NCBI GenBank assembly: GCA_018815245.1
Contig: JAHIXK010000002.1
Coordinates: 124,001-188,000 of the forward strand
Origin: Gammaproteobacteria bacterium
Lineage (GTDB): Bacteria > Pseudomonadota > Gammaproteobacteria > Burkholderiales > Burkholderiaceae_B
Direction of reading: 5' to 3'
DNA: 64,000 nucleotides
Positions 1 through 64,000 of this stretch are shown here, piece by piece. The first letter of the stretch is position 1. Every line of letters starts with the position of its first letter. A program made the position numbers and the translations under genes. The notes under the pieces were generated by a model, which was given only the letters and a program-made list of their open reading frames with translations, was not told where the DNA came from and searched no databases.

Positions 1-494
1 GCTGTGCTTACCGGAAGATCGGTTTGCGCACGCACCTTGTCCAGATAGGCAATCATTTGTTGTGCACTCAAGTCTTTGCGCAAAATGGTTTCGTTGCCCA
101 CGACCATGCGGACAATGTTGTGCGGTGGGCTGTGGGCAATCTCGACAAGCCTTGCAAGTTCTTTGTTATTGGCATCCACATCGGCACTTAGCCAGGCACC
201 CAGGGCCACATTGATGTTGTGCTGTTGGGCAAGGCGGGGAATATCGCCAAACACGCCCGCCACGGTGTAGGTGCGCACTGCCCGGGTTTTGCCCTTCAGC
301 AAAGCCAGGTCGCGTGTGATGTCATCAACCGTCGGTTCGATGTTGTCAAGCGGACTTTGCCCTGCTTGATAGGGCGAGAATGCAAAACCGGGGATGACTT
401 TTGTCCAAGGCGGCTCCTGGACAGGCTGGTTGGTGTAACCATAGCTTCCAACAACCAATAAAACAAAAGCAAACAGTACAAAGATAGACGGCAT
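1..494 (-). CDS. GH17-like glycosidase / glucan synthesis protein, N-terminal part
   Basis: The frame opens at an ATG and runs off the left edge, so only about 164 residues are seen. It begins with a hydrophobic segment (residues 2-18) that would be a signal anchor. The rest resembles glycoside hydrolase family 17 domains, which in proteobacteria are often joined to beta-glucan glycosyltransferases. Supporting points are a PGFAFSPYQ start of the barrel and an MVVGNET segment, whose Glu is the usual acid/base position in that family. Whether a transferase domain follows cannot be seen. A role in beta-1,3-glucan metabolism is an inference from the family. Confidence 0.6.
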   Translation of the reverse strand, partial: MPSIFVLFAFVLLVVGSYGYTNQPVQEPPWTKVIPGFAFSPYQAGQSPLDNIEPTVDDITRDLALLKGKTRAVRTYTVAGVFGDIPRLAQQHNINVALGAWLSADVDANNKELARLVEIAHSPPHNIVRMVVGNETILRKDLSAQQMIAYLDKVRAQTDLPVST

Positions 495-604
495 GGGTGA
501 AGCTCAAGAAACCAGGTGAAATCCGGAAAACAGATTTACATTGATTATAGGTTCACCTTTAGGTTGCGGTTGGTTTTCTGTATTCGCAGCCAGGCACGTT
601 CCGG

Positions 605-1588
605 TTACAAGGTTCGACCAAAGTTACCACGAAAAAAGGCTTCCAGCCGCAAAGTCAACGCAAGGTAGGGGTCCCGACCGCCTTCGGTCGGAAAATGAAC
701 TTCAGGAATAATGTCCACAAACAGGATATTTTTGTGGATGTCGCGCCTGTAGTAGGCTTGCAAAACGTAGTCCTTGATGGTGTTCTCGCCCCTGTCCTCG
801 CCCACCACAATCAGGGCGTAACGAAGCGCGGTGCGCGAATCCAGAATTCGGTTGATTTCCGCGGTTTGTGAAAACACCACGGAACCCCGCATTTCTTCAT
901 ATTCAACATAGGTTTGAAACCGCAACGAAAGGTCTTGCTCCAGTGGTTTGTTGACATCGAAGTTGGTGCGCACCTGCAGACCGCGCTGATTAAACTGCGT
1001 GACCCGGCTTAGTGAATTGATTTGCCATTTGCTTTCGCTAAAATTCCATTGCCGCGCAGCGGAGTACCGAACATAGGGGTCCAGCGGCGAACCAAACTTC
1101 ACCCCCAAACCCAGGCCTTGAACCCAGGCTTGAGTAGGGTCTTTCGAGGATCGCTGCTCCAGCCCCACCGCGGAATTGTTGGTGTCGAAACGCTCACCGC
1201 CGCGCACCTCTCGAACCCCTTGCTCGGTCAATCGCCCCAAAGGTTCTTCAATATCGCTTTCGATAATCAGGCGCAATCGCTTTTTGGTGGTGGGCAGATC
1301 CACACGAAAACGCACGCTGGGATCCAGCTTGGATTCACCGGGTTGCAGACGTTGATCCAGAGCCACACGCAAAAAAGACTGGTTCTCGACAAAAAGACTG
1401 TCATCGGTACCAAAAAATTGGTCAAGGTTGCGGGCCGTGTTGTCCACAAAACGGGTCAGGTCATAGTGCACCGGCTCAAACTTCTCTTGAAGCCACACAG
1501 GCAAATCGCTTTCGGTGCTCTCGGCATTGGCGTGAGCACCAGAAAACAACAATACGATTCCAAACGCCAAGGCGCATTGTTTGTTCAT
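605..1588 (-). CDS. Conserved hypothetical exported protein, probably outer membrane
   Basis: The 327-residue product starts with a clear signal peptide that ends near the AHANAES segment (about residue 22). The mature part is rich in alternating polar and hydrophobic stretches with many Arg, Tyr and Phe, for example VRYSAARQWNFS and YVLQAYYRRDI, and it ends in a strand-like segment. This fits a beta-barrel or beta-sandwich envelope protein, but I recognise no named family. The gene reads in the same direction as the GH17-like gene and may share its transcript. An AGGAG lies about 40 nt upstream of the ATG, too far to serve it, so the start is tentative. Confidence 0.5.
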   Translation of the reverse strand: MNKQCALAFGIVLLFSGAHANAESTESDLPVWLQEKFEPVHYDLTRFVDNTARNLDQFFGTDDSLFVENQSFLRVALDQRLQPGESKLDPSVRFRVDLPTTKKRLRLIIESDIEEPLGRLTEQGVREVRGGERFDTNNSAVGLEQRSSKDPTQAWVQGLGLGVKFGSPLDPYVRYSAARQWNFSESKWQINSLSRVTQFNQRGLQVRTNFDVNKPLEQDLSLRFQTYVEYEEMRGSVVFSQTAEINRILDSRTALRYALIVVGEDRGENTIKDYVLQAYYRRDIHKNILFVDIIPEVHFPTEGGRDPYLALTLRLEAFFRGNFGRTL

Positions 1589-1870
1589 GAATCGATCAAT
1601 TCGGTGGTGGATACTGCGCTCAAAATTTTCTCCTGAACGGACTGTCTACTTTACGAGAATGCTCACTTCCAATGTACGCGCTAAAACAAAGCGTTGTAAG
1701 TCCCCGGATCTAGTGATAAACGTGCAAAAACCGGATGAGTTTACTCGATTGAACGACAACGCAAACAAACCATGACAACCCCATAGTGAGGGATAAAAAA
1801 CGCCAAAATTTCTCACCCTCACCTTGTTTCTCGTAGCATATGAAAATTACTGTTCGAGCCGGACCGCTGC

Positions 1871-2248
1871 ATGAAACCCGTAATTTTCTGCCTTGAAGAC
1901 TTTGAGATGCACCGCTTTGTGCTGGAAACTCATTTGACACGCCTGCTGGAAGACCGCGTCGAAGTGCGCTACTTCCGAAGCCTGGCCCAATTAAAAGCCT
2001 CCAACAGCAACTGCCAACTGCTTATTTCAGACCTGAATGTCAGCGACTCCAAAGCGGAAAACACTGCGCAATTTTTGCTTGAATACTGCGAACACACGCC
2101 TGTTATTGTTCAGTCTTCAGACCCCGACCTGCCAGAACAGCTTGAAATGAAGGCACCCGGCCGAATTTACGCTGCGGAAAAAGGTGGACATGGGCAACGG
2201 TTTGCAGACGCGATTGAACACTTCATGACACACAAGCATGGTGTGTAA
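1871..2248 (+). CDS. Stand-alone response regulator receiver domain protein
   Basis: The 125-residue product is a receiver domain and nothing else. The acidic pair E9/D10 follows strand 1, D54 in LLISDLNV fits the phosphoacceptor, S82/S83 fits the switch Ser/Thr, and K104 in AAEKGG fits the conserved Lys. There is no output domain, so it would act CheY-like by protein contact or as a phosphate sink. No histidine kinase is adjacent. There is no good ribosome-binding site before the ATG. The partner kinase and the target are unknown. Confidence 0.65.
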   Translation: MKPVIFCLEDFEMHRFVLETHLTRLLEDRVEVRYFRSLAQLKASNSNCQLLISDLNVSDSKAENTAQFLLEYCEHTPVIVQSSDPDLPEQLEMKAPGRIYAAEKGGHGQRFADAIEHFMTHKHGV

Positions 2249-2345
2249 CCAAATCGACCAGTGGCGCGAATAGGCTTGGGTAGGCCATTGAACTTGTCAG
2301 GTCTGCGGGCACTCCAACCGACACTTTATTGCAGACCAAGCCACC

Positions 2346-3146
2346 ATGTTGAAAACCACCCGAAAATTTTTCCTGCTGTTTGTACTTTTATTCAGTACCA
2401 CAGGCTTTGCAGCCGATTTTGACCACAACTACAACACCTGGAATGAGTTGTTGCAAAAGCATGTGAAGTGGCTGCCAGACAACAAACAATCGCGCGTAGA
2501 CTACGCCGGCTTCCAAAAAGACCGCGAAACCCTGAAACAAGTGCTGGGCCAATGGTCTGCGGTAAGCCAAACAGAATTCAATGCATTCAGTAAAAACCAG
2601 CAAATGGCATTTTTGATCAATGCTTACAATGGTTTTACTATTGAACTGATTCTGACAAAGTACCCGAAGATCAAATCCATCAAGGAAATTGGCGGGGTGT
2701 TCAGCAGCCCTTGGAAACAGGAGTTTTTTACACTGCTGGGGAAAAAGCACCACCTGGACTGGATTGAACATGAGCAACTTCGCCCACGGTACAACGACCC
2801 CCGTGTGCACGCGGCCGTGAATTGCGCCAGCATTGGCTGCCCTGCCCTGCGCAACGAGGCATTTACTGCCACACAATTGAATGCACAACTGAACGATGGC
2901 ATGCGCCGCTTTGTGGCCGACCCCAGCCGCAACCGCGTGAAGAATGGCGAACTTCAAATCAGCCCAATTTTTAAATGGTTCGCTGAAGACTTTCAAAAAG
3001 GTCATCAAGGTTTCAAGGAAGTTAAAGATGTATTTGCAAGATGGGCAAAAGACATGAGCGATTCACCAGAAATAGTCGATAAAATCGCATCCAAATCGTT
3101 GCCAATTGCGTATAGCGATTACGACTGGTCACTCAATGACATTTAG
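2346..3146 (+). CDS. Exported DUF547 domain protein
   Basis: The product has 266 residues. A signal peptide covers residues 1-22 (LLFVLLFSTTGFAA) and a DUF547 domain fills most of the remainder. Diagnostic pieces are the DYAGF start, the NQQMAFLINAYNGFTI block and the Cys-containing NCASIGCPALR block. The biochemical role of DUF547 is not established; the Cys and His residues of the NCAS block suggest a fold of papain-like ancestry, which is inference. The stop codon overlaps the putative GTG of the next gene (TAGTG), so the pair is probably translationally coupled. Confidence 0.75.
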   Translation: MLKTTRKFFLLFVLLFSTTGFAADFDHNYNTWNELLQKHVKWLPDNKQSRVDYAGFQKDRETLKQVLGQWSAVSQTEFNAFSKNQQMAFLINAYNGFTIELILTKYPKIKSIKEIGGVFSSPWKQEFFTLLGKKHHLDWIEHEQLRPRYNDPRVHAAVNCASIGCPALRNEAFTATQLNAQLNDGMRRFVADPSRNRVKNGELQISPIFKWFAEDFQKGHQGFKEVKDVFARWAKDMSDSPEIVDKIASKSLPIAYSDYDWSLNDI

Positions 3147-4549
3147 TGAACCGCCAGAAAACTGCCCTGCTGCGAGACAATACGCCCAACATGCCACATC
3201 CAAAAACACTGCTGCTGTTCAATTACGACTGGGATGAACAAGGCGCCAAACGACTTCAGTCACATTGGCCCAGCGTGGTGTCCGGGTTTGACCTGTTCAC
3301 GTTTCCAAGCAATGCGCGCCTGCTTTGGTTTGACACTGAACGTTTTGTGGCCAAAGCCGCTGTGCTGGCCAAACTGACTGGCGCCAAAGCGGTTTCGTCC
3401 AATCACGAACAATTCGGCGCGTTGTGTGCCGCCCTGCTGGCGGAAAAAATGGGATGGCCCGGTACCCCGGTGAAGGCAATTCTGGCTTGCCAGCACAAAC
3501 TTTATGCCCGCGAGGTTCTGGAACGCGTTGCCCCTGAGGCGAATCTTCCATTTGCCCGGCTTGACGCAGCCTACGGTGGCCCCGTGCCCAATCACATTGA
3601 GTACCCGCAATTTGTAAAACCCGTGAAGGCAGCTTTCTCGGTGCTGTCCAGGCAAGTTCGAAGCGAGCATGAACTGCACGCCCACACACGCTTTGGCCCA
3701 TGGGAATTGTGGGTCATCAAGCATCTGGTTGAGCCCTTTGAACGCGTTGCCAAAAAGCGCCTGCCACAGGCGGGCACAGCCCACAGCATGTTGCTGGAAG
3801 CACCCATGCGTGGCCGCCAGTACAACCTGGATGGTTACGTGTGGCGCGGACAGGTTCGAAAGCTGGGTGTGGTGGACGAAGTGATGTACCCCAACACCGA
3901 CGCATTCATGCGCTTTGAATACCCCAGCAAACTGAACGACGCGGTACAAGATCGCGCGCACGACATTGCGCGGCGGTTTCTCGAGGCTGTCGGGTTCGAT
4001 CATGGCCTGTTCAACATGGAATTTTTCCACGATGAATCCAGCGATAAAATCACCGTGATCGAATTCAACCCGCGCATGGCCTCGCAGTTTTCTGACCTGT
4101 ATTTGCGTGTGGACGGGATTGACTTGCATGAAATTGCATTCGCCCTGGCTCACAACATGGACCCTGCCACCTTGGGCAAAACAGAACCCACTTCAGGGGC
4201 GGCTGCCAGCTTTGTGTATCGAACACTGGAACAGACTGCTGCGGTGAGCTTTCCAAATTTTCTGCAACGCAACAGCTTCTGGAAATCGTTTCCCGACGCG
4301 TTGCTGTTTGAGTACCCCAAAGACGCAAAAGAACTGCAGCGAGATTTCAAATGGTTGCGCAGCTACCGCTACGGCATCATGCACTTGGGCGGTGAAAACG
4401 CCCGCCACTTGCGCCTGCGCTGCGAACAAGCCAGCGCCATATTGGGTTGGCCAGCGCCTTATTTCGAGGATGCGCGGGAAATGACCGCAGACACAATTCC
4501 AGATTCTGTGGAACTGTTTCCGTGCGCGCAGGTCAGTTCACCGACGTGA
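3146..4549 (+). CDS. ATP-grasp domain protein
   Basis: An N-terminal Rossmann-like part (TLLLFNYDWDEQGAKRL) is followed by an ATP-grasp fold. The segments PQFVKPVKAAFSVLS (lysine of the nucleotide site), NLDGYVWRG and ITVIEFNPRMASQF (metal-binding Glu and Asn) are typical. Such enzymes make an acyl phosphate and join it to an amine or thiol, but the substrate here cannot be told. The GTG overlaps the upstream DUF547 stop. An ATG at 3191 starts directly before the Rossmann strand and is an equally good start. Neither has a convincing ribosome-binding site. The downstream neighbour is a YHS lipoprotein. Confidence 0.7.
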   Translation: MNRQKTALLRDNTPNMPHPKTLLLFNYDWDEQGAKRLQSHWPSVVSGFDLFTFPSNARLLWFDTERFVAKAAVLAKLTGAKAVSSNHEQFGALCAALLAEKMGWPGTPVKAILACQHKLYAREVLERVAPEANLPFARLDAAYGGPVPNHIEYPQFVKPVKAAFSVLSRQVRSEHELHAHTRFGPWELWVIKHLVEPFERVAKKRLPQAGTAHSMLLEAPMRGRQYNLDGYVWRGQVRKLGVVDEVMYPNTDAFMRFEYPSKLNDAVQDRAHDIARRFLEAVGFDHGLFNMEFFHDESSDKITVIEFNPRMASQFSDLYLRVDGIDLHEIAFALAHNMDPATLGKTEPTSGAAASFVYRTLEQTAAVSFPNFLQRNSFWKSFPDALLFEYPKDAKELQRDFKWLRSYRYGIMHLGGENARHLRLRCEQASAILGWPAPYFEDAREMTADTIPDSVELFPCAQVSSPT

Positions 4550-4569
4550 ATCAATTTTAGTACAGGAGA

Positions 4570-5175
4570 ATGGTTTTGAGATTTTTACCCACACACAAAC
4601 TACTGATCGCGGGCAGTTTGATTATTGGTCTGAGCGGCTGCGGCGCGATGACCGCCCAAAACCCGGCCAGCGACCTAAGCCCGGTCAACGCAGCAGAAAT
4701 GGAAGGCGCGGATCGCTTGATGCTGTTTGGTGCGGACGTGGTGGCTTACTTCACGCAAAATGCTTACGTGCAGGGAAACGCCCTGTACGCCAGCAAGTAT
4801 CAGGATGTAGACTTTCACTTCTCCAGCGCAGAACACAAAGCGATGTTTGATGCGGAACCTGAAAAATTCCTGCCCCAGTACGGTGGCTACTGCGCCAACG
4901 GCATCATGTTTGGCATCCCATGGGGCGGCAATGCCAGCGACTTCAAAATGGTCGACGGCAAGCTGTATATCTTTGGTGGTGAAGTGTCACAAGCGGCTTT
5001 TGAACTGGAACTGGAAAAGAATATCGCCCTGGCTGATAAATACTGGGAACAGGAAGTGAAAGGCAACAACAGTTTTATTCAGCGTGCCAAACGCCTGGTG
5101 GTGCGGGTGCCGCATTACAAGAGCGGCGAGGAACAAGCTGCCGAGGTTCAGGCAGCAGGAAAAACAGGAAGCTGA
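4570..5175 (+). CDS. YHS domain lipoprotein
   Basis: The 201-residue product has a lipoprotein signal with a lipobox ending in C24 (IGLSGCG). It then carries a YHS-like domain: GADVVAYFTQ, the paired DVDFHFSSAEHKAMFDAEPE block and the PQYGGYCANGI block. Members of this group are periplasmic proteins, some thought to bind metals. The AGGAG at 4564-4568 is only one base from the ATG but lies 7 nt before an in-frame TTG at 4576, so that TTG may be the true start. The gene is last on the plus strand before the convergent transporter operon. Confidence 0.7.
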   Translation: MVLRFLPTHKLLIAGSLIIGLSGCGAMTAQNPASDLSPVNAAEMEGADRLMLFGADVVAYFTQNAYVQGNALYASKYQDVDFHFSSAEHKAMFDAEPEKFLPQYGGYCANGIMFGIPWGGNASDFKMVDGKLYIFGGEVSQAAFELELEKNIALADKYWEQEVKGNNSFIQRAKRLVVRVPHYKSGEEQAAEVQAAGKTGS

Positions 5176-5208
5176 ATGCTGGGGCCAGATTGACCAATTC
5201 CTTGCGTG

Positions 5209-6033
5209 TTAATTCATCAATCTGGTTCGGCTGAAGTAACTGAGCACATCCACCAACGCCACCAATATCATCATCGACAACAGCACGGTGCTGGTTTCGG
5301 CCATCTGGAACAGCCCCATGTGGTAAGACAACATTTGCCCCAATCCGCCTGCGCCAACCACACCCAGCACAGCGGCTGCGCGAATGTTGTTTTCCCAGCG
5401 GTACAAGGTGTAGCTTATTAATTGCGGCAACACTTGCGGAAATGTGGCGTACCAAAACACCGCCACAGAACCCACCCCCCGTGCGCGCAAGGCGAAGGCG
5501 GGTTGGTCGGTCGCATTTTCGATGCTTTCCGCAAACAGACGCCCCAACACCCCCGTGGTGTGCAAAGCCAATGCGAAAGTACCTGCAAATGGCCCCAGCC
5601 CGACGGCGATCAGCAACAAGGCTGCCCACACCAATTCAGGAATGCTGCGCAACACATTCAACACGCCGCGGCTTAAAGTGCGCCAACGCGCGGGGTCTTC
5701 AGCATAGGTTTTGCTGGCGGGCAAGGCCCACAGCAAACCAAATATGACCGCCAGCAAAGTGCCCAATGCGGACATGGCCAGGGTTTCAACCGTAGCCCAT
5801 GCCACTTTGGCAACAAATGCCGGTTCAAAATTCGGGGTCAGCAGCTCGCCGATGAATTTGCCCATGCGGGCCATTGCATCCATGGATGCAAAACGCTCCC
5901 ACTGCAAATCAAGGCTCCAGAAGCTTAGAACCACCAACACAAGCAAGCCAAATACCATCCAGCAAGATTTGCAACGCGCATCAAAAATAGGCGCAGGCAG
6001 TTTAGGGGCAGAATCATTCATGGGTTTGCTCAT
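5209..6033 (-). CDS. PhnE-type ABC transporter permease 2
   Basis: An inner-membrane permease of the phosphonate/phosphite/selenate superfamily. It has several membrane helices and the cytoplasmic coupling segment near GVVGAGGLGQMLSYHM, which matches the EAA-like loop of PhnE proteins. The ATG at 6033 overlaps the TGA of the preceding permease gene (ATGA) and has GGAG 9 nt upstream, so it is preferred over a TTG at 6054. It is the last gene of a four-gene operon and pairs with the first permease to form the channel. The substrate is judged from the binding protein, not from this gene. Confidence 0.85.
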   Translation of the reverse strand: MSKPMNDSAPKLPAPIFDARCKSCWMVFGLLVLVVLSFWSLDLQWERFASMDAMARMGKFIGELLTPNFEPAFVAKVAWATVETLAMSALGTLLAVIFGLLWALPASKTYAEDPARWRTLSRGVLNVLRSIPELVWAALLLIAVGLGPFAGTFALALHTTGVLGRLFAESIENATDQPAFALRARGVGSVAVFWYATFPQVLPQLISYTLYRWENNIRAAAVLGVVGAGGLGQMLSYHMGLFQMAETSTVLLSMMILVALVDVLSYFSRTRLMN

Positions 6034-6872
6034 GCCAGTGCGCTCCGCAACCAACTGCTGACACGGTCAGCAAGCCAGACCAGAAATACGAACACCAGCA
6101 ACATGGTACCCACTTCGCCACCCGCAAACATTTTCATTGAGGAATCCAGTTGTTGGCCCAAACCACCTGCGCCAACAAACCCCAATACAGCCGAAGACCG
6201 AATGGCGCATTCCCACCGGTACACGGTGTAGCTGGCCAATTCCGCCGCATTCTGAGGCAATGCACCATAAAAAAAGGCCTGCAAACGACCACTGCCATTG
6301 CGCAGCAAATTCTGCGACACATGGACGTCTCCCGATTCCAGAATGTCAGCATACACTTTGCCCAACATACCGCCGTAGGTCAGTGCAATGGCCAACACTC
6401 CCGAAGTGGGGCCCAGGCCGACCACCCGCACAAACACCAGCGCCCAGATCAATTCAGGCACACTACGCAGCACAATAGCCACCCAACGCACCAGCTGACG
6501 AAGCACCGAGGGCAAAGGGGCCATGCGACCAGAAATGGCGGAAATGGAAATGACACGCACCGACAACAATGCAATAGGAACAGCAAGCAGCCAGGCCAGG
6601 GCCAAGCCCGCGGTGGCAATGGCCACTGTGCGCCATGCCTCTTTGGCCACCATGGTCAAAAACTCAGGATCAGTTTTCGGGGGAACCATGTCGCCCAGAA
6701 AGTTCAGTGTTGGGCGCAGGTTGTCTTCGTCCAGCAATATCCAGGGACGAAACTCGGTGAGCTGAAACATCGGCCACACCAACACAATGGCAGCCAAAAA
6801 CCAGAACACCCGCATGGACCACGCCGGGTCCCGCAGGGCGGGGGTTTTGCTGCTTGCAGACACGCTACTCAT
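6030..6872 (-). CDS. PhnE-type ABC transporter permease 1
   Basis: A 280-residue permease homologous to the next gene. It shows the same coupling loop (GFVGAGGLGQQLDSSM) and the RSVPELIWALVFVRVVGLG segment seen in both copies, so the two probably arose by duplication and form a heterodimeric channel. It is preceded by the ATPase gene with a 4-nt gap and overlaps the following permease by 4 nt. Operons of this superfamily often carry two permease genes. No C-P lyase or phosphonatase gene is present nearby, which argues against a dedicated phosphonate role. Confidence 0.85.
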   Translation of the reverse strand: MSSVSASSKTPALRDPAWSMRVFWFLAAIVLVWPMFQLTEFRPWILLDEDNLRPTLNFLGDMVPPKTDPEFLTMVAKEAWRTVAIATAGLALAWLLAVPIALLSVRVISISAISGRMAPLPSVLRQLVRWVAIVLRSVPELIWALVFVRVVGLGPTSGVLAIALTYGGMLGKVYADILESGDVHVSQNLLRNGSGRLQAFFYGALPQNAAELASYTVYRWECAIRSSAVLGFVGAGGLGQQLDSSMKMFAGGEVGTMLLVFVFLVWLADRVSSWLRSALA

Positions 6873-6876
6873 CAGT

Positions 6877-7707
6877 TCACCTGCAATTCATCGCCACTGG
6901 TGCGGGTTTGTTCTGAGTGGGTGGGCGTTCCGGCGCGGGGCCAGTCAGCTCGTCCAGGTGCTGGGCGTACAGATCGACCAGCCGTTGTTCGGTCACTTCG
7001 CTGGCGGGCAGATCGAAGACCACTTCGCCGTCACGCAGACCAATAATTCTCGGAAAGTGCTTCAACGCCATGTCCACCTGGTGCAGTGTGGAAATCAGGG
7101 TAGCCCCTTGCTCCCGGGCAACCTCGGCCAGTGTTTGCATGGCTTGTTCCGCCCGCGCGGGGTCTAAAGCCGACAAAGGTTCATCCACCAAAAACATGTT
7201 TGCGCCCGACACCAAACCGCGAGCCAGGCCAACCCGCTGACGCTCGCCACCGGAAAGCCGGTCAACCCGCTCGAACAACTTTTCTGACAAATCAAAACGC
7301 GCCAGCGCTGCGTGCGCTGCACCCGTGTCAATCGGATAAAACAAACTTCGCAGGCTGGTCCACAAGCCCATGTGCGGCAGCTTGCCTGCCAACACCGCGG
7401 TGACCACGCGTTGCCGTGGGGGCAAAGGTGGAACCTGGGGTGCCAAAAACAAATTGCGGCGCACATTGCGAAGCCCGCGTTTGTTCAAGCTCCAGGGGTT
7501 GGTGTGGTCAAGCAGCACCTTGCCCGCAACCGGCTCAAGCGCGCAGGCCAACAGGTGCAACAAAGTTGTTTTACCGGCCCCAGAGGGGCCGATGATGGCG
7601 ACCTGCTCGCCCGCCTGCACTGAAAAACTAACGTTCTTCAGTGCAGGCGGCGTGTCGCGGCCAGCCGCCGGATGGCGGCCAGCAATTTGCTGCAGTTCAA
7701 TGATCAC
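6877..7707 (-). CDS. PhnC-type ABC transporter ATP-binding protein
   Basis: A 276-residue ABC ATPase. It shows Walker A GPSGAGKTT, the signature LSGGERQRVGLARGL, Walker B with MFLVDEPLSALDP, and the switch His in STLHQVDMAL. The length and the YAQHLDELT tail fit PhnC-like subunits. The ATG overlaps the stop of the binding-protein gene (ATGA). It should energise the two following permeases. The name refers to the superfamily only; the transported oxyanion is inferred from the binding protein and the nearby selenium genes. Confidence 0.88.
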   Translation of the reverse strand: MIIELQQIAGRHPAAGRDTPPALKNVSFSVQAGEQVAIIGPSGAGKTTLLHLLACALEPVAGKVLLDHTNPWSLNKRGLRNVRRNLFLAPQVPPLPPRQRVVTAVLAGKLPHMGLWTSLRSLFYPIDTGAAHAALARFDLSEKLFERVDRLSGGERQRVGLARGLVSGANMFLVDEPLSALDPARAEQAMQTLAEVAREQGATLISTLHQVDMALKHFPRIIGLRDGEVVFDLPASEVTEQRLVDLYAQHLDELTGPAPERPPTQNKPAPVAMNCR

Positions 7708-8573
7708 TTCAGCAGACCCGCCGCACGTGCAGCACTTTCAATGCCGGCATAGTTGTCCACCTTGGTGGGAATGAATTTTGTTGCGCGTTGCAATTCAAGA
7801 ATTTCCTTGCCTTGGGGCGTTGACGGGTCCAGCGCCAGGAAAGCATCCACAATCTTCTTGCGGGTTTCCGCTGGCACGCCGCTGTGTACGGTCCAGTTGT
7901 AATCGTAATACGCCGGGGTGGTGTAAATCACGCGCACCTTGGCAGGGTCTACTTTTTTATCTGCCACAAACTTTTCCCACACGGAAATATTCAATGCGCC
8001 TGCATCCACTTTACCTGCGGCCACCGCGGCAATGGTGGCATCGTGTGCGCCGGAAAACGACACGCGTTTGAAATCCTTGTCCGGGTCAATTTTGGCCACG
8101 GTGTTCAAGTAGCTACGGGGCATCAAGTGCCCGGAAGTGCTGGAAGGTGAACCAAAGGCGACGCTTTTGCCTTTGAGATCGCTTAAGGCCTTTACTTTGG
8201 GATTGTTGGTGATGAAGACCGATTTGAATTGTTCGTCTTCAGCACGCTGAATTAGCGGGATTACCTGGCCATTGGAGCGTACATTGGCCTGAACAAACGT
8301 GAAGCCGCCAAACCAGGCCATGTCCACTTGCTTGTTCGCCAGCGCTTCGACAGAGGCGGCGTAATCCGTTACGGGGGTGTACTCGACTTTCATGCCAAGC
8401 TTGTCAGAAAGGTATTTCATCAAAGGAGCGGCCTTGCGGGCCAATTCGGTGGGTGATTCGTCCGGTATGGCGGTGACTCTGAACACTTGTTCCGCGTGCG
8501 CTAAACCGGCCAAACCGATCATGGCGCAAGTCATCAGACACTTGAATGTACGGGAGGGTGAAAAGCTGATCAT
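7704..8573 (-). CDS. Periplasmic binding protein, putative selenate/phosphonate-type ABC transporter
   Basis: The 289-residue product has a Sec signal peptide ending near GLAHAEQ and then a PhnD-superfamily binding domain. Several segments (FRVTAIPDESPTELARK, AWFGGFTFVQA, FGSPSSTSGHLMPRSY, VSFSGAHDATIAAVAAGKVD, YYDYNWTVHSG, TKFIPTKVDNYAGIE) match my recollection of the clade annotated as putative selenate-binding proteins, which is found near selD. It leads the operon, with AAGGAG before the ATG. Upstream and divergent is egtD, and senB and selD lie a few kb away. Binding of selenate or selenite is an inference; phosphate, phosphite or phosphonate cannot be excluded by eye. Confidence 0.75.
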   Translation of the reverse strand: MISFSPSRTFKCLMTCAMIGLAGLAHAEQVFRVTAIPDESPTELARKAAPLMKYLSDKLGMKVEYTPVTDYAASVEALANKQVDMAWFGGFTFVQANVRSNGQVIPLIQRAEDEQFKSVFITNNPKVKALSDLKGKSVAFGSPSSTSGHLMPRSYLNTVAKIDPDKDFKRVSFSGAHDATIAAVAAGKVDAGALNISVWEKFVADKKVDPAKVRVIYTTPAYYDYNWTVHSGVPAETRKKIVDAFLALDPSTPQGKEILELQRATKFIPTKVDNYAGIESAARAAGLLK

Positions 8574-8711
8574 TTTAAACTCCTTGTTGATTAAAACACC
8601 GCCGCCGCATGGCAGAAATTTCAGTATAGGTTAGAAAATAAGGCACAATCCTTGTATAGACTCGAGGCGGCTTTTTGATTACTGCCCACTTCATTATTAC
8701 ACTGACGAAAT

Positions 8712-9683
8712 ATGACACCCACCCCACAGTTCATCCAGATTTATCAAGGCCAGGCCGCGCACATTCGCGAAGAATTGCTCAGCGGGTTGAGCTCCAGCAA
8801 GGCGCACACCTCGCCGAAGTACCTGTACGACGAACTGGGTTCGAAATTATTCGAAGCCATCACCTGCATTCCCGAGTATTACCCCACCCGCACTGAAGCA
8901 CTTGTTTTCAGCGTGCATGGCCACGACATGGCCAAACACGTACCCACCGGGTCGGCGTTCATCGACCTGGGGGCGGGCAACTGCGAAAAGGCAGCAAAAC
9001 TGTTCAATGTGTTTCACCCAACGCGATACATTGCAGTGGACATTTCCGTGGATTTTCTGAAAGGTGCGCTGGAATGTTTGCAACGCCAGTTTCCAGCGCT
9101 GGAAATGGCGGGCGTGGGCATGGACTTTTCCAGTGAACTGAGCCTGCCTGCCAGCCTGGCCCTTCACCCGGCGCAACCACGGGTCATGTTTTACCCCGGT
9201 TCCAGCATTGGCAACTTCACGCCCGAAGAGGCACTGCTGTTTTTGAAGCAGGTGCACGGCGTGTGTTCAGGCGCAAATGGTGGCGGCTTGTTGATCGGTG
9301 TTGACCTTGTGAAAAGCAAGGCTGTGCTGGAAGCTGCTTACGACGATGCCCTTGGCGTAACAGCCGCGTTTAACCGCAACATGCTGCTGCATTTCAACAC
9401 ACTTGCGGGCACCAACTTCAAACTGGAAGACTGGAAACACATTGGCCTGTACAACACCGAACTGAATCGCATTGAAATGCACCTTGAGGCGCTTCGGGAT
9501 GTGGTGGTGACCTGGGACGGCGGCGAGCGCCAGTTTGTGGAGGGCGAGCGCATTCACACCGAGAATTCCTACAAGTGGACGCTGACCGGGTTTGAAGATT
9601 TGCTGAAACGGGCAGGGTTTGTGGTGTGCAAGGCGTACACCGACCCGGAGCAGAAATTTGCGGTGTTTTGGGCGCAGGCTTGA
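8712..9683 (+). CDS. egtD: L-histidine N-alpha-methyltransferase (EgtD family)
   Basis: The enzyme trimethylates histidine to hercynine with S-adenosylmethionine, the first step of ergothioneine and selenoneine synthesis. The 323-residue length is usual for the family. Seen are the N-terminal SSSKAHTSPKYLYDELG block with ITCIPEYYPTRTE, the SAM motif FIDLGAGNCEKA, FYPGSSIGNFTPEEA and the substrate-side YNTELNRIEMHL region. No egtB, egtC, ovoA or senA is adjacent, so the hercynine-using enzyme must lie elsewhere. The gene is divergent from the selenate-type transporter operon. The intergenic space (8574-8711) presumably holds both promoters. Confidence 0.88.
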   Translation: MTPTPQFIQIYQGQAAHIREELLSGLSSSKAHTSPKYLYDELGSKLFEAITCIPEYYPTRTEALVFSVHGHDMAKHVPTGSAFIDLGAGNCEKAAKLFNVFHPTRYIAVDISVDFLKGALECLQRQFPALEMAGVGMDFSSELSLPASLALHPAQPRVMFYPGSSIGNFTPEEALLFLKQVHGVCSGANGGGLLIGVDLVKSKAVLEAAYDDALGVTAAFNRNMLLHFNTLAGTNFKLEDWKHIGLYNTELNRIEMHLEALRDVVVTWDGGERQFVEGERIHTENSYKWTLTGFEDLLKRAGFVVCKAYTDPEQKFAVFWAQA

Positions 9684-9714
9684 CAGTAGTGGCCCGGCAA
9701 AACTGAACAGTTGA

Positions 9715-9978
9715 GATAAGTACCGATTTGGATCAGCACCCAAAGCCGGAGAACTGGCGCTGTACTTTATTCGCTGCTATCGCGCCTTGTACGCGCTGAT
9801 GGGTGGAGATCAGGACAACATGCGCCACTGGATTAAAACAGCCAACAGTCATTTGGGTGATGCCAGGAGAGCGTGGCCACAAACGAAATTGTTGACACCC
9901 AATTTTCAGCGGATTTACAAGCTGATCGCGCTGTGTTGCTCAACAACCCGAAGTTTGACCACATTCAATCGCGCTTAA
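9715..9978 (+). pseudogene. Remnant of Xre/MbcA/ParS-type antitoxin (C-terminal domain only)
   Basis: The frame opens after a stop at 9712 and has no proper start codon. About 45 residues, including LYALMGGDQDNMRHWIK and TANSHLG, resemble the toxin-binding C-terminal domain (DUF2384 type) of antitoxins that pair with RES toxins. The similarity fades after the HLG at about 9858, where the family would continue with a proline and a helix; what follows looks random. The RES remnant starts 15 bp further on in another frame. A deletion joining the two genes explains this best. The antitoxin lacks its helix-turn-helix half and should be dead. Confidence 0.55.
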
Positions 9979-10268
9979 GGCACTTAAGTGATTACACCTT
10001 CACCCAGCAATTGGGTTCCCACATGCGTGCAGTGGGTGTTCAGGCATTTCTTTTCTACTCCGCCAGAGACCCGGACAACGGTCTTAATGCAGGTGTATTC
10101 GATCCTTCTTGTTTTACAGGGCAAGAGCCTCGGGGAGAAAGGGAATGGTTTTGCCAGGTTGATCAGTCTGCCGATGAAATCACTTTTTACTGCCCCGCCA
10201 CAAAGCAAAGTGCGCAGTTTTCTGCCGGCTTGTACCGCGTGAACGGGGTGCTGCCAAAGCCAGCGTAA
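9873..10268 (+). pseudogene. Remnant of RES-domain toxin (C-terminal part)
   Basis: The 131-residue frame begins at a GTG with GGAG just upstream. It matches only the C-terminal half of RES-family NAD-degrading toxins, including LQADRAVLLNNPKFDHIQ, LSDYTFTQQLGSHMRAVG, FLFYSARDPDNGLNAGVFDP and REWFCQV. The N-terminal half, with the Arg-rich NAD-site segment, is absent; the frame has a stop at 9858. A full RES toxin has roughly 200 or more residues. It lies behind an equally truncated antitoxin, the normal order of the pair. It is probably inactive, though the fragment could still be translated. Confidence 0.6.
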
Positions 10269-10283
10269 AGAGGAGTTGTTTCT

Positions 10284-10477
10284 AACCCAATCGGCAGCGA
10301 TGTTCCAATCGCTTCGCCTTCAAGAAAACCTGCCCGTTTGAATTCACACGCCACGTGCGGCCGCAGGCCGACAATTCGCTCGACCTTCAGTTTTGCCGAG
10401 CGAATTGAGTCAGTGTGAATTTCAAAAAGGGAACAACAGGTTTTCAGGCGAGGCATTGGGATTCGCGCCGATTGGGC
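10284..10477. repeat. Nested palindromic interspersed repeat, copy A
   Basis: A ~195-bp element whose two ends are imperfect inverted repeats. The left side carries CCCAATCGGC, CTTCAAGAAAACCTGCCCG and TTTGAATTCACAC; the right side carries their complements in reverse order. The centre is a second hairpin with 10-bp arms AATTCGCTCG and CGAGCGAATT around a CTTCAGTTTTGC-like loop. The architecture and the AAGAAAACC core are shared with copies at 15876-16070 and 40851-41050. It fills the gap between the RES remnant and the methyltransferase stop. This is the most diverged copy. Confidence 0.8.
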
Positions 10478-10499
10478 CATAAACCGGTGCGCTAGCAAT

Positions 10500-11693
10500 T
10501 CACACCGCAGCCAGTCGCCACAAGCTGGTCACTTCCTTGCACCGTGCATCAAACAGCGCATCACTGGCATCAAAGGCTTTGCCGTGTTTGGGCTTGGCAT
10601 CGATTCGGGCAAGCACTTTCAAACCAGCCAACTCGATCCAGCCCAGCAATTCTTCCCGCGTACGCAGTTTCAGGTGTTCGGCCAAATCAGACAATATCAG
10701 CCAGCCTTCGCCCCCCTTATTCAAGTGGGCAGCCAAGCCCGCCAAAAACGCTTTCAGCATGCCGCTGTTTTCATCGTAAATGGCACGTTCAATCGGTGAA
10801 GTGGGCTTGCCCGGCAACCAGGGCGGGTTGCACACAATCAAGTCGGCTTTGCTTTCTGGAAATAGATCGGCTTGCACCACAGTCACCTGTTTGACCATGC
10901 CAAGATTTTGAATATTGAACTGTGCACATTCCAGTGCGCGTGGGTCATTGTCCGTGGCCACAATATTGCTCAGCCAGCGTTGCGCCAATACAGCGGCCAA
11001 CACACCGGTGCCCGTGCCCACATCAACCGCTGAACCATTTACCTCGCAGGCTTTGGGCATGGGCGCTTTCAACACCAAATCCACGTACTCGCCACGCACC
11101 GGCGAAAACACGCCGTAATAAGGGTGTATGCGGTTGTTGGGCGGGTCGCCAAGTGCGGAAACCTCGACCCCTTTTTTGCGCCATTCATAAGCGCCCACCA
11201 CACCCATCATTTCACGCAGCGAGGTCACGATCATCGGGCCATCCACTTGCGGCTCGCCCCAAGCCTCGGAGCACGCGGCCAACACATCGGGTGCGCGGCG
11301 CAGCGGAATGCTGTAATCGGCGTTAAAAGGAATCAGGATTGAACCCAGAATGCGCGCTCGCTGGGCCTGGCCTTGGCGGTACAGGTGGAATCTTTGTGGG
11401 TACTCCACATCGGCTTTTCCGGACTTGGCTGCTTTGCTTTTCTTGTGCTCCGCGTTTTTGTCCACACGGCGCACCAAGGCCTGCATCAGTTGGCGGGCGT
11501 TTTGAAAGTCGCTTTGCCACAGAAACACCGTGCCTTCGCAAGCCAGGCGATAGGCCATGTCGGCCGTTAGCGTGTCGTCGGCCAGCATCACCTTGCCCGG
11601 TACAGCCAGGTTCCGTTCTGATTGCCAGCGCGCACTGAAGGTTTCATCGCCCTTGGTCCATTGAATTACAGGGCTTTCGTCGGCTGGGTGCAT
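10500..11693 (-). CDS. Class I SAM-dependent methyltransferase, NPPW motif
   Basis: The start is taken as the ATG giving MHPADESPVIQW; the frame stays open for 30 codons upstream without a better signal. The product has about 397 residues, with an N-terminal region of unknown role and a C-terminal methyltransferase fold of the 'small' type: VDVGTGTGVLAAVLAQRW, ATDNDPRALE and LIVCNPPWLPGKP. An NPP(W/Y) motif marks enzymes that methylate amide or amino nitrogen in protein, rRNA or DNA, as in PrmC, RsmC and RlmG. The exact substrate is not recognisable. It is divergent from the senB-like gene, sharing a ~110-bp promoter region. Confidence 0.75.
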   Translation of the reverse strand: MHPADESPVIQWTKGDETFSARWQSERNLAVPGKVMLADDTLTADMAYRLACEGTVFLWQSDFQNARQLMQALVRRVDKNAEHKKSKAAKSGKADVEYPQRFHLYRQGQAQRARILGSILIPFNADYSIPLRRAPDVLAACSEAWGEPQVDGPMIVTSLREMMGVVGAYEWRKKGVEVSALGDPPNNRIHPYYGVFSPVRGEYVDLVLKAPMPKACEVNGSAVDVGTGTGVLAAVLAQRWLSNIVATDNDPRALECAQFNIQNLGMVKQVTVVQADLFPESKADLIVCNPPWLPGKPTSPIERAIYDENSGMLKAFLAGLAAHLNKGGEGWLILSDLAEHLKLRTREELLGWIELAGLKVLARIDAKPKHGKAFDASDALFDARCKEVTSLWRLAAV

Positions 11694-11810
11694 GCGTGTT
11701 CTCGCGGTGAAGGGCGGGTTGGATCGTGTAAACTGCTTAAGGCTCGCAGTGTACCACCTTGGGTGGTTTACACCCCGAACCATCCTGTATCAATTAGAGT
11801 GGCTGTTGTC

Positions 11811-12866
11811 TTGATTAAACCATCGATTGTCATTGTAAGCCCTGCCCTGGCCGACTCCAACAACGGCAACTGGCAAACCGCTCGCCGCTGGCAGCAATTC
11901 CTGTCTGAATTCTTCAATGTGCGCATTGTGAAACACTGGGAAAACACGCCCGCAACACAAAGTGATGTAGCCATGGTTGCACTTCACGCGCGGCGTTCTG
12001 CTGATTCCATTGCTGCCTGGGCACAAAGCCGCGGCATGGAGGGCCAGGGAAGCCCCGGCCTGATACTGGCGCTGACCGGCACCGACTTGTACCGCGACAT
12101 TGAAACCGATGAAACCGCACAGAAGTCGCTTGAGTTGGCTCGGCATTTAATCGTATTGCAAGAAAAAGGGGCGGAGAAGCTCAGCGAGGCCCTACAGGCA
12201 AAAACATCTGTGATTTTTCAGTCCACTACTTCGCGCAAAACCCTTGCCAAACCCAAACGCCGCCTGAAGGTGGTGATGGTGGGCCACCTGCGCGATGAAA
12301 AAATGCCCCAAACCCTGATGGAAGCCGCAGTGCTGCTGCGCGGTTATGGCGACATATACATCGACCACATTGGCGGGCCTTTAGACCCTGAGCTGGCACA
12401 GGCGGCCGAAGAAACCATGCAGGCGTGCCCCAACTACCGCTGGCTGGGCAACCAGCCACACGGCGCCACCCGCACACGCATTCAACGCGCCCATGTGCTG
12501 GTGCATGCCAGCAAAATGGAAGGCGGGGCCCATGTGATCATGGAGGCAGTGTGCAGCGGCACACCCGTGGTGGCCAGCTACATTGATGGCAACATCGGCA
12601 TGCTGGGTGCAGGCTACCCCGGCTACTTCCCCTTGGGCAATTCCCACGCGCTGGCCAATGTGCTTACACAATTGCAGGAAGACATTGTGAATCCGAAACC
12701 CCTGCCACCGGGTAAGGTTAATCTGTACACCAAACTGAAAAACCAATGCGCGGAGCGGGCGAAACTGTTTGCCCCGGAAAACGAACAAAACGAATTAATT
12801 CGACTCGTACAACGAGCTGCCAAGAACAACAACACTGAAGTAGAAGTACATCATGCAAACATCTGA
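11811..12866 (+). CDS. senB: SenB-like selenosugar synthase (TIGR04348-type glycosyltransferase)
   Basis: A GT4-like glycosyltransferase of about 351 residues. The SIVIVSPALADSNNGN start, the VVMVGHLRDEKMP phosphate-site block and the ASKMEGGAHVIMEA donor-site block match the TIGR04348 group. SenB of that group was shown in the selenoneine pathway to make a selenosugar from UDP-sugar and selenophosphate. The next gene encodes the selenophosphate synthase and overlaps by 14 bp, which fits. The TTG at 11811 is chosen because the conserved start follows at once; a GTG at 11799 is possible. No senA follows. Confidence 0.78.
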   Translation: MIKPSIVIVSPALADSNNGNWQTARRWQQFLSEFFNVRIVKHWENTPATQSDVAMVALHARRSADSIAAWAQSRGMEGQGSPGLILALTGTDLYRDIETDETAQKSLELARHLIVLQEKGAEKLSEALQAKTSVIFQSTTSRKTLAKPKRRLKVVMVGHLRDEKMPQTLMEAAVLLRGYGDIYIDHIGGPLDPELAQAAEETMQACPNYRWLGNQPHGATRTRIQRAHVLVHASKMEGGAHVIMEAVCSGTPVVASYIDGNIGMLGAGYPGYFPLGNSHALANVLTQLQEDIVNPKPLPPGKVNLYTKLKNQCAERAKLFAPENEQNELIRLVQRAAKNNNTEVEVHHANI

Positions 12867-15150
12867 CCAACCCATCCTTCGTGACATTGTGCTGGTAGGC
12901 GGCGGCCACAGCCATGTGGGTGTGCTGCGCATGTTTGGCATGAAGCCTTGGCCCGGCGTGCGCTTAACGCTGATTTGTACTGACATTCACACCCCCTATT
13001 CCGGCATGCTGCCGGGCTACATTGCCGGCCACTACAGCTACGACGATGTGCACATCGACCTGGGTCGTCTGTGTGCTTTTGCGGGTGCCCGTTTGTTTAA
13101 GGACGAGGTGGTTGGCATTGACCGCGCCAATCAAAAAGTAATTTGCAAGAACCGCCCGCCCGTGGCCTACGATGCGCTTTCCATCAACATTGGCAGCACC
13201 CCACAGGTTCAACTGGTGCCCGGCGCCTTGGAACACGCAGTGCCAGTCAAACCCATTGCGAAGTTCAATGAACGCTGGGTGAATTTGCTGGATCGTGTGA
13301 AAACCCACGCAGGCAAAACCACCATTGCGGTGGTGGGTGGCGGCGCAGGTGGCGTTGAACTGGCCTTGGCCATGCAGTTTCGCTTGCGCAATGAATTAAG
13401 CGCCATGGGGCGCAATCCCGATGAACTTGAGTTTCACTTGTTCACGGCCGATGCCGATGTGTTGCCCACCCACAACCCAGGTGTGCGCACACGATTCGAG
13501 AAAGTATTGAATGAACGTGGCGTGGTGCTTCACCGCGACGCGGAAGTGGTGCAACTTGATGGCCACACCCTGCAAACCAAGCAGGGTGAACGCCTGCACG
13601 CCGATGAAATTATGTGGGTGACGCAAGCTGGTGGCGCGGCTTGGCTTGGAAATAGCGATCTTGAACTGGATTCACGCGGCTTCATCAACGTGGGCCCTAC
13701 CCTGCAAACCACGCGCGATCCTAAAATTTTTGCTGCAGGCGACATTGCCAACTTGACCAGCACACCGCTTGAAAAAGCAGGCGTGTTCGCTGTGCGCATG
13801 GGCAAGCCACTGACCAAGAACCTGCACCTGTTTGTGCAAGGGGCCGACCTGCTGGAATACCGCCCACAAAAAACCTGGCTGGCCTTGATCAGCACAGGCG
13901 ACAAATACGCGGTGGCATCCAAGGGGTCGCTCGGCTTTGCCGGCGCGTGGGTTTGGCAGTGGAAAGACTGGATTGATCGCCGCTTCATGGCGAAATTCAG
14001 CGAATTTCCCGATATGGCCAATAAGATGGACCCCAATGCAAAACCCGCTGGTGGCAACACACCGAATTTGGCATTGACGCAGGAAGAAAGCCTGCAGGCC
14101 ATTTCCGCCATTGCCATGCGCTGCGGTGGTTGTGGCGCCAAGGTGGGCTCCACAGTTTTATCTCGCGCACTTGGTAACCTAAAGCCCGTTGATCGCGAAG
14201 ATGTATTGGTGGGCCTGCATGCCCCCGATGATGCCGCGATTGTGAAAGTACCAACTGGCAAAGCCATGGTGCACACCGTCGACTTTTTCCGGGCGTTTGT
14301 TGACGACCCTTATATTTTCGGCAAGGTTGCAGCCAACCATGCACTGGGTGATGTGTTCGCCATGGGTGGTGAAGCGCAATCGGCTACCGCCGTGGTGACC
14401 GTGCCGCCGGGGCTGGAATCGAAAGTAGAGGAATTGCTGTTCCAGATGATGAGCGGTGCAGTGGAAGTATTGAACGAAGCAGGATGCGCCCTGGTGGGCG
14501 GGCACACCGGTGAAGGCCGTGAACTGGCACTGGGTTTTGCCATCAACGGCTTGGTGGATGAAAACCTGGACGGCGTGATGATTAAGGGCGGCATGCGCCC
14601 CGGCGATGCGATTTTGCTGACCAAACCGATTGGAACTGGAACATTGTTCGCCGCCCTGCCGCAATTGAAAACCAAAGGTCGCTGGATAGATGCGGCACTG
14701 GAATCAATGGTGATCAGCAACCGCTTGGGTGCAAAGTGCCTTCGGGAATTCGGATCAAAAGCCTGCACCGACCTGACAGGTTTTGGTTTGCTGGGCCACC
14801 TGGTGGAAATGACACGCCCCTCAGAAGTGGATGCAGAACTTGATTTAAGCGCCCTACCCCTGTTGGATGGCGCGCTTGAGATGGTCAGCGCTGGCATTGT
14901 GAGTTCGCTGCAACCCGCCAACGTGCGCTTGCGCCGCGCCATTCGCAACCAGGCTGATTACGTGAATGACCCGCGCTACCCGCTGATATTCGACCCGCAA
15001 ACTGCAGGCGGTTTATTGGCCACAGTACCCGGCGACAAGGCGCAAGCCTGTGTGGCTGCATTGCAGAAACTGGGTTACGAACACACCGCGATTATTGGCC
15101 GCATATTGCCGCAGGGCAACGCGATTGAGCCGATTGTATTGAAAGGCTAA
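12853..15150 (+). CDS. selD: Selenide, water dikinase fused to an NDH-like FAD/NAD(P) oxidoreductase
   Basis: The product is a 765-residue two-part protein. Residues ~10-390 form a pyridine-nucleotide-disulfide/NDH-2-like domain with IVLVGGGHSHVGVLRMFG, VVGGGAGGVELALA and the FAD-binding FAAGDIANL. Residues ~415-765 form SelD, which makes selenophosphate from selenide and ATP. The active-site segment is RCGGCGAK with C424 and C427 (Cys, not selenocysteine), followed by PDDAAIV and a C-terminal FDPQTAGGLL. This fusion is known from other proteobacteria and cyanobacteria; the oxidoreductase may supply reduced selenium, which is inference. It overlaps senB and is followed 9 bp later by a VTT gene. 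Confidence 0.92.
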   Translation: MQTSDQPILRDIVLVGGGHSHVGVLRMFGMKPWPGVRLTLICTDIHTPYSGMLPGYIAGHYSYDDVHIDLGRLCAFAGARLFKDEVVGIDRANQKVICKNRPPVAYDALSINIGSTPQVQLVPGALEHAVPVKPIAKFNERWVNLLDRVKTHAGKTTIAVVGGGAGGVELALAMQFRLRNELSAMGRNPDELEFHLFTADADVLPTHNPGVRTRFEKVLNERGVVLHRDAEVVQLDGHTLQTKQGERLHADEIMWVTQAGGAAWLGNSDLELDSRGFINVGPTLQTTRDPKIFAAGDIANLTSTPLEKAGVFAVRMGKPLTKNLHLFVQGADLLEYRPQKTWLALISTGDKYAVASKGSLGFAGAWVWQWKDWIDRRFMAKFSEFPDMANKMDPNAKPAGGNTPNLALTQEESLQAISAIAMRCGGCGAKVGSTVLSRALGNLKPVDREDVLVGLHAPDDAAIVKVPTGKAMVHTVDFFRAFVDDPYIFGKVAANHALGDVFAMGGEAQSATAVVTVPPGLESKVEELLFQMMSGAVEVLNEAGCALVGGHTGEGRELALGFAINGLVDENLDGVMIKGGMRPGDAILLTKPIGTGTLFAALPQLKTKGRWIDAALESMVISNRLGAKCLREFGSKACTDLTGFGLLGHLVEMTRPSEVDAELDLSALPLLDGALEMVSAGIVSSLQPANVRLRRAIRNQADYVNDPRYPLIFDPQTAGGLLATVPGDKAQACVAALQKLGYEHTAIIGRILPQGNAIEPIVLKG

Positions 15151-15159
15151 GGAAGTACC

Positions 15160-15849
15160 ATGCCGTTTGCTGTACAACAACACTGGAAGAAAACAGCCTT
15201 GCTGCTGCTGGCGGCGGTGTTGTGCGTCATTTGGCTTGGCATGGATGTGTCACTTCAAGACATGCTGGCGGCTCAACGCGAATTGGCCATGCATTTCATG
15301 GACCACCCCACCTTGGTCACCCTGATTTATTTTCTGGTGTTTCTGGTATTGACCGCCCTGTGCCTGCCCGGTGCAGGGGTGCTGATGCTTGTGGGTGGCG
15401 GCTGCATGGGCTTTGGCCTGTGCATGGTAGTTTCCACCGCAGCATCGGCCTTCGGCGCTTTGCTGACCATGCTGTTTGCCAGGCACTTCTTTCGAGATTC
15501 GGTGGAAAGCCGGTTTGCAAACAAGTTAAGCGATATCAACAAAGGCATTGAGAAAAACGAAGTGGTGTATCTACTTAGCCTGCGGTTGGCCCCGGTAATT
15601 CCATTCGTTGCATTCAACTTGCTGGCAGGCCTAACGCGCGTACAGCCATGGACCTTCCTGTGGACCAGCTTCCTTGGCATGCTGCCCGGCACCATGCTGT
15701 ACGTGAATGCGGGCAATGAACTGGCCAAGGTGAACCGGCTGGAAGAACTGATCTCGCTGGAAGTGGTGATCTCGCTGGCTGCACTGGCTTTGGTGCCGTT
15801 CCTGATTCAATGGGGCGCGCGGCAGTTTCAACTACGCAGGGTGGCGTAG
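15160..15849 (+). CDS. VTT domain (TVP38/TMEM64, DedA-like) membrane protein
   Basis: The 229-residue integral membrane protein has about five to six hydrophobic segments. It carries the VTT-domain marks: LCLPGAGVLMLVGGGCMGFG, a charged FARHFFRDSV loop and the LRLAPVIPFVAFNLLAG re-entrant segment, ending with GMLPGTMLYVNAGNEL. VTT proteins are thought to move lipids or small anions; a DedA relative has been linked to selenite uptake in Cupriavidus. Lying 9 bp behind selD, it is surely cotranscribed, so a role in selenium entry or export is a fair guess but unproven. Confidence 0.8.
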   Translation: MPFAVQQHWKKTALLLLAAVLCVIWLGMDVSLQDMLAAQRELAMHFMDHPTLVTLIYFLVFLVLTALCLPGAGVLMLVGGGCMGFGLCMVVSTAASAFGALLTMLFARHFFRDSVESRFANKLSDINKGIEKNEVVYLLSLRLAPVIPFVAFNLLAGLTRVQPWTFLWTSFLGMLPGTMLYVNAGNELAKVNRLEELISLEVVISLAALALVPFLIQWGARQFQLRRVA

Positions 15850-15875
15850 CGCCCACGGCGTGAGGACGGCACTTC

Positions 15876-16070
15876 AGCCAACTCGGCAGTGGGTTTGCCT
15901 ATTCCGCACATTCAAGAAAACCGCCCCGTTTGAATTCATTCGCTGCGTTTGGCGATTCGCCAACACCGAGACTTGGCCATGTTTTTTGCCAAGCGAGGTG
16001 AGCAAGAATGAATTCAACGAGGGATTAAGCGGTTTTCAGTGCGGAATCGGGCAACCCAACCGAGTTGGCT
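15876..16070. repeat. Nested palindromic interspersed repeat, copy B
   Basis: A 195-bp element with long imperfect inverted arms. The left arm starts AGCCAACTCGGCAGTGGG and continues through CAAGAAAACCGCCCCG to TTTGAATTCATTC; the right arm is its complement in reverse, ending CCGAGTTGGCT. The inner hairpin is CTTGGC and GCCAAG around a CATGTTTTTT loop. It follows the VTT gene stop by about 25 bp and ends about 30 bp before the FKBP gene stop, so it sits between convergent genes. It could act as a bidirectional transcription barrier. Confidence 0.85.
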
Positions 16071-16101
16071 TTAACGACAACCCCGACGAGTTAGTGAAAA
16101 C

Positions 16102-16473
16102 TTATCGAATGTCAAACAACTCGACATCAAACACCAAATCGGTGTTACCAGGAATGGGGCCTGCACCACGCGCACCATAGGCCGTGTCTGAAGGGCAGAA
16201 CACGATTGCACGATCACCCACCACCATTTCGCACAAGGCTTGCGTCCACGCAGGAATTACGCGGTTCAACGGGAACGAAATTTTTTCATTTCGGGCAATT
16301 GAACTGTCAAACACCTTGCCATCCAGAAAAGTGCCTTCATAGTGCACTTCCACAATGGAATTTGGTGTGGGCTTTTGTGTGCCAGTGCCACGCTTGGTGA
16401 AGGTAAGCTTCACGCCAGAAGGCAGCACGAGTTCGTCGCCAGCGGCGGCATTGTTTTCAGTTGAATCAGTCAC
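16102..16473 (-). CDS. FKBP-type peptidyl-prolyl cis-trans isomerase
   Basis: The 123-residue product is a single FKBP domain without a signal peptide, so it is cytoplasmic. Seen are VEVHYEGTFLDGKVFDSS, the VIPAWTQAL segment (Trp of the pocket floor), AYGARGAGPIPGNTDLVFDVEL and the general spacing of short FKBPs. The extra 12-15 N-terminal residues (TENNAAAGDEL) look flexible. It should accelerate prolyl isomerisation during folding. It stands alone between repeat copy B and cynS, reading in the same direction as the cyanate operon with an ~80-bp gap. Confidence 0.92.
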   Translation of the reverse strand: MTDSTENNAAAGDELVLPSGVKLTFTKRGTGTQKPTPNSIVEVHYEGTFLDGKVFDSSIARNEKISFPLNRVIPAWTQALCEMVVGDRAIVFCPSDTAYGARGAGPIPGNTDLVFDVELFDIR

Positions 16474-16553
16474 GGCTTTACCCCAGGTAAGAAATAAGAC
16501 AAGCGCCTATTCTAACCCGGGGTGTTCAGCTGGCTCGAAATTCGGCCTTGAAA

Positions 16554-16997
16554 TCAATAGGTTTTATACGGCAAAAATTTACCGCTCATGTTGATGCTGA
16601 CGCGGTCGCCCATGGGGTTGGGTTCGCGCTGCAAATCCATCTTGAAGTCGATTGCGCTCATAATTCCGTCGCCAAACTCTTCGTGAATCAATTCCTTGAA
16701 GGTGGTGCCGTACACGCTGATCAACTCGTAAAATCGATAAATCAGCGGGTCTGTAGGCACAGCGGTGGGCAGTGATCCCTTGTAAGGCACCACTTGCAAG
16801 CAATCTACTGCCTCGGGTGGCAATGCCAAATACTCGCCAATCTTCTTGGCCTGCTCTTCAGTCAAGGTCATTTGGCCCAGCAGTGCTGCCGTGCTCCATT
16901 CCTTGGACTGACCCAGTACCTTGGCGCAGTCGTCCCAAGTGCATTTTTTCTTGCGCTTGGCCAATACAATCATTTCGGTTACGTCGGTTCGTTTCAT
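16554..16997 (-). CDS. cynS: Cyanate hydratase (cyanase)
   Basis: Cyanase converts cyanate and bicarbonate to ammonia and carbon dioxide. The 147-residue product has an N-terminal helical domain (WDDCAKVLGQSKEW) and the conserved catalytic domain. R88 in PLIYRFYEL, E91 and S114 in GIMSAIDF correspond to the known Arg-Glu-Ser catalytic set. The C-terminus MSGKFLPYKTY is typical of the family. The start overlaps the ATPase stop by 4 nt, making it the last gene of the uptake operon. It probably serves detoxification and nitrogen supply. Confidence 0.96.
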   Translation of the reverse strand: MKRTDVTEMIVLAKRKKKCTWDDCAKVLGQSKEWSTAALLGQMTLTEEQAKKIGEYLALPPEAVDCLQVVPYKGSLPTAVPTDPLIYRFYELISVYGTTFKELIHEEFGDGIMSAIDFKMDLQREPNPMGDRVSINMSGKFLPYKTY

Positions 16998-17965
16998 GGT
17001 GCACTCCTTTGAATCAAATTAAGTGGGGGTGTTGTTTCGGTGTTGGCCAGGGCTTTCAAGCCGGGGCGAACCACGGTGGGTTGTTTGTGCAATTCAGCGT
17101 TCAACTTGTTGCCATCGGGTTCCGTTGATGGTGCAGGTGCTGCCCGGTTCACCAGAAAATCAACCAGGTGGTTGCGAATGGCGTAGTACTGGGGGTCGTG
17201 GTGCACGGTGCTGCGGGTGCGTTCACGCGGCATGGTGTTTTCAACAATTTCTGCAATGCGGGCACGCGGGCCGTGGCTCATCAGCATCACTTTGTCGGCC
17301 AGCAAAATGGATTCATCCACATCGTGGGTAATCATGAACACGGTTTGCCCGGTGGCCTTCACGATTTGCAGCAACTCGTCTTGAATGGTGCCGCGCGTTA
17401 GCGCATCCAACGCACCGAAAGGTTCATCAAGCAACAGCATTTGCGGCTGAATGGCAAATGCACGGGCAATGCCCACACGCTGCTTCATGCCGCCTGAAAG
17501 TTCATGCGGTTTTTTGTGCGCTGCTTTGCCCAAGCCCACCATGTCCAGGTACTTCATGGCATGTTCACTGATTTCCTCGGGCGACTTGTTCGGCCAGCGT
17601 GAACGCACACCAAACTCCACGTTTTTCAGCGCTGTCATCCAGGGCATTAGCGCGTGGCTTTGAAACACCACACCACGGTCCAGCGAGGGGCCAACCACCT
17701 CCCTGCCGTTCATGATCACGTAGCCTTGGGTGGCTTCATCCAGCCCGGCCAGAATGTTCAGAATGGTGCTTTTGCCGCAGCCTGAATGGCCGATGATGCA
17801 TACAAACTCGCCTTTCTGAATGTCAAAGTTCACCGCTTCGAATACGGGTGGCACATTTGAATCTTCTGGCGCATAGCTTTTTACCAAACCCTCTACTTGC
17901 AAGAAGGCAGCTGCTTTTTCGGTGGGCACCAGGTCTTTGCTGAAAATCTTGTGTTCAGTCGTCAT
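16994..17965 (-). CDS. Nitrate/cyanate-type ABC transporter ATP-binding protein (NrtD/CynD-like)
   Basis: A 323-residue ABC ATPase with Walker A GHSGCGKST, signature ELSGGMKQRVGIARAF, Walker B MLLLDEPFGALDAL and switch His MITHDVDESILLADKV, all typical of the nitrate/taurine/cyanate group. A tail of about 60 residues after the ATPase core is low in motifs and of unknown role. It lies 6 bp after the permease and overlaps cynS by 4 nt. The direct link to cynS argues for cyanate as the substrate rather than nitrate; no nitrate reductase gene is seen. Confidence 0.9.
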   Translation of the reverse strand: MTTEHKIFSKDLVPTEKAAAFLQVEGLVKSYAPEDSNVPPVFEAVNFDIQKGEFVCIIGHSGCGKSTILNILAGLDEATQGYVIMNGREVVGPSLDRGVVFQSHALMPWMTALKNVEFGVRSRWPNKSPEEISEHAMKYLDMVGLGKAAHKKPHELSGGMKQRVGIARAFAIQPQMLLLDEPFGALDALTRGTIQDELLQIVKATGQTVFMITHDVDESILLADKVMLMSHGPRARIAEIVENTMPRERTRSTVHHDPQYYAIRNHLVDFLVNRAAPAPSTEPDGNKLNAELHKQPTVVRPGLKALANTETTPPLNLIQRSAP

Positions 17966-17971
17966 TTTTGT

Positions 17972-18820
17972 TTACTCCTTGTAGCTGACCAGCTTGGCCA
18001 TGCGGGCCAGCAGCGTGTCGAGCAACATGCCGATCAAGCCGATGAACAAAATGGCACTGATGATGTTGGCAATCGACAGGTTGTTCCATTCGTTCCACAC
18101 GAAGTAACCAATGCCAGTACCACCCACCAACATTTCCGCGGCAACAATTACAAGCCACGCAATGCCCACGGAAATGCGCATGCCAGTCATGATGGTGGGC
18201 GCTGCTGCGGGCAATATCACTTGAAAGGCGGTGCGCAGGGAACTGACTTCCAGAGTTTTTGCAACGTTCAGCCAATCGCGCCGCACACCGGCCACGCCAA
18301 AAGCGGTGTTCACCAACATGGGCCAAATCGAGCAAATGAAGATGACGAAAATGGCAGAGGTATCGCTGTCTTGAATGGTGTACAAGGCCAGCGGCATCCA
18401 GGCCAGCGGCGACACGGGTTTCAGAATTTGAATGAAGGGGTCAAGCGCCTTGTACAGCAAAGGCGACATGCCGATCACAAAGCCCAAAGGAATGGCCACC
18501 AGCGCAGCCAAACCAAAACCCACCAGCACACGGAAAATGGAATAGCCCAACTGAATGCCAATGCCTTTGTCGTTTGTACCCCGGTCGTAAAACGGATCGC
18601 TAATGTGGCCCCACAACTTTTCACCCACATCGCCCGGTGTGGGCAAGGGGGTTTTGCTGCCCGTGGATGCAGCCTGACCTACCAATGCTGCGTATTCCGG
18701 GTCGACATTCACTGCTGCCTCCTCGGGCAAGGTGGCAATGGTCCAGATCGCAATCAACACCACCAGGATCAAACCCGACAAAGCCCACGGCGCCCACTTT
18801 TGCTTCTTGAAGTCTTTCAT
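17972..18820 (-). CDS. Nitrate/cyanate-type ABC transporter permease (NrtB/CynB-like)
   Basis: The 282-residue inner-membrane permease begins with an N-terminal hydrophobic helix (ALSGLILVVLIAIWTIATL). It has the coupling EAA loop around AKTLEVSSLRTAFQVILPAAAPTI, as in the NrtB/SsuC/TauC group. A ~50-residue soluble segment between helix 1 and the core (GDVGEKLWGHISDPFYD) is common to NrtB-type permeases. It sits 5 bp after the binding-protein gene and 6 bp before the ATPase gene. It would form a homodimeric channel for the anion. Confidence 0.9.
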   Translation of the reverse strand: MKDFKKQKWAPWALSGLILVVLIAIWTIATLPEEAAVNVDPEYAALVGQAASTGSKTPLPTPGDVGEKLWGHISDPFYDRGTNDKGIGIQLGYSIFRVLVGFGLAALVAIPLGFVIGMSPLLYKALDPFIQILKPVSPLAWMPLALYTIQDSDTSAIFVIFICSIWPMLVNTAFGVAGVRRDWLNVAKTLEVSSLRTAFQVILPAAAPTIMTGMRISVGIAWLVIVAAEMLVGGTGIGYFVWNEWNNLSIANIISAILFIGLIGMLLDTLLARMAKLVSYKE

Positions 18821-18825
18821 GCCGC

Positions 18826-20187
18826 TTAACCCTTGGTTCTTGAAATCGCAAAGCTGTTGAGGTATTCCTCAGGCTTTTTCGGATCAAACGGTTTGCCCAT
18901 CACGCTGAATTTTTTGTCCAGCGTTGCAGGAGGCTGCATGCCCACTTCTTTCATCAAACGGGTTGCGTCGGTTGCCAAAAACACGTCTTTGGCAATTTTG
19001 TTGTAGTCCACGTCGCCCTTGATCTGACCCCAGCGTTTCATCTGCGTCAAAATCCAGATCGCAAAACTTTGGTACGGGAAAGGATCAAAGTCAATGCGCT
19101 GCGGGTCTTTCTTGATCCCGCCCAAACCATCGGCGTAAGTGCCGGTCAACACTTGCTCAACCACCGTCAGAGGCTGGTTCAAGTAGTTGGTGGGTGCAAT
19201 GGCTGCGGCAATTTCCTTGCGGTTTTCAGCCTTGCGGGCGTAAGCGGTTGCGTCCAGAACAGCCTTCAACAATGCCTTGTAGCTGTTGGGGTTTTGGGTT
19301 ACGAATTCCTTGCTTGCCGCGAATGCACAACAGGGGTGCCCGGACCAGATTTCTTTCGACAAAATGTGAATGAAGCCCACGCCGTCGTACACTGCACGCT
19401 GGTTCACCGGGTCGGGCGCCAGGAAGCCATCAATGTTGTCGGCGCGCATATTGGCAACCATTTCGGGAGGTGGCACTGAACGAATTTGCACATCGCGATC
19501 GGGGTCCAAACCAGCTTCCGCCAGGTAGTAGCGCAGCAGGTAGTTGTGCATGGAATAATCAAACGGCACCGCGAACTTGAATCCTTTCCAGTCTTTCGGG
19601 TTGCGTTTGTCCTTGTGTTTCATCGCCAAAGTAATTGCCTGGCCGTTGATGTTTTCAACCGCAGGCATGGTCCATGGAATGGCGTTCGAACCCACGCCCA
19701 TGGAAATGGCCAAGGGCATGGGCGAAAGCATGTGCGCGGCATCGTATTCCTTGGCCAGCGATTTGTCGCGTACCACAGCCCAACCTGCCGTTTTCACCAC
19801 TTCAACATCCAGGCCTTGCTTGGCATAAAAACCCAAGGGCTGCGCCATGATGATCGGCGTTGCGCAAGTAATTGGAATGAAGCCCACTTTAAGCTTCTGC
19901 TTTTCCAAGGGGCCATTGCTTTGCGCAAAAGCTTCTTTGGCCGCAGCCAAAGGGAACATGCTGCCGATGGCCGCCATGGCCGTACCACTGCCCACCGCCC
20001 GCAGGAAATTGCGGCGCAACTGGTCGTTGGGAAACAGGGCATGCATCACTGCGTTTTCAACGGCACGCTCTTCCATCTGTTGCACAGCCAGTTGTTGGTC
20101 ATGTTCAGCCTGGCTGTTGTGTTGGCCACAGGCGCAACGCATGCCAAGGCGGGTGTTGGGGTCAAACGGGTTCTTGAAAAAGGACAT
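18826..20187 (-). CDS. NrtA/CmpA-family binding protein, Tat-exported
   Basis: The 453-residue product has an unusual ~57-residue region ahead of a twin-arginine signal (QLRRNFLRAVG, then a hydrophobic stretch ending near EAFAQ). The early region holds a Cys/His cluster, MRCACGQHN. The binding domain carries LKVGFIPITCATPIIMA, EYDAAHMLSPMPLA, DNIDGFLAPDP and IWSGHPCCAFAAS, as in the NrtA family. An AGGAG precedes the ATG. It is the first transporter gene of the set that ends with cynS, so cyanate is the likeliest ligand, though related proteins bind nitrate or bicarbonate. Confidence 0.88.
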   Translation of the reverse strand: MSFFKNPFDPNTRLGMRCACGQHNSQAEHDQQLAVQQMEERAVENAVMHALFPNDQLRRNFLRAVGSGTAMAAIGSMFPLAAAKEAFAQSNGPLEKQKLKVGFIPITCATPIIMAQPLGFYAKQGLDVEVVKTAGWAVVRDKSLAKEYDAAHMLSPMPLAISMGVGSNAIPWTMPAVENINGQAITLAMKHKDKRNPKDWKGFKFAVPFDYSMHNYLLRYYLAEAGLDPDRDVQIRSVPPPEMVANMRADNIDGFLAPDPVNQRAVYDGVGFIHILSKEIWSGHPCCAFAASKEFVTQNPNSYKALLKAVLDATAYARKAENRKEIAAAIAPTNYLNQPLTVVEQVLTGTYADGLGGIKKDPQRIDFDPFPYQSFAIWILTQMKRWGQIKGDVDYNKIAKDVFLATDATRLMKEVGMQPPATLDKKFSVMGKPFDPKKPEEYLNSFAISRTKG

Positions 20188-20226
20188 GGTGAACTCCTAT
20201 GCGGTTTTGCAACTCATTGGCAATCA

Positions 20227-20907
20227 TCAGGCAGACGCGCGGTTCAAGGCTGGTCTGAAGTAATCAATATCGTGTTGGTATTGCTGGTAAGCCTTGGTGT
20301 ATTCCATCACTCGGGCCACCTCGGCAATAAATTCTTCGTCGTAACCTGCGCGGCGCAGCAGGTGAAAACCCACTTCCATTCCGCTGGCAATTCCACCGCC
20401 CGTCACAACCCGCCCGGCATCAACCACGCGCGCGCGGCTGACCTGGCAAGCTGGTGCAATTTCCGCCAGGCGGTCGATGGGTGTTTTGCCAAGGTGCGAC
20501 GCTTCAAGGCGATCGGGTTCTTTTCGGTTGGTGGCAGCAAGGCCATCGAGCAAGCCCATGCGGGCGTATATCCACGAACCGGTGCACACACTGGTCAGCA
20601 AGCAATTCTCTGGGAGCGAATGAATATAACGGTGCAAATTGCCGTTGTTCATTTCCTGCCGGGTACCAAAGCCACCCGGAATCAGAAACGCATCCATGGC
20701 GGGCGTGTCGGAAAACGAATAGTTTGGCAGCACAGTGAAGCCCGCTTGTGTTTGCACCGGCCGCATGCTTTCAGCAACAAGGAACACTTCCAGCTCAGGG
20801 TCGAACCGCTTGGCCACCGAGAACACACCGTAGGGGGCTGCGTAGTCCACCACCTCGGCTTCCTTGAACACGTACACACCCAATCTGAAACCCTGCATTC
20901 TGGCCAT
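20227..20907 (-). CDS. DJ-1/PfpI family protein, isonitrile-hydratase-like
   Basis: The 226-residue product has the class I glutamine-amidotransferase-like fold: LGVYVFKEAEVVDYAAPYG near the start, FLIPGGFGTR with the Glu-containing turn, and the nucleophile elbow LTSVCTGSWIYARMGLLDG with its Cys. The ARVVDAGRVVTGGGIASGME segment is shared with isonitrile hydratases and the regulator domain of GlxA, but no AraC DNA-binding domain is attached. It lies 39 bp before the NrtA-like gene on the same strand. A role against isonitrile or cyanide-related compounds is inference. Confidence 0.72.
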   Translation of the reverse strand: MARMQGFRLGVYVFKEAEVVDYAAPYGVFSVAKRFDPELEVFLVAESMRPVQTQAGFTVLPNYSFSDTPAMDAFLIPGGFGTRQEMNNGNLHRYIHSLPENCLLTSVCTGSWIYARMGLLDGLAATNRKEPDRLEASHLGKTPIDRLAEIAPACQVSRARVVDAGRVVTGGGIASGMEVGFHLLRRAGYDEEFIAEVARVMEYTKAYQQYQHDIDYFRPALNRASA

Positions 20908-21019
20908 TGGCGCTTCTCCGGCAACACTGCGTTGAACAGGGTTTCAGTGTGCCGTGAGTGGCACAGGTGGGGTATCACTGCATTTGTGATTGTGTTGTAG
21001 TGCTGGCCCTACAAGAAAA

Positions 21020-21643
21020 CTACAGACCGTGCTGCTTGGTGTAATTCACCAGGTCAACCAGATTTTTCAGTTCCAGCTTTTCGAACACGCGGGCGCGGTA
21101 AGTTGAAACTGTGTTGCCAGACAGACAAAGCACTTGGGCAATGTGTTGAACGGTTTCGCCTTGGGCCATTAAACGCAGCACCTGCATTTCCCGGTTCGAC
21201 AATCGTTCGTGAGGAGCGCGGTCAGCAGGCTTGCGCAAATCATTGGCCATCAAGCTGGCGGTGGCGGGTGTTAAATAAACCTGCCCTGCACAGGCCATTT
21301 GAATGGCCTGTGCCAACTCTACCGGAGAACATCCTTTGTTCAAATAGGCATTGGCACCACTGCGAATGGCACGCAGGGCAAACTGCGCCTCCGGGTAAAC
21401 GGACAACATCACCACACCCAGCTTTGGAAATTCGCTGCGCACGCTTTTCAGTACATCAAAGCCGTCGCGTTCGCCCAGCGCAACGTCCAGCAGCATCGCA
21501 TCGAAGGGGGTCTTGCGAAGTTTTTGCATGGCCTCTACGCCATCGGCTGCCTGCTCAATCACATAACGCCCCTCAAACTCTTCAAGTATTTGAACCAGGC
21601 CGCGGCGAATAATCATGTGGTCATCCACAATCAAAATATTCAT
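21020..21643 (-). CDS. LuxR/NarL-family response regulator
   Basis: The start at ATG 21643 (MNILIVDDH) overlaps the kinase stop as ATGA. The ~207-residue protein has a receiver domain with the DD pair, the phosphoacceptor Asp in MLLDVALGERDG, a Ser/Thr switch in MLSVYPEA and Lys in YLNKGCSP. A LuxR-type helix-turn-helix follows (LSNREMQVLRLMAQGETVQHIAQVL, given here in part: LSNREMQVLRLM). It forms a two-component pair with the upstream kinase. The cyanate gene set follows on the same strand after 112 bp, so control of those genes is possible but unproven. Confidence 0.9.
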   Translation of the reverse strand: MNILIVDDHMIIRRGLVQILEEFEGRYVIEQAADGVEAMQKLRKTPFDAMLLDVALGERDGFDVLKSVRSEFPKLGVVMLSVYPEAQFALRAIRSGANAYLNKGCSPVELAQAIQMACAGQVYLTPATASLMANDLRKPADRAPHERLSNREMQVLRLMAQGETVQHIAQVLCLSGNTVSTYRARVFEKLELKNLVDLVNYTKQHGL

Positions 21644-22785
21644 AAGGCCAACACCTCGGGCAAACGCAGCTTGATACACACGCCCTGCCCCAAACTTGAA
21701 TCGATTGAACAACGCGCGCCAATGTCCCAGGCGCGCTCTTCAATCCCCATTAAACCGAACCCGGCATTGAAAGTGCGCACAGCCATGCCCCGGCCATTGT
21801 CTTTAACCTGAAAAACAATCGCACGCCCTTCGGTGTGAACCAACACATCTACTTTGTTTGCACCAGAGTGTTTGCCAACGTTGTTCAATGCTTCCTGCAA
21901 AATTCGGTACAAAGCGGTCTCCGTCGCTTTGCTTAAACGGACATGTTCCAGCGCCGGGTCAATGTCGAGAGAGCTCACCACATTGGTGCGTTGTGAAAAC
22001 TCGCCCAGCAAATGTTCCATTGCAGCCCAAAGGCCGAGATGATCAAGAACACCTGGCCGAAGGTCGGAAAGTATTCGACGCAAACTTTCCATGGCACCCT
22101 GCGCAAGGTCCAGCATGCTTTCAATTCTCAGGGTCAGTTTTTCATCGTTGGCACAACGGTAGGAAAGTGCTTTTAACTCCAGATCAAACGCAGTCAGTTT
22201 TGCACCCAAGTCGTCGTGCATTTCCCGCGCAATCCGTGTTCGCTCTTCTTCACGCACGGTGGTCAGGTGCGCTGAAAGCCGGCGCATTCTGTCGTGGGCT
22301 TTTTGTAATTGTGCAGTGCGTTCAATTACGCGGCGCTCCAGTTCTACCTGCGCAGCGGCCCGAATGTTTTGTGCCTCCACCCGCGCGGTTATGTCGTTGA
22401 ACGTGACCACAGCGCCCACCACCGCTTGTTCTTCAAAGATCGGGTAGGAAGCGTACTCTGCATGAAAGCAGGTTCCGTCACGGCGCCACAGCACTTCATT
22501 GTCAACGCGGCAACCCTTGTTTTCCTGAAACGCACGAAAAATTTGACACTGGCACACGGGCATTAAATCGTTGTTGGCATACGAGTGATGCATCAGGTAA
22601 TGCATGTTCCGGCCCAACACTTCATCGGCGGAATACCCAAGCATTTCCGCACCTGCTTTGTTGATGAATACGCAACGGCCCTTCAGATCAATTCCGTAGA
22701 TGCCTTCGCCGGTAGAATCCAGCAACAATTCAAGTTGCCTTCGCCACGCTGCGTGATGAGAAAGTTTGGAAAGATGCTTGAACAA
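21640..22785 (-). CDS. PAS-domain sensor histidine kinase (HisKA_3 type)
   Basis: The 381-residue protein has no membrane segment, so it is cytosolic. A PAS domain spans residues ~15-140 (GIYGIDLKGRCVFINKAG; GAVVTFNDITARV) and contains a run of cysteines, CQCQIF and KGCRVDNE, that might bind a metal or sense redox, an inference. A helical linker leads to the dimerisation His in RIAREMHDDLGAKLTAF, and an ATP-binding domain with DNGRGM closes the protein. This layout is the usual partner of NarL/LuxR regulators. The start appears to be a TTG, since no ATG precedes the PAS domain. Confidence 0.88.
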   Translation of the reverse strand: MFKHLSKLSHHAAWRRQLELLLDSTGEGIYGIDLKGRCVFINKAGAEMLGYSADEVLGRNMHYLMHHSYANNDLMPVCQCQIFRAFQENKGCRVDNEVLWRRDGTCFHAEYASYPIFEEQAVVGAVVTFNDITARVEAQNIRAAAQVELERRVIERTAQLQKAHDRMRRLSAHLTTVREEERTRIAREMHDDLGAKLTAFDLELKALSYRCANDEKLTLRIESMLDLAQGAMESLRRILSDLRPGVLDHLGLWAAMEHLLGEFSQRTNVVSSLDIDPALEHVRLSKATETALYRILQEALNNVGKHSGANKVDVLVHTEGRAIVFQVKDNGRGMAVRTFNAGFGLMGIEERAWDIGARCSIDSSLGQGVCIKLRLPEVLAL

Positions 22786-23014
22786 TTCAGTGCACTCAAA
22801 GTTGAATCAACTGAAAACTAGCAAAAGCAATGCCAATTAAATACAGAAATTTTTATACGAATCGCACTGACATGGTGCGAAAAAAAAACGACAAATTTTA
22901 TTGAAAATTACACACAAACGGGTTGTTGATCATGTATTGATGAAAAAAGCTTTTCAGTTAATTAAATTTGATGTACACATAACTCACCACACCGTTTAAG
23001 GAAGGTTATAAAAC

Positions 23015-23614
23015 ATGGTTACAACAGATCAAAAGCCAGTCGAAGCCGAGGCAAGCAAAGCAACCCCAGCTCCAAAAAAACCAGTAGCCAGAAAACCGGC
23101 CGCGAAAAAACCAGCTGCTGCAAAACCAGCCGCTGCAAAAAAACCAGCCACAGCGAAACCTGCTGCTGCTAAAAAACCAGCTGCAGCGAAACCTACTGCC
23201 AAGAAACCAGCTGCTGCAAAACCTGCTGCTGCAAAACCTGCTGCTGCCAAAAAGCCTGCTACCAAAAAGCCCGCCGCTGCGAAACCAGCTGCAGCTAAAA
23301 AGCCTGCTGCCAAAAAGCCTGTTGCTGCGAAAAAACCCGCAGTCAAAAAACCAGTTACTTCACGCGCCAAGGCAGCCACTGCCAGCGTAGCGAACGCTGC
23401 GGCCAAAGCAAAGAAAACAGTTGCCAAAGCAAAACCAGCAGCCAAGGCGAAAGCCGCAGCCGCTAAGTCAGTATTCAGTGCAACAGACCGCAAGAAGTTG
23501 TTGAGCGATGTTCAGAAGCAGATCAAGGATCTTGAAAAACAGGTCAAAGGCATGGTCAAGACAGTGCAAACTGACGTGATTGCCAAGATCAAAAAGCAAT
23601 TGGGCATCAAGTAA
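23015..23614 (+). CDS. Histone H1-like Lys/Ala/Pro-rich DNA-binding protein
   Basis: The 199-residue product consists, over residues ~18-145, of repeated PAAKK and PAAAKK units, strongly basic and proline-rich, as in bacterial H1-like proteins and in the tail of phasin PhaF. The last ~45 residues (RKKLLSDVQKQIKDLEKQV) form a predicted amphipathic coiled coil, which may drive oligomerisation. It probably binds DNA without strong sequence preference; a phasin-like role on polyhydroxyalkanoate granules is the alternative. AAGGAAGG precedes the ATG and a strong terminator follows, so it is a single-gene unit behind a very A+T-rich leader. Confidence 0.75.
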   Translation: MVTTDQKPVEAEASKATPAPKKPVARKPAAKKPAAAKPAAAKKPATAKPAAAKKPAAAKPTAKKPAAAKPAAAKPAAAKKPATKKPAAAKPAAAKKPAAKKPVAAKKPAVKKPVTSRAKAATASVANAAAKAKKTVAKAKPAAKAKAAAAKSVFSATDRKKLLSDVQKQIKDLEKQVKGMVKTVQTDVIAKIKKQLGIK

Positions 23615-23686
23615 TACAGGAATAGCAAAAACAACAAAACCGCTACACGACCCTTCGTATGAAGGGTCTTCTGTAGACTTTATTGA

Positions 23687-23720
23687 AACCCGCTGTGCGA
23701 AAGCTCCGCGGGTTTTTTAT
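23687..23720 (+). terminator. Rho-independent terminator after the H1-like gene
   Basis: AACCCGC pairs with GCGGGTT across a short A/G-rich loop and is followed by a run of T. A second hairpin, GACCCTTC and GAAGGGTC, lies just upstream at about 23649-23668. Together they should stop transcription before the convergent quinone reductase gene. Confidence 0.85.
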
Positions 23721-23729
23721 TGCCCCCAT

Positions 23730-24431
23730 TTATTTCAGCGGATTCATCTGTGGATCGAAATCATCCAGACTTGGATATTCGATCAAAGGGCGTGTGGCCA
23801 ACGTATCCACTGCTGCATCCAGTTGTTCCAGCATTGCCACCCTTTCCTCGTGGGCAATGTAAGGCACGTGGTAAGCGGCGAATGGCTTTAACACGTCGAA
23901 ACCGGCGTAGCCCAAACTGCCACGCAACACCGGGCGCAACATGCTTTCCAATTCGCCATGAATTGCATTTTTGCCAAACATATGCTCCCGGCCACCCAAT
24001 GTGAATGCAAGCAAGGCGCGTTTTCCTTTCATCAAACCACGGTCATAAAAATTGCGCCCGCCATAGACCACGCCCGATAAAAACACCCGGTCAATCCAGC
24101 CTTTCAGGATTGCGGGCAAAGAAAACCAGTAGAGCGGGAAATTCAAGATCAACAGATCACACTGTTCAAGCAAGGCAAGTTCTTCAGCAATATCGGTGGG
24201 CAGCGAACCCGTTTTCTGCGCATGGCGTTGCTCAAGTGCATACACCAGGTAGTCGGGGTTGTTGCGCTGTGAAAAATCAGCAGCACTTGCCACGGGGTTG
24301 AACTGCTTTGCGTACAGATCCGACACTGAAACAACATGCCCCTGAGACTCGAACCGATTGCGCATGCGTTGCATCATGGACGTGCAAAAGGATTGTGGTT
24401 CCGGGTGGGCGTGAACAATCAAAACATTCAT
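23730..24431 (-). CDS. Flavodoxin-fold NAD(P)H:quinone oxidoreductase
   Basis: The 233-residue product shows the NQO/KefF/MdaB pattern: MNVLIVHAHPEPQSFC (phosphate-binding loop), the SVSDLYAKQFNPVAS segment, LLILNFPLYWFSLPAILKGW with the FMN-side aromatic residues, and FTLGGREHMFG. It should reduce quinones by two electrons with FAD or FMN. It lacks membrane segments. The gene is alone, convergent with the H1-like gene. The exact substrate and cofactor cannot be told from the sequence. Confidence 0.82.
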   Translation of the reverse strand: MNVLIVHAHPEPQSFCTSMMQRMRNRFESQGHVVSVSDLYAKQFNPVASAADFSQRNNPDYLVYALEQRHAQKTGSLPTDIAEELALLEQCDLLILNFPLYWFSLPAILKGWIDRVFLSGVVYGGRNFYDRGLMKGKRALLAFTLGGREHMFGKNAIHGELESMLRPVLRGSLGYAGFDVLKPFAAYHVPYIAHEERVAMLEQLDAAVDTLATRPLIEYPSLDDFDPQMNPLK

Positions 24432-24471
24432 GGCAATCGCTTTATAAAAACAGGATGAGCCATGCTACCAA

Positions 24472-24507
24472 AAGAAAAGGGGCCACCCATGTTCAGGCAG
24501 CCCCTTT
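24472..24507 (-). terminator. Rho-independent terminator after gdhA
   Basis: Read on the minus strand, AAAGGGGC pairs with GCCCCTTT around a ~14-nt loop and is followed by TTCTTTTGG. It lies 20 bp beyond the glutamate dehydrogenase stop codon. Confidence 0.8.
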
Positions 24508-24527
24508 GCGATTGAAAGTAATCGGGT

Positions 24528-25877
24528 TTAAATTACACCGTACGCCAGCATGGCATCGGCCACTTTGACAAACCCCCCTACGTTGGCTCCTTTCAGGTAG
24601 TCAATGTGGCCATCGTCCTCAGCCCCGTACTTCACACAGCGGGCGTGAATGTCTGCCATGATTGCGCGCAAACGCTGGTTCAGTTCTTCACGCGACCAGG
24701 AAAGACGCATGCTGTTCTGCGTCATCTCAAGCCCGGACACGGCAACGCCACCCGCGTTGGCTGCCTTCGACGGGGCAAACAAAATGCGCGCATTCTGGAA
24801 CACATCAATTGCCCCTTTTTCTGAGGGCATGTTTGCGCCTTCCGACACGCCAATGCACCCGTTCTTCACCAGCAACTCGGCTTCTTGTGCGTTGATCTCA
24901 TTCTGGGTTGCGCAGGGAAATGCCAGCTCACATGGAATGTGCCAGGGACGCTTGTCTTCGATGAATTCAGCTTGCGGATACTTGTTGACGTACTCGCTGA
25001 TCCTTGCCCTTTTCACTTCTTTCAGCTCTTTCACATGGGCAAGTTTTTCCATGGTGATGCCGTCTTTGTCGTGAATGGTTCCCGAGGAATCGGACATGGT
25101 AATGACCCTGCCACCCAAAGCGATAATCTTCTCAACCGCATACTGCGCCACATTGCCTGAACCACTGACCGAGCATGCTCGCCCCTCCAGTTTCAAGCCC
25201 TTGTGTGCAAGCATGTCCTCCATAAAATACACCACGCCATAACCCGTCGCTTCGACTCGAATTTCACTGCCACCAAAAGCCAGGCCCTTGCCGGTCAACA
25301 CCCCGGTGAATTCATTGCGAATGCGTTTGTATTGCCCAAACATGTAGGAAATTTCCCGCGCGCCAACACCGATGTCGCCAGCAGGCACATCCGTGAATGG
25401 GCCAATATGCCGTGAAAGTTCTGTCATGAATGCCTGACAAAAACGCATGATCTCGCGATCGCTTTTGCCCTTTGGATTGAAGTCCGATCCTCCTTTGCCG
25501 CCGCCCATGGGCAGCCCGGTCAGGCTGTTTTTGAAAGTTTGCTCAAAGGCCAGAAACTTCAAAATACTTTGGGTCACGTTGTCGTGAAAACGAATGCCGC
25601 CTTTGTAGGGGCCAATCGCATTGTTGTGCTGCACGCGATAACCACGCTGCGTGCGCACATTGCCGTGGTCGTCTTCCCAGCACACCCGGAAGCTGATGAT
25701 GCGATCTGGCTCGGTCAGGCGTTGAAGAATTTGTGCAGATTCATACTTCGGATTTTTTTCAACGTAAGGAATAATGTGTTGCGCGACTTCGTGAACGGCC
25801 TGGTGAAACTCTGGCTCGCCCGGATTGCGGCGAATCAGACCGTTCATGAACTCTTCAAGTTGTGCTGAGGTGCTCAT
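24528..25877 (-). CDS. gdhA: NADP-specific glutamate dehydrogenase
   Basis: The enzyme makes glutamate from 2-oxoglutarate, ammonia and NADPH. The ATG at 25877 is chosen because AAGGAGAAC lies just upstream and the family start (SAQLEEFMNGLIRRNPGE) follows; the frame is open 36 codons further but without a site. The ~449-residue length matches hexameric bacterial enzymes. Seen are the glutamate/ammonia-site segment LPMGGGKGGSDFNPKG with its catalytic Lys, DVPAGDIGVGAREI, and the nucleotide-binding VSGSGNVAQYA. The regulator gene just upstream on the same strand may act on it. Confidence 0.95.
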   Translation of the reverse strand: MSTSAQLEEFMNGLIRRNPGEPEFHQAVHEVAQHIIPYVEKNPKYESAQILQRLTEPDRIISFRVCWEDDHGNVRTQRGYRVQHNNAIGPYKGGIRFHDNVTQSILKFLAFEQTFKNSLTGLPMGGGKGGSDFNPKGKSDREIMRFCQAFMTELSRHIGPFTDVPAGDIGVGAREISYMFGQYKRIRNEFTGVLTGKGLAFGGSEIRVEATGYGVVYFMEDMLAHKGLKLEGRACSVSGSGNVAQYAVEKIIALGGRVITMSDSSGTIHDKDGITMEKLAHVKELKEVKRARISEYVNKYPQAEFIEDKRPWHIPCELAFPCATQNEINAQEAELLVKNGCIGVSEGANMPSEKGAIDVFQNARILFAPSKAANAGGVAVSGLEMTQNSMRLSWSREELNQRLRAIMADIHARCVKYGAEDDGHIDYLKGANVGGFVKVADAMLAYGVI

Positions 25878-25960
25878 CTCTTGTTCTCCTTGTAGGAACC
25901 ACGTGGAACTGCGTGTAGGCAGTTTACCTAAACGCTGAAAAATGAGCACTGCTGAATGGC

Positions 25961-25998
25961 GGGGATATCCCCAAAAAATGGGCACAACCTAGGGGATA
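25961..25998. promoter_or_regulatory. Palindromic GGGGATATCCCC and nearby GGGGATA, possible operator
   Basis: A perfect 12-bp palindrome, GGGGATATCCCC, lies about 85 bp upstream of the gdhA start, and 16 bp further upstream there is CCTAGGGGATA. Two similar G4-ATA half-sites in the promoter region of gdhA, next to a LuxR-type regulator gene, suggest an operator. No binding data are implied. Confidence 0.35.
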
Positions 25999-26052
25999 GC
26001 ATGTGGACAAGTAGCCCAAGCCATTCAAAACATGAGGAATTAGATGGTGTGA

Positions 26053-26709
26053 CTAAATATTGTGCAGACTCGGTTCTGTTTGCCTGGTTTGCTGCATCTG
26101 CTTATGGCGATAAATGATGGAAGCTTCCATTCGGTTCTTGGCACTCAAGCGTTCCAGAATGTCTTTCACGTGTCCTTTCACGGTTTCAACACTGATGCCC
26201 AACAGGGCTGCAATTTCCTTGTTGCTGTGCCCCGCCCCAATTAATTCAAGCACCTCGATCTGTTTGTGGGTCAAGCCCCTTGACTGTTTGGGTATTTCCA
26301 GCACGTCAATATTGGCCAGCGCGAGCCCCATTCTGATGAGATCAATCAATTTTGGGAACGGGGTGAACTTGGAAAATGCAATAAAGCGGTCCAGTTGATG
26401 GCGCTTTAACTGAGACATCACTTTGTCGTCGTTCGAGGTGATCAACACGGGTATGGCAGGAAACAAGGTTTCGAACAAGCCGATGAATGTATCTGGGTGA
26501 ACATCCCGCAAATGGAAGTCTGAAATAATCAGGGCCGGGTATTCGCGCACTGCATGCCGTGCAGCCTCTTTCAAGGTTGAAAACTGGCGGATGCGTGCAT
26601 GGGGTGCCACGTCCTTGACCAATTCAACCAAACCAAAGCTGACAATGGGGTGGTCGTCTATGACGAACACCACCTGTCGCTCAAGGCCATCGCGCTTATT
26701 CACCACCAT
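26053..26709 (-). CDS. Orphan LuxR/NarL-family response regulator
   Basis: The product has about 218 residues (ATG 26709; an in-frame GTG at 26718 is possible). The receiver shows the DDHPIVSFG pair, the phosphoacceptor in LIISDFHLRDVH, the switch Ser/Thr in VLITSNDD and Lys in IAFSKFTPF. The LuxR helix-turn-helix is GLTHKQIEVLELIGAGHSN followed by KEIAALLGISVETVKGH. No kinase gene is adjacent, so its partner lies elsewhere. It reads towards gdhA on the same strand; gdhA or itself could be a target. Confidence 0.88.
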   Translation of the reverse strand: MVVNKRDGLERQVVFVIDDHPIVSFGLVELVKDVAPHARIRQFSTLKEAARHAVREYPALIISDFHLRDVHPDTFIGLFETLFPAIPVLITSNDDKVMSQLKRHQLDRFIAFSKFTPFPKLIDLIRMGLALANIDVLEIPKQSRGLTHKQIEVLELIGAGHSNKEIAALLGISVETVKGHVKDILERLSAKNRMEASIIYRHKQMQQTRQTEPSLHNI

Positions 26710-26832
26710 GCGTCTCACAGAAACAATTCACCATTGTTAAACTTTAAGACAGTTCAGGCAAAAACATTGTCGCGAACAAAGCGGGGAAACTGAGTCAACT
26801 CACGGTTTTCATCTATTCCAAAGCAAATTTCG

Positions 26833-26862
26833 TTGACACAACGTCAATGGCTAAACTATGAT
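26833..26862 (+). promoter_or_regulatory. Sigma-70 promoter with overlapping inverted repeat (tetR-efflux operon)
   Basis: TTGACA at 26833-26838 and TATGAT at 26857-26862 are separated by 18 bp and differ from consensus at one position. TTGAC-N5-GTCAA overlaps the -35 box as a perfect inverted repeat, a likely operator for the TetR product. Initiation about 7 bp after the -10 box would fall at the ATG at 26870, giving a leaderless message. Confidence 0.65.
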
Positions 26863-26869
26863 CCAGCTC

Positions 26870-27535
26870 ATGAATTACGTTACAGAGCGTCGAGAAGAGG
26901 AAAAAGAACGTCGTCGGGAAGAAATTCTTGATGCGGCGGAGCTTGTTTTTTCTGAAAAAGGCTTTGACGCAGCCACCATGGATCAAGTTGCACGCAAAGC
27001 ACGGGTTTCCCGCGCCCTGGTTTATGTGTACTTCAAAGACAAAACTGCATTGCACCTGGCAATTTGCCTGCGGGGCCTGAAAATTCTTCGTGAACTGTTT
27101 CAAAGTGCCCGCGAGACACACCTGACAGGCAGGGAGCAAATTCGCGCAATAGGTCAGGCCTACATGCAGTTTTCAGAACAATACCCCACGCACTTTGCCG
27201 CCATGTCAAGGTTTGAAGCGGCTTCCCATGAAATTGTGCAAGGTGACCCCTGTTGTGCCGCAATGGAAATGATTCAGGCTGGTCAGAAGGTTCACGAGGA
27301 AACGGTGCTGGCTTTGGCCAAAGGCATGGCCGACAAAACCCTGCGCAACGACCTTGGCAACCTGATGCAAATTTCAATCACCCTATGGGGTTTCACCCAC
27401 GGCACCATCCAGTTGGCACAAACCAAATCCAACTTCATGGCCACCTTGGGAATCACCAAAGAATCATTCATGAGCCAGGCTGTAGAACTGGTCATGCAAT
27501 CATTGATCAACCGCACTGGCGGAGGAAAAAAATGA
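26870..27535 (+). CDS. TetR-family transcriptional repressor of the RND efflux operon
   Basis: The ~221-residue product carries an N-terminal TetR DNA-binding domain: REEILDAAELVFSEKGFDA, then ATMDQVARKARVSRALVYVY with FKDKTALH. The C-terminal half, which binds the inducer, is not classifiable by eye. The ATG at 26870 is preferred to the one at 26858 because the latter overlaps the -10 box. There is no ribosome-binding site, consistent with a leaderless message. The stop overlaps the start of the tolC-like gene (ATGA), so it is the first gene of the operon it probably represses. Confidence 0.9.
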   Translation: MNYVTERREEEKERRREEILDAAELVFSEKGFDAATMDQVARKARVSRALVYVYFKDKTALHLAICLRGLKILRELFQSARETHLTGREQIRAIGQAYMQFSEQYPTHFAAMSRFEAASHEIVQGDPCCAAMEMIQAGQKVHEETVLALAKGMADKTLRNDLGNLMQISITLWGFTHGTIQLAQTKSNFMATLGITKESFMSQAVELVMQSLINRTGGGKK

Positions 27536-28995
27536 ACCTGGTCAAGCTTGCAAGCACCCCATCTCGCGGTGCTTTTTTTTACACTTTGTTTGACAAGCGT
27601 CTAATGGCTGCATTGCTGTTTATGGCCGTGCAAATTAAAGGGGTTGCATTGGCAACCACACCGCTAGATGCATACCTGAATGACGCCATGGCCAACAACC
27701 CGGCCTTGGCCCAAGCCAGTTTCGAAGTAGAGGCAGAACGCCAGCGACTGGAAAACCTGCGTGCGCGCTTTTACCCCAGCCTTGCATTGCAGGCGCGTGC
27801 CAGCGTGGCCGAAGGAGGCCGAACCATTGATTTTCCAGCGGGCGATTTGCTGAACCCGGTGTATTCCGCCTTGAATGCACAAGCGATGGCCAACGGGCAA
27901 CCCGCGCAATTTCCAACCGTGCAGAACCAGTCCATCCCCCTGCTTCGCCCCACAGAACAAGACACCCGGCTAATTGTGCGAGGCCCGATCTACGAACCCG
28001 TACTTGACCAACAGGTGCTGGCTCAAACGCAGGCCATGAATGCGCAAGAAGCTGCACGCCAGCAAGTGAAAGAAGAGCTGGTGCGCGATTTAAAAACCGC
28101 GTACTGGCAACTTGCGCAAGCCAGGGCACGCGAGAAAATTCTGCAAGCCAGTGTGCGCACACTTCAGGAAAATGAACGCGTCAACGCTGTGTTGTACAAA
28201 GCAGGCGAAACCACGCTGGACGCCCCCAAACGCGCTGAAGCAGAAACTCTGGAAATTCAGGTTGCACTGCGAGAGGCCAGCACCCGGGCGCTGCTGGCGC
28301 AGGAATATTTCAACCTGCTGCGTTACGCCCCCAACCACGGCGATGTGGTTTTGCCTGATGAAGAATTGACGCCCCAGAAAATCGGCACTTTGCTTGATGA
28401 ATTGAAACCCAACACCCAAGGCAGCACGCCAGCCCCTGCAATAACAAGGCTTGAACGCAGCCTTGCCGCGCAACGCGCACAACTGGACGCAAGCCGCGCT
28501 GCGTACAAACCCACCGTGGGTTATTCCATCGAAGGGGGTTACCAGGGCCGCGACTACAGCACAGGCCCCAACACCGGCTTTGCCAGTGCATCCGTGGTAT
28601 TGAACTGGACCCTGGCCGATGCCGGCATTCGCAGCAGCGAGGTAGCCCGCAGCCAGGCACAAGTCCAGGCGCTCGAAGCCCGCGCGCGACAGGTAAACCG
28701 GCAGTTACAACTGGCCAAACTTCAAGCCCGCGAAAACCTGCTGGTGTCGCTGGACAACATTCAAGCCCGCATTTCGCAACGCGCAGCCGCCGAGGAAAGC
28801 CTGCGCATCAACGAACGCAAACGCAACGCCGGAGAAACCACGCAAGTGGAATTCCTGAGCGCAGAACAAACCGCAACACGTGCCAGCCTTGGTTTGGCCA
28901 CCGCCGTGTACCAGGCGCGAATTGACCACGCCGTTTGGCAATACAACAACCGAAACATTCCAGAGCCAGGCCCACAGGAAGGAGCTCAACCATGA
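27532..28995 (+). CDS. TolC-family outer membrane efflux protein
   Basis: The product has about 487 residues, with GGAGG just before the ATG. A hydrophobic export segment (residues ~24-42, ALLFMAVQIKGVALA) is followed by two repeats of long helices and strands typical of outer membrane efflux proteins: LDAYLNDAMANNPALAQA, LVRDLKTAYWQLAQARARE and the matching second-half segment VARSQAQVQALEARARQVNR. It should form the trimeric outer membrane channel for the pump encoded by the next two genes. The stop overlaps the adaptor gene start (4 bp). Confidence 0.9.
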   Translation: MNLVKLASTPSRGAFFYTLFDKRLMAALLFMAVQIKGVALATTPLDAYLNDAMANNPALAQASFEVEAERQRLENLRARFYPSLALQARASVAEGGRTIDFPAGDLLNPVYSALNAQAMANGQPAQFPTVQNQSIPLLRPTEQDTRLIVRGPIYEPVLDQQVLAQTQAMNAQEAARQQVKEELVRDLKTAYWQLAQARAREKILQASVRTLQENERVNAVLYKAGETTLDAPKRAEAETLEIQVALREASTRALLAQEYFNLLRYAPNHGDVVLPDEELTPQKIGTLLDELKPNTQGSTPAPAITRLERSLAAQRAQLDASRAAYKPTVGYSIEGGYQGRDYSTGPNTGFASASVVLNWTLADAGIRSSEVARSQAQVQALEARARQVNRQLQLAKLQARENLLVSLDNIQARISQRAAAEESLRINERKRNAGETTQVEFLSAEQTATRASLGLATAVYQARIDHAVWQYNNRNIPEPGPQEGAQP

Positions 28996-30038
28996 AACAC
29001 CTCACATTGCTCAGTACACTTTCCATGTTGGTATTGGCCGCATGCGGCCCGGCCACGCCTGAAGAAGCTCCCGCTGCCGAATACCGCCTGGTGAAAATTG
29101 AAACTGTTCAACCAGGTCCTGCTGCAGGCTTGATCGAAGTGCCGGGCATTGGCGCTTTTCGTGACGAAACACGGTTAAGTTTCAAGGTTGGCGGAGTGAT
29201 AGAAAACATAACCGTGCGAGAAGGCGAAGCTGTCGAGAAAGGGCAGCGCCTTGCCTGGCTGAACAAGCAAGATGTTAACGCTGCAGTCAGCCAGACCAGC
29301 GCAGTTTTTGACAAAGCCCAACGCGACCTTGTTCGCGGACAGGCCCTGCGTGAACAGGAAGTGATTTCCAAAGTGCAACTGGACAACCTGGAAACCGCCG
29401 CCCAGGCTGCGCGTGCCCAGCTTAGCCAGGCACAGTTTTCCAGCCAGACCGCCGAGATCAAGGCGCAAACCAAGGGCGTGGTGTTGAAGCGCTTTGCCCA
29501 AGCGGGTGAAGTGGTGTCACCAGGTCAACCCATATTGCTGCTGGGCAGCAAAGCCAGCGGTTTTGTGATGAAAGCCAGCCTTGCCGACAAACAAGCCGTG
29601 CATGTTCAACTGGGCAACAAAGCCGAACTGGAATTTGATGCCCTTCCCGGTGTGAAATGGATCGGCAAGGTGATTGAACTGAGCCAGGCCGCTGACCCCG
29701 CAACCGGCACCTATGGTGTGTTGGTGGCCATGGATGCCAATGCACATAAAGAATTGAATCTGCTTTCGGGCATGCAAGGCCGCGCCCGAATTGAACCCGT
29801 GAATTTCAGCGGTACCCGCAGCTACCTGCCCATCGAAGCGGTGGTGGAAGGCGACAACAAGGCCGCATGGATTTACACCGTGCAGGCTAACAACACCGTG
29901 AAACGACAGAACGTGCAAATTGCATTCATTGCGGGAAATCAACTGGCGCTTTCAGACCCACTGCCCGATGGCACACGCGTGGTCAGCACTGGTGCGGCTT
30001 ACCTTCAAGACGGTGAAACCGTGAAAGTTCAGGAGTAA
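28992..30038 (+). CDS. RND efflux periplasmic adaptor, lipoprotein
   Basis: The ~348-residue product begins with a lipoprotein signal whose lipobox is VLAACG. It then shows the membrane-fusion pattern: LSFKVGGVIENITVREGEA (half lipoyl domain), a helical hairpin around QRDLVRGQALREQEV, and the second lipoyl half GVVLKRFAQAGEVVSPGQP. It should bridge the inner-membrane pump and the TolC-like channel. The earlier in-frame start at 28935 lies inside the tolC-like gene and is rejected because the lipoprotein signal begins at the later ATG. Confidence 0.92.
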   Translation: MKHLTLLSTLSMLVLAACGPATPEEAPAAEYRLVKIETVQPGPAAGLIEVPGIGAFRDETRLSFKVGGVIENITVREGEAVEKGQRLAWLNKQDVNAAVSQTSAVFDKAQRDLVRGQALREQEVISKVQLDNLETAAQAARAQLSQAQFSSQTAEIKAQTKGVVLKRFAQAGEVVSPGQPILLLGSKASGFVMKASLADKQAVHVQLGNKAELEFDALPGVKWIGKVIELSQAADPATGTYGVLVAMDANAHKELNLLSGMQGRARIEPVNFSGTRSYLPIEAVVEGDNKAAWIYTVQANNTVKRQNVQIAFIAGNQLALSDPLPDGTRVVSTGAAYLQDGETVKVQE

Positions 30039-30043
30039 TTCAC

Positions 30044-33000
30044 ATGAAACTCTCTGATTTCTCGATCAAAAATTACCAGTTCACACTGGTCATTTTTTTC
30101 CTGCTCACCGCCATTGGAATTAGCGCATACCAAAATATTCCGCGCACAGAAGACCCCTACTTCGACATCAGCGCATTTCGCATCAATGTGATTTATCCCG
30201 GTGCCGATCCACGCGAAATGGAGCAGCAGGTGGCCAAGCCAATTGAGGATGCACTGCGCGGCCTTGATGACCTGAGGGAAGTGCTGTCCACATCGCGCAA
30301 CAGCGGCGGTGTGGTGTTTGTCCGTTTCAATGCCGAAGTGGATGTCGACAAAAAATTCGATGAAGTGAACCGCGAATTAAACAGCATTCGCGACAAGCTG
30401 CCAGCGGGTATTCAGAAACTTGAAATTGAACGGATCAACCCCGGCTTCACCAACATCATTCAATACTCGCTGGTGTCAGAAACAGCCAGCTATGCGGACC
30501 TGGCCGACTACGCAGAAGATTTGTCTGAAGCATTCGAGCGCATTGCATCAGTACGCCAAAGCGAAAGCTGGGCGTACCCGGAACAACAGGTTCGCGTTAG
30601 CTTGAACTTCAAGAAGCTGGCCGAACTGGGCATTCAGGCCGCCGATGTGGCGCGCGTCATTCAGGGTGAATCACTGAACATTCCGGGTGGCCCGGTAGAA
30701 CAAGGTGCACGCCGCCTGAATGTACAAACGTCTGGCCAATACCGAAGCGTTGAAGAAATCAGAAACACGGTGATCGCAGGAACAGGTACAGGTGGTGATT
30801 TGGGTGGTCGCATGGTTCGCGTGGGCGACGTGGCCGACGTGCAATGGGACTACGAAAACCAGGAAGTGATGGCCCGCTTTAACGGCAAACGCGCGGTGTT
30901 TGTAACCGCCAACCAAAAAGACGAACGCAATATTTTCGTAACCCAGCAGGCACTGCGGGAAACCGCCGATGAATTCGAGAAAACCCTGCCGCCCAACATC
31001 ACACTGGAACGGGGATTTGAGCAGTACAAAAACGTTGAAAAAAGAATTGACCGCCTGACCTTCGACTTTGGGCTGGCCGTTACACTGGTGTTGATCACCT
31101 TGCTGCCACTGGGTTTGCGCGCGGCTGGCATTGTGATGGTAAGCGTGCCTTTGTCCCTGCTCACAGGCCTTGCCTGTTTGTACTATGCGGGCTTTTCCCT
31201 GAATCAGCTTTCAATTGCCGGCCTGGTGGTTGCACTGGGCTTGCTGGTCGACGATTCCATTGTAGTGATCGAGAACATTGCCCGCTACCTGCGCATGGGA
31301 TACAACCGCGTTGAAGCCGCAAAACTTGCCACCCGCCAAATTTCGCTGGCAGTGCTGGGCTGCACGGCCACCTTGCTGTTTGCCTTTTTGCCATTGCTGA
31401 TGCTGCCCGACAACGCGGGCAAGTTCATTCGATCCCTGCCTGTGGCTGTGGTGTTCACCGTGATTGCATCGTTCTTCGTGGCGCTGACCATCATTCCGTT
31501 TCTGGCCAGCCGCGTGTTGAAAAAAGAACAAAATGAACACGGCAACATTGTGCTGCAAAAACTGATGGGCTTGATCGACAAAATTTACACTCCACTGCTG
31601 CACCGCGCACTGCAAACACCAAAAACCGTGGTGGCTGCGTCGCTGGTGCTGTTCGTGGCCAGCCTGGGCCTGGCTCCGCTGATGGGCATGTCGCTGTTTC
31701 CGAAAGCAAACACACCTCAATTCATCGTGGAGGTCAGCCTGCCAGCAGGTTCAAGCCTTGCCGCAACAGATGCCGTGGTAAAACAGGTCGAGGAGAAACT
31801 GAAGCAGGTCAATGAGGTGAAGGCCGTGATGGCGACTGTGGGTGAAGGCAATCCGCAGATTTACTACAACGTGTTTCAACAAGACAAACAATCGAATGTG
31901 GGTGAACTGTTTGTGCAGTTAAACAAGTACACCGACGACACACCAAACCTGCTTGACAGCATTCGCAATGAACTGAAAACAATTGCGGGTGCCAACCTGA
32001 TTGTTCGCGAATTTGAAAACGGCCCACCCGTGGACGCGCCCATCGGAATTCGGCTGGTGGGCCCTGAAATTGAAACCCTGCGGGAAGTGTCGGCCCAGGT
32101 TGAACGCATCATGAGCCAGCACCCCGGCACGCAAAACGTGGACAACCCACAACGCACCGGACGCAGCGACCTTCGCTTGAAAGTGAATTTCGAGAAAGCA
32201 GGTTTGCTGGGCGTGAATTCAGCCGAACTGGATCAGGCTGTGCGCCTGGCCATTGCAGGTGCGCCTGCTGGCGAAATTCGCCAAAGTGATGGCGAGGCCT
32301 ACACCATCAGCGTACGCGGCCCTGCCGGGGCACGCAGCAGCCTGAACGCGCTGGACGATTTTCATGTGATATCCCGCACGGGGCAAGCCGTGCCACTGAC
32401 CCAGCTCACTACACTGGAACTGGACGACAACCTGAACAGCATTTACCGCTTCAACCGCGAACGTGCTGTGCTGATGACTGCCTACACACGCACCGGCTAC
32501 AACACCGAGAAAGTGGCGGGCGACATTGCCAGCAAGATTGACGAAATGGGCTTGCCTGCAGGCTATCGTTACAAAATGGCAGGGGAAGTGAAAAGCCGCC
32601 AGGAAAGCTTCGCGGGTTTCGGCACCGCCATCTTGATCACCGTGTTTGGCATTCTCGCCATTCTGGTGCTGGAATTCGGCAGCTTCAAAAGCACGCTGAT
32701 TGTGTTGTTCGTCATCCCGCTGGGGGTTACGGGTGGCATGGTCATGTTATTTCTGACCGGCAATTCACTCAGCTTCACGGCCATGATCGGCTTCATCGCA
32801 TTGATTGGTATCGAGATCAAAAATTCGATTCTGCTGGTCGACTTCACAAACCAGCTGCGCGAGGAAGGCAAAGGGCTGGACGAATCCATCGAAGAAGCAG
32901 GCCGAATCCGCTTTTTACCAATTCTGCTGACCAGCGCCACGGCAGTGGGCGGTTTGCTGCCGCTTGCGCTACAAGGTGGTGGTTTGTACTCCCCCATGGC

Positions 33001-33100
33001 GTGGGTCATTATCGGCGGCCTGATTTCGTCCACCTTCATTGGGCGGCTTGTTACCCCGGTGCTGTACAAGCTGCTGCCGCCCGATCTGCAAAGAACATAG
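30044..33100 (+). CDS. RND efflux pump, inner membrane permease
   Basis: The 1018-residue length is standard. It has twelve expected membrane segments in two halves and the proton-relay region in helix 4, LGLLVDDSIVVIENIARYL, with two adjacent Asp. Porter-domain segments such as NPGFTNIIQYSL and GPPVDAPIGIRLVGPEI are present. The overall style is nearer to the MdtB/AcrB-like drug pumps than to metal pumps, but the substrate is not deducible. It is the last gene of the TetR-controlled operon, 5 bp behind the adaptor gene. Confidence 0.93.
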   Translation: MKLSDFSIKNYQFTLVIFFLLTAIGISAYQNIPRTEDPYFDISAFRINVIYPGADPREMEQQVAKPIEDALRGLDDLREVLSTSRNSGGVVFVRFNAEVDVDKKFDEVNRELNSIRDKLPAGIQKLEIERINPGFTNIIQYSLVSETASYADLADYAEDLSEAFERIASVRQSESWAYPEQQVRVSLNFKKLAELGIQAADVARVIQGESLNIPGGPVEQGARRLNVQTSGQYRSVEEIRNTVIAGTGTGGDLGGRMVRVGDVADVQWDYENQEVMARFNGKRAVFVTANQKDERNIFVTQQALRETADEFEKTLPPNITLERGFEQYKNVEKRIDRLTFDFGLAVTLVLITLLPLGLRAAGIVMVSVPLSLLTGLACLYYAGFSLNQLSIAGLVVALGLLVDDSIVVIENIARYLRMGYNRVEAAKLATRQISLAVLGCTATLLFAFLPLLMLPDNAGKFIRSLPVAVVFTVIASFFVALTIIPFLASRVLKKEQNEHGNIVLQKLMGLIDKIYTPLLHRALQTPKTVVAASLVLFVASLGLAPLMGMSLFPKANTPQFIVEVSLPAGSSLAATDAVVKQVEEKLKQVNEVKAVMATVGEGNPQIYYNVFQQDKQSNVGELFVQLNKYTDDTPNLLDSIRNELKTIAGANLIVREFENGPPVDAPIGIRLVGPEIETLREVSAQVERIMSQHPGTQNVDNPQRTGRSDLRLKVNFEKAGLLGVNSAELDQAVRLAIAGAPAGEIRQSDGEAYTISVRGPAGARSSLNALDDFHVISRTGQAVPLTQLTTLELDDNLNSIYRFNRERAVLMTAYTRTGYNTEKVAGDIASKIDEMGLPAGYRYKMAGEVKSRQESFAGFGTAILITVFGILAILVLEFGSFKSTLIVLFVIPLGVTGGMVMLFLTGNSLSFTAMIGFIALIGIEIKNSILLVDFTNQLREEGKGLDESIEEAGRIRFLPILLTSATAVGGLLPLALQGGGLYSPMAWVIIGGLISSTFIGRLVTPVLYKLLPPDLQRT

Positions 33101-33158
33101 CCTAAGCCATTGATTTCACCTACAATACGGCCTCAACGCAAGAGGACATTCTGAAATC

Positions 33159-34175
33159 ATGAAAAAACCCGCAGGCCGCAACGGCAGCGCAGGCCGCAGT
33201 GGCGATTCAGGCCGCACAGGCCCACCCAAAAGACCCAGCACCCGAAACCAGCCTGAAGCAGCCAAACCAGCCGCTTCGGGTCGGGGACGCCCCAGCACGG
33301 GCAGCAAAGCAGCGCCTGCCAAGCCAGCCGCACCGAACCGCAACCGCGCCGCCACACGCAGCGCCCCTGTCGCGCCACCAGCTGGTACAGTACGCCCACG
33401 CCGCAGCAAGGTCACGGGGACCAACACGATGGACATGCTGGATCCCTTCGAGCCACAGCGCCTGAGCAAGATCATGGCAGCGAAAGGCCTGTGTTCGCGC
33501 CGCGAAGCGGACTTCCTGATTGAAAACGGCTGGGTGCGGGTGAACGGCAAAGTGATGGACGAGCTGGGCGCCAAGGTATTGCCCACAGTAACCATTGACC
33601 TGGACGCCAAAGCCAAAAATGTGTTGGGCAAGCAAGTCACGATTTTGTACCACAAGCCAATTGGCGTGGTTTCCGGGCAACCGGAAGGCCGCTACAAAGC
33701 CGCCATGGAATGCCTTGGTCTTGAAAACCAATTCGACCGGAAAACGGCCACCCCATTCCAGCCCGCCATGCTGAAAGGCTTGGCACCTGCCGGGCGGCTG
33801 GACATCGATTCAACAGGCTTGCTGGTGCTAACCCAGGATGGTCGCATTGCCAAACAATTGATCGACGCAAATTCTACCGTGGACAAAGAATACCTGGTGC
33901 GCGTCGAAGGTGAACTGACCGATCGCGGGCTTGAAATGCTGCGCCATGGCTTGAGCCTGGATGGTGAAGCCTTGAAACCTGCCCGCGTCAGCTGGCAAAA
34001 CGAAGACCAGCTGCGCTTTATTTTGAACGAAGGCAAGAAACGCCAAATTCGCCGCATGTGCGAAATCGTGGGGCTAAAAGTGATAGGCCTGAAACGGGTG
34101 CGCATTGGGCGCGTGATGCTGGGTGACCTGCCAGTTGGGCAATGGCGTTTATTGACCCCGGAGGAACGGTTCTAA
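33159..34175 (+). CDS. 23S rRNA pseudouridine synthase, RluF/RsuA family, with long basic N-terminal tail
   Basis: Residues 1-~92 are a low-complexity tail rich in Pro, Ala, Arg, Lys and Ser, probably disordered and RNA-binding. An S4 domain follows (PQRLSKIMAAKGLCSRREAD). The catalytic domain carries the Asp motif LAPAGRLDIDSTGLLVLTQD and the KKRQIRRMCEIVGLKVIGL segment typical of RsuA/RluB/E/F enzymes. The LGDLPVGQWRLLTPEE end fits RluF, which modifies U2604, but the target position cannot be settled by eye. It is a monocistronic unit 59 bp after the efflux operon. Confidence 0.88.
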   Translation: MKKPAGRNGSAGRSGDSGRTGPPKRPSTRNQPEAAKPAASGRGRPSTGSKAAPAKPAAPNRNRAATRSAPVAPPAGTVRPRRSKVTGTNTMDMLDPFEPQRLSKIMAAKGLCSRREADFLIENGWVRVNGKVMDELGAKVLPTVTIDLDAKAKNVLGKQVTILYHKPIGVVSGQPEGRYKAAMECLGLENQFDRKTATPFQPAMLKGLAPAGRLDIDSTGLLVLTQDGRIAKQLIDANSTVDKEYLVRVEGELTDRGLEMLRHGLSLDGEALKPARVSWQNEDQLRFILNEGKKRQIRRMCEIVGLKVIGLKRVRIGRVMLGDLPVGQWRLLTPEERF

Positions 34176-34272
34176 AAGGTAAAAAAATCCACTCTATTCG
34201 GGTGATTGATTTCAAATACCCTCGGTTATTCTCGAACGTGACCCCTGAACAAAGTTACTTCGAGAACCAACC

Positions 34273-35625
34273 ATGCAAGCCCAGCACTCGGCTCTGAACA
34301 ATGCAGCGACTCGCGCCAAAGTGCAGTACCGGCCATTCGGCATTCACCCAGCAAGCACTGATTATCAATCGATCCGAAGCAATGCCGATTGCCTGTGCGC
34401 ATGGGTCAACTTCGCCTGCCTGATTTTGGCAGTCATTGTGGGCCTGATTGACAACAACGCAAGCCAAGCCATTACCTGGGGTGTTCCTCTGCTGGCGGTC
34501 AGTTTATTGGCCTACCGGCTGTACGCTGGCCAAACCATGACCATGCACTTGAATGCAGCGGCACTTGTTGGCATGGGCGCACTGCATGTTCACATTGCGG
34601 GAGGACAATATCAGTTCATCTTTTTCATGTTGCTGCCCGTGATGCTGGCTTATCGCGACGTTCTCCCCTTGCTCAGCATGGGGCTGCTCATCATCATTCA
34701 CAATCTTGTGATTGGCGTGCTTCAGCACACCGGCTTAGCTGCCCTGGCCCTTCACGGCATGTATGTTGTACTGGAAGTGGTGCTGTTGTCCGCAATTGCA
34801 CAAACACTGCAACAGCATGCAATTGCCGCCGAAGAAAGTGCCAAATTGCTAAGCTACCTGAACAAGGAAAAAGGCATCAACTTGCGCGTGCGTGCCCACA
34901 CCGATGAACAAGGCCGAATGTCCCCCATGGGGCAGGTGTTTAACGACTACGCCGACAACATGGCTTTTGTGGTGGCCGCATTCAAAATGTTGCGCACCGA
35001 CATTCGGGAACTGTCGCAGATTGCAAAAGAACTGGGGGCTGACAACCATCAACAGATGGAGGACAGCACCCAAGCCTCAAGAAAACTGCGCGACTTCGTG
35101 CAAAGCCTGGGCAACCAGACGCGCATGGGCCAAAGCACCGCCGAACTTTCAAAAAAAACCACAGAAGATTGTTTTGACCTGCTCAATGAATTGAATCAAT
35201 CGCTTGAACACCTGCAAAAAATCAGCAAGCAAGCCTTTGACAGCAATCAGCAACTTCAATTGCTGCAGAAAGAAATTCAAAGCCAGGCAAACCAGGCCGC
35301 GAACCAGCACTTAAACGCCGCACTGAGTACGTTGGACAACTTGAATGAACGTACCAATGCATTCATGGCAAAAATGGATGTCTTGAAAAGTGGCTTGAGT
35401 GCGATTGAAAACCAGGCAGTCTCGATCGACAGGGCAACCCATCAATGGGTCGAAAACGGCCATGGCAATCAACGACAAGGCTGGGAAGTACTGGGGGCCA
35501 TGGAAGGTATGCAGTCGCGCAGCGAGAACGCGTTCCGGACACTGGGCAGCACGGTACAAACCATTCTAAGGGCTGACGAACTGATGCGCGAGATGGAGAA
35601 ACGCCTCGCAAGGTTTGATGTATGA
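34273..35625 (+). CDS. Membrane protein with cytoplasmic coiled coil, chemoreceptor-like
   Basis: In the 450-residue product, residues ~40-180 contain about five to six hydrophobic segments (ACLILAVIVGLIDN, LLPVMLAYRDVLPLLSMGLL, MYVVLEVVLLSAIAQTL). The remainder is a long helical, Gln-rich cytoplasmic part with heptad-like spacing (LNELNQSLEHLQKISKQ). It looks like a methyl-accepting protein but lacks the conserved hairpin tip, so it is not a standard chemoreceptor. The stop overlaps the next gene, a GGDEF/EAL protein, by 4 bp. It may act as its sensory partner, which is inference. Confidence 0.6.
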   Translation: MQAQHSALNNAATRAKVQYRPFGIHPASTDYQSIRSNADCLCAWVNFACLILAVIVGLIDNNASQAITWGVPLLAVSLLAYRLYAGQTMTMHLNAAALVGMGALHVHIAGGQYQFIFFMLLPVMLAYRDVLPLLSMGLLIIIHNLVIGVLQHTGLAALALHGMYVVLEVVLLSAIAQTLQQHAIAAEESAKLLSYLNKEKGINLRVRAHTDEQGRMSPMGQVFNDYADNMAFVVAAFKMLRTDIRELSQIAKELGADNHQQMEDSTQASRKLRDFVQSLGNQTRMGQSTAELSKKTTEDCFDLLNELNQSLEHLQKISKQAFDSNQQLQLLQKEIQSQANQAANQHLNAALSTLDNLNERTNAFMAKMDVLKSGLSAIENQAVSIDRATHQWVENGHGNQRQGWEVLGAMEGMQSRSENAFRTLGSTVQTILRADELMREMEKRLARFDV

Positions 35626-38006
35626 ACCTGAGCACCATGCTGGATGACCCGTTGATCAATGAATTGCTTGAAAGCAACACGTGCAGCCACGCACTTTTGG
35701 GGCACGTGGGCGACGAACTGGGACTGATCGCGGCAAGCAAATTCTTTCGTCAGCACATCGGCTTCAAGTCAGGCAGCGAACTGATTGTTGCGCGCTATGG
35801 CATGTCCATTTACCGGGCCTTGTTCAATTCGCTGCTAAAACATCAAGGCTGGACTGGTCATGTCAAAGTGGATGCGCGATGGATCCGCCTTCAAATGAGC
35901 GCCCACGGCGAATTTGGCGTATTGCATGAACAGGATGTTTCGAGCGTGGGCAGCACGCACGCCAAAAGCATTGAACTGGCCAGCGATGCGCAGGATGCCG
36001 CCGAAAGGAAAATTCCCGCCAGTGTCTTGTTGAATGTGGATGACAAAGGACGAATCAAAAAAATCAGCCCTTCACTTGAAGAGTTTCTGGGACAAAGCAG
36101 CCAGCAACTGGAAAACCTGGATGCAGCAAACCTGGTGTTCCGAACCGATGTGGGACAGTTCAAACGACTGCTTGAGCAGGTCAAATACCAAACCGGCACT
36201 GCCGACGGATCATTCCGCTTGCGCAACACAGACAACCACGTGGTGTACTTCGACTGGACTGCTGCCTGCAGCGGTGCCGATGTGTTGTTGATTGGTCGAT
36301 CCAGCAACATCCACCTTGAAGAAGCCCTGCTGAAAAGCGAGGGGCGAATCAACAATATTCTGGAGTCAATGGACGATGCTTTTTTCGCCATCGACATGAA
36401 TGGCTATGTGAATTACCTGAATGAAAAAGGTGCCGAGCTTCTGGGGAAAAGCGCACCGCTGTTGCTGGGCAGAATGGTGTGGGAACGTGCGCCGCATTTG
36501 AAGAAAACGCCGCTGTTCAAGTTTGTGAATCAGGCCAAAGGCAGCATGCAACCGGAAACATTTCAATGGCAGGATCCGGCCAATGAACTTTGGTACCAGG
36601 TCAAGGCGTTCCCGAGCGAGGAATTGATTTCAATTTTCTTCACCGACATCAGTTCAATCAAGCGAAATGAAAGCAAGATGCGCCACCAGGCCACGCACGA
36701 TTCATTGACAGGCTTGCCCAACCGCCTTGCCTTGTCGCAAACGCTGCAGGAACTGCTGAGCAATGACCAGGTGCAAGACTTCAAACTGGGCTTGCTGTTC
36801 ATCGACCTTGACGGATTCAAAGCGGTGAACGACACCCTGGGCCATGATCGGGGCGACGACCTGCTGATCGCAGTCTCGAAACGCCTTCGCAGCGTTGTGC
36901 GCAATTCAGACATTGTGGCCAGGCTGTCGGGGGATGAATTCGTGATCACCCTGCCCTACATCGCAGACCAGGACACGGCATTCAACGTGGGCCGCAAAGT
37001 GGTGGATGCCGTCAGCAAGAAACCGTTTGAGCTGGGCGACAAGAAAATTTATGTCGGTGCCTCGGTTGGAGTTGCCCTGTTTCCGGCCGATGCCACTGAT
37101 GTGGAAGGCTTGCTGAAACATGCAGACATTGCGATGTACCAAGCCAAACAGGCCGGCAAGAACACTGTGCGCGTTTTCCATGCGAACATGAGCGCCACCC
37201 TTCAAACCAAGGTTGATCTTGAAAACGATTTGCACGATGCCATTTTGCACGACCGCATCGAACTGCACTACCAGCCACGCTTCAACGCCAACGGCACTAT
37301 TTGTGCAGTTGAAGCGCTGGCCAGAATGCGCTCGCGCACTGGCGAGCTGATACCACCGGCCCAATTCATTCCAATCGCAGAAGAAACGGGGTTGATTATC
37401 CCAATGGGTGAACAGGTGATGCGCAAGGCATGCCGTTGGCTCAAGGACACCAACAAAAAACTGAAAGTCCCCATCAGCGCGTCTGTCAACGTGTCGGGTA
37501 TTCAGCTACTGGATGGCAAGCTGTGCGGAACCGTTGAGAAGATTCTGAAGCTGACCGGCCTGCCACCAAGGCTGCTTGAACTTGAACTGACTGAAACCGT
37601 GCTAATGCAAAATCAGGAAACCGTGCTGCACGACCTGAACCGCCTCCATGACCTGGGTGTGGTTTTGTCAATCGACGATTTCGGAACCGGCTATTCGTCA
37701 TTGGCCACGCTGCACAAAATGCCAGTTCAATCCATCAAGCTGGATCGGTCATTTGTCAGCGACCTGCCCGGCAAAGCCGACAGCGTGATCCTGTCGCGCA
37801 CCGTGTTGGCCATGGCTAAGGCACTTGGAATGAGTGTGGTTGCAGAAGGTGTTGAAACGGCAGAGCAACGTGATTTCCTGATTGAATCAGGCGTGATGGA
37901 ACTGCAAGGCTTTGGTTTGGCGCGCCCGATGACTGCCGATGATTCACGGCAGTTTGTGTGGTCACAGCAAATTACAAGCGACTCGGCGAGGAAAATAATT
38001 GCGTGA
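35622..38006 (+). CDS. PAS-GGDEF-EAL cyclic-di-GMP signalling protein
   Basis: The 794-residue product has no membrane segment. Residues ~1-120 are an unrecognised helical sensor region with HQGWTGHVKVDARWIRL. Two PAS-like units follow (~130-235 and ~240-350), then a GGDEF domain (~365-520; DSLTGLPNRLALS, FIDLDGFKAVNDTLGHDRGD) and an EAL domain (~530-785; CAVEALARMRS, DDFGTGYSSLATLHKMPVQS). The cyclase signature reads SGDEF, one change from GGDEF, while the EAL residues look intact. Phosphodiesterase activity is the likelier output. It is translationally coupled to the coiled-coil membrane protein. Confidence 0.88.
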   Translation: MNLSTMLDDPLINELLESNTCSHALLGHVGDELGLIAASKFFRQHIGFKSGSELIVARYGMSIYRALFNSLLKHQGWTGHVKVDARWIRLQMSAHGEFGVLHEQDVSSVGSTHAKSIELASDAQDAAERKIPASVLLNVDDKGRIKKISPSLEEFLGQSSQQLENLDAANLVFRTDVGQFKRLLEQVKYQTGTADGSFRLRNTDNHVVYFDWTAACSGADVLLIGRSSNIHLEEALLKSEGRINNILESMDDAFFAIDMNGYVNYLNEKGAELLGKSAPLLLGRMVWERAPHLKKTPLFKFVNQAKGSMQPETFQWQDPANELWYQVKAFPSEELISIFFTDISSIKRNESKMRHQATHDSLTGLPNRLALSQTLQELLSNDQVQDFKLGLLFIDLDGFKAVNDTLGHDRGDDLLIAVSKRLRSVVRNSDIVARLSGDEFVITLPYIADQDTAFNVGRKVVDAVSKKPFELGDKKIYVGASVGVALFPADATDVEGLLKHADIAMYQAKQAGKNTVRVFHANMSATLQTKVDLENDLHDAILHDRIELHYQPRFNANGTICAVEALARMRSRTGELIPPAQFIPIAEETGLIIPMGEQVMRKACRWLKDTNKKLKVPISASVNVSGIQLLDGKLCGTVEKILKLTGLPPRLLELELTETVLMQNQETVLHDLNRLHDLGVVLSIDDFGTGYSSLATLHKMPVQSIKLDRSFVSDLPGKADSVILSRTVLAMAKALGMSVVAEGVETAEQRDFLIESGVMELQGFGLARPMTADDSRQFVWSQQITSDSARKIIA

Positions 38007-38064
38007 TCACGAGGCGACATCACGCGGGCTTTAGAAATGTACCACCCGCTGACCTGGGCAGCTA

Positions 38065-38812
38065 TCAAGAGGCCCAACCCTCTTCCGCCCCAGCATAACC
38101 GGGATCATGAGAGACACGCGCAAGTTCCAAACGCTTGTATAGTTGACCGTACGAATTCGCCAAGGCCATTAACCCTGTCTTATAGCGTTTCTGCCAACCC
38201 TTACCCTGGCCAATCAACAAGCTTTCTTTGTCCAGCGGTGTTATTCAAATACCATTCAATCAATGCTGCCGCTTGATCCAAGTCCTTCCTGGCCTTACCA
38301 AGGTAAGTGCCCGATCTTTCCCCAAATACCAACAATTTGTGCACCGCGTATCGAGCGGGGTGAGGCACGGTAACGAATACAGGTCCAAGACCCGACAACA
38401 GCACCACCTGCTGAACTTCTTCGAGTGAGTAGTGAAGGAATGGCAAAGGTTGTAAAGATGTGCCCGGTTGCTCGTTGAATATGGGGGCGTCACTTTCACT
38501 GGTTTTTGCAGTGAGAAAATCGAGTCTGAATTCTGGCTGCTTTGGATGCACAAACGACCCGCCAAATACTTTCCCAAATGTTGACGCAGGTAAAAAGCCC
38601 ATTTCAAGGGAACGAACAACGTCTTGGGTATTTAATGAAAAGTTGGTCGACAAAGCCACCGACACCGATCGGCCCGCATGTGCGAAACCCAAATCTTCAG
38701 TGCCCTGTTGGTCTTTCCAACGCACACCCAACATGTTCCCATCCGTGTTTGCAAAGGCTCTGAATCGGGTCCTACAAAAAACTGCACCAGCTTGCGGTTC
38801 GCGCTCTGTCAT
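38065..38812 (-). pseudogene. Frameshifted, truncated nucleotidyltransferase-fold gene (GSU2403-like)
   Basis: The first frame starts at ATG 38812 and stops at 38201. Its product contains NMLGVRWKDQQGTEDLGFAH, FRLDFLTAKTSES and KARKDLDQAAALIEWYL, as in GSU2403-type nucleotidyltransferase-fold proteins. The usual N-terminal third is absent, cut off by the lipase gene, and the second acidic residue expected in TEDxDFA is Gly. Where the first frame ends (VDWPG-stop), another frame continues the family C-terminus, GKGWQKRYKTGLMALANSYG, to a stop at 38065. Truncation, a lost metal-binding residue and a frameshift together mark it as decayed. Confidence 0.65.
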
Positions 38813-38826
38813 TTTCTGTTCATAAA

Positions 38827-40038
38827 TTAGTACCTTCGCGTAATCGCCAAAGTGGCCTTGGCTTGAAGCTCTGTGGTCAACTGGCTCAACGCCCAGCGCA
38901 CCACGGCCACTGTCAGTTGATCCGCAACAACATGGCTGCTTCGCCCCAGAAACTTCATGATCGCCCCGACAATGGCCTTGGCCTCTTCTTTCATGATGAA
39001 AGATTGGGTTGCACACGCCATCAGCAGTTCAGCCAACCTGTCCATCGCCTCCGCGCAGCCCTCAAAAAAGCGTTGTGTGGTCAGCAATGCGGCCTGCGAA
39101 ATCTTGCTGCACAATTTGTAAATGGCCTGACCAATCAACACCAGCAGTTGCCCGCTAAACAACAAGCCCGTTCCCAGAATTTTGATTGAATCGTCCAGCG
39201 TCTCATTTAACGCCCCAACCCTGACCATGGGTTGCTTTAAATCTGCCCAGGTTTTACCTGGATGATTCATGGGCACGGCATACCCCGGTTTGTTTGGGTC
39301 GGTCGAGTGGGCTTCGAAATTGATCAGGGTTCCGCCTGCGTGCGTGATGTAGGTGTCGTCTTTCACCGCTGCATGACAGTATGGAAATACCGGCATCATT
39401 GCCACCGGGTCAAACCGGTTGGCAACCCGGTACACGCGGCCTTTCAGTTTTGTTTCAAGGTCTTTGGCAAAGGGGTAATGCCCAACCCGTGGTGCGCCCA
39501 AGGTGTACAGGCAAACCGTGTAACCCCGTTCATGCAACAGGGCTGCATTCAGGTTGGCCAGTGCGCCACCCAAACTGTGGCCTACGCAGTGAATAACTGC
39601 GGGCGGTGGGCCCACTTGCCGAAGCAGGGTCTCCAGCTGGGTTCGATATGAATTAAACGTGTCGTTGAAGCCTGCGTGAACCAGCTTGCTGCTTGGCCCC
39701 GTGGCAACGCCCACGTTCAAGTTGCTTAGCCAGTCGGGGGTCATGTCGGTGCCGCGCGTAACCAAAACATATTCGCTTGCGCCCAGACTTTGCTGGCGGG
39801 CCAAAAACCCAAAACCGGTGGATGCAGTTAAAAACTGAAGCGATTGTGAAGTGAACCGAACACCCGTTCGGCCTTTGAAAGCGTTCAACGTGGCGGGGTC
39901 GAAAGGGGCTTTGACGCCGGGGAATGATTTGTGTGAGCGCTGCTTGTAAATGTCCCGAACCACCGACTCTGCTGAGGCTCGAATTGAGTACACGCTATGT
40001 GCCAAGAACAAAACTTCATAAGGACTGAGAACTTTCAT
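38827..40038 (-). CDS. Class 3 lipase-like protein
   Basis: The 403-residue product has an alpha/beta-hydrolase core of the Lipase_3 type. The nucleophile elbow is HCVGHSLGGALANLNAALLH, preceded by EYVLVTRGTDMTPDWLSN. A candidate Asp lies in VANRFDPVAMMP and a His in the THAGGTLINFEAHS area. No signal peptide is visible. The C-terminal ~130 residues contain a hydrophobic helix pair (GTGLLFSGQLLVLIGQAIY) of unknown role. The start overlaps the stop of an upstream secreted protein gene by 4 bp. Such lipases can be secreted toxins or intracellular enzymes; nothing here decides. Confidence 0.78.
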   Translation of the reverse strand: MKVLSPYEVLFLAHSVYSIRASAESVVRDIYKQRSHKSFPGVKAPFDPATLNAFKGRTGVRFTSQSLQFLTASTGFGFLARQQSLGASEYVLVTRGTDMTPDWLSNLNVGVATGPSSKLVHAGFNDTFNSYRTQLETLLRQVGPPPAVIHCVGHSLGGALANLNAALLHERGYTVCLYTLGAPRVGHYPFAKDLETKLKGRVYRVANRFDPVAMMPVFPYCHAAVKDDTYITHAGGTLINFEAHSTDPNKPGYAVPMNHPGKTWADLKQPMVRVGALNETLDDSIKILGTGLLFSGQLLVLIGQAIYKLCSKISQAALLTTQRFFEGCAEAMDRLAELLMACATQSFIMKEEAKAIVGAIMKFLGRSSHVVADQLTVAVVRWALSQLTTELQAKATLAITRRY

Positions 40039-40523
40039 AGAGGCTTCTCCGTCACCTCGCAGTTTCCGATAAGACGACCATCGAACGCTTCCAAATTACT
40101 CAAATCACATGTCATCAGATCGGTGGCTTCGAAACCACCTTTGTGTGTATACGTCCCGTTCGCCGCAGCATAAAGATTGATCAATCGCCCCTGAAATGTT
40201 GTATCGATACCCAACCCAATCCCAGGCTGATGAAACAGCCTCGTTAAAAAACCGGTGCTTATTTCCCCGGTAATTTTCGGAAAAACAAAACGCCCTTCTG
40301 CATCGGTCTTCACCGTCAACACTCGGGGGGGCGCTTTACTCTCCTCATAATTCCAGTAAAGGGTTTGGGTCAATTCAAGCCCGTGTACCGGCTTGCCTGC
40401 ATTCAAAATTTGACCTTCAATTGCAGGCCACAAAAGGACTTGTTCGGTTGCCATGGCGCAAGAATAAAAAAGAGGGGTTAAGGCCAGCAGAAACTGAATG
40501 GCCCGGAGTCGGATTACTTGCAT
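40035..40523 (-). CDS. Small exported protein, carboxypeptidase-regulatory-like (DUF6795-like)
   Basis: The 162-residue product has a signal peptide (residues ~1-25, AIQFLLALTPLFYSCAMA). The mature part looks like an immunoglobulin-like beta-sandwich: IEGQILNAGKPVHGLELTQ, then TDAEGRFVFPKITGEI, as in carboxypeptidase regulatory-like domains, with two late Cys (MTCDLSN, GNCEVTE) able to form a disulfide. It is translationally coupled to the lipase gene. A periplasmic partner or immunity protein for the lipase is possible, but the sequence alone does not prove it. Confidence 0.6.
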   Translation of the reverse strand: MQVIRLRAIQFLLALTPLFYSCAMATEQVLLWPAIEGQILNAGKPVHGLELTQTLYWNYEESKAPPRVLTVKTDAEGRFVFPKITGEISTGFLTRLFHQPGIGLGIDTTFQGRLINLYAAANGTYTHKGGFEATDLMTCDLSNLEAFDGRLIGNCEVTEKPL

Positions 40524-40850
40524 CTTGAAGTGACGCCTGCAAAAGTTTGCGATCGAAAAGCAAGACTATGAAACCGGAAATCACCAAAAGCAATAACACA
40601 CCCGAAAGGATTAACCGCCGGGTGAGACATCGGTGCAAAGTGGTCAAGGAGCCTTAATTCGCTGGCGTGCCGCCGTCCCGTATTGTTCCCATGCTGGCCA
40701 GCCAGGATCTATCTGACCATCTTCTTCAACGCCCTCTGTGGCTCAATGTGCAACGTACAGCCATGCGGTTAGCCCAGGCGGCTTGGTGAAAAGTGAAACA
40801 CTTCAATTTGTAGAGGCGCTGAACTTCCCGGTTTGTTGATCGTGCCGGTT
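40524..40850. other. Intergenic stretch with no convincing gene
   Basis: Between the small exported protein gene and repeat copy C I see no gene with a start site, family motif or codon pattern I would trust. A TTG-started minus-strand frame (40647 downwards) encodes one hydrophobic segment but runs 107 bp into the next gene. A 33-codon plus frame at 40691-40789 has no recognisable content. The stretch probably holds the promoter for the exported protein/lipase pair. Confidence 0.4.
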
Positions 40851-41050
40851 CAGCCAACTCGGCAGTGGGTTTGCCTGTTTCGCACTTCAAGAAAACCGTC
40901 CCGTTTGATGTTTAGCCGCAGCGTTCGGCTGCAAGCCGACAACGAATTCGGCCATCAGTTTTGCCGAATTCGGTGAGCCAGGCTACACATCAAAAAGGGA
41001 TCAAGCGGTTTTCGGTGCGGAATCAGTCAAACCCACTGCCGAGGTGGCTG
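40851..41050. repeat. Nested palindromic interspersed repeat, copy C
   Basis: The 200-bp element is the most regular of the three. The left arm CAGCCAACTCGGCAGTGGG, then CAAGAAAACCGTCCCGTTTG, pairs with a right arm containing CGGTTTTCGGTGCGGAATC and CCCACTGCCGAGGTGGCTG. The inner hairpin has arms AATTCGGC and GCCGAATT around a CATCAGTTTT loop. The left arm is nearly identical to that of copy B 25 kb away, while the centre differs. It lies 13 bp beyond the queD-like stop codon. Confidence 0.85.
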
Positions 41051-41063
41051 AAACCCAAGCACG

Positions 41064-41414
41064 TTAAGCCCGCCCTTCCGCCTTCGCATCCTCAAGATCA
41101 AACTCCACCCCAAACCCGATCGACCCGCGAAACACTTTCACCTTGATCAACGGCCCAACGGGGCGAAGTTGATCCCAGATCCAGCGCGCAATGTTTTCTG
41201 ATGTGGGCAGCTCAATGAACTCATTCAGGTACGAATGATCCAGGCGCTTGTGCACTGCGCCAACCTGTTCACTCAACAGACTTTCAGGCACCACATAACC
41301 ATTGGTGGCAGGGCCTTCAAACCACACCTCGGCGGTATAGCTGTGGCCGTGCAAGCCCGGCCAGTCAGGCAACTGGTGGGCAACGTCAAAGGTGAATTGC
41401 TTAAAAACTTTCAT
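41064..41414 (-). CDS. QueD-like 6-carboxytetrahydropterin synthase homologue lacking the catalytic Cys
   Basis: The ATG at 41414 overlaps the queE stop (ATGA) and gives a 116-residue protein. The fold marks are FTFDVAHQLPDWPGLHGHSY, with the three zinc-binding His, and the KRLDHSYLNE segment with the Asp-His pair. However, the loop that in QueD contains the catalytic Cys (between the first His and HGH) is short and has no Cys, and the whole protein is Cys-free. The C-terminal FRGSIGFGVEF also lacks the usual Glu. It may catalyse a variant reaction, use other residues, or be non-catalytic. Coupling to queE still points to the queuosine pathway. Confidence 0.75.
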   Translation of the reverse strand: MKVFKQFTFDVAHQLPDWPGLHGHSYTAEVWFEGPATNGYVVPESLLSEQVGAVHKRLDHSYLNEFIELPTSENIARWIWDQLRPVGPLIKVKVFRGSIGFGVEFDLEDAKAEGRA

Positions 41415-42061
41415 GGCATTCCAATTACTTTGTGGGTTTGTACGCTCAAACGCCACTGGGGTTTGTTCAGGCAGGTTCGAATGGCCACCTGCATATTCTG
41501 TGCTTTTTTCACGGGGTCTGCATCGTCCATGGCCTGCACAAAATAGTGATCAAAAGCCAACAGGGCCAAGGCATCCAGATTCTGCCCCACTTGCGGCACC
41601 ACCACTTTCAATTCGTGACCGGTGGTTTGCACCAGTTCACTGCCAAACTTGGGGCTGACGCAGATCCAGTCAACGCCAGCAGGCACGGGCAAGGTGCCGT
41701 TGGTTTCTATTGCAATCTCGAAGCCTTGTGCGTGCACAGCGTTAATCAGGGCAGAATCCAGTTGAAGCGTAGGCTCGCCACCGGTGAACACCACATAGGG
41801 CATGCCCTGACTGGGGTCGCCCCTGAAAGTGTCTGCAATGGCTTGGGCCAAGGCGGCTGCTTCCTTGAATTTTCCGCCACCCACGCCATCTGTGCCCACA
41901 AAATCAGTGTCACAGAATTTGCACACCGCCGTGGCACGGTCTTCTTCACGCCCGGTCCACAAATTGCACCCGGCAAACCGGCAAAACACAGCCGCCCTGC
42001 CCGCTTGGGCGCCTTCGCCCTGCAGGGTGTAAAACATTTCTTTGACGGTGTAGGTGGCCAC
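41411..42061 (-). CDS. queE: 7-carboxy-7-deazaguanine synthase (radical SAM)
   Basis: QueE turns 6-carboxytetrahydropterin into 7-carboxy-7-deazaguanine on the way to queuosine. The 216-residue product starts MATYTVKEMFYTLQGEG, the usual substrate-binding beginning. The iron-sulfur site is of the CX14CX2C type (C32, C47 and C50, the last two in VCKFCDTDF), as in other betaproteobacterial QueE proteins, rather than CX3CX2C. VVFTGGEPTLQ is the SAM-side GGEP motif. It is followed directly by the QueD-like gene. No preQ1 riboswitch is evident in the leader. Confidence 0.93.
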   Translation of the reverse strand: MATYTVKEMFYTLQGEGAQAGRAAVFCRFAGCNLWTGREEDRATAVCKFCDTDFVGTDGVGGGKFKEAAALAQAIADTFRGDPSQGMPYVVFTGGEPTLQLDSALINAVHAQGFEIAIETNGTLPVPAGVDWICVSPKFGSELVQTTGHELKVVVPQVGQNLDALALLAFDHYFVQAMDDADPVKKAQNMQVAIRTCLNKPQWRLSVQTHKVIGMP

Positions 42062-42118
42062 TTTCGAATCGCTTGTTTGTTACAGGCGCAATGCTACTTG
42101 AATTGGGAAACGGTGCCC

Positions 42119-42157
42119 AGAAAAAGGGCAAAAAAAATGCCCGATATGGTTAATCGG
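42119..42157 (-). terminator. Rho-independent terminator, minus strand
   Basis: On the minus strand GCCCGAT pairs with ATCGGGC around a 7-nt loop and is followed by eight T. It lies ~235 bp beyond the DUF1415 stop and ~60 bp before queE, so it ends either a long 3' tail of that transcript or a separate small RNA. Confidence 0.85.
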
Positions 42158-42391
42158 GCAAACCTCAGAAGCAAAAGAGGAGGGATGTGAAACCGTAGTT
42201 TGCAAGCACCCGCTTTTCCTTTCAACTATATTTTTCGAGGCTTTCCTCGAAACTCCAGAGTTACATCCAAGGTTTTCGACTAGAGTTAAAACTCAAAAAT
42301 CGGGAAATATAACGCCCGCTTTGCTTTCGGGTTTACAGCGGTTCGTGGCAACACCAATTAGAACAAAACACCCAAATTTCCAATGCTGTTG
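42158..42391 (-). other. Non-coding stretch before a terminator, possible small RNA
   Basis: No reading frame of note is present. The stretch contains a perfect hairpin TTTCGAGG-CTTT-CCTCGAAA at about 42233-42252 and, on the minus strand, a pyrimidine-rich TCCCTCCTCTTTTG just before the terminator hairpin. Such C/U-rich single-stranded patches next to a terminator are common in bacterial small RNAs. A minus-strand transcript of ~100-230 nt ending at the terminator is therefore plausible. Its start is not defined and no known RNA family was recognised. Confidence 0.35.
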
Positions 42392-42958
42392 TTATTTTCC
42401 GCCGCCCGGCTTCAAACAGGCCTCAAGCAAGGCACGCAACCTGTCCACACCCTGTTCATTCATGCATTCGATGTTTCGCTCGGGGATCAAATCCACCTCG
42501 GGATAATTGTCGATGGCTTCGCTCAGGCTGTCTTCCCGCAGCAAATGAAGCATGGGGTAAGGCGAGCGGTTGGTATAGTTCTCGGCATCGTCTGGTTCTG
42601 TGCCGCCAAACTGGTAATCCGGGTGAAAACTGGCCACTTGATACACCCCTTCCAGATCCATGTCCACCAGCAGTTCGTCAGCGGCCTCCAGAAAATCGTT
42701 GTACCGGTAAAAATCCCGCAGCACCTGCGGGTGAACCAGCAGGGTGGTTTCAATTGAATCATCCACATTCAACAAGGCCAGTTCATGTGCCAACTCATCC
42801 AGCAAAGTGGCTTCATCAACTGCTTTACTCACCACAAAACGCACCCGTTCTTTCACCAATTCGCGCTTGGCAAAAGGACACAGGTTAAAGGCCACAACCA
42901 CCTGCTCCACCCAGCGGCGGGTGGCGTCGATGATATCTTGATCGCTTGAATAGCTCAT
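42392..42958 (-). CDS. DUF1415 family protein
   Basis: The 188-residue soluble protein belongs to the DUF1415 group: ATRRWVEQVVVAFNLCPFAK near the start, HPQVLRDFYRYNDFLEAAD, and VASFHPDYQFGGTEPDDAEN followed by TNRSPYPMLHLLRE. The family is widespread in proteobacteria and has no assigned function that I know. The Cys in NLCPFAK and the HPDYQF block are the most conserved-looking positions. It follows the phosphomannomutase gene after 11 bp and is probably cotranscribed. Confidence 0.88.
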   Translation of the reverse strand: MSYSSDQDIIDATRRWVEQVVVAFNLCPFAKRELVKERVRFVVSKAVDEATLLDELAHELALLNVDDSIETTLLVHPQVLRDFYRYNDFLEAADELLVDMDLEGVYQVASFHPDYQFGGTEPDDAENYTNRSPYPMLHLLREDSLSEAIDNYPEVDLIPERNIECMNEQGVDRLRALLEACLKPGGGK

Positions 42959-42969
42959 GCTGCTGACAT

Positions 42970-44361
42970 TTAAAACGGCAATGTCACTTCAGGCGCCACC
43001 GCCAGAATGGCCGCTTTGAACTCGCCTTGAATGCGAGCCAGTGCAGCATCGGTGTCAGCCTCAAACCGCATGACCACCACGGGTGTGGTGTTCGACGGAC
43101 GGGCCAGCCCGAAGCCATCGGCATATTCAGCACGCACACCGTCAATGGTGTTCACTGACTCAGAGCTTGGAAATTTACCCTCGGCTTGCAAACGCTTCAC
43201 GATGTCAAAGTTCACGCCTTCGGCAGTTTGCAATTGAAGTTCCGGCGTGCTGGATGAATTGGGCAACGCATTCAATTCAGCGCTGGGGTCGCTCCCGCGC
43301 GACAAAATTTCAAGCAGACGCGCCCCCGCGTACAAACCATCGTCAAAACCAAACCAGCGTTCTTTGAAAAACACATGGCCACTCATTTCCCCCGCCAGTG
43401 GAGCACCTGTTTCTTTCAACTTGGCTTTGATCAGGGAATGGCCTGTTTTCCACATCAAGGGCTCGCCCCCCGCAGCCTTCACGGCTTTGGCCACATGGCG
43501 GGTACACTTCACGTCGTAAATCACCGTGGCACCCGGGTTGCGGGCAATTACATCGCGGGCAAACAAAATCAGCTGGCGGTCGGGATAAATGATTTCACCG
43601 TCCTTGGTTACCACGCCCAAACGGTCGCCATCGCCATCAAAGGCCAAACCAATTTCAGCATCGCCATTCTTCACGCAGGCAATCAGGTCTTGCAGGTTCT
43701 CAGGGTGAGCTGGGTCGGGGTGGTGGTTTGGGAAGTTGCCGTCGACTTCGCAGAACAGCTCTGTCACATCACAACCCAACGATTCATACAGTATTTTGGC
43801 GAAAGCACCCGCCACACCATTGCCGCAATCCACCGCAATTTTCATGGGGCGTGCCAGCTTGACATGCCCAAGAATGTTGGCCAGGTAATCGGGCCAAACA
43901 TCCAGTTCACGGTAACTGCCACGCTCTACGCCGGGCACCACGCCACGCTGGGGGTTCTCGGCCTGAATCCATGTCAACAAGCCCTGAATGGTGTCGCCGT
44001 ACAGGGTTTCACCGGCCACCATCATTTTCAAACCGTTGTACTGGGGCGGGTTGTGGCTGCCGGTTACTTGAACACCTGTGCCACTGTCCAGCAAAAATGT
44101 GGCGAAGTACACCAGGGGGGTAGCCACCATGCCCACATCGACCACATTTACGCCTGCATCACGAAAGCCTTCGGCCAAAGCCCAGCACAGCCGGGGGCCG
44201 CTGAGTCGCCCATCGCGCCCCACCACCGCTTCGGTTTTGCCACGGCTCAAGGCCAATTGCCCCAAGGCACGGCCCACGCAATAGGCGGCGTCTTCGGTCA
44301 AGGTTTCATCCACAACACCGCGAATGTCATAAGCCTTGAAAATGGAGGGGAAAATCGTCAT
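42970..44361 (-). CDS. Phosphomannomutase/phosphoglucomutase
   Basis: The 463-residue enzyme of the AlgC/ManB type interconverts hexose 1- and 6-phosphates for polysaccharide and lipopolysaccharide precursors. Seen in order are IFKAYDIRGVVDETL, the phosphoserine loop VQVTGSHNPPQYNGLK, the metal loop LAFDGDGDRLGVV, the sugar-binding loop LAGEMSGHVFFKERW, and the C-terminal phosphate-binding region with VRAEYADGFGLARPSNT. All four active-site loops are intact. It is followed by the DUF1415 gene and faces apaH divergently. Confidence 0.93.
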   Translation of the reverse strand: MTIFPSIFKAYDIRGVVDETLTEDAAYCVGRALGQLALSRGKTEAVVGRDGRLSGPRLCWALAEGFRDAGVNVVDVGMVATPLVYFATFLLDSGTGVQVTGSHNPPQYNGLKMMVAGETLYGDTIQGLLTWIQAENPQRGVVPGVERGSYRELDVWPDYLANILGHVKLARPMKIAVDCGNGVAGAFAKILYESLGCDVTELFCEVDGNFPNHHPDPAHPENLQDLIACVKNGDAEIGLAFDGDGDRLGVVTKDGEIIYPDRQLILFARDVIARNPGATVIYDVKCTRHVAKAVKAAGGEPLMWKTGHSLIKAKLKETGAPLAGEMSGHVFFKERWFGFDDGLYAGARLLEILSRGSDPSAELNALPNSSSTPELQLQTAEGVNFDIVKRLQAEGKFPSSESVNTIDGVRAEYADGFGLARPSNTTPVVVMRFEADTDAALARIQGEFKAAILAVAPEVTLPF

Positions 44362-44475
44362 GGGTGGATACCTGAAAAAATCAAAATGGGAATGGGTTAG
44401 CTCAATAACGCTGCCGCAACCTTGCCGTTTACACAGGGCATAATACTACTTTCAGTGTTTCGGTAAGTTTTCACT

Positions 44476-45309
44476 ATGGCCAACTATGTGATTGGCGACG
44501 TACAGGGTTGTCTTGACTCTTTATTGAAGCTGCTTGAGAAAGTGCAGTTCAACCCACAGGCAGATACGCTTTGGTTTGCGGGCGATTTGGTGAACCGGGG
44601 GCCCCGCTCTTTGGACACCTTGCGGTTTGTTAAAAACCTGGGTCCTCGCGCCCACACCGTACTGGGCAACCACGACCTGCATTTGCTGGCCTTGTGGTGC
44701 AACAGCGGGCGCAGCCACGAATCAGACACCATTGCGGAGGTAGTTCAAGCCCCCGACGGCGAGGCACTTGTTGACTGGCTGCGCGGCCAGCCACTGGCCC
44801 TGCCCCTTCCCGGGCCACAAAATGCCTTGTTGACCCATGCTGGCCTATTGCCAGAATGGAGCTTTCAACAGGCACAAGGCTTGTCCGCGGAAGTACAGCA
44901 CGTTCTTTCCGGCCCCAACTGGCAAGCCTTCATGGCTGAACTGTATGGCAACAAACCCAACCGCTGGGAGGCCACGCTGGAAGGGTTCGACCGCCTGCGA
45001 TTTGTCGTGAACGTGTTTACGCGGATGCGCATGGTGCGCGACGATGGGAAAATCGATTTCAAGTACAAACTGGAACCCGCTGATGCACCGCCTGACCTGA
45101 AGCCCTGGTTTGAAATGCCGCGTGAATACCCAGGTGAAGGCCCAATCATTTTTGGACATTGGTCCACCTTGGGGCAGATTAAAAACAAGGCCGGTTATTG
45201 CCTGGACACCGGTTGTGTGTGGGGTGGGCAACTAAGCGCGCTGCGCCTTGAGGATGAAGCGATTATTCAGGTGGAATCTGTGGAACCACCCTTGTCTACC
45301 ATTCCCTGA
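44476..45309 (+). CDS. apaH: Bis(5'-nucleosyl)-tetraphosphatase, symmetrical
   Basis: The enzyme splits Ap4A into two ADP and removes NpN caps from RNA. The 277-residue product has the metallophosphatase motifs NYVIGDVQGCLDSL, LWFAGDLVNRGPRSLDTLR and VLGNHDLHLLAL, later LLTHAGLLPEW, and the ApaH-specific IIFGHWSTLGQ near the end. No corC- or apaG-type neighbour is present. The 3' end overlaps the convergent plsC-like gene by 43 bp, so the two transcripts can pair. Confidence 0.95.
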   Translation: MANYVIGDVQGCLDSLLKLLEKVQFNPQADTLWFAGDLVNRGPRSLDTLRFVKNLGPRAHTVLGNHDLHLLALWCNSGRSHESDTIAEVVQAPDGEALVDWLRGQPLALPLPGPQNALLTHAGLLPEWSFQQAQGLSAEVQHVLSGPNWQAFMAELYGNKPNRWEATLEGFDRLRFVVNVFTRMRMVRDDGKIDFKYKLEPADAPPDLKPWFEMPREYPGEGPIIFGHWSTLGQIKNKAGYCLDTGCVWGGQLSALRLEDEAIIQVESVEPPLSTIP

Positions 45310-46067
45310 GTGGCAGTTTGATAACACAGGGCACGAACGTGCGCGTGTGCTTCGTCACTTAATTCGTGGCGCGTTCGTCCGTCAGTGCTGATGGGTGCAT
45401 GAATGTACAACTGCACCACAAAGCCGGTTTCACTGTTCAGCAGCACCTTGATGTTCTCCATCAATGTTTGATCGCCAACAAAAGCAGGCGAATCAGAAAA
45501 CTTTCCATCGGGTGTGAAGTACTGCAGGCTGACCGGCAACAAAGGCACTTTGGCGTGTATGGCGGGCTGTACAAAGTTGCTGTGAAAGTGCAATGGTGTA
45601 TCGCCCGCGCCGGTGGTGCCTTCGGGAAAAACCGCCACGCAGCGACCTGTACCCAGCACCTGCACTGCAGCATGAATTACATCGCGCACCGCATGGCGCT
45701 TGCCCCGTTCAATGAACAAGGTTCCGCTGCGTTTGGCCAGCAAACCGCCGATGGGCCATTTGGAAATTTCAGACTTGGCAATAAAAGTAACCGGGTGCAC
45801 GCTATTGAAAGCGAAAATGTCCAGCCAGGAAACATGCGTGCTGTACAGCAAACAGGGCTTGTGGATTGCATAGTTTGATTCAGGTGTTTCATATACCACC
45901 TTCACCTGGACGTTAAAAATACCCAGCAATTGCCTGGCCCAGCGCTTTTCAATTTTTTCGCGAAACGTTTGCCCAAGCAAAGGCCACAAGAAAAGTGCCA
46001 CAACAAAACCGTACAGCAGGTGGCACACCATCCGAAAAATCACCCAGGCTTTGCGCATCGTGAACAA
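45267..46067 (-). CDS. plsC: 1-acyl-sn-glycerol-3-phosphate acyltransferase
   Basis: The 266-residue enzyme has an N-terminal membrane helix (VCHLLYGFVVALFLWPLLG). The acyltransferase motifs are STHVSWLDIFAFN (HX4D), KSEISKWPIGGLLAKRSGTL with LFIERG, and VAVFPEGTTGAGD. It should make phosphatidate by adding the second acyl chain. It starts 3 bp after the pyrC'-like stop, the last gene of the algH-ruvX-pyr operon. The last 43 bp are antisense to the end of apaH. A second start, MRKAWVIF at the fourth codon, is possible. Confidence 0.9.
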   Translation of the reverse strand: MFTMRKAWVIFRMVCHLLYGFVVALFLWPLLGQTFREKIEKRWARQLLGIFNVQVKVVYETPESNYAIHKPCLLYSTHVSWLDIFAFNSVHPVTFIAKSEISKWPIGGLLAKRSGTLFIERGKRHAVRDVIHAAVQVLGTGRCVAVFPEGTTGAGDTPLHFHSNFVQPAIHAKVPLLPVSLQYFTPDGKFSDSPAFVGDQTLMENIKVLLNSETGFVVQLYIHAPISTDGRTRHELSDEAHAHVRALCYQTATQGMVDKGGSTDST

Positions 46068-46070
46068 CCC

Positions 46071-47387
46071 TTATGCGGCCAGCACTTTCATTCTGCTTTT
46101 CTCCAGGCTGCTGTAGCCCACGTTGCCGTTGACCATGGTCAGTTGCACTTTGCCTTGCATGGGAAAACCATTGAAGGGTGTGTGCTTGCCCTGGCTGATC
46201 AAGCTGGCTTCGCCCACCACCCAGTCCACTTCCGGGTTGAACAGGCACAAGTCTGCAGGCATGCCGGTGCGCAAGCTGCCCGCCTGCACCTTGATGATGT
46301 CGGCCGGGCCGCTGCACAACAATTCCACAATGCGTGCCGGGGGAATATTCTGTTCACGCATCCACTTCACAGTCAGCGTCAAAAGCAGTTCAAGCCCGGT
46401 TGCACCAGCTTCACTTTCCGCAAAAGGCAGCAGCTTGGCATCGTCGTCCACGGGGGTGTGGTCAGAACAAATGGCATCAATGGTGCCGTCCAGCAAACCA
46501 GCGCGAATGGCATCGCGATCACGCTGCTCGCGCAACGGCGGGATCAGGTGCGCATTGGGATCGAAAAAACCGATGTCCATGTCAGTCAGGTGCACATGGT
46601 GAATGGCCACATCGCAGGTAATCGGCAAGCCCTCTTTCTTGGCCAAGCGAATCAATTCCACGCCCTTGGCCGAACTAACGCGGCAAATGTGCATGCGCGT
46701 GCCCGTGGCCCGCACCAATTCAAAGTACGCCTGCAAGGCGATGGTCTCGGCCATCACGGGAATGCCACTTAAACCCATGCGTGACGCATAGGCCCCGGCG
46801 TGGGCCACGCCACCGTGGCTGAAATTCGGCTCGGTTGGACGCAAGAAAACGGTAAAGCCAAAGTTGCGGGCGTATTTCATGGCTTGCAGCAGCACGCGCA
46901 AATCGCGAATGGGCAATTCGGCTTGCCCAAAGCCCACACAACCGGCCTCGGTCAACTCGGCCATTTCGGTCAGGGTTTCGCCAGTCAAACCGGTGGTTAA
47001 TGCGCCTAGCGGGTACACCTTGGCCAGGTTCAACTGGCGGGCCTTGAATTTCAGCATTTCGATCAGACCGGGTTCATCCAGCACGGGGTCAGTGTCGGGC
47101 GGGCACACCAGGGAAGTAACACCGCCAGCCATTGCCGCTTCAATTTCGCTTTCCAGCGTGGCGCGGTATTCATAACCGGGCTCGCGCAGGCGCGCCGACA
47201 AATCCACCAAACCGGGCAACACCCACAAACCGTTGGCATCAATGGTTTTGCTGGGTGCAAAGTCGGCGGGTACCTGGCCCCTTGGGGCCACCGCAACCAC
47301 GCGGCCCGCGGCCACGGCCACATCCATGATTGCATCGGCACCAATGCTGGGGTCTATTACACGTCCACCATAAATCAACACTCGCAT
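46071..47387 (-). CDS. Dihydroorotase-like protein without metal ligands (PyrC')
   Basis: The 438-residue amidohydrolase fold resembles type I dihydroorotase, but the metal site is destroyed. The usual DxHxH after the PGLVD strand reads PGLVDLSARLREPG with no His, and the later HICHV-type motif reads MHICRVSS. HHVHLTD and SDHTPVDDD remain. Inactive PyrC' proteins of this kind form a structural complex with aspartate carbamoyltransferase in Pseudomonas and relatives. The gene follows pyrB by 21 bp, which fits that role. A true dihydroorotase must exist elsewhere. Confidence 0.9.
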   Translation of the reverse strand: MRVLIYGGRVIDPSIGADAIMDVAVAAGRVVAVAPRGQVPADFAPSKTIDANGLWVLPGLVDLSARLREPGYEYRATLESEIEAAMAGGVTSLVCPPDTDPVLDEPGLIEMLKFKARQLNLAKVYPLGALTTGLTGETLTEMAELTEAGCVGFGQAELPIRDLRVLLQAMKYARNFGFTVFLRPTEPNFSHGGVAHAGAYASRMGLSGIPVMAETIALQAYFELVRATGTRMHICRVSSAKGVELIRLAKKEGLPITCDVAIHHVHLTDMDIGFFDPNAHLIPPLREQRDRDAIRAGLLDGTIDAICSDHTPVDDDAKLLPFAESEAGATGLELLLTLTVKWMREQNIPPARIVELLCSGPADIIKVQAGSLRTGMPADLCLFNPEVDWVVGEASLISQGKHTPFNGFPMQGKVQLTMVNGNVGYSSLEKSRMKVLAA

Positions 47388-47408
47388 TGTTTTTCCTCGT
47401 TGCTCAAT

Positions 47409-48380
47409 TTAAGCGCCTTTGCTGGACGAAGCCAGAATACTCATCACCGCCATGCGCACGGCAATGCCAAAAGTAACCTGATTCAAAATCACGCTTTGCG
47501 GGCCGTCGGCCACGGCAGAATCAATTTCAACGCCACGGTTCATGGGGCCGGGGTGCATCACAATGGCGTCGGGTTTGGCGTGGCGCAACTTTTCTTCAGT
47601 AAGGCCAAAGTGTTTGAAATACTCTTGGGCTGAAGGAATTAACGCACCTGTCATGCGCTCTTTCTGCAAACGCAGCATGATGATCACATCGCAATCTTTA
47701 ATGCCTTCCACCAGGTCGTGATACACGCGCACGCCCATGTTGTCCAAGTGGCTGGGCAGCAAAGTGTTGGGCCCCACTGCCCGCACCTCGGGGCAACCCA
47801 GTGTGGTCAGCGCGTGAATATCGGAACGCGCAACGCGGCTGTGCAAAATATCGCCCACAATGGCCACGCGCAACTTGGTGAAATCTTGTTTGTAGTGGCG
47901 AATGGTATACATGTCCAACAGCGCCTGCGTGGGGTGGGCATGCCGCCCATCGCCCGCGTTGATCACATGAATGGTGCCTCCACTGGTGCGGTTCAGATGC
48001 TGGGCCATGAAGGTGGGCGCACCGCTTTCGGAATGGCGCATCACGAACATGTCAGCCGACATGGCCGCCAGGTTGTCGATCGTATCAATCAGCGACTCGC
48101 CCTTGCTGGTCGACGACGACCCAATGTTCAAGTTCACCACATCGGCTGACAAACGCTTGGCCGCAATCTCGAAGGTGGTTCGGGTTCGGGTGGAGTTCTC
48201 GAAAAACACATTGAACACGGATTTACCGCGCAGCAAAGGCACTTGTTTTACTTCGCGATCGGTCACGGACAAAAACGATTCCGCCGTATCCAAAATGCGG
48301 TGAATCATCGCCTTGGGCAGCCCTTCAATGCTCAACAGGTGGATCAGTTCACCTGCGGCGTTCAGTTGAGGGTTATTCAA
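47409..48380 (-). CDS. pyrB: Aspartate carbamoyltransferase catalytic chain
   Basis: It catalyses the committed step of pyrimidine synthesis, carbamoyl phosphate plus aspartate to carbamoyl aspartate. The 323-residue product has the carbamoyl-phosphate motif [26 protein letters not shown] with the active-site Ser/Lys region, [19 protein letters not shown] and the aspartate-side LRLQKERM. No pyrI regulatory chain is present; the following PyrC'-like protein probably takes the structural role. The start overlaps the pyrR stop by 4 bp. Confidence 0.96.
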
Positions 48381-48883
48381 TTTGGTTTTACCTCCAGCTC
48401 CAGGCGGAAAGCACCTTGATCATCTTGGGTCAATACAAACGCTTCATTGGGCTTTAAGGGCAAGTGCTTGCCCACATACTGCGCGTCAATCGGCAATTCG
48501 CGCCCCCCACGGTCCAGCAACACGGCCAGCTCAATTTTTGCCGGGCGACCAAAATCAAAAAGATGATTCACAATGGCGCGCGTGGTGCGGCCGGTGTACA
48601 GCACATCGTCCACCAGCAAAATGGTGCGGCCCTGCACATCAAACGGCACCTCAGCGGGCTTGGGGGATTCTTTCAAACCACGCTCGGAAAAATCATCGCG
48701 GTAAAAGGCACTGTCCAGAAAACCGCAGGGCAAGGTAAAGCCAAGGTCTTCGTGCAGGCGTTGCGCAATCCATGCGCCTCCGCTGTGCACACCGATCAAG
48801 CCAAGTTCACTGCGGTCAGGAAAGGCTTTCTCGATTTGGTCGCGCAGGCGGGCGTACAGGGCTTCAGGGTTAGGCAGGCTCAT
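48377..48883 (-). CDS. pyrR: PyrR-type uracil phosphoribosyltransferase / pyrimidine regulator
   Basis: The 168-residue phosphoribosyltransferase carries the PRPP motif [20 protein letters not shown] and the PyrR-like [21 protein letters not shown]. The [21 protein letters not shown] block is shared with PyrR of Bacillus and Pseudomonas. In gram-negatives it mostly acts as a phosphoribosyltransferase and its RNA-binding attenuation role is uncertain; no attenuator was recognised in the short spacers. It sits between ruvX and pyrB with 4-bp overlaps at both ends. Confidence 0.92.
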
Positions 48884-49314
48884 CGCCCCTCCAGAAAAAA
48901 TTGTTCCAGAATCAGGCAGGCACTGCCCATGTCGATTCGGCCTTTCTGTTCGCGGGCGGCCTTGCCACCCATGCAGCTTTCCATAATCGCACTGGTGTAG
49001 CGTTCATCGACCATGGCGCAGGGCAAGGCAAAACGCCCTTCCAGTTGACGGGCAAAACGTTCGCAGCGTGCCGTCAACTCATTGTCGGCCCCGTCTGGCT
49101 GGCGGGGCACGCCCACCACCAGACCCTCGGGCTGCCATTTCTTGATCAAACCATCAATTTTACTGAAACGCTGCTCATCATTTTGGGCCTCGACCACGGC
49201 CACACCACTGGCAGTTTTGGTCAGCGAATTCCCAAACGCCACGCCAATTCGTTTCAATCCAAAATCAAAAGCAAGGTACTGGGTCGGCTTGGGTGCGTGC
49301 ATATTGTTAAGCAT
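48880..49314 (-). CDS. ruvX: RuvX/YqgF family Holliday-junction-resolvase-like protein
   Basis: The 144-residue RNase H-like fold includes YLAFDFGLKRIGVAFGN with the first catalytic Asp, GLVVGVPRQPDGADNELTAR and the MVDERYTSAIME motif with Glu. Members act in pre-16S rRNA 5' processing and perhaps in recombination. The start overlaps algH by 8 bp; a second ATG at 49302 is equally possible. The 3' end overlaps pyrR. The arrangement algH-ruvX-pyrR-pyrB is common in beta- and gammaproteobacteria. Confidence 0.93.
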   Translation of the reverse strand: MLNNMHAPKPTQYLAFDFGLKRIGVAFGNSLTKTASGVAVVEAQNDEQRFSKIDGLIKKWQPEGLVVGVPRQPDGADNELTARCERFARQLEGRFALPCAMVDERYTSAIMESCMGGKAAREQKGRIDMGSACLILEQFFLEGR

Positions 49315-49891
49315 GCCCCGCTGCGCCGCTCATCAAGGCGGGGTCGACACCCAACATGGCGTATGCGCTGGTGAAGCGCTCCTCCAGGGGGGTGTCGAAC
49401 AGAATTTCGTGGTTGGCGGGCACTGTCAGCCAGGCGTTCTGGGCCAGTTCTTCTTCAAGCTGCCCCTCACCCCATCCCGCGTAACCCAGGGTGATCAGCC
49501 ATTTGACCGGCGCTTCACCACGGGCCACTGCTTCAAGAATATCGCGAGAAGTGGTCAGGGAAATTTGATCATTCACCTTGAGCGAAGAATTCCAGTCCAG
49601 GGGCTCGGTGTGCAGCACAAAACCCCGTTCAGAAGCGACCGGGCCACCCATCATCACCGGAAAATGGGCAGGCATTTGCCCCTCGACATCAACATTGATT
49701 TTCTCTAGCAGGCCTTCGATGGCTAAATCGGTGGGGCGATTAATTACCAAGCCCATGGCCCCCTTGCCGGAATGTTCGCACAAATACACCACGGCCCCTG
49801 CAAAACTGGGGTCGAGCATGTTCGGCATGGCGATCAACAACTGACCGGACAGGCTAAATTCATCGGGTGTAGAAATTTCGGTCTCGCTCAT
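49307..49891 (-). CDS. algH: YqgE/AlgH family protein
   Basis: The ATG at 49891 gives a 194-residue protein. The frame is open 70 codons further upstream but that part overlaps the divergent photolyase gene and looks non-coding. AlgH marks are LSGQLLIAMPNMLDPSFAGA, VVYLCEHSGKGAMGLVINRP, MMGGPVASERGFVLH and LGYAGWGEGQLEEELAQNAW. The molecular function is unknown; in Pseudomonas it affects alginate genes. It is the first gene of the ruvX-pyr operon. Confidence 0.93.
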   Translation of the reverse strand: MSETEISTPDEFSLSGQLLIAMPNMLDPSFAGAVVYLCEHSGKGAMGLVINRPTDLAIEGLLEKINVDVEGQMPAHFPVMMGGPVASERGFVLHTEPLDWNSSLKVNDQISLTTSRDILEAVARGEAPVKWLITLGYAGWGEGQLEEELAQNAWLTVPANHEILFDTPLEERFTSAYAMLGVDPALMSGAAGHA

Positions 49892-49986
49892 GCCAAAATT
49901 GTAATGCCTTTTGACTGTGCGAAAGCGGGTGGGCGTTCCTCTACCCGCCTTAAAGCGCACAGACCAACCCAAATTAAGTTGTTCAC

Positions 49987-51486
49987 ATGCCCGCATCACT
50001 TCTGGAAAACCATCCCCTGTCCACCCAGCCCAAGCCAGGCGATTACGCCAAGGGCTTGATGTGGTTTCGGCGCGACCTGCGCACCCACGACAACGCCGCA
50101 CTGTTTTATGCCCTGAAACACTGCCAACAGGTGCACTGCGTATTCGTTTACGACAAAACCATTCTGGATGCTTTGCCCAACAAAGCTGACCGGCGGGTTG
50201 AGTTCATTTGGGAAAGCTGCATGGCGCTGAAGAAAAAACTGCAAAGCTTCGGGGGCAACCTGCACCTGGTTTACGACCAGGCCGAGAAGGCCATTCCGGC
50301 TTTGGCCGCCGAATTGGGCGTTCAGGCTGTGTTCACCAACAAGGATTACGAACCCGCAGCCATGAACCGCGACATCACGGTGGGCAAAACGCTTCAAGGC
50401 AAAGGTGTTGCACTGTTTCGCTTCAAAGACCAGGCCATTTTCGAGGAAGACGAGGTACTGACCCAAGCGGGCAAGTTTTTCAGTGTGTTCACGCCCTTTA
50501 AAAACGCCTGCCTGAAAAAGCTGGACGAATTCCACCTGACACCCTACCCCAGCGAAAGCAGCATGCAATCGCTGGCTGGCGAGAAGAATTTGCCCGCCCC
50601 CAGCCTGGAAAGCATGGGGTTTGAGCGCACCAATTTGCTGGACATGATCAAGCCCGGTGAGGAAGGTGCGCTGGATGCATTCGAGGACTTTCTGGATCGA
50701 ATCGACAAATACAAAGTGGCACGCGACTTCCCTGCCGTGAAAGGCGTGAGCTACCTGAGCGTGCACAACCGCTTTGGCACCATTTCCATTCGCAGACTGG
50801 CCAAGGCAGCTTATGACAGGTTTAAGTTCGACGGCAGCGAAGGTGCGATGGGTTGGTTGAATGAATTGATTTGGCGCGATTTTTATTTTCAAATTATTTA
50901 CCACCGCCCCGATGCCGCCGAAAAAGCTTTCAAGCCCGAGTACGACCAAATTCAATGGGACAGCGATGAAAAAGCCCAGCGCCTGTTCAAGGCATGGTGC
51001 GAGGGCAAAACCGGCTACCCACTGGTGGATGCAGCACAGCGACAGCTGAACCAAACAGGCTTTCAGCACAACCGCCTGCGCATGGTGACTGCCAGCTTTT
51101 TGACCAAAGACCTTGGCATTGACTGGCGCTGGGGAGAGAAGTATTTCGCAGAGCACTTGAACGACTTTGATTTGTCCGCCAACAACGGCGGCTGGCAGTG
51201 GGCTGCTTCAACGGGTTGCGATGCACAACCCTACTTCCGTATTTTTAACCCCCACAGCCAGTCGGAAAAATTCGATGCCGATGGCAAATTCATTCGCAAG
51301 TACTGCCCGGAACTTGCGAAGCTGTCGAACAAGCACATTCACAACCCGGCCGAATGCCCACCGTTTGAATTGCAAATGGCCAGCATTGTGCTGGGTGAAA
51401 CCTACCCAAGGCCTGTGGTTGAACATGATGTGGCGAGGAAAAAAACACTGGAGCGGTATGCGGTGGTGAAGAAGGTGAAGGAGTAA
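49987..51486 (+). CDS. phrB: Deoxyribodipyrimidine photolyase (class I)
   Basis: It repairs cyclobutane pyrimidine dimers using blue light. The 499-residue product starts with a ~15-residue extension and then GLMWFRRDLRTHDNAALFYA of the antenna-binding domain. The FAD domain shows ELIWRDFYFQIIYHRPD, GKTGYPLVDAAQRQLNQTG and HNRLRMVTASFLTKDLGIDW. NGGWQWAASTGCDAQPYFRI, with its conserved Trp residues and Asn near the flavin, closes the site. All points fit a class I CPD photolyase rather than a cryptochrome. It is divergent from algH and monocistronic. Confidence 0.93.
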   Translation: MPASLLENHPLSTQPKPGDYAKGLMWFRRDLRTHDNAALFYALKHCQQVHCVFVYDKTILDALPNKADRRVEFIWESCMALKKKLQSFGGNLHLVYDQAEKAIPALAAELGVQAVFTNKDYEPAAMNRDITVGKTLQGKGVALFRFKDQAIFEEDEVLTQAGKFFSVFTPFKNACLKKLDEFHLTPYPSESSMQSLAGEKNLPAPSLESMGFERTNLLDMIKPGEEGALDAFEDFLDRIDKYKVARDFPAVKGVSYLSVHNRFGTISIRRLAKAAYDRFKFDGSEGAMGWLNELIWRDFYFQIIYHRPDAAEKAFKPEYDQIQWDSDEKAQRLFKAWCEGKTGYPLVDAAQRQLNQTGFQHNRLRMVTASFLTKDLGIDWRWGEKYFAEHLNDFDLSANNGGWQWAASTGCDAQPYFRIFNPHSQSEKFDADGKFIRKYCPELAKLSNKHIHNPAECPPFELQMASIVLGETYPRPVVEHDVARKKTLERYAVVKKVKE

Positions 51487-51594
51487 TTTGCAGGAACCAG
51501 ATTTTGTCCGAACTTATGATACCCGGCGCCCGCTGCTTCACCCATAATCAGCGGTGAATTGAATTCACCAACCACAACAAAAGGAGACAAAGTA

Positions 51595-51999
51595 GTGAAC
51601 GCTTACACCACCGTATTGCTTTACGCCGGCTGGATCTTGGTTCTAGCCCTGTTTTACGCGACACCCCGAATTCCACAAGCCTTGCTGGGCCAAAAACGGA
51701 TTGACAGCTGGGAACGCGGCAAGGAGCCCATCGACCCCATGATGTTGCAGCGTGCAAAGTCTGCCCACCTGAACTGCCTGGAAAACTTTCCGGTGTTTGC
51801 GGCGATTGTGGCGATCGCCGGGCTGATGGGCCAAATTGACGCCATCAACGGCATTGCTGCATTTGTACTGTACGCCCGCATTGCACAAAGCGTGGTGCAC
51901 ATCACCGGCACATCTTTCATTCAGGTGTTTCTGCGCGCCAACTTTTTTCTGGCCCAAGTGGGCCTGATGCTTTACATGGTGTATTTGCTGGTCAGCTAG
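51595..51999 (+). CDS. MAPEG family membrane protein
   Basis: A GTG start is chosen because AAGGAG lies 8 bp upstream and the first membrane helix follows directly. The 134-residue protein has four hydrophobic helices and the MAPEG-like block QRAKSAHLNCLENFPVFAAI, with the charged HxNxxEN-type motif of the eicosanoid/glutathione family. Bacterial members are mostly uncharacterised; some transfer glutathione. A strong terminator follows 25 bp later, so it forms a single-gene unit. Confidence 0.88.
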   Translation: MNAYTTVLLYAGWILVLALFYATPRIPQALLGQKRIDSWERGKEPIDPMMLQRAKSAHLNCLENFPVFAAIVAIAGLMGQIDAINGIAAFVLYARIAQSVVHITGTSFIQVFLRANFFLAQVGLMLYMVYLLVS

Positions 52000-52023
52000 A
52001 AACCCAAAACTGATTTGAACAAC

Positions 52024-52060
52024 AAAGCCGCCGAGGGTGCACAACCCCGGCGGCTTTTTT
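52024..52060 (+). terminator. Rho-independent terminator after the MAPEG gene
   Basis: AGCCGCCGAGG and CCCCGGCGGCT form a long G+C-rich stem around a short loop, followed by six T. Confidence 0.92.
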
Positions 52061-52165
52061 AAGCCAGCACTGCCACAACAGACCCTCTTGTGAACATTTC
52101 CAACACAGATACCACTCAAGGTAACAGGCTGTTTATTAAAGCGCCTGAACCACCAAGGGATCAAC

Positions 52166-54163
52166 GTGAAAACATTCAAACTGGCTTTGACCATATCGCT
52201 GGCGCTGTGCAGTGCCAATTCGCAGGCTGAAGAATTCCGCATTGACCGGCTGTTCGTGCTGGGCGACAGTTTGAGCGATGGCGGCACCTACACCGGCACT
52301 GCCACGCAAGGGTTGCTTGGTGCGGGTGTACCGGCAGGCGCAATTCCCGACAGAATGAAGTTCACCACCAACTCGCCAACCGCGCAAATTTGGGCAAACA
52401 TTGTGGCGGGCAAACTTGGTATTCCCTTGGATGTTGATGTAATCAACGGTGTAAGCACCACCATCAACGGCGGCAATTATGCACAAGGTGGTTCCAGAGT
52501 TTCGAACCCCATGGGTATTGCCAACAACCCGGCCATTGGCATTACCACCATTCCCGTTACCCAACAAGTTGACCGCCTTTTGGCCGACACGCCAACCTTC
52601 AACCGGAATGACTTGATTGCACTTTGGGCAGGATCAAACGACGGTTTCATTCAATTCGCCACAGTGGCCGCAGGCGCAATAACCCCATCAACAGCGTTGG
52701 CAGAAATGTCGATTGCCGCCACAGCATTGCTGACACAAATTGACCGCCTGAAAGCCGCAGGCGCCCAGAACATTGTGGTGGTCACCGTTCCAAACCTGGG
52801 GGCCACACCGCAAGCACAAATTATTGAAGATGGCTCTGTCAGCGGCACACCTGCACCGGGCTCAATTGCGCTGTTAAACGCCCTGTCTGCCAGCTTCAAC
52901 AACACACTTGCCTCGGCAGCAGCCAGCAAAGGCGCAGTGATCGTGGATTCAAACCGGCTACTGAATGCCGTGATAGCCAACCCGGCGCGTTACGGCTTCA
53001 CGTCAGCCACTCCCTTGCAACCCGCTTGCGGCGACAACGGCGGCAACGACCCCAACACTTTTTTCAATTCAAGCCTTACCTGCATTCAAGGTGTGAATGC
53101 AGCGGCAGACAGCGAACAACGCATTTTTGCCGATGGTGTGCACCCCACGGCTGCAGCACAACGCCTGTTTGGTGAAGCCGGTTTTGCTGGCCTTCAAGCC
53201 GCCAGCCTGAACGGCGCACTGGCCGTGGCCCCGCTCACCCCGATTCGCCAACATGCGCTTGGCCTTGAGAACCGGCTGACTGCACTGGCCTTGGTGCGTG
53301 AAGATGCAACGGGCAAAGCCACCTTGCGCCCGGTTGGCGACACCGAATGGTACGGCGGTGTGGAAGCGGGCCAGTTTGAACTGGACGCACAACAAGTTCA
53401 GGCGGGGCTTGAAGCAGACACGCAAATCGTGAAATTTGGCGGCGATAGAATGATTACCCGCAACGCCTTGCTGGGCTTTGGGATCAGCATAGACAAAGCC
53501 CAAACCGACATCGCAAACAATGGTGGCGGGTTCGACAACGACATTGTGCTGGGCACTGTGTTCAGCACCATTGCCTTGTCGAAATCGCTGTATTTAAACG
53601 CTGCCCTGGCCTTGGGAAAAATTGATTACGACGTCACGCGCCAATTCACACTCGGCCCATCGACTGAACGCTACACCGCCAGCACCGAGGGGGATTTTTC
53701 TTCTGCTCGCGTGGGCTTGGGCAGTATTCACGGCTTGCCACAAGGCTGGACCCTGAACCCGCAAGCTGCCTACACCGTTGAAAAAATTGACTTGCAAGGC
53801 TACGACGAATCAAGCGGTGCAGCCAGTTTGAGTTTCGGCGACACGCAGTACAAAGCCGAACGAATCAGCCTGGGCTTTCTGGTCACCAAAGCACCCAGTG
53901 TGCACGGCGGCTGGCGACCCCTGTTGCGCTATTCGATTGAATCAGACCAAAACGATGATGATTTGAAAATTCGCATGGGGCCCAACCAAAACACGCTGGC
54001 CACCATTTTGGCACCTCGACCAGACGGCGATTTTCAGCTGTTGTCAGTGGGTGTTGTCAAAGAAATTGACACCGGTGTGTTGAACATACACTTGACCAGC
54101 ACACTGGGGCAGTCAGGCGTGAAAGGGCTTGGTTTGGGCGCGGCTTACAAGGCAGTATTTTAA
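52166..54163 (+). CDS. Autotransporter GDSL esterase/lipase (EstA-like)
   Basis: The GTG has AAGGGA just upstream. The 665-residue product carries a signal peptide (residues ~1-22). A GDSL hydrolase passenger spans residues ~25-350 with LFVLGDSLSDGGTYTG (nucleophile Ser), the Gly block NYAQGGSRVSN, the Asn block LWAGSNDGFI and the DGVHPTAAAQRLFG block with the catalytic Asp and His. A C-terminal beta-barrel of ~280 residues ends in an aromatic residue (AYKAVF), as needed for outer-membrane insertion. It would be displayed on the cell surface. Two Cys pairs near residues 285-310 may form a disulfide loop. Confidence 0.93.
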   Translation: MKTFKLALTISLALCSANSQAEEFRIDRLFVLGDSLSDGGTYTGTATQGLLGAGVPAGAIPDRMKFTTNSPTAQIWANIVAGKLGIPLDVDVINGVSTTINGGNYAQGGSRVSNPMGIANNPAIGITTIPVTQQVDRLLADTPTFNRNDLIALWAGSNDGFIQFATVAAGAITPSTALAEMSIAATALLTQIDRLKAAGAQNIVVVTVPNLGATPQAQIIEDGSVSGTPAPGSIALLNALSASFNNTLASAAASKGAVIVDSNRLLNAVIANPARYGFTSATPLQPACGDNGGNDPNTFFNSSLTCIQGVNAAADSEQRIFADGVHPTAAAQRLFGEAGFAGLQAASLNGALAVAPLTPIRQHALGLENRLTALALVREDATGKATLRPVGDTEWYGGVEAGQFELDAQQVQAGLEADTQIVKFGGDRMITRNALLGFGISIDKAQTDIANNGGGFDNDIVLGTVFSTIALSKSLYLNAALALGKIDYDVTRQFTLGPSTERYTASTEGDFSSARVGLGSIHGLPQGWTLNPQAAYTVEKIDLQGYDESSGAASLSFGDTQYKAERISLGFLVTKAPSVHGGWRPLLRYSIESDQNDDDLKIRMGPNQNTLATILAPRPDGDFQLLSVGVVKEIDTGVLNIHLTSTLGQSGVKGLGLGAAYKAVF

Positions 54164-54180
54164 AACACTGCCCCCTTTAC

Positions 54181-55476
54181 TTATTTAATCGCCGCAAACG
54201 CCTTGTCGATTGCCACCTTGGTGGCCTCGATTACTGCGTCGTCGTGCGTCACTGAAACAAACCCGGCCTCATAGGCCGAGGGCGCAAGGTAAACCCCCGC
54301 ATCCAGCATGGCATGGAAAAATTTGTTGAAACGGTCACGGTCGGATGCACTTACTTCGGCAAAACTGGTGGGTACTTTGTCGCTGAAATAAATGCCGAAC
54401 ATACCGCCAATGCTATCGGCGCAAAACGTTTCGCCGTGGGCATTCGCTACTTCATTAAAAGCCTCGACCAATTTGTGCGTTTGGGTTTCCAGCTTTTCAT
54501 AAAAACCTTCCTGCTTCAACAAACACAGGGTGGTTAAACCAGCCGCCACGGCAACCGGGTTGCCGCTTAAAGTACCTGCCTGGTACACAGGGCCAAGCGG
54601 CGCAATGCACGCCATAATGTCCTTACGGCCACCGAAAGCGCCCATGGGCATGCCACCGCCAATAATTTTGCCAAGCGTGGTCAAATCGGGCGTGATGCCG
54701 TACACGCCTTGCACGCCCTGCGGGCCGACACGAAAGCCTGTCATCACCTCATCGAAAATCAACACGGCACCGTGCTGGGTGCACAACTCGCGCAACGTGT
54801 TCAAAAACTCGCGCGTGGGTTTGATCAAATTCATATTGCCGGCAACCGGCTCTACAATCACGCAGGCAATGCTGCTGCCACTGGCTTTAAACAGTTCAAC
54901 CAACTGCTCCACATTGTTGTAGTCCAGCACACGGGTGTGCTTGGCAAAGTCTTCAGGCACACCGGCCGAAGTGGGGTTACCGAAGGTTAGCAAGCCTGAA
55001 CCAGCTTTCACCAACAGGCTGTCGGCATGGCCGTGGTAGCAACCTTCAAATTTCACAATGGTGTCGCGGCCGGTAAAACCACGGGCCAGGCGAATTGCGC
55101 TCATGGTGGCCTCGGTGCCAGAACTGACCAGACGCACTTGCTCCATGGATGGCAGCATCTCGCACAAAGTTTCCGCCATCACAATTTCGCCCTCGGTGGG
55201 GGCACCGAAACTTAAGCCGCCCACTGCGGCTTCCTGCACAGCCTTGATCACTTCAGGGTGGGCATGGCCCAACACCGCAGGCCCCCAAGAACCAATGTAG
55301 TCAATGTAGCGCTTGTCGTCGGCGTCCCACACATAGGGGCCATTGGCACGCTTGAAAAAACGCGGCGTTCCACCCACGGAACGAAAAGCGCGAACAGGCG
55401 AATTCACACCTCCGGGAATTGTTTTTTGTGCCCGTTCAAACAGCACTTCGTTCAGGCTCACTTCTTTACCACTCAT
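54181..55476 (-). CDS. hemL: Glutamate-1-semialdehyde 2,1-aminomutase
   Basis: The PLP enzyme makes 5-aminolevulinate in the C5 haem pathway. The ~431-residue product has [74 protein letters not shown] and the PLP-lysine segment [19 protein letters not shown]. The ATG at 55476 is preferred over an in-frame TTG two codons earlier; GGAG lies upstream. It is followed on the opposite side by the autotransporter end and preceded by thiE, as in many betaproteobacteria. Confidence 0.96.
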
Positions 55477-55494
55477 TCTCAAGACTCCGCTTAA

Positions 55495-56166
55495 TTAAGT
55501 GCATCCATTAACTGCATCCACCCACTGCTGCGCCACACGGCAAACCTGCGCTGCATCGGGTTCCATTCCAAACAAACCATTCACCACGGCCACCGCGTGC
55601 GCACCGGCTGCCATCAATTCAGGTACACGCGCCAGCGTAATGCCGCCAATGGCCACAGTGGGCACGCCCAATACACGCGCATTTGCAAACAATTCCAGTT
55701 CTGCCCGCACGGCATTGGGCTTGGTGCCGCTGGGATACATGGCGCCAAAGGCCACATAACTTGCGCCATCGCGCACTGCCTGTTCGGCCAAATCAAACCG
55801 ATTGTAGCAAGAAGCACCCACCACCCATTTGGCACCCAGGCAGCTTCGCGCCTGCGCGATTGGCTCATCGGTTTGCCCCAGGTGCACACCGGCAATGGCA
55901 GCGCCCTCAAACTTTGAAAACCCGGCAGAGGGCACATCATTCAAAATCAGGGCGGCATCGTATTTTTCGCACAGGGCGTTCAGTTGCTCAACAAACTCAA
56001 TCAACTCGGCTTGATCCCAATTTTTCTGCCTGCACTGAAACAGACGCACGCCCCCGTCTAGCGCAGCGCCCACGCAATCCACAATCGCATCGGGGGGCCA
56101 CACGGCGGAACGTTCCGGCGTGACGGCGTACACGCCCTGAATCAAACTGCCCAAGTCACTCCTCAT
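55495..56166 (-). CDS. thiE: Thiamine phosphate synthase
   Basis: It joins the pyrimidine pyrophosphate and thiazole phosphate to thiamine phosphate. The ~223-residue barrel shows GVRLFQCRQKNWDQAELI, ALILNDVPSAGFSKFEGA, GVHLGQTDEPIAQAR (the usual DLPxxxAR replaced by TDEPIAQAR), YVAFGAMYPSGTKPNA and VAIGGITLARVPELMAAGAH. The ATG at 56166 is used; another at 56178 lies deeper inside thiD. Either way the gene overlaps the thiD end, so the two are translated together. Confidence 0.92.
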   Translation of the reverse strand: MRSDLGSLIQGVYAVTPERSAVWPPDAIVDCVGAALDGGVRLFQCRQKNWDQAELIEFVEQLNALCEKYDAALILNDVPSAGFSKFEGAAIAGVHLGQTDEPIAQARSCLGAKWVVGASCYNRFDLAEQAVRDGASYVAFGAMYPSGTKPNAVRAELELFANARVLGVPTVAIGGITLARVPELMAAGAHAVAVVNGLFGMEPDAAQVCRVAQQWVDAVNGCT

Positions 56167-56977
56167 CAAACTCGTCATCCTCTTCGCCCAAATGCTGCAT
56201 CAGGTGCATGCGGTCGGGAATCAATTGGCCCTGGCCCACGGCAAAACCATAATTCAAGGCCTGCCAAGTGTATTCAAGCCCCAGTTCCACTGCTTCCCGC
56301 ACATTCAAACCTTGCCCCAAACCCACAGCGCAAGCGCTGGCCAACGTACAACCCGAACCATGGTATTGCCCCGGCAAGCGCTCACACGGAAACTCAAGCA
56401 CTTTTTGGTCGGCCACATACAGGCGATTCACCACCTCGCCAGCATCCAGGTGCTCACCTTTCAGCAACACCGCCTTGCAACCCATTTGCAACAACCTTGC
56501 TCCGGCCTCATCCACTGTGGTGGCGCCAGTGAATGCTTGTGCCTCGGGCCAATTGGGAGTCAACAGGTCAACTACCGGGAAAAGTTCATTTCGGACACAG
56601 TCAAACAAGGCTTGCCCTCCAAAGGCGTCGCCCCTGCCAGAAGCACGCACCGGGTCAACCACCAGCGGCACACTGGGCCACAAGGCTTTGGCTTTCAACA
56701 CAGCAGCCACCGCCGCCGGGCTGCCCAACACCCCGGTTTTAATGGCACTGGGCTTGACCCCGTCATCAAGCAAGGTCTGTAACTGGTCATCGATCCAGCC
56801 GAGGGTACAAGCCTCAAAGCGCTTCACGCCAACCGTGTTCTGCGCGGTCAAGCCCGTGAGCACGGTCAAGGGGTGTGCACCCAATGCGGCAATTGTTAAT
56901 ACATCGGCCTGCAAACCCGCGCCAGAAGTGGGGTCAGATGCTGAAAAGGTCAGCACCAAGGGAACGGTCAGTGTCAT
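56156..56977 (-). CDS. thiD: Hydroxymethylpyrimidine kinase / phosphomethylpyrimidine kinase
   Basis: It phosphorylates HMP to HMP-PP for thiamine synthesis. The ATG at 56977 gives MTLTVPLVLTFSASDPTSGA with GLQADVLTIAALGAHPLTVL, the standard family start; the frame is open 110 codons upstream but that part overlaps rubredoxin on the other strand and is not protein-like. Other marks are KTGVLGSPAAV, PLVVDPVRASGRGD and GQYHGSGCTLASACAVGL with the catalytic Asp/Gly/Cys segment. The acidic tail (GEEDDEFDEE) overlaps thiE. Confidence 0.94.
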   Translation of the reverse strand: MTLTVPLVLTFSASDPTSGAGLQADVLTIAALGAHPLTVLTGLTAQNTVGVKRFEACTLGWIDDQLQTLLDDGVKPSAIKTGVLGSPAAVAAVLKAKALWPSVPLVVDPVRASGRGDAFGGQALFDCVRNELFPVVDLLTPNWPEAQAFTGATTVDEAGARLLQMGCKAVLLKGEHLDAGEVVNRLYVADQKVLEFPCERLPGQYHGSGCTLASACAVGLGQGLNVREAVELGLEYTWQALNYGFAVGQGQLIPDRMHLMQHLGEEDDEFDEE

Positions 56978-57070
56978 TGAAAACCCAAAAAAAACCGACA
57001 ACCTTTGTAGTCGGCTGCCAAACTCAGTATTATCCACCCGTTGCAATTTTTTTTCTGGAAGTAGCTCAGA

Positions 57071-57235
57071 ATGAATACTTGGATTTGTTTGATTTGCGGT
57101 TGGGTATACGATGAAGCGGCTGGTCTGCCTGAAGAAGGCATTGCCCCCGGCACAAAATGGGAAGATGTTCCCCCGAACTGGGTTTGCCCGGAATGTGGCG
57201 CCCGCAAAGAAGATTTTGAGATGACTCAAATCTAA
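57071..57235 (+). CDS. Rubredoxin
   Basis: A 54-codon gene encoding a complete rubredoxin, a small iron protein carrying single electrons. The two iron-binding knuckles are WICLICGWVYDEAAG (CxxCG) and WVCPECGARKEDFE (CPxCG), at the normal spacing of ~29 residues, and GTKWEDVPPNW sits between them. It is divergent from thiD, an arrangement common in Burkholderiales. The electron partner is not evident here; alkane hydroxylase or rubredoxin reductase genes are absent from the window. Confidence 0.95.
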   Translation: MNTWICLICGWVYDEAAGLPEEGIAPGTKWEDVPPNWVCPECGARKEDFEMTQI

Positions 57236-57255
57236 AAACCCAAGCCAATGGATCA

Positions 57256-58605
57256 ATGACCGAACAAAAACCTGACCCACGCCAAGCGTTTGAAGACCAC
57301 GCCCCAACGCCGGTCAGGCCTAAGTTTGTTCGGCAATTGGGCCAGTTCTCAGCAGGTTTGCTTGTTGCGGCCTTGTTGTTGTTCGTCGGAGGGTTGTTCG
57401 CAAAGAACCAGTCTGACAACATTCGCAATTCCCAGCTGACCCAGCTTACTTTGGTGGAAGGCCGCATTCAGCAGGAATTGATTGTGCTGAACAGCCCGCC
57501 CGCTGAAACCATTCAACCCCTGGGGTTGAAAGCGTTGCTGTCTTTGGGCCAGCAGGTCAGTCAGCAAAACAAGGGCTTTCAGTGGCTTGGCTCCCTGCAC
57601 AACCAAACCCTTCAAGTGTTGCTGACCCAGGCCATTGAAGCGCTGTCGCGCCCAGTGGCAGGCATTGATTCCAGCGAGGAAACCCAACGCCAACTGGAAG
57701 CCCAGTTGCGGCTGGACACACTGCCCAAACTGGCCCAACTGAAAAACCACATCGCCCAGGCCACCAATGGTTACCTCGTGCTGCTGTTCGGGCTGGGTAC
57801 TCTGCTTGCGGCCATCGGCCTGTCACTTGGTTTTCACTGGTTTACCCACCGCAAAACACTGGCCCTGAGCCGCCGCATTCAAATGCTAAGCCGCGCACTG
57901 CACAGCCAGCAGGAAAATGACCAGAAGCGCGAAGGTGCCCATGCAGCGCTTGAAGGCGTGTTGAAAGCACTGAACAGCAACCAGCAGCTTGAACACCGGG
58001 GCACGCTGATGCAGATCGGCCAGCAACTTGAGGAATTAAACCAAAGTGGCCGTGCAGTGTTGCAATTTGCCAAGTCATTCCACCAGTTGTCCAACCAGGG
58101 CACGCAGGTGGTTAAATCGACCTTGAACAGCGAGCAGCGCAACGCCAAGGCCGAAAACCACATGGAAATCATGCAAATTCAGCTTGAGGGGCTGCGCTCA
58201 GACATTCGAAGTGCGGCGCAAGGCTTGCGCAAAGCGGGCGAAGTAAGCCGGCAACTGCTGGGCAGGCTCGATGCATCGCAAATGGAATTGACCCTGACTG
58301 AACCAGAAAACAGCCGCCAGCTTCAGCAACTGGTGGAGCAAAGCCAACAGGCCTTGAAAGAATCGATCGAGGGTTTGGTGTTGGCCAGCCAGAAGATCAA
58401 CATGGGTCAGAATGAATCGAACAAACTGGCTGAATATATGGCGGTGAATCAAACCGCCTGGTCTAACCTGTTAAGCCAGGTTGAGCAGGTGGCGGAATCT
58501 GCATCGCAAGAATCAGAAAGTGCCCTTCGCCTGGCCAAACGCCTGATGAACAAAAGCCAGCAACCCATTCAAGCAGCCAAAGCACCGCCGCAACTGCTAC
58601 CCTGA
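57256..58605 (+). CDS. Membrane-anchored coiled-coil protein, chemoreceptor-like
   Basis: The 449-residue product has a membrane helix near residues 31-48 (SAGLLVAALLLFVGGLF), a periplasmic domain of ~125 residues, and a second helix near 172-192 (GYLVLLFGLGTLLAAIGLSL). The cytoplasmic part is long, helical and Gln-rich (MEIMQIQLEGLRSDIRSAAQ). The layout copies a methyl-accepting protein, but the conserved signalling hairpin tip is missing and there is no HAMP that I can recognise. It starts 21 bp after rubredoxin. Function unknown. The end overlaps the convergent arsS gene by 37 bp. Confidence 0.6.
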   Translation: MTEQKPDPRQAFEDHAPTPVRPKFVRQLGQFSAGLLVAALLLFVGGLFAKNQSDNIRNSQLTQLTLVEGRIQQELIVLNSPPAETIQPLGLKALLSLGQQVSQQNKGFQWLGSLHNQTLQVLLTQAIEALSRPVAGIDSSEETQRQLEAQLRLDTLPKLAQLKNHIAQATNGYLVLLFGLGTLLAAIGLSLGFHWFTHRKTLALSRRIQMLSRALHSQQENDQKREGAHAALEGVLKALNSNQQLEHRGTLMQIGQQLEELNQSGRAVLQFAKSFHQLSNQGTQVVKSTLNSEQRNAKAENHMEIMQIQLEGLRSDIRSAAQGLRKAGEVSRQLLGRLDASQMELTLTEPENSRQLQQLVEQSQQALKESIEGLVLASQKINMGQNESNKLAEYMAVNQTAWSNLLSQVEQVAESASQESESALRLAKRLMNKSQQPIQAAKAPPQLLP

Positions 58606-59525
58606 CCTGCCGTGCAACCATAACAATGGTCGCCAACCACCACCTCAATTGAATCAAGCGCGGTTTGCGTTAAATCCGCCAAAGTTAAAGCGCGACCCTG
58701 TGAATCGCGCACAGGCCAACCCAGTTGCTGGTTAAAATCGCAATCGTAAAGCTTGCCTTCGTAGTCAATCGACACAAGGCTGCGGCACATGACTGCAGCC
58801 AAATTACTTTCCCGGTAGGCACCTTTCAGGGTGTTCATGTAAGTCTCGAATGTGCCCTTGCTGATCAAGGTACTGCCAAAACGGGCAATCGGCATGTTGG
58901 TGATCGTCACCAAACCGGTGAAGCGAATGCCGAATTTGTCGAGCAAAACTGCCTTGTAATCGGCTTCCAGCGCCTCTTGAGGCGGTGGCAGCGATGGGCC
59001 TTGGGGATTGAACACCAAGGTTAAGCGCAGTTTGTCACCATAGCCCAGTGCATTCAGCTTTTGTAACCCGGCAATGCTGGCATCAAACACACCCTTGCCA
59101 CGCTGCTTGTCCACGTTGTCTTCAAGGTAACAAGGCAGGGATGCAAAAATTTCAACTTCATTTTCGGCCAAAAACTGCGCCAGGTCTTCGTAACCCGGTT
59201 CGCTCAAAATGGTCAGGTTGCACCGGTCAATCACATGCACACCCGCCTTGCGAGCCGCCACCACCAAGCGCTTGAAGCGGGGGTTCATCTCGGGGGCGCC
59301 GCCCGTCAAATCGAGCATCTTCACCCAACCCTGGTTCATCAGCGCAATCAACTGATCAATTTGCTCATCTTGCATCAACTCCGTGCGGTTCGGACCGGCA
59401 TTCACATGGCAATGGGTGCAGCTTTGGTTGCACAAGTAACCCAGATTCACCTGAATGGTTTCCAGGCTCAAACGCTTCACGCTTGGGAAGGTGGTACTTT
59501 TCAACAAATGAACGACTGAGTGCAT
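58569..59525 (-). CDS. arsS: Radical SAM protein of the arsenosugar biosynthesis ArsS family
   Basis: The ~318-residue product has the radical SAM cluster site VNLGYLCNQSCTHCHVNAGPN (CxxxCxxC), quoted here as YLCNQSCTHCHVNAG, the MLDLTGGAPEMNPRF motif and the ArsS C-terminal half with RSLVSIDYEGKLYDCDFNQQ and the Cys-rich end DHCYGCTAGQGSSCGG. ArsS makes arsenosugar precursors from dimethylarsinate; some homologues carry selenocysteine in the C-terminal motif, here Cys. No arsM is adjacent. The ATG at 59525 is chosen because family similarity begins shortly after; the frame extends 23 codons further. Confidence 0.88.
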   Translation of the reverse strand: MHSVVHLLKSTTFPSVKRLSLETIQVNLGYLCNQSCTHCHVNAGPNRTELMQDEQIDQLIALMNQGWVKMLDLTGGAPEMNPRFKRLVVAARKAGVHVIDRCNLTILSEPGYEDLAQFLAENEVEIFASLPCYLEDNVDKQRGKGVFDASIAGLQKLNALGYGDKLRLTLVFNPQGPSLPPPQEALEADYKAVLLDKFGIRFTGLVTITNMPIARFGSTLISKGTFETYMNTLKGAYRESNLAAVMCRSLVSIDYEGKLYDCDFNQQLGWPVRDSQGRALTLADLTQTALDSIEVVVGDHCYGCTAGQGSSCGGALAA

Positions 59526-59666
59526 GTAGGCTCCGGTTTCTGTGCGCCGCACGGTTATTTCGTTTTCAGATAATGAGAGAATCAAAGTTCTCAATCAAGA
59601 TTGCTGCGGTTTGTTTATCGCGTTAATCGATAGTAGCAAACTTACGGAACCTCATTCGCTCAAGCC

Positions 59667-59870
59667 ATGATTCAAGTTACAGTCAACGGTGAAAATCGTA
59701 AAATGCCCGAGAACAGCACTGTGGCCCACCTTGTGGAAAGCCTTGAACTGACCGGAAAGCGCATTGCCGTCGAGCTGAACGGCGAAATTGTGCCCAAAAG
59801 CCAGCACGCCACCACACAACTTCCCGCAGGGGCCAGTCTGGAAATCGTGGTGGCGGTGGGTGGCGGCTAA
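59667..59870 (+). CDS. thiS: Thiamine biosynthesis sulfur carrier protein
   Basis: The 67-residue ubiquitin-like protein ends in VAVGGG, the Gly-Gly tail that is adenylated and turned into a thiocarboxylate for thiazole synthesis. MIQVTVNGENRKMPENST and the RIAVELNGEIVPKS segment are standard. It is directly followed by thiG (21-bp gap). No TPP riboswitch was recognised in the 140-bp gap to arsS, so the control of this set is unclear. Confidence 0.95.
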   Translation: MIQVTVNGENRKMPENSTVAHLVESLELTGKRIAVELNGEIVPKSQHATTQLPAGASLEIVVAVGGG

Positions 59871-59891
59871 ACAATCAGGAACAATACCCAC

Positions 59892-60707
59892 ATGAATACG
59901 TCTATCGAAAAATCCAACGACACCTGGAAAGTAGGCAACCGTGAATTTACCAGCCGTTTATTGGTGGGTACGGGCAAATACGCCAGCCTGGACGAAACCC
60001 GCGACGCCATTTCCGAGAGTGGCGCTGAAATTGTGACCGTGGCCATACGCCGCACCAACATTGGCCAAAACGCCGGTGAAGCCAGCTTGCTCGATTACAT
60101 TTCACCCAGCAAATTCACCTACCTGCCCAACTCCGCAGGTTGCTACACCGCGAAAGATGCAGTGCGCACCCTGCGCCTGGGCCGCGAACTGCTCGATGGC
60201 CACAACCTGTGCAAACTCGAAGTGCTGGGCGACCCCACCAACCTGTACCCCGACATGGAAGAAACCCTGATTGCCGCCAAAGAACTGGTGGCCGATGGTT
60301 TCGACGTGATGGTGTACTGTTCCGACGATCCCATTTACGCCCGCAAACTTGAAGATGTGGGTTGTTTGGCCATCATGCCCCTGGCCTCGTTGATTGGTTC
60401 CGGCATGGGGATTTTGAACCCCTGGAACATCAACCTGATTCTGGAAAAAGCGCAAGTACCCGTGATTGTGGACGCAGGCGTTGGCACAGCTTCCGATGCA
60501 GCCATTGCCATGGAACTGGGCTGTGCAGGCGTGCTGATGAACACGGCTATAGCCAAAGCACAAAACCCGGTGCAAATGGCGCGCGCCATGCGTTTGGCCA
60601 CACAGGCCGGTCGCGACGCCTTTCTTGCAGGTAGAATGCCGAAAAAGTTTTACACGGCCAGCCCCTCTTCCCCTGTGGAAGGCGTTATTTCTTCCAGCTC
60701 AAAATGA
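59892..60707 (+). CDS. thiG: Thiazole synthase
   Basis: ThiG builds the thiazole phosphate ring from 1-deoxyxylulose 5-phosphate, dehydroglycine and ThiS-thiocarboxylate. The 271-residue barrel shows [34 protein letters not shown], the catalytic Lys in [16 protein letters not shown], and [20 protein letters not shown]. The family usually has VTVALRR; the change to VAIRR is conservative. It is followed by trmB with a 4-bp overlap, an arrangement seen in many betaproteobacteria. Confidence 0.96.
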
Positions 60708-61408
60708 CAGACCAAACCCTCGACAATCCGTTTCGCGACCAGCACATCAAAAGTTTTGTGAAGCGTCGGGGGCATATTTCGCGCGCCCAGGAACGTGCCG
60801 TGGAGGAAGGCATGCCCAAGTGGGGCATCGCCTACAATGCGCAAACGCAAATTAATTTCGATGCACAATGGGGCACGCAAGGCCAACCCAACTGGCTGGA
60901 AATTGGCTTTGGCATGGGTGAAACCACCGCAAAAATTGCCAAGGGCCACCCCCATGTGAATTACCTGGGCGTTGAAATTTACACCGCTGGCGTAGGCTCA
61001 CTGATCAAAAAAATCGAAGAAGAAAACCTGACCAACATTCGAATCATTTCCCACGACGTGGTGGAAGTGCTGCGCGACATGATTCCCGATACCAGCCTTG
61101 ACAAAGTGCTGCTGTACTTCCCCGACCCCTGGCGCAAGGCCCGCCACCACAAGCGCAGGTTGATCCAGCCCGAGTTTGTAGCCAGGCTCGCCAGGAAAAT
61201 GAAACCGGGCGGTGTATTGCACTGCGCAACCGACTGGGAAAACTACGCCCACCACATGCACGACGTACTGAGCGTGGCCCCGGACTGGCAAAACATGGCC
61301 TGCACACCTTTCGCGCCACGCCCCGAAGACCGACCGCTGACGAAATTTGAAAACCGGGGCCTGAAGCTGGGCCATGGCGTTTGGGACCTGTTGTACCAAG
61401 TGCGCTAA
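60704..61408 (+). CDS. trmB: tRNA (guanine-N7-)-methyltransferase
   Basis: TrmB methylates G46 of many tRNAs. The 234-residue length fits. Seen are [20 protein letters not shown] at the start, the SAM site [37 protein letters not shown], and the signature [20 protein letters not shown] with the catalytic Asp. The C-terminal [20 protein letters not shown] is diagnostic. The start overlaps the thiG stop (ATGA), so it is translated from the thi message. Confidence 0.96.
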
Positions 61409-61447
61409 ATAAGGCACAACACAAACAAACCTCCCCTCTTGCGGTAT

Positions 61448-61502
61448 GTCACAAAATTACTGAACTTGCTTTAATCAGGTTCGATCCCGGTAATTTTGTG
61501 AC
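61448..61502. repeat. Perfect 13-bp inverted repeat upstream of the GGDEF/EAL gene
   Basis: GTCACAAAATTAC and GTAATTTTGTGAC are exact complements separated by 29 bp. The right arm ends 3 bp before the ATG of the downstream gene, where the ribosome-binding site would be. It could be an operator for a dimeric repressor or an RNA hairpin hiding the start; its A+T-rich stem without a T run is not a standard terminator. Confidence 0.7.
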
Positions 61503-61505
61503 TGC

Positions 61506-63515
61506 ATGCATTCATCGCATAAAAATGGACCACTGCGTGCGCTGTTTACAGGCGGGGCGCTGATATCGCTGAACACGCGCACACTGATTGTATGCATTGT
61601 TGCGTTGTTCGCCTTGTCACTATGCATTTACGCAATCCTGAACAACCAGCTTGCGACACACCGCGCAGAACAACTAGACCAACTGCTTCACAGCAAAGCC
61701 TTGGCTACACACAGCAACCAACCAGTCGAGAATGACAACTCAGCCACAACATTGACCCCAGTGTACTTCCACCAAGGCAACTTGCTTGAAGCCCAAACCA
61801 CCCTGCACTGGCCAAAGCACTGCAAATCCATATCGCCCCCCCTGGACTCCGGGATTCATCGATTTAAATGTAAGGGGGGACTTCGCCTTCACGCCCTGCA
61901 AACCACATTGAGCACTGATCCAGAACGCGCTGATCGGCAAATTACATTGTGGGCGATTAATGACACCGATGCGTCTTCTCTCAACATGAGAATTGAAGAT
62001 GCACTTGGTCTGGCCATGTTGGTGTTGGTCATCAGTACCCTTTGCAGCCGTTGGATTAGCAGATCTATTACACAGCCACTTGACGAAATCACAGTCAGTG
62101 CAGAGCATTTGGCCGAGGGTAATTATGATTGGCGTCTTCCAGAAAGCAGCATACGGGAAATTAACCAGCTCGCTTTCACTTTCAATCACATGGCAAAAAG
62201 CCTGCAGGAATGGGACAAAGTAATTCGCCGAACGGCATACAAAGACCAACTGACTGGCTTGGATAACCGCTCTTACCTCAGCGTCGCCCTTCGGGAGCGC
62301 ACAGAAACAGCTCGCGAACCCCTGAGCATTGTGACCTGGGGGATCGACAACCTCGACAGCATCAACGAAGTACTGGGCCATGATGTTGCCGACAACGTAT
62401 TGATAAAAGTGGCACGCAAAGCCAGCCGCACATGCCGGGAAAGCCTGGTAATTGCACGACTGGAGGGCAATGTGTTCTGCGTATTGCTGCCTCGCTCAGA
62501 ATTAGACGAATTTCTGAGCAAACACACAATGAAACGACTGCTCAACAGTTCCATGCGCATTCAAGGCTACCAATTGGATATTCAAAGCCATGCCGGACTG
62601 GCACACTACCCAGAACACGGCCAATGCCCGGATACGCTAATGAGGCGTGCTGAAATTGCACGCCAATTGGCCAAAAAGACGCGTCAAACCATCATCACAT
62701 TTGAACAGCGCATGGAACAGCGATCCGCCAACCGCCTGGAGCTGATCGCCCAGCTTCGAAAAGCCATTACCGACGAGGAGTTTTGCCTGTACTTCCAACC
62801 CAAATTAAACCTTCGGACCAACAGCATCAACCAGGCAGAGGTTCTGCTTCGCTGGAACCACCCCACACACGGGCTGATTGCTCCGGGGGCGTTTATTGAA
62901 CTGGCTGAGCAAACCGGCATGATCCGGGAAATCACGCGGCTGGTATTGAAGCAAACCTACGCCATTATCAGCCTGTGTGCCCACCAAAACATTCGCCTGT
63001 CCGTGAACTTGTCAGCCATGGACCTTGAAGACAACAGCCTGATTGATTTTGTGAGGCAGTTGCACCGGGAACAACCTGATGCCTCGCGGCACATCATGCT
63101 TGAAATTACAGAAAGCGCGGCCATGCGAGACCCCGAACAAGCACTGGAAATTTTGAACCAGTTGGCCTCCATCAACTTTCAAATTGCCGTAGACGACTTT
63201 GGCACAGGCTATTCCTCACTGGCTTACCTGAAACGTTTTCCCGTGACCGAACTGAAAATAGACCGATCACTGGTACAGGGCGCAGACTTTGACACCGATG
63301 GCCAAATCATCCTCGAATCAACCATCGAGATGGGGCATATCATGGGCTTGCTGGTGACCACTGAAGGCGTGGAAACACAGGCCGAATTTGAACTGGTTAA
63401 AAAGCTTGGAGCCGACTACGTTCAGGGCTTCTGGTTGTCAAAACCCATGCCTTTTGATGAATTCAAGTTGAAACACCTTGTGGGCAACCACGACCAACTG
63501 GTTCAACACCTGTAA
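61506..63515 (+). CDS. Membrane-bound HAMP-GGDEF-EAL cyclic-di-GMP protein
   Basis: The 669-residue product has two membrane helices (residues ~25-45, LIVCIVALFALSLCIYAIL; and ~160-180, ALGLAMLVLVISTLCS) around a ~110-residue periplasmic sensor part. A HAMP linker (RSITQPLDEITVSAEHLAEG), a GGDEF-like domain and an EAL domain follow. The cyclase signature is degenerate (LEGNVF in place of GGDEF), so it should not make c-di-GMP. The EAL domain reads EVLLRW at its signature but keeps DDFGTGYSSLAYLKRF and ELAEQTGMI, so phosphodiesterase activity is likely. There is no ribosome-binding site; a perfect inverted repeat ends 3 bp before the ATG. Confidence 0.87.
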   Translation: MHSSHKNGPLRALFTGGALISLNTRTLIVCIVALFALSLCIYAILNNQLATHRAEQLDQLLHSKALATHSNQPVENDNSATTLTPVYFHQGNLLEAQTTLHWPKHCKSISPPLDSGIHRFKCKGGLRLHALQTTLSTDPERADRQITLWAINDTDASSLNMRIEDALGLAMLVLVISTLCSRWISRSITQPLDEITVSAEHLAEGNYDWRLPESSIREINQLAFTFNHMAKSLQEWDKVIRRTAYKDQLTGLDNRSYLSVALRERTETAREPLSIVTWGIDNLDSINEVLGHDVADNVLIKVARKASRTCRESLVIARLEGNVFCVLLPRSELDEFLSKHTMKRLLNSSMRIQGYQLDIQSHAGLAHYPEHGQCPDTLMRRAEIARQLAKKTRQTIITFEQRMEQRSANRLELIAQLRKAITDEEFCLYFQPKLNLRTNSINQAEVLLRWNHPTHGLIAPGAFIELAEQTGMIREITRLVLKQTYAIISLCAHQNIRLSVNLSAMDLEDNSLIDFVRQLHREQPDASRHIMLEITESAAMRDPEQALEILNQLASINFQIAVDDFGTGYSSLAYLKRFPVTELKIDRSLVQGADFDTDGQIILESTIEMGHIMGLLVTTEGVETQAEFELVKKLGADYVQGFWLSKPMPFDEFKLKHLVGNHDQLVQHL

Positions 63516-63620
63516 ACCACGCAAATAGCACGGCAATTTCATTGAAGCTTTCCCCGAGCAGGCGCCGCTTCGCTATGATGTTGTGACGACAATTCACACA
63601 ACGCACACATCACAGTGAAA

Positions 63621-64000
63621 ATGAAACAATTCGACGTCGCCATCATCGGCAGCGGCTTGGCAGGACTTACCACCGCCCTGCAATTGGCAGACAAACTCAA
63701 AGTGGCCATCATCTGCAAACGATCGGTGTCCGATTCCGCCAGCCGCTGGGCGCAAGGAGGCATTGCCGCAGTGCGCGACCCAGCCGACAGTGTAGAGGAA
63801 CACGTGCAAGACACCCTGGTAGCAGGTGGCGGCTTGTGTGAACGGGATGCTGTGCAGTTCATTCTGGAAAACGCATCCAAATCAATCGACTGGCTGGTGG
63901 AACAAGGCGTACCATTTTCCCGTGAAGACGAAGAAGGCCCCAGCAACACCGAACCCAACGGCTTTCACCTGACCCGCGAAGGTGGGCACAGCCGCAGGCG
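63621..64000 (+). CDS. nadB: L-aspartate oxidase, N-terminal part
   Basis: The gene runs off the right edge, with about 126 residues seen. It starts KQFDVAIIGSGLAGLTTALQ, an FAD-binding Rossmann motif, then CKRSVSDSASRWAQGGIAAV and HVQDTLVAGGGLCERDAVQF, typical of NadB, which oxidises aspartate to iminoaspartate for NAD synthesis. FSREDEEG-type and FHLTREGGHSRRR segments belong to the substrate site. A GTG two codons earlier is an alternative start. nadA and nadC are not in view. Confidence 0.93.
   Translation, partial: MKQFDVAIIGSGLAGLTTALQLADKLKVAIICKRSVSDSASRWAQGGIAAVRDPADSVEEHVQDTLVAGGGLCERDAVQFILENASKSIDWLVEQGVPFSREDEEGPSNTEPNGFHLTREGGHSRR

Follow-up and report, generated by a model that had tools for sequence, protein, structure and literature searches.

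A putative selenite import-to-selenosugar locus in a Limnobacter genome

The window analysed here is a stretch of 64,000 nucleotides (C9:124001-188000) from a 3.22 Mb genome of 17 contigs, whose genus we take to be Limnobacter. A locus of Limnobacter humi (L172) has the same layout, and its binding protein, 86% identical to that of the window, is identical to that of G014, a relative placed in the window's genus. On the minus strand lie the genes of an ABC transporter: two PhnE-type permeases (5209–6054, TIGR01097 260 bits, cut-off 217; 6030–6872, 200 bits, under the same cut-off of 217, with PF00528), a PhnC-type ATPase (6877–7707; TIGR02315 208 bits, cut-off 266; PF00005) and a periplasmic binding protein, the proposed selenite binder (7704–8573), which matches TIGR04553 over its full length at 403.5 bits (cut-off 250). 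A divergent intergenic region read from the sequence (8574–8711) separates the transporter genes from egtD, which starts 138 bases from the binding-protein gene on the opposite strand (8712–9683, plus strand) and encodes the histidine N-alpha-methyltransferase that yields hercynine; with 350 bits to TIGR03438 against a curated cut-off of 291, it supplies the genome with a predicted hercynine source. A RES-domain fragment (9873–10268) lies between egtD and a class I SAM methyltransferase of PrmC-like type (10500–11783, minus strand), identified by PF05175 and synteny. The plus strand then carries senB, for selenosugar synthase (11799–12866; listed open reading frame 11622–12866; TIGR04348 461 bits, cut-off 300), a flavin/NAD-type oxidoreductase fused to SelD (12853–15150; TIGR03169 530 bits, cut-off 310; TIGR00476 289 bits, cut-off 125) and a VTT/DedA membrane protein (15160–15849; PF09335 76 bits and synteny in the genus), all three in the same direction and almost without gaps. 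Open reading frames and family profiles confirmed the positions of the five proteins named in the first-pass annotation, and of the ATPase and both permeases; its identities also held, with EgtD, SenB and SelD over curated cut-offs and the VTT protein matching PF09335. The RES fragment and the methyltransferase at 10500–11783 were absent from its list.

Homology of SenB starts at residue 69 of the open reading frame listed from 11622, which probably puts the true start at GTG 11799 or TTG 11811. Its top match among solved structures is the Se-glycosyltransferase 8k5u (374 bits), and it keeps the EGGAHV motif as given in the excerpted text of PMC10891094. The fusion also matches TIGR04369, named ‘fusion_not_SelD’, at 453.5 bits, which is under the cut-off of 700 but above its score with TIGR00476. 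It is the sole SelD match in its own genome (E ≤ 1e-35) and aligns to the solved SelD 3u0o (159 bits), with GGCGAKV set against the N-terminal Cys/Lys stretch of 3u0o, which we presume to have a catalytic role in SelD. Despite the TIGR04369 match, we keep the fusion as a predicted SelD because mnmH, whose product needs selenophosphate, is present in the genome.

The remaining steps of a selenium metabolite pathway appear to be encoded on other contigs. SenA, EgtB and OvoA have the FGE-sulfatase fold in common, and we sorted the proteins of this genome with that fold by model, motif and structure match. One of them, on contig C13, reaches 422.5 bits with the SenA model NF041186 (cut-off 420; 417.8 for the matched stretch alone), has the selenoneine synthase 8ryz as its best solved match (317 bits), carries the motif HPYVDYSKPWF/YRNYF and groups in the tree with SenA, not with OvsA or with the group labelled EgtB. 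These features identify it as the predicted SenA, though it is barely at the model cut-off. With almost the same scores (420.3 bits, or 420.0 counting only the matched stretch), a protein on contig C5 nevertheless finds its best match among solved structures in OvsA 8u41 (558 bits across 432 residues, compared with 185 for SenA); its motifs DMYPFMSTLQF and YRQAY are those of 8u41, and it is followed by an OvoA-type methyltransferase (TIGR04345, 297.5 bits); solved match, motifs and tree position rule it out as SenA and assign it to OvsA. Across the 30 loci examined, the OvsA motif occurs at nine, all in the genus Limnobacter. A methyltransferase lies within about 1.5 kb at seven of these nine (the exceptions are G002 and G014), and G006 has the methyltransferase and lacks the exact motif. 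An OvsA search over 300 genomes of the order matched 15, of which 13 are outside the genus at 39–46% identity; several of these are probably SenA, because they lie beside SenB. Proteins resembling SenA that lie next to egtD in clusters of Oxalobacteraceae were rejected as SenA or OvsA, as they form a separate tree group of 16 rows, which we take to be EgtB from the score pattern and, where printed, the motif GEYNGKF.

The full-genome search proposed with the first-pass annotation thus found senA, on C13, and mnmH (MnmH 330 bits); no SelB was found over cut-off in the genome, the best match to TIGR00475 scoring 112 bits (cut-off 242). The presence of an OvsA-like protein with an OvoA-type methyltransferase, unlinked to the locus, suggests that one SenB selenosugar supply feeds both selenoneine and ovoselenol.

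Conservation was examined in a set of 40 genomes, comprising the window's own and 39 relatives. SenB is over cut-off in 19 of the 40; it was found in 13 relatives of the same genus, and that of G004 is split over two frames and lies below cut-off. Neither G001 nor G010 (85% and 65% complete) has a SenB over cut-off. In all 13 SenB-bearing relatives of the genus the transporter adjoins egtD and lies within about 17 kb of senB; the two share the same 20 kb stretch in 11 and are 17 kb apart in G002 and 14 kb apart in G015. The VTT gene follows senB-selD in 12 of the 13. Within the 40 genomes, 14 of the 18 TIGR04553 proteins over cut-off are within 20 kb of SenB and four are not, all 14 coming from one genus and hence not being independent; none of the 33 relatives that score below cut-off in genomes with SenB is so placed (43 such relatives overall). 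The grouping of transporter and sen genes is not chance. At seven SenB loci outside the genus, no TIGR04553-type binding protein was found within the fetched stretch. YHS, DUF547 and ATP-grasp genes are likewise co-conserved in the genus.

The position of senA varies among these genomes: it is inside the cluster and divergent from senB in G014, G015 and G003, and away from the cluster in the window's genome, G002, G009 and G012. The L. humi cluster likewise contains senA. All seven Limnobacter SenA rows form one tree group (support 89, not starred), within which the four copies from outside the cluster join the cluster-borne SenA of G015 (support 99). This grouping indicates that senA most likely moved within the genus rather than being replaced, and makes replacement by transfer the less likely account.

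The transporter itself comes in two types in Limnobacter, both over the TIGR04553 cut-off. Type A, divergent from egtD, is found in the window, G013, G014, G003 and G015; type B, co-directional with egtD, is found in nine other Limnobacter genomes. Both sit between egtD and the YHS/ATP-grasp genes, with no YHS match in the G003 and G015 stretches. The data reject a single clade of types A and B (p-AU 2.7e-54), and the sister of type B is a protein of G071, which belongs to another family (support 97). The transporter was thus exchanged in place for another TIGR04553 lineage. That the same kind of transporter persisted at this position through the exchange speaks for a function and not for mere descent.

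The association extends beyond the genus. Of 300 genomes sampled from the order, 66 carry a TIGR04553 protein above the cut-off, 90 have a SenB match (87 of them above the cut-off) and 215 have a SelD match. At the thresholds used, 37 of the 66 TIGR04553 genomes have a SenB match and 29 lack one; SelD is matched in 60 and not in six, one of which, G225, is a single contig. Restricting the comparison to the 215 genomes with SelD gives a table of 34/26/53/102 (Fisher P = 0.003), a value that is descriptive only, as the genomes are related. Nine of the 37 genomes with both carry the binding protein no more than 20 kb from SenB, two within the genus (G000 and G003) and seven outside it (G071, G098, G123, G199, G289, G300 and G318; families f49, f31, f9, f7 and f22); SelD adjoins in all seven of the latter and EgtD in five, in varying order. 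The expectation that gene order would be conserved in relatives is therefore borne out within the genus (13 of 13), with recurrence in other families.

We also compared 80 named loci, which are the best named relatives of the window's binding protein and were not sampled at random; two of them are Limnobacter genomes that also figure in the counts above (L171 = G013, L172 = G014). Within the flank, SenB occurs at 38, SelD at 51, EgtD at 32 and SenA at 28, with all four at 15; oxidoreductase-SelD fusions recur at seven. Selenium is the theme common to transporter loci, because six of the 80, together with G080 and G191 in the order sample, place the transporter by SelD and MnmH without SenB. 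None of SenB, SelD, SenA or MnmH is within the flank at 27 of the 80, six of these flanks being shorter than 15 kb. At 10 loci with no selenium genes close by, one neighbour each was scanned, and none was a phosphite or phosphonate gene; in the neighbour listing the binding protein was not found at 7 of 25 loci. The family of the methyltransferase at 10500–11783 and the VTT protein each occur at 3 of the 80 loci, two of the three being Limnobacter in both cases. Both are mostly genus-specific, and the methyltransferase is possibly a bystander. DedA proteins have a known link to selenite. With so few named loci carrying the VTT protein, its part in the selenium programme is at most putative.

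The first-pass annotation had likened the binding protein to a putative selenate clade of the PhnD superfamily, and the profiles agree: it exceeds the TIGR04553 cut-off and, at 178 bits, is under the TIGR03431 PhnD cut-off of 261. Its nearest solved chains are the picocyanobacterial PhnD1 proteins 7s6g (189 bits) and 5lq5 (153 bits). These solved phosphite/phosphate binders themselves pass TIGR04553 (337 and 302 bits, cut-off 250), so membership is no proof of selenium transport and was rejected as sufficient evidence; the model is not specific for selenium transporters, and the selenium case rests on the neighbourhood. The locus and its relatives warn against taking the family name by itself as evidence. 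Grouping with phosphite binders, which the first-pass annotation had named as evidence against its reading, was found in part: the PhnD1 proteins pass the model, share the pocket and fall among the same TIGR04553 proteins in the tree, but do so on a long branch. The papers on the 5lq5 and 7s6g binders report no selenium test, and the binding-protein papers searched do not contain the stem ‘selen’ in their main text.

Ten pocket residues were compared with those of the phosphite-specific Pm_PhnD (I11, D13, Y46, S126, T127, S128, H158, N176, D205 and Y206 in the excerpted text of PMC5700983). All ten are identical in the window protein (I36, D38, Y71, S145, T146, S147, H177, N195, D224 and Y225), including the capping tyrosine and the STS-H pocket. 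They are also identical in 108 of 129 aligned family members, the window included and some genomes being represented by two loci; among the remaining 21, 18 have the pattern IEYSTSHDNY, two differ at N176 and one (L150, G225) lacks the STS motif. At 24 positions that are near-invariant among the 129 proteins, both PhnD1 proteins differ. By sequence, the window binding protein is not distinguished from phosphite binders.

We consider it likely that the locus is a selenite import-to-selenosugar module, in which family membership, synteny and phylogeny are observed and substrate, transport direction and products are predicted. The PhnCDE-type transporter would take up a selenium oxyanion, most likely selenite, which the TIGR04553 binding protein would hold in a small capped trioxoanion pocket. 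General reductants of the cell would reduce selenite to selenide, perhaps with the participation of the oxidoreductase half of the fusion, and the SelD half would produce selenophosphate. SenB would then combine selenophosphate with a UDP-sugar to form a selenosugar, EgtD would convert histidine to hercynine, and the unlinked SenA on C13 would join hercynine and selenosugar to give selenoneine. The OvsA-like protein and OvoA-type methyltransferase on C5 would probably direct the same selenosugar to ovoselenol, and selenophosphate could also pass to MnmH for tRNA selenouridine. The proposal of one programme from selenium uptake to a small metabolite thus gains support from conserved gene order, recurrence, and SenA and mnmH in the genome.

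The nature of the substrate is where alternatives bear most. In selenite, three oxygens form a pyramid and a lone pair takes the position of the phosphite hydrogen; on this chemistry the pocket should fit selenite better than selenate. Transport of selenate, with reduction to selenite inside the cell, is suggested by the TIGR04553 family name, but that name is a hypothetical equivalog, no selenate reductase was found among the window proteins scanned, and a capping-tyrosine pocket disfavours four-oxygen phosphate in Pm_PhnD and PtxB, according to the excerpted text of PMC5700983. We therefore regard selenate as an unlikely substrate, and its naming in the first-pass annotation was not supported over selenite. 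The same pocket identity and the passage of picocyanobacterial PhnD1 through TIGR04553 would also accommodate a phosphite/phosphate importer of the PhnD1 kind, beside selenium genes by chance: in that source, the Pm_PhnD-type pocket binds phosphite at nanomolar level (50–240 nM), and phosphate and methylphosphonate at tens of micromolar or weaker, with the tyrosine capping the P-H side of phosphite. Against this importer stand the recurrence of the selenium co-location in several families and with two transporter lineages, the scan of one neighbour at each of 10 loci lacking selenium genes nearby, which turned up nothing for phosphite or phosphonate, and the rest of the genome. No phosphite oxidation gene was found beside the transporter among the window proteins scanned. 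A PhnD-superfamily protein on C1 (TIGR04553 82 bits; TIGR03431 160 bits, under the cut-off of 261) lies about 4 kb from PhnJ of the C-P lyase, with apparent ATPase and permease genes between them in the list of open reading frames. Another on C4 (TIGR04553 165 bits) has an ATPase-like frame before it and a dehydrogenase soon after, for which NCBIfam gave only below-cut-off hydroxyacid dehydrogenases; from its position we take this set to be PtxB/PtxD-like. Phosphonate and, probably, phosphite therefore have candidate transporters elsewhere in the genome, the third PhnD-superfamily transporter being the one beside the selenium genes, and we judge a phosphite importer here to be quite improbable.

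Conserved synteny could also carry no joint function, with shared descent keeping the genes together and the transporter serving sulfite or another oxyanion, in keeping with the 27 named TIGR04553 loci unlinked to selenium genes and the co-conserved YHS, DUF547 and ATP-grasp genes. The replacement in place by another TIGR04553 lineage and the changing gene arrangement across families speak against this account, to which we give very little credence. Returning to selenite import, a broader version remains tentative and, in our view, rather doubtful: TIGR04553/PhnD1 would be a selenite importer family whose trioxoanion pocket, familiar from phosphite binders, naturally serves for pyramidal selenite, the Limnobacter selenosugar pool would branch to selenoneine and ovoselenol, and the phosphite affinity of picocyanobacterial PhnD1 would be a by-product of binding selenite. 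Synechococcus WH8102 and MITS9220 have PhnD1 without growth on phosphite, and the excerpted text of PMC10284923 describes the affinity as fortuitous.

The locus and its relatives put forward a specific transporter as a candidate for selenium uptake in bacteria, with a clear assay, and predict selenite, not selenate, as its substrate. According to a 2026 review (PMC13188914), a specific, high-affinity system for selenium transport has yet to be identified in prokaryotes, and a search of the open-licence PMC literature found no description of a TIGR04553-type transporter with sen genes. The sen pathway, OvsA and the TIGR04553 annotation are already known. The window protein matches the TIGR04553 family over its full length, a family of hypothetical function that includes phosphite/phosphate binders; the picocyanobacterial PhnD1 proteins (5lq5, 7s6g) have the same compared pocket and differ at the 24 near-invariant positions. 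With respect to the ovoselenol pathway, the C5 protein has the motifs of OvsA 8u41 and an adjoining OvoA-type methyltransferase, here unlinked to senB and with a predicted product; in Limnobacter a single selenosugar supply probably gives rise to two selenium antioxidants. Among solved structures, SenB and SenA are the best sequence matches of the window SenB and the C13 SenA, respectively. In the sen cluster of Variovorax paradoxus (senA, senB, senC), SenB and SelD are likewise adjacent and SenA and hercynine are needed. In the genome studied here, SenA lies on a separate contig, an oxidoreductase is fused to SelD, and egtD and an ABC transporter stand alongside the sen genes.

The uptake and selenosugar genes of this Limnobacter locus are bordered by two conserved sets of neighbours. 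Adjoining the TIGR04553-type ABC transporter, genes for DUF547, ATP-grasp and YHS (seleno)protein-domain products (window 2346-5175) are kept beside it across most of the genus; among the 80 loci that carry the best relatives of the window binding protein, YHS is present at 7, and the ATP-grasp gene likewise at 7, with two Limnobacter loci in each case. On the other side, cyanase and, just downstream, the genes of a nitrate-type ABC transporter (16554-20187) form a pair that is conserved within the genus.

Between egtD and the methyltransferase gene, the interval 9700-10268 contains a RES-domain fragment (PF08808, 32 bits), preceded by a short stretch that we take to resemble an MbcA/Xre-type antitoxin tail; the interval looks like a truncated toxin–antitoxin remnant. 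In three relatives (loci L062, L046 and L047 of genomes G004, G002 and G013, respectively), senB, the SelD fusion or the VTT gene was recovered by tblastn in two pieces, possibly reflecting frameshifts or assembly errors. Among the matches listed, SelD has one in-frame TGA in at least four genomes (G027, G112, G152 and G313), and on this sequence feature the proteins may contain selenocysteine.

Characterized picocyanobacterial phosphite/phosphate binders score above the cut-off of the NCBIfam model TIGR04553 (‘putative selenate’), and automatic use of the model may therefore mislabel genes.

In the clusters of Oxalobacteraceae (L135, L137, L204, L209 and similar loci), a putative EgtB adjoins egtD, which suggests that a single locus leads to both ergothioneine and selenoneine in this family. 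Unlinked to senB, the Limnobacter genome also encodes an OvsA-like protein and an OvoA-type methyltransferase (positions 6497-8581 of locus L039). Across 300 genomes of the order, the best identity to the OvsA-like protein outside the genus is at most 46%, yet it matches the solved OvsA (8u41) with 558 bits; these sequence comparisons suggest a transferred ovoselenol pair.
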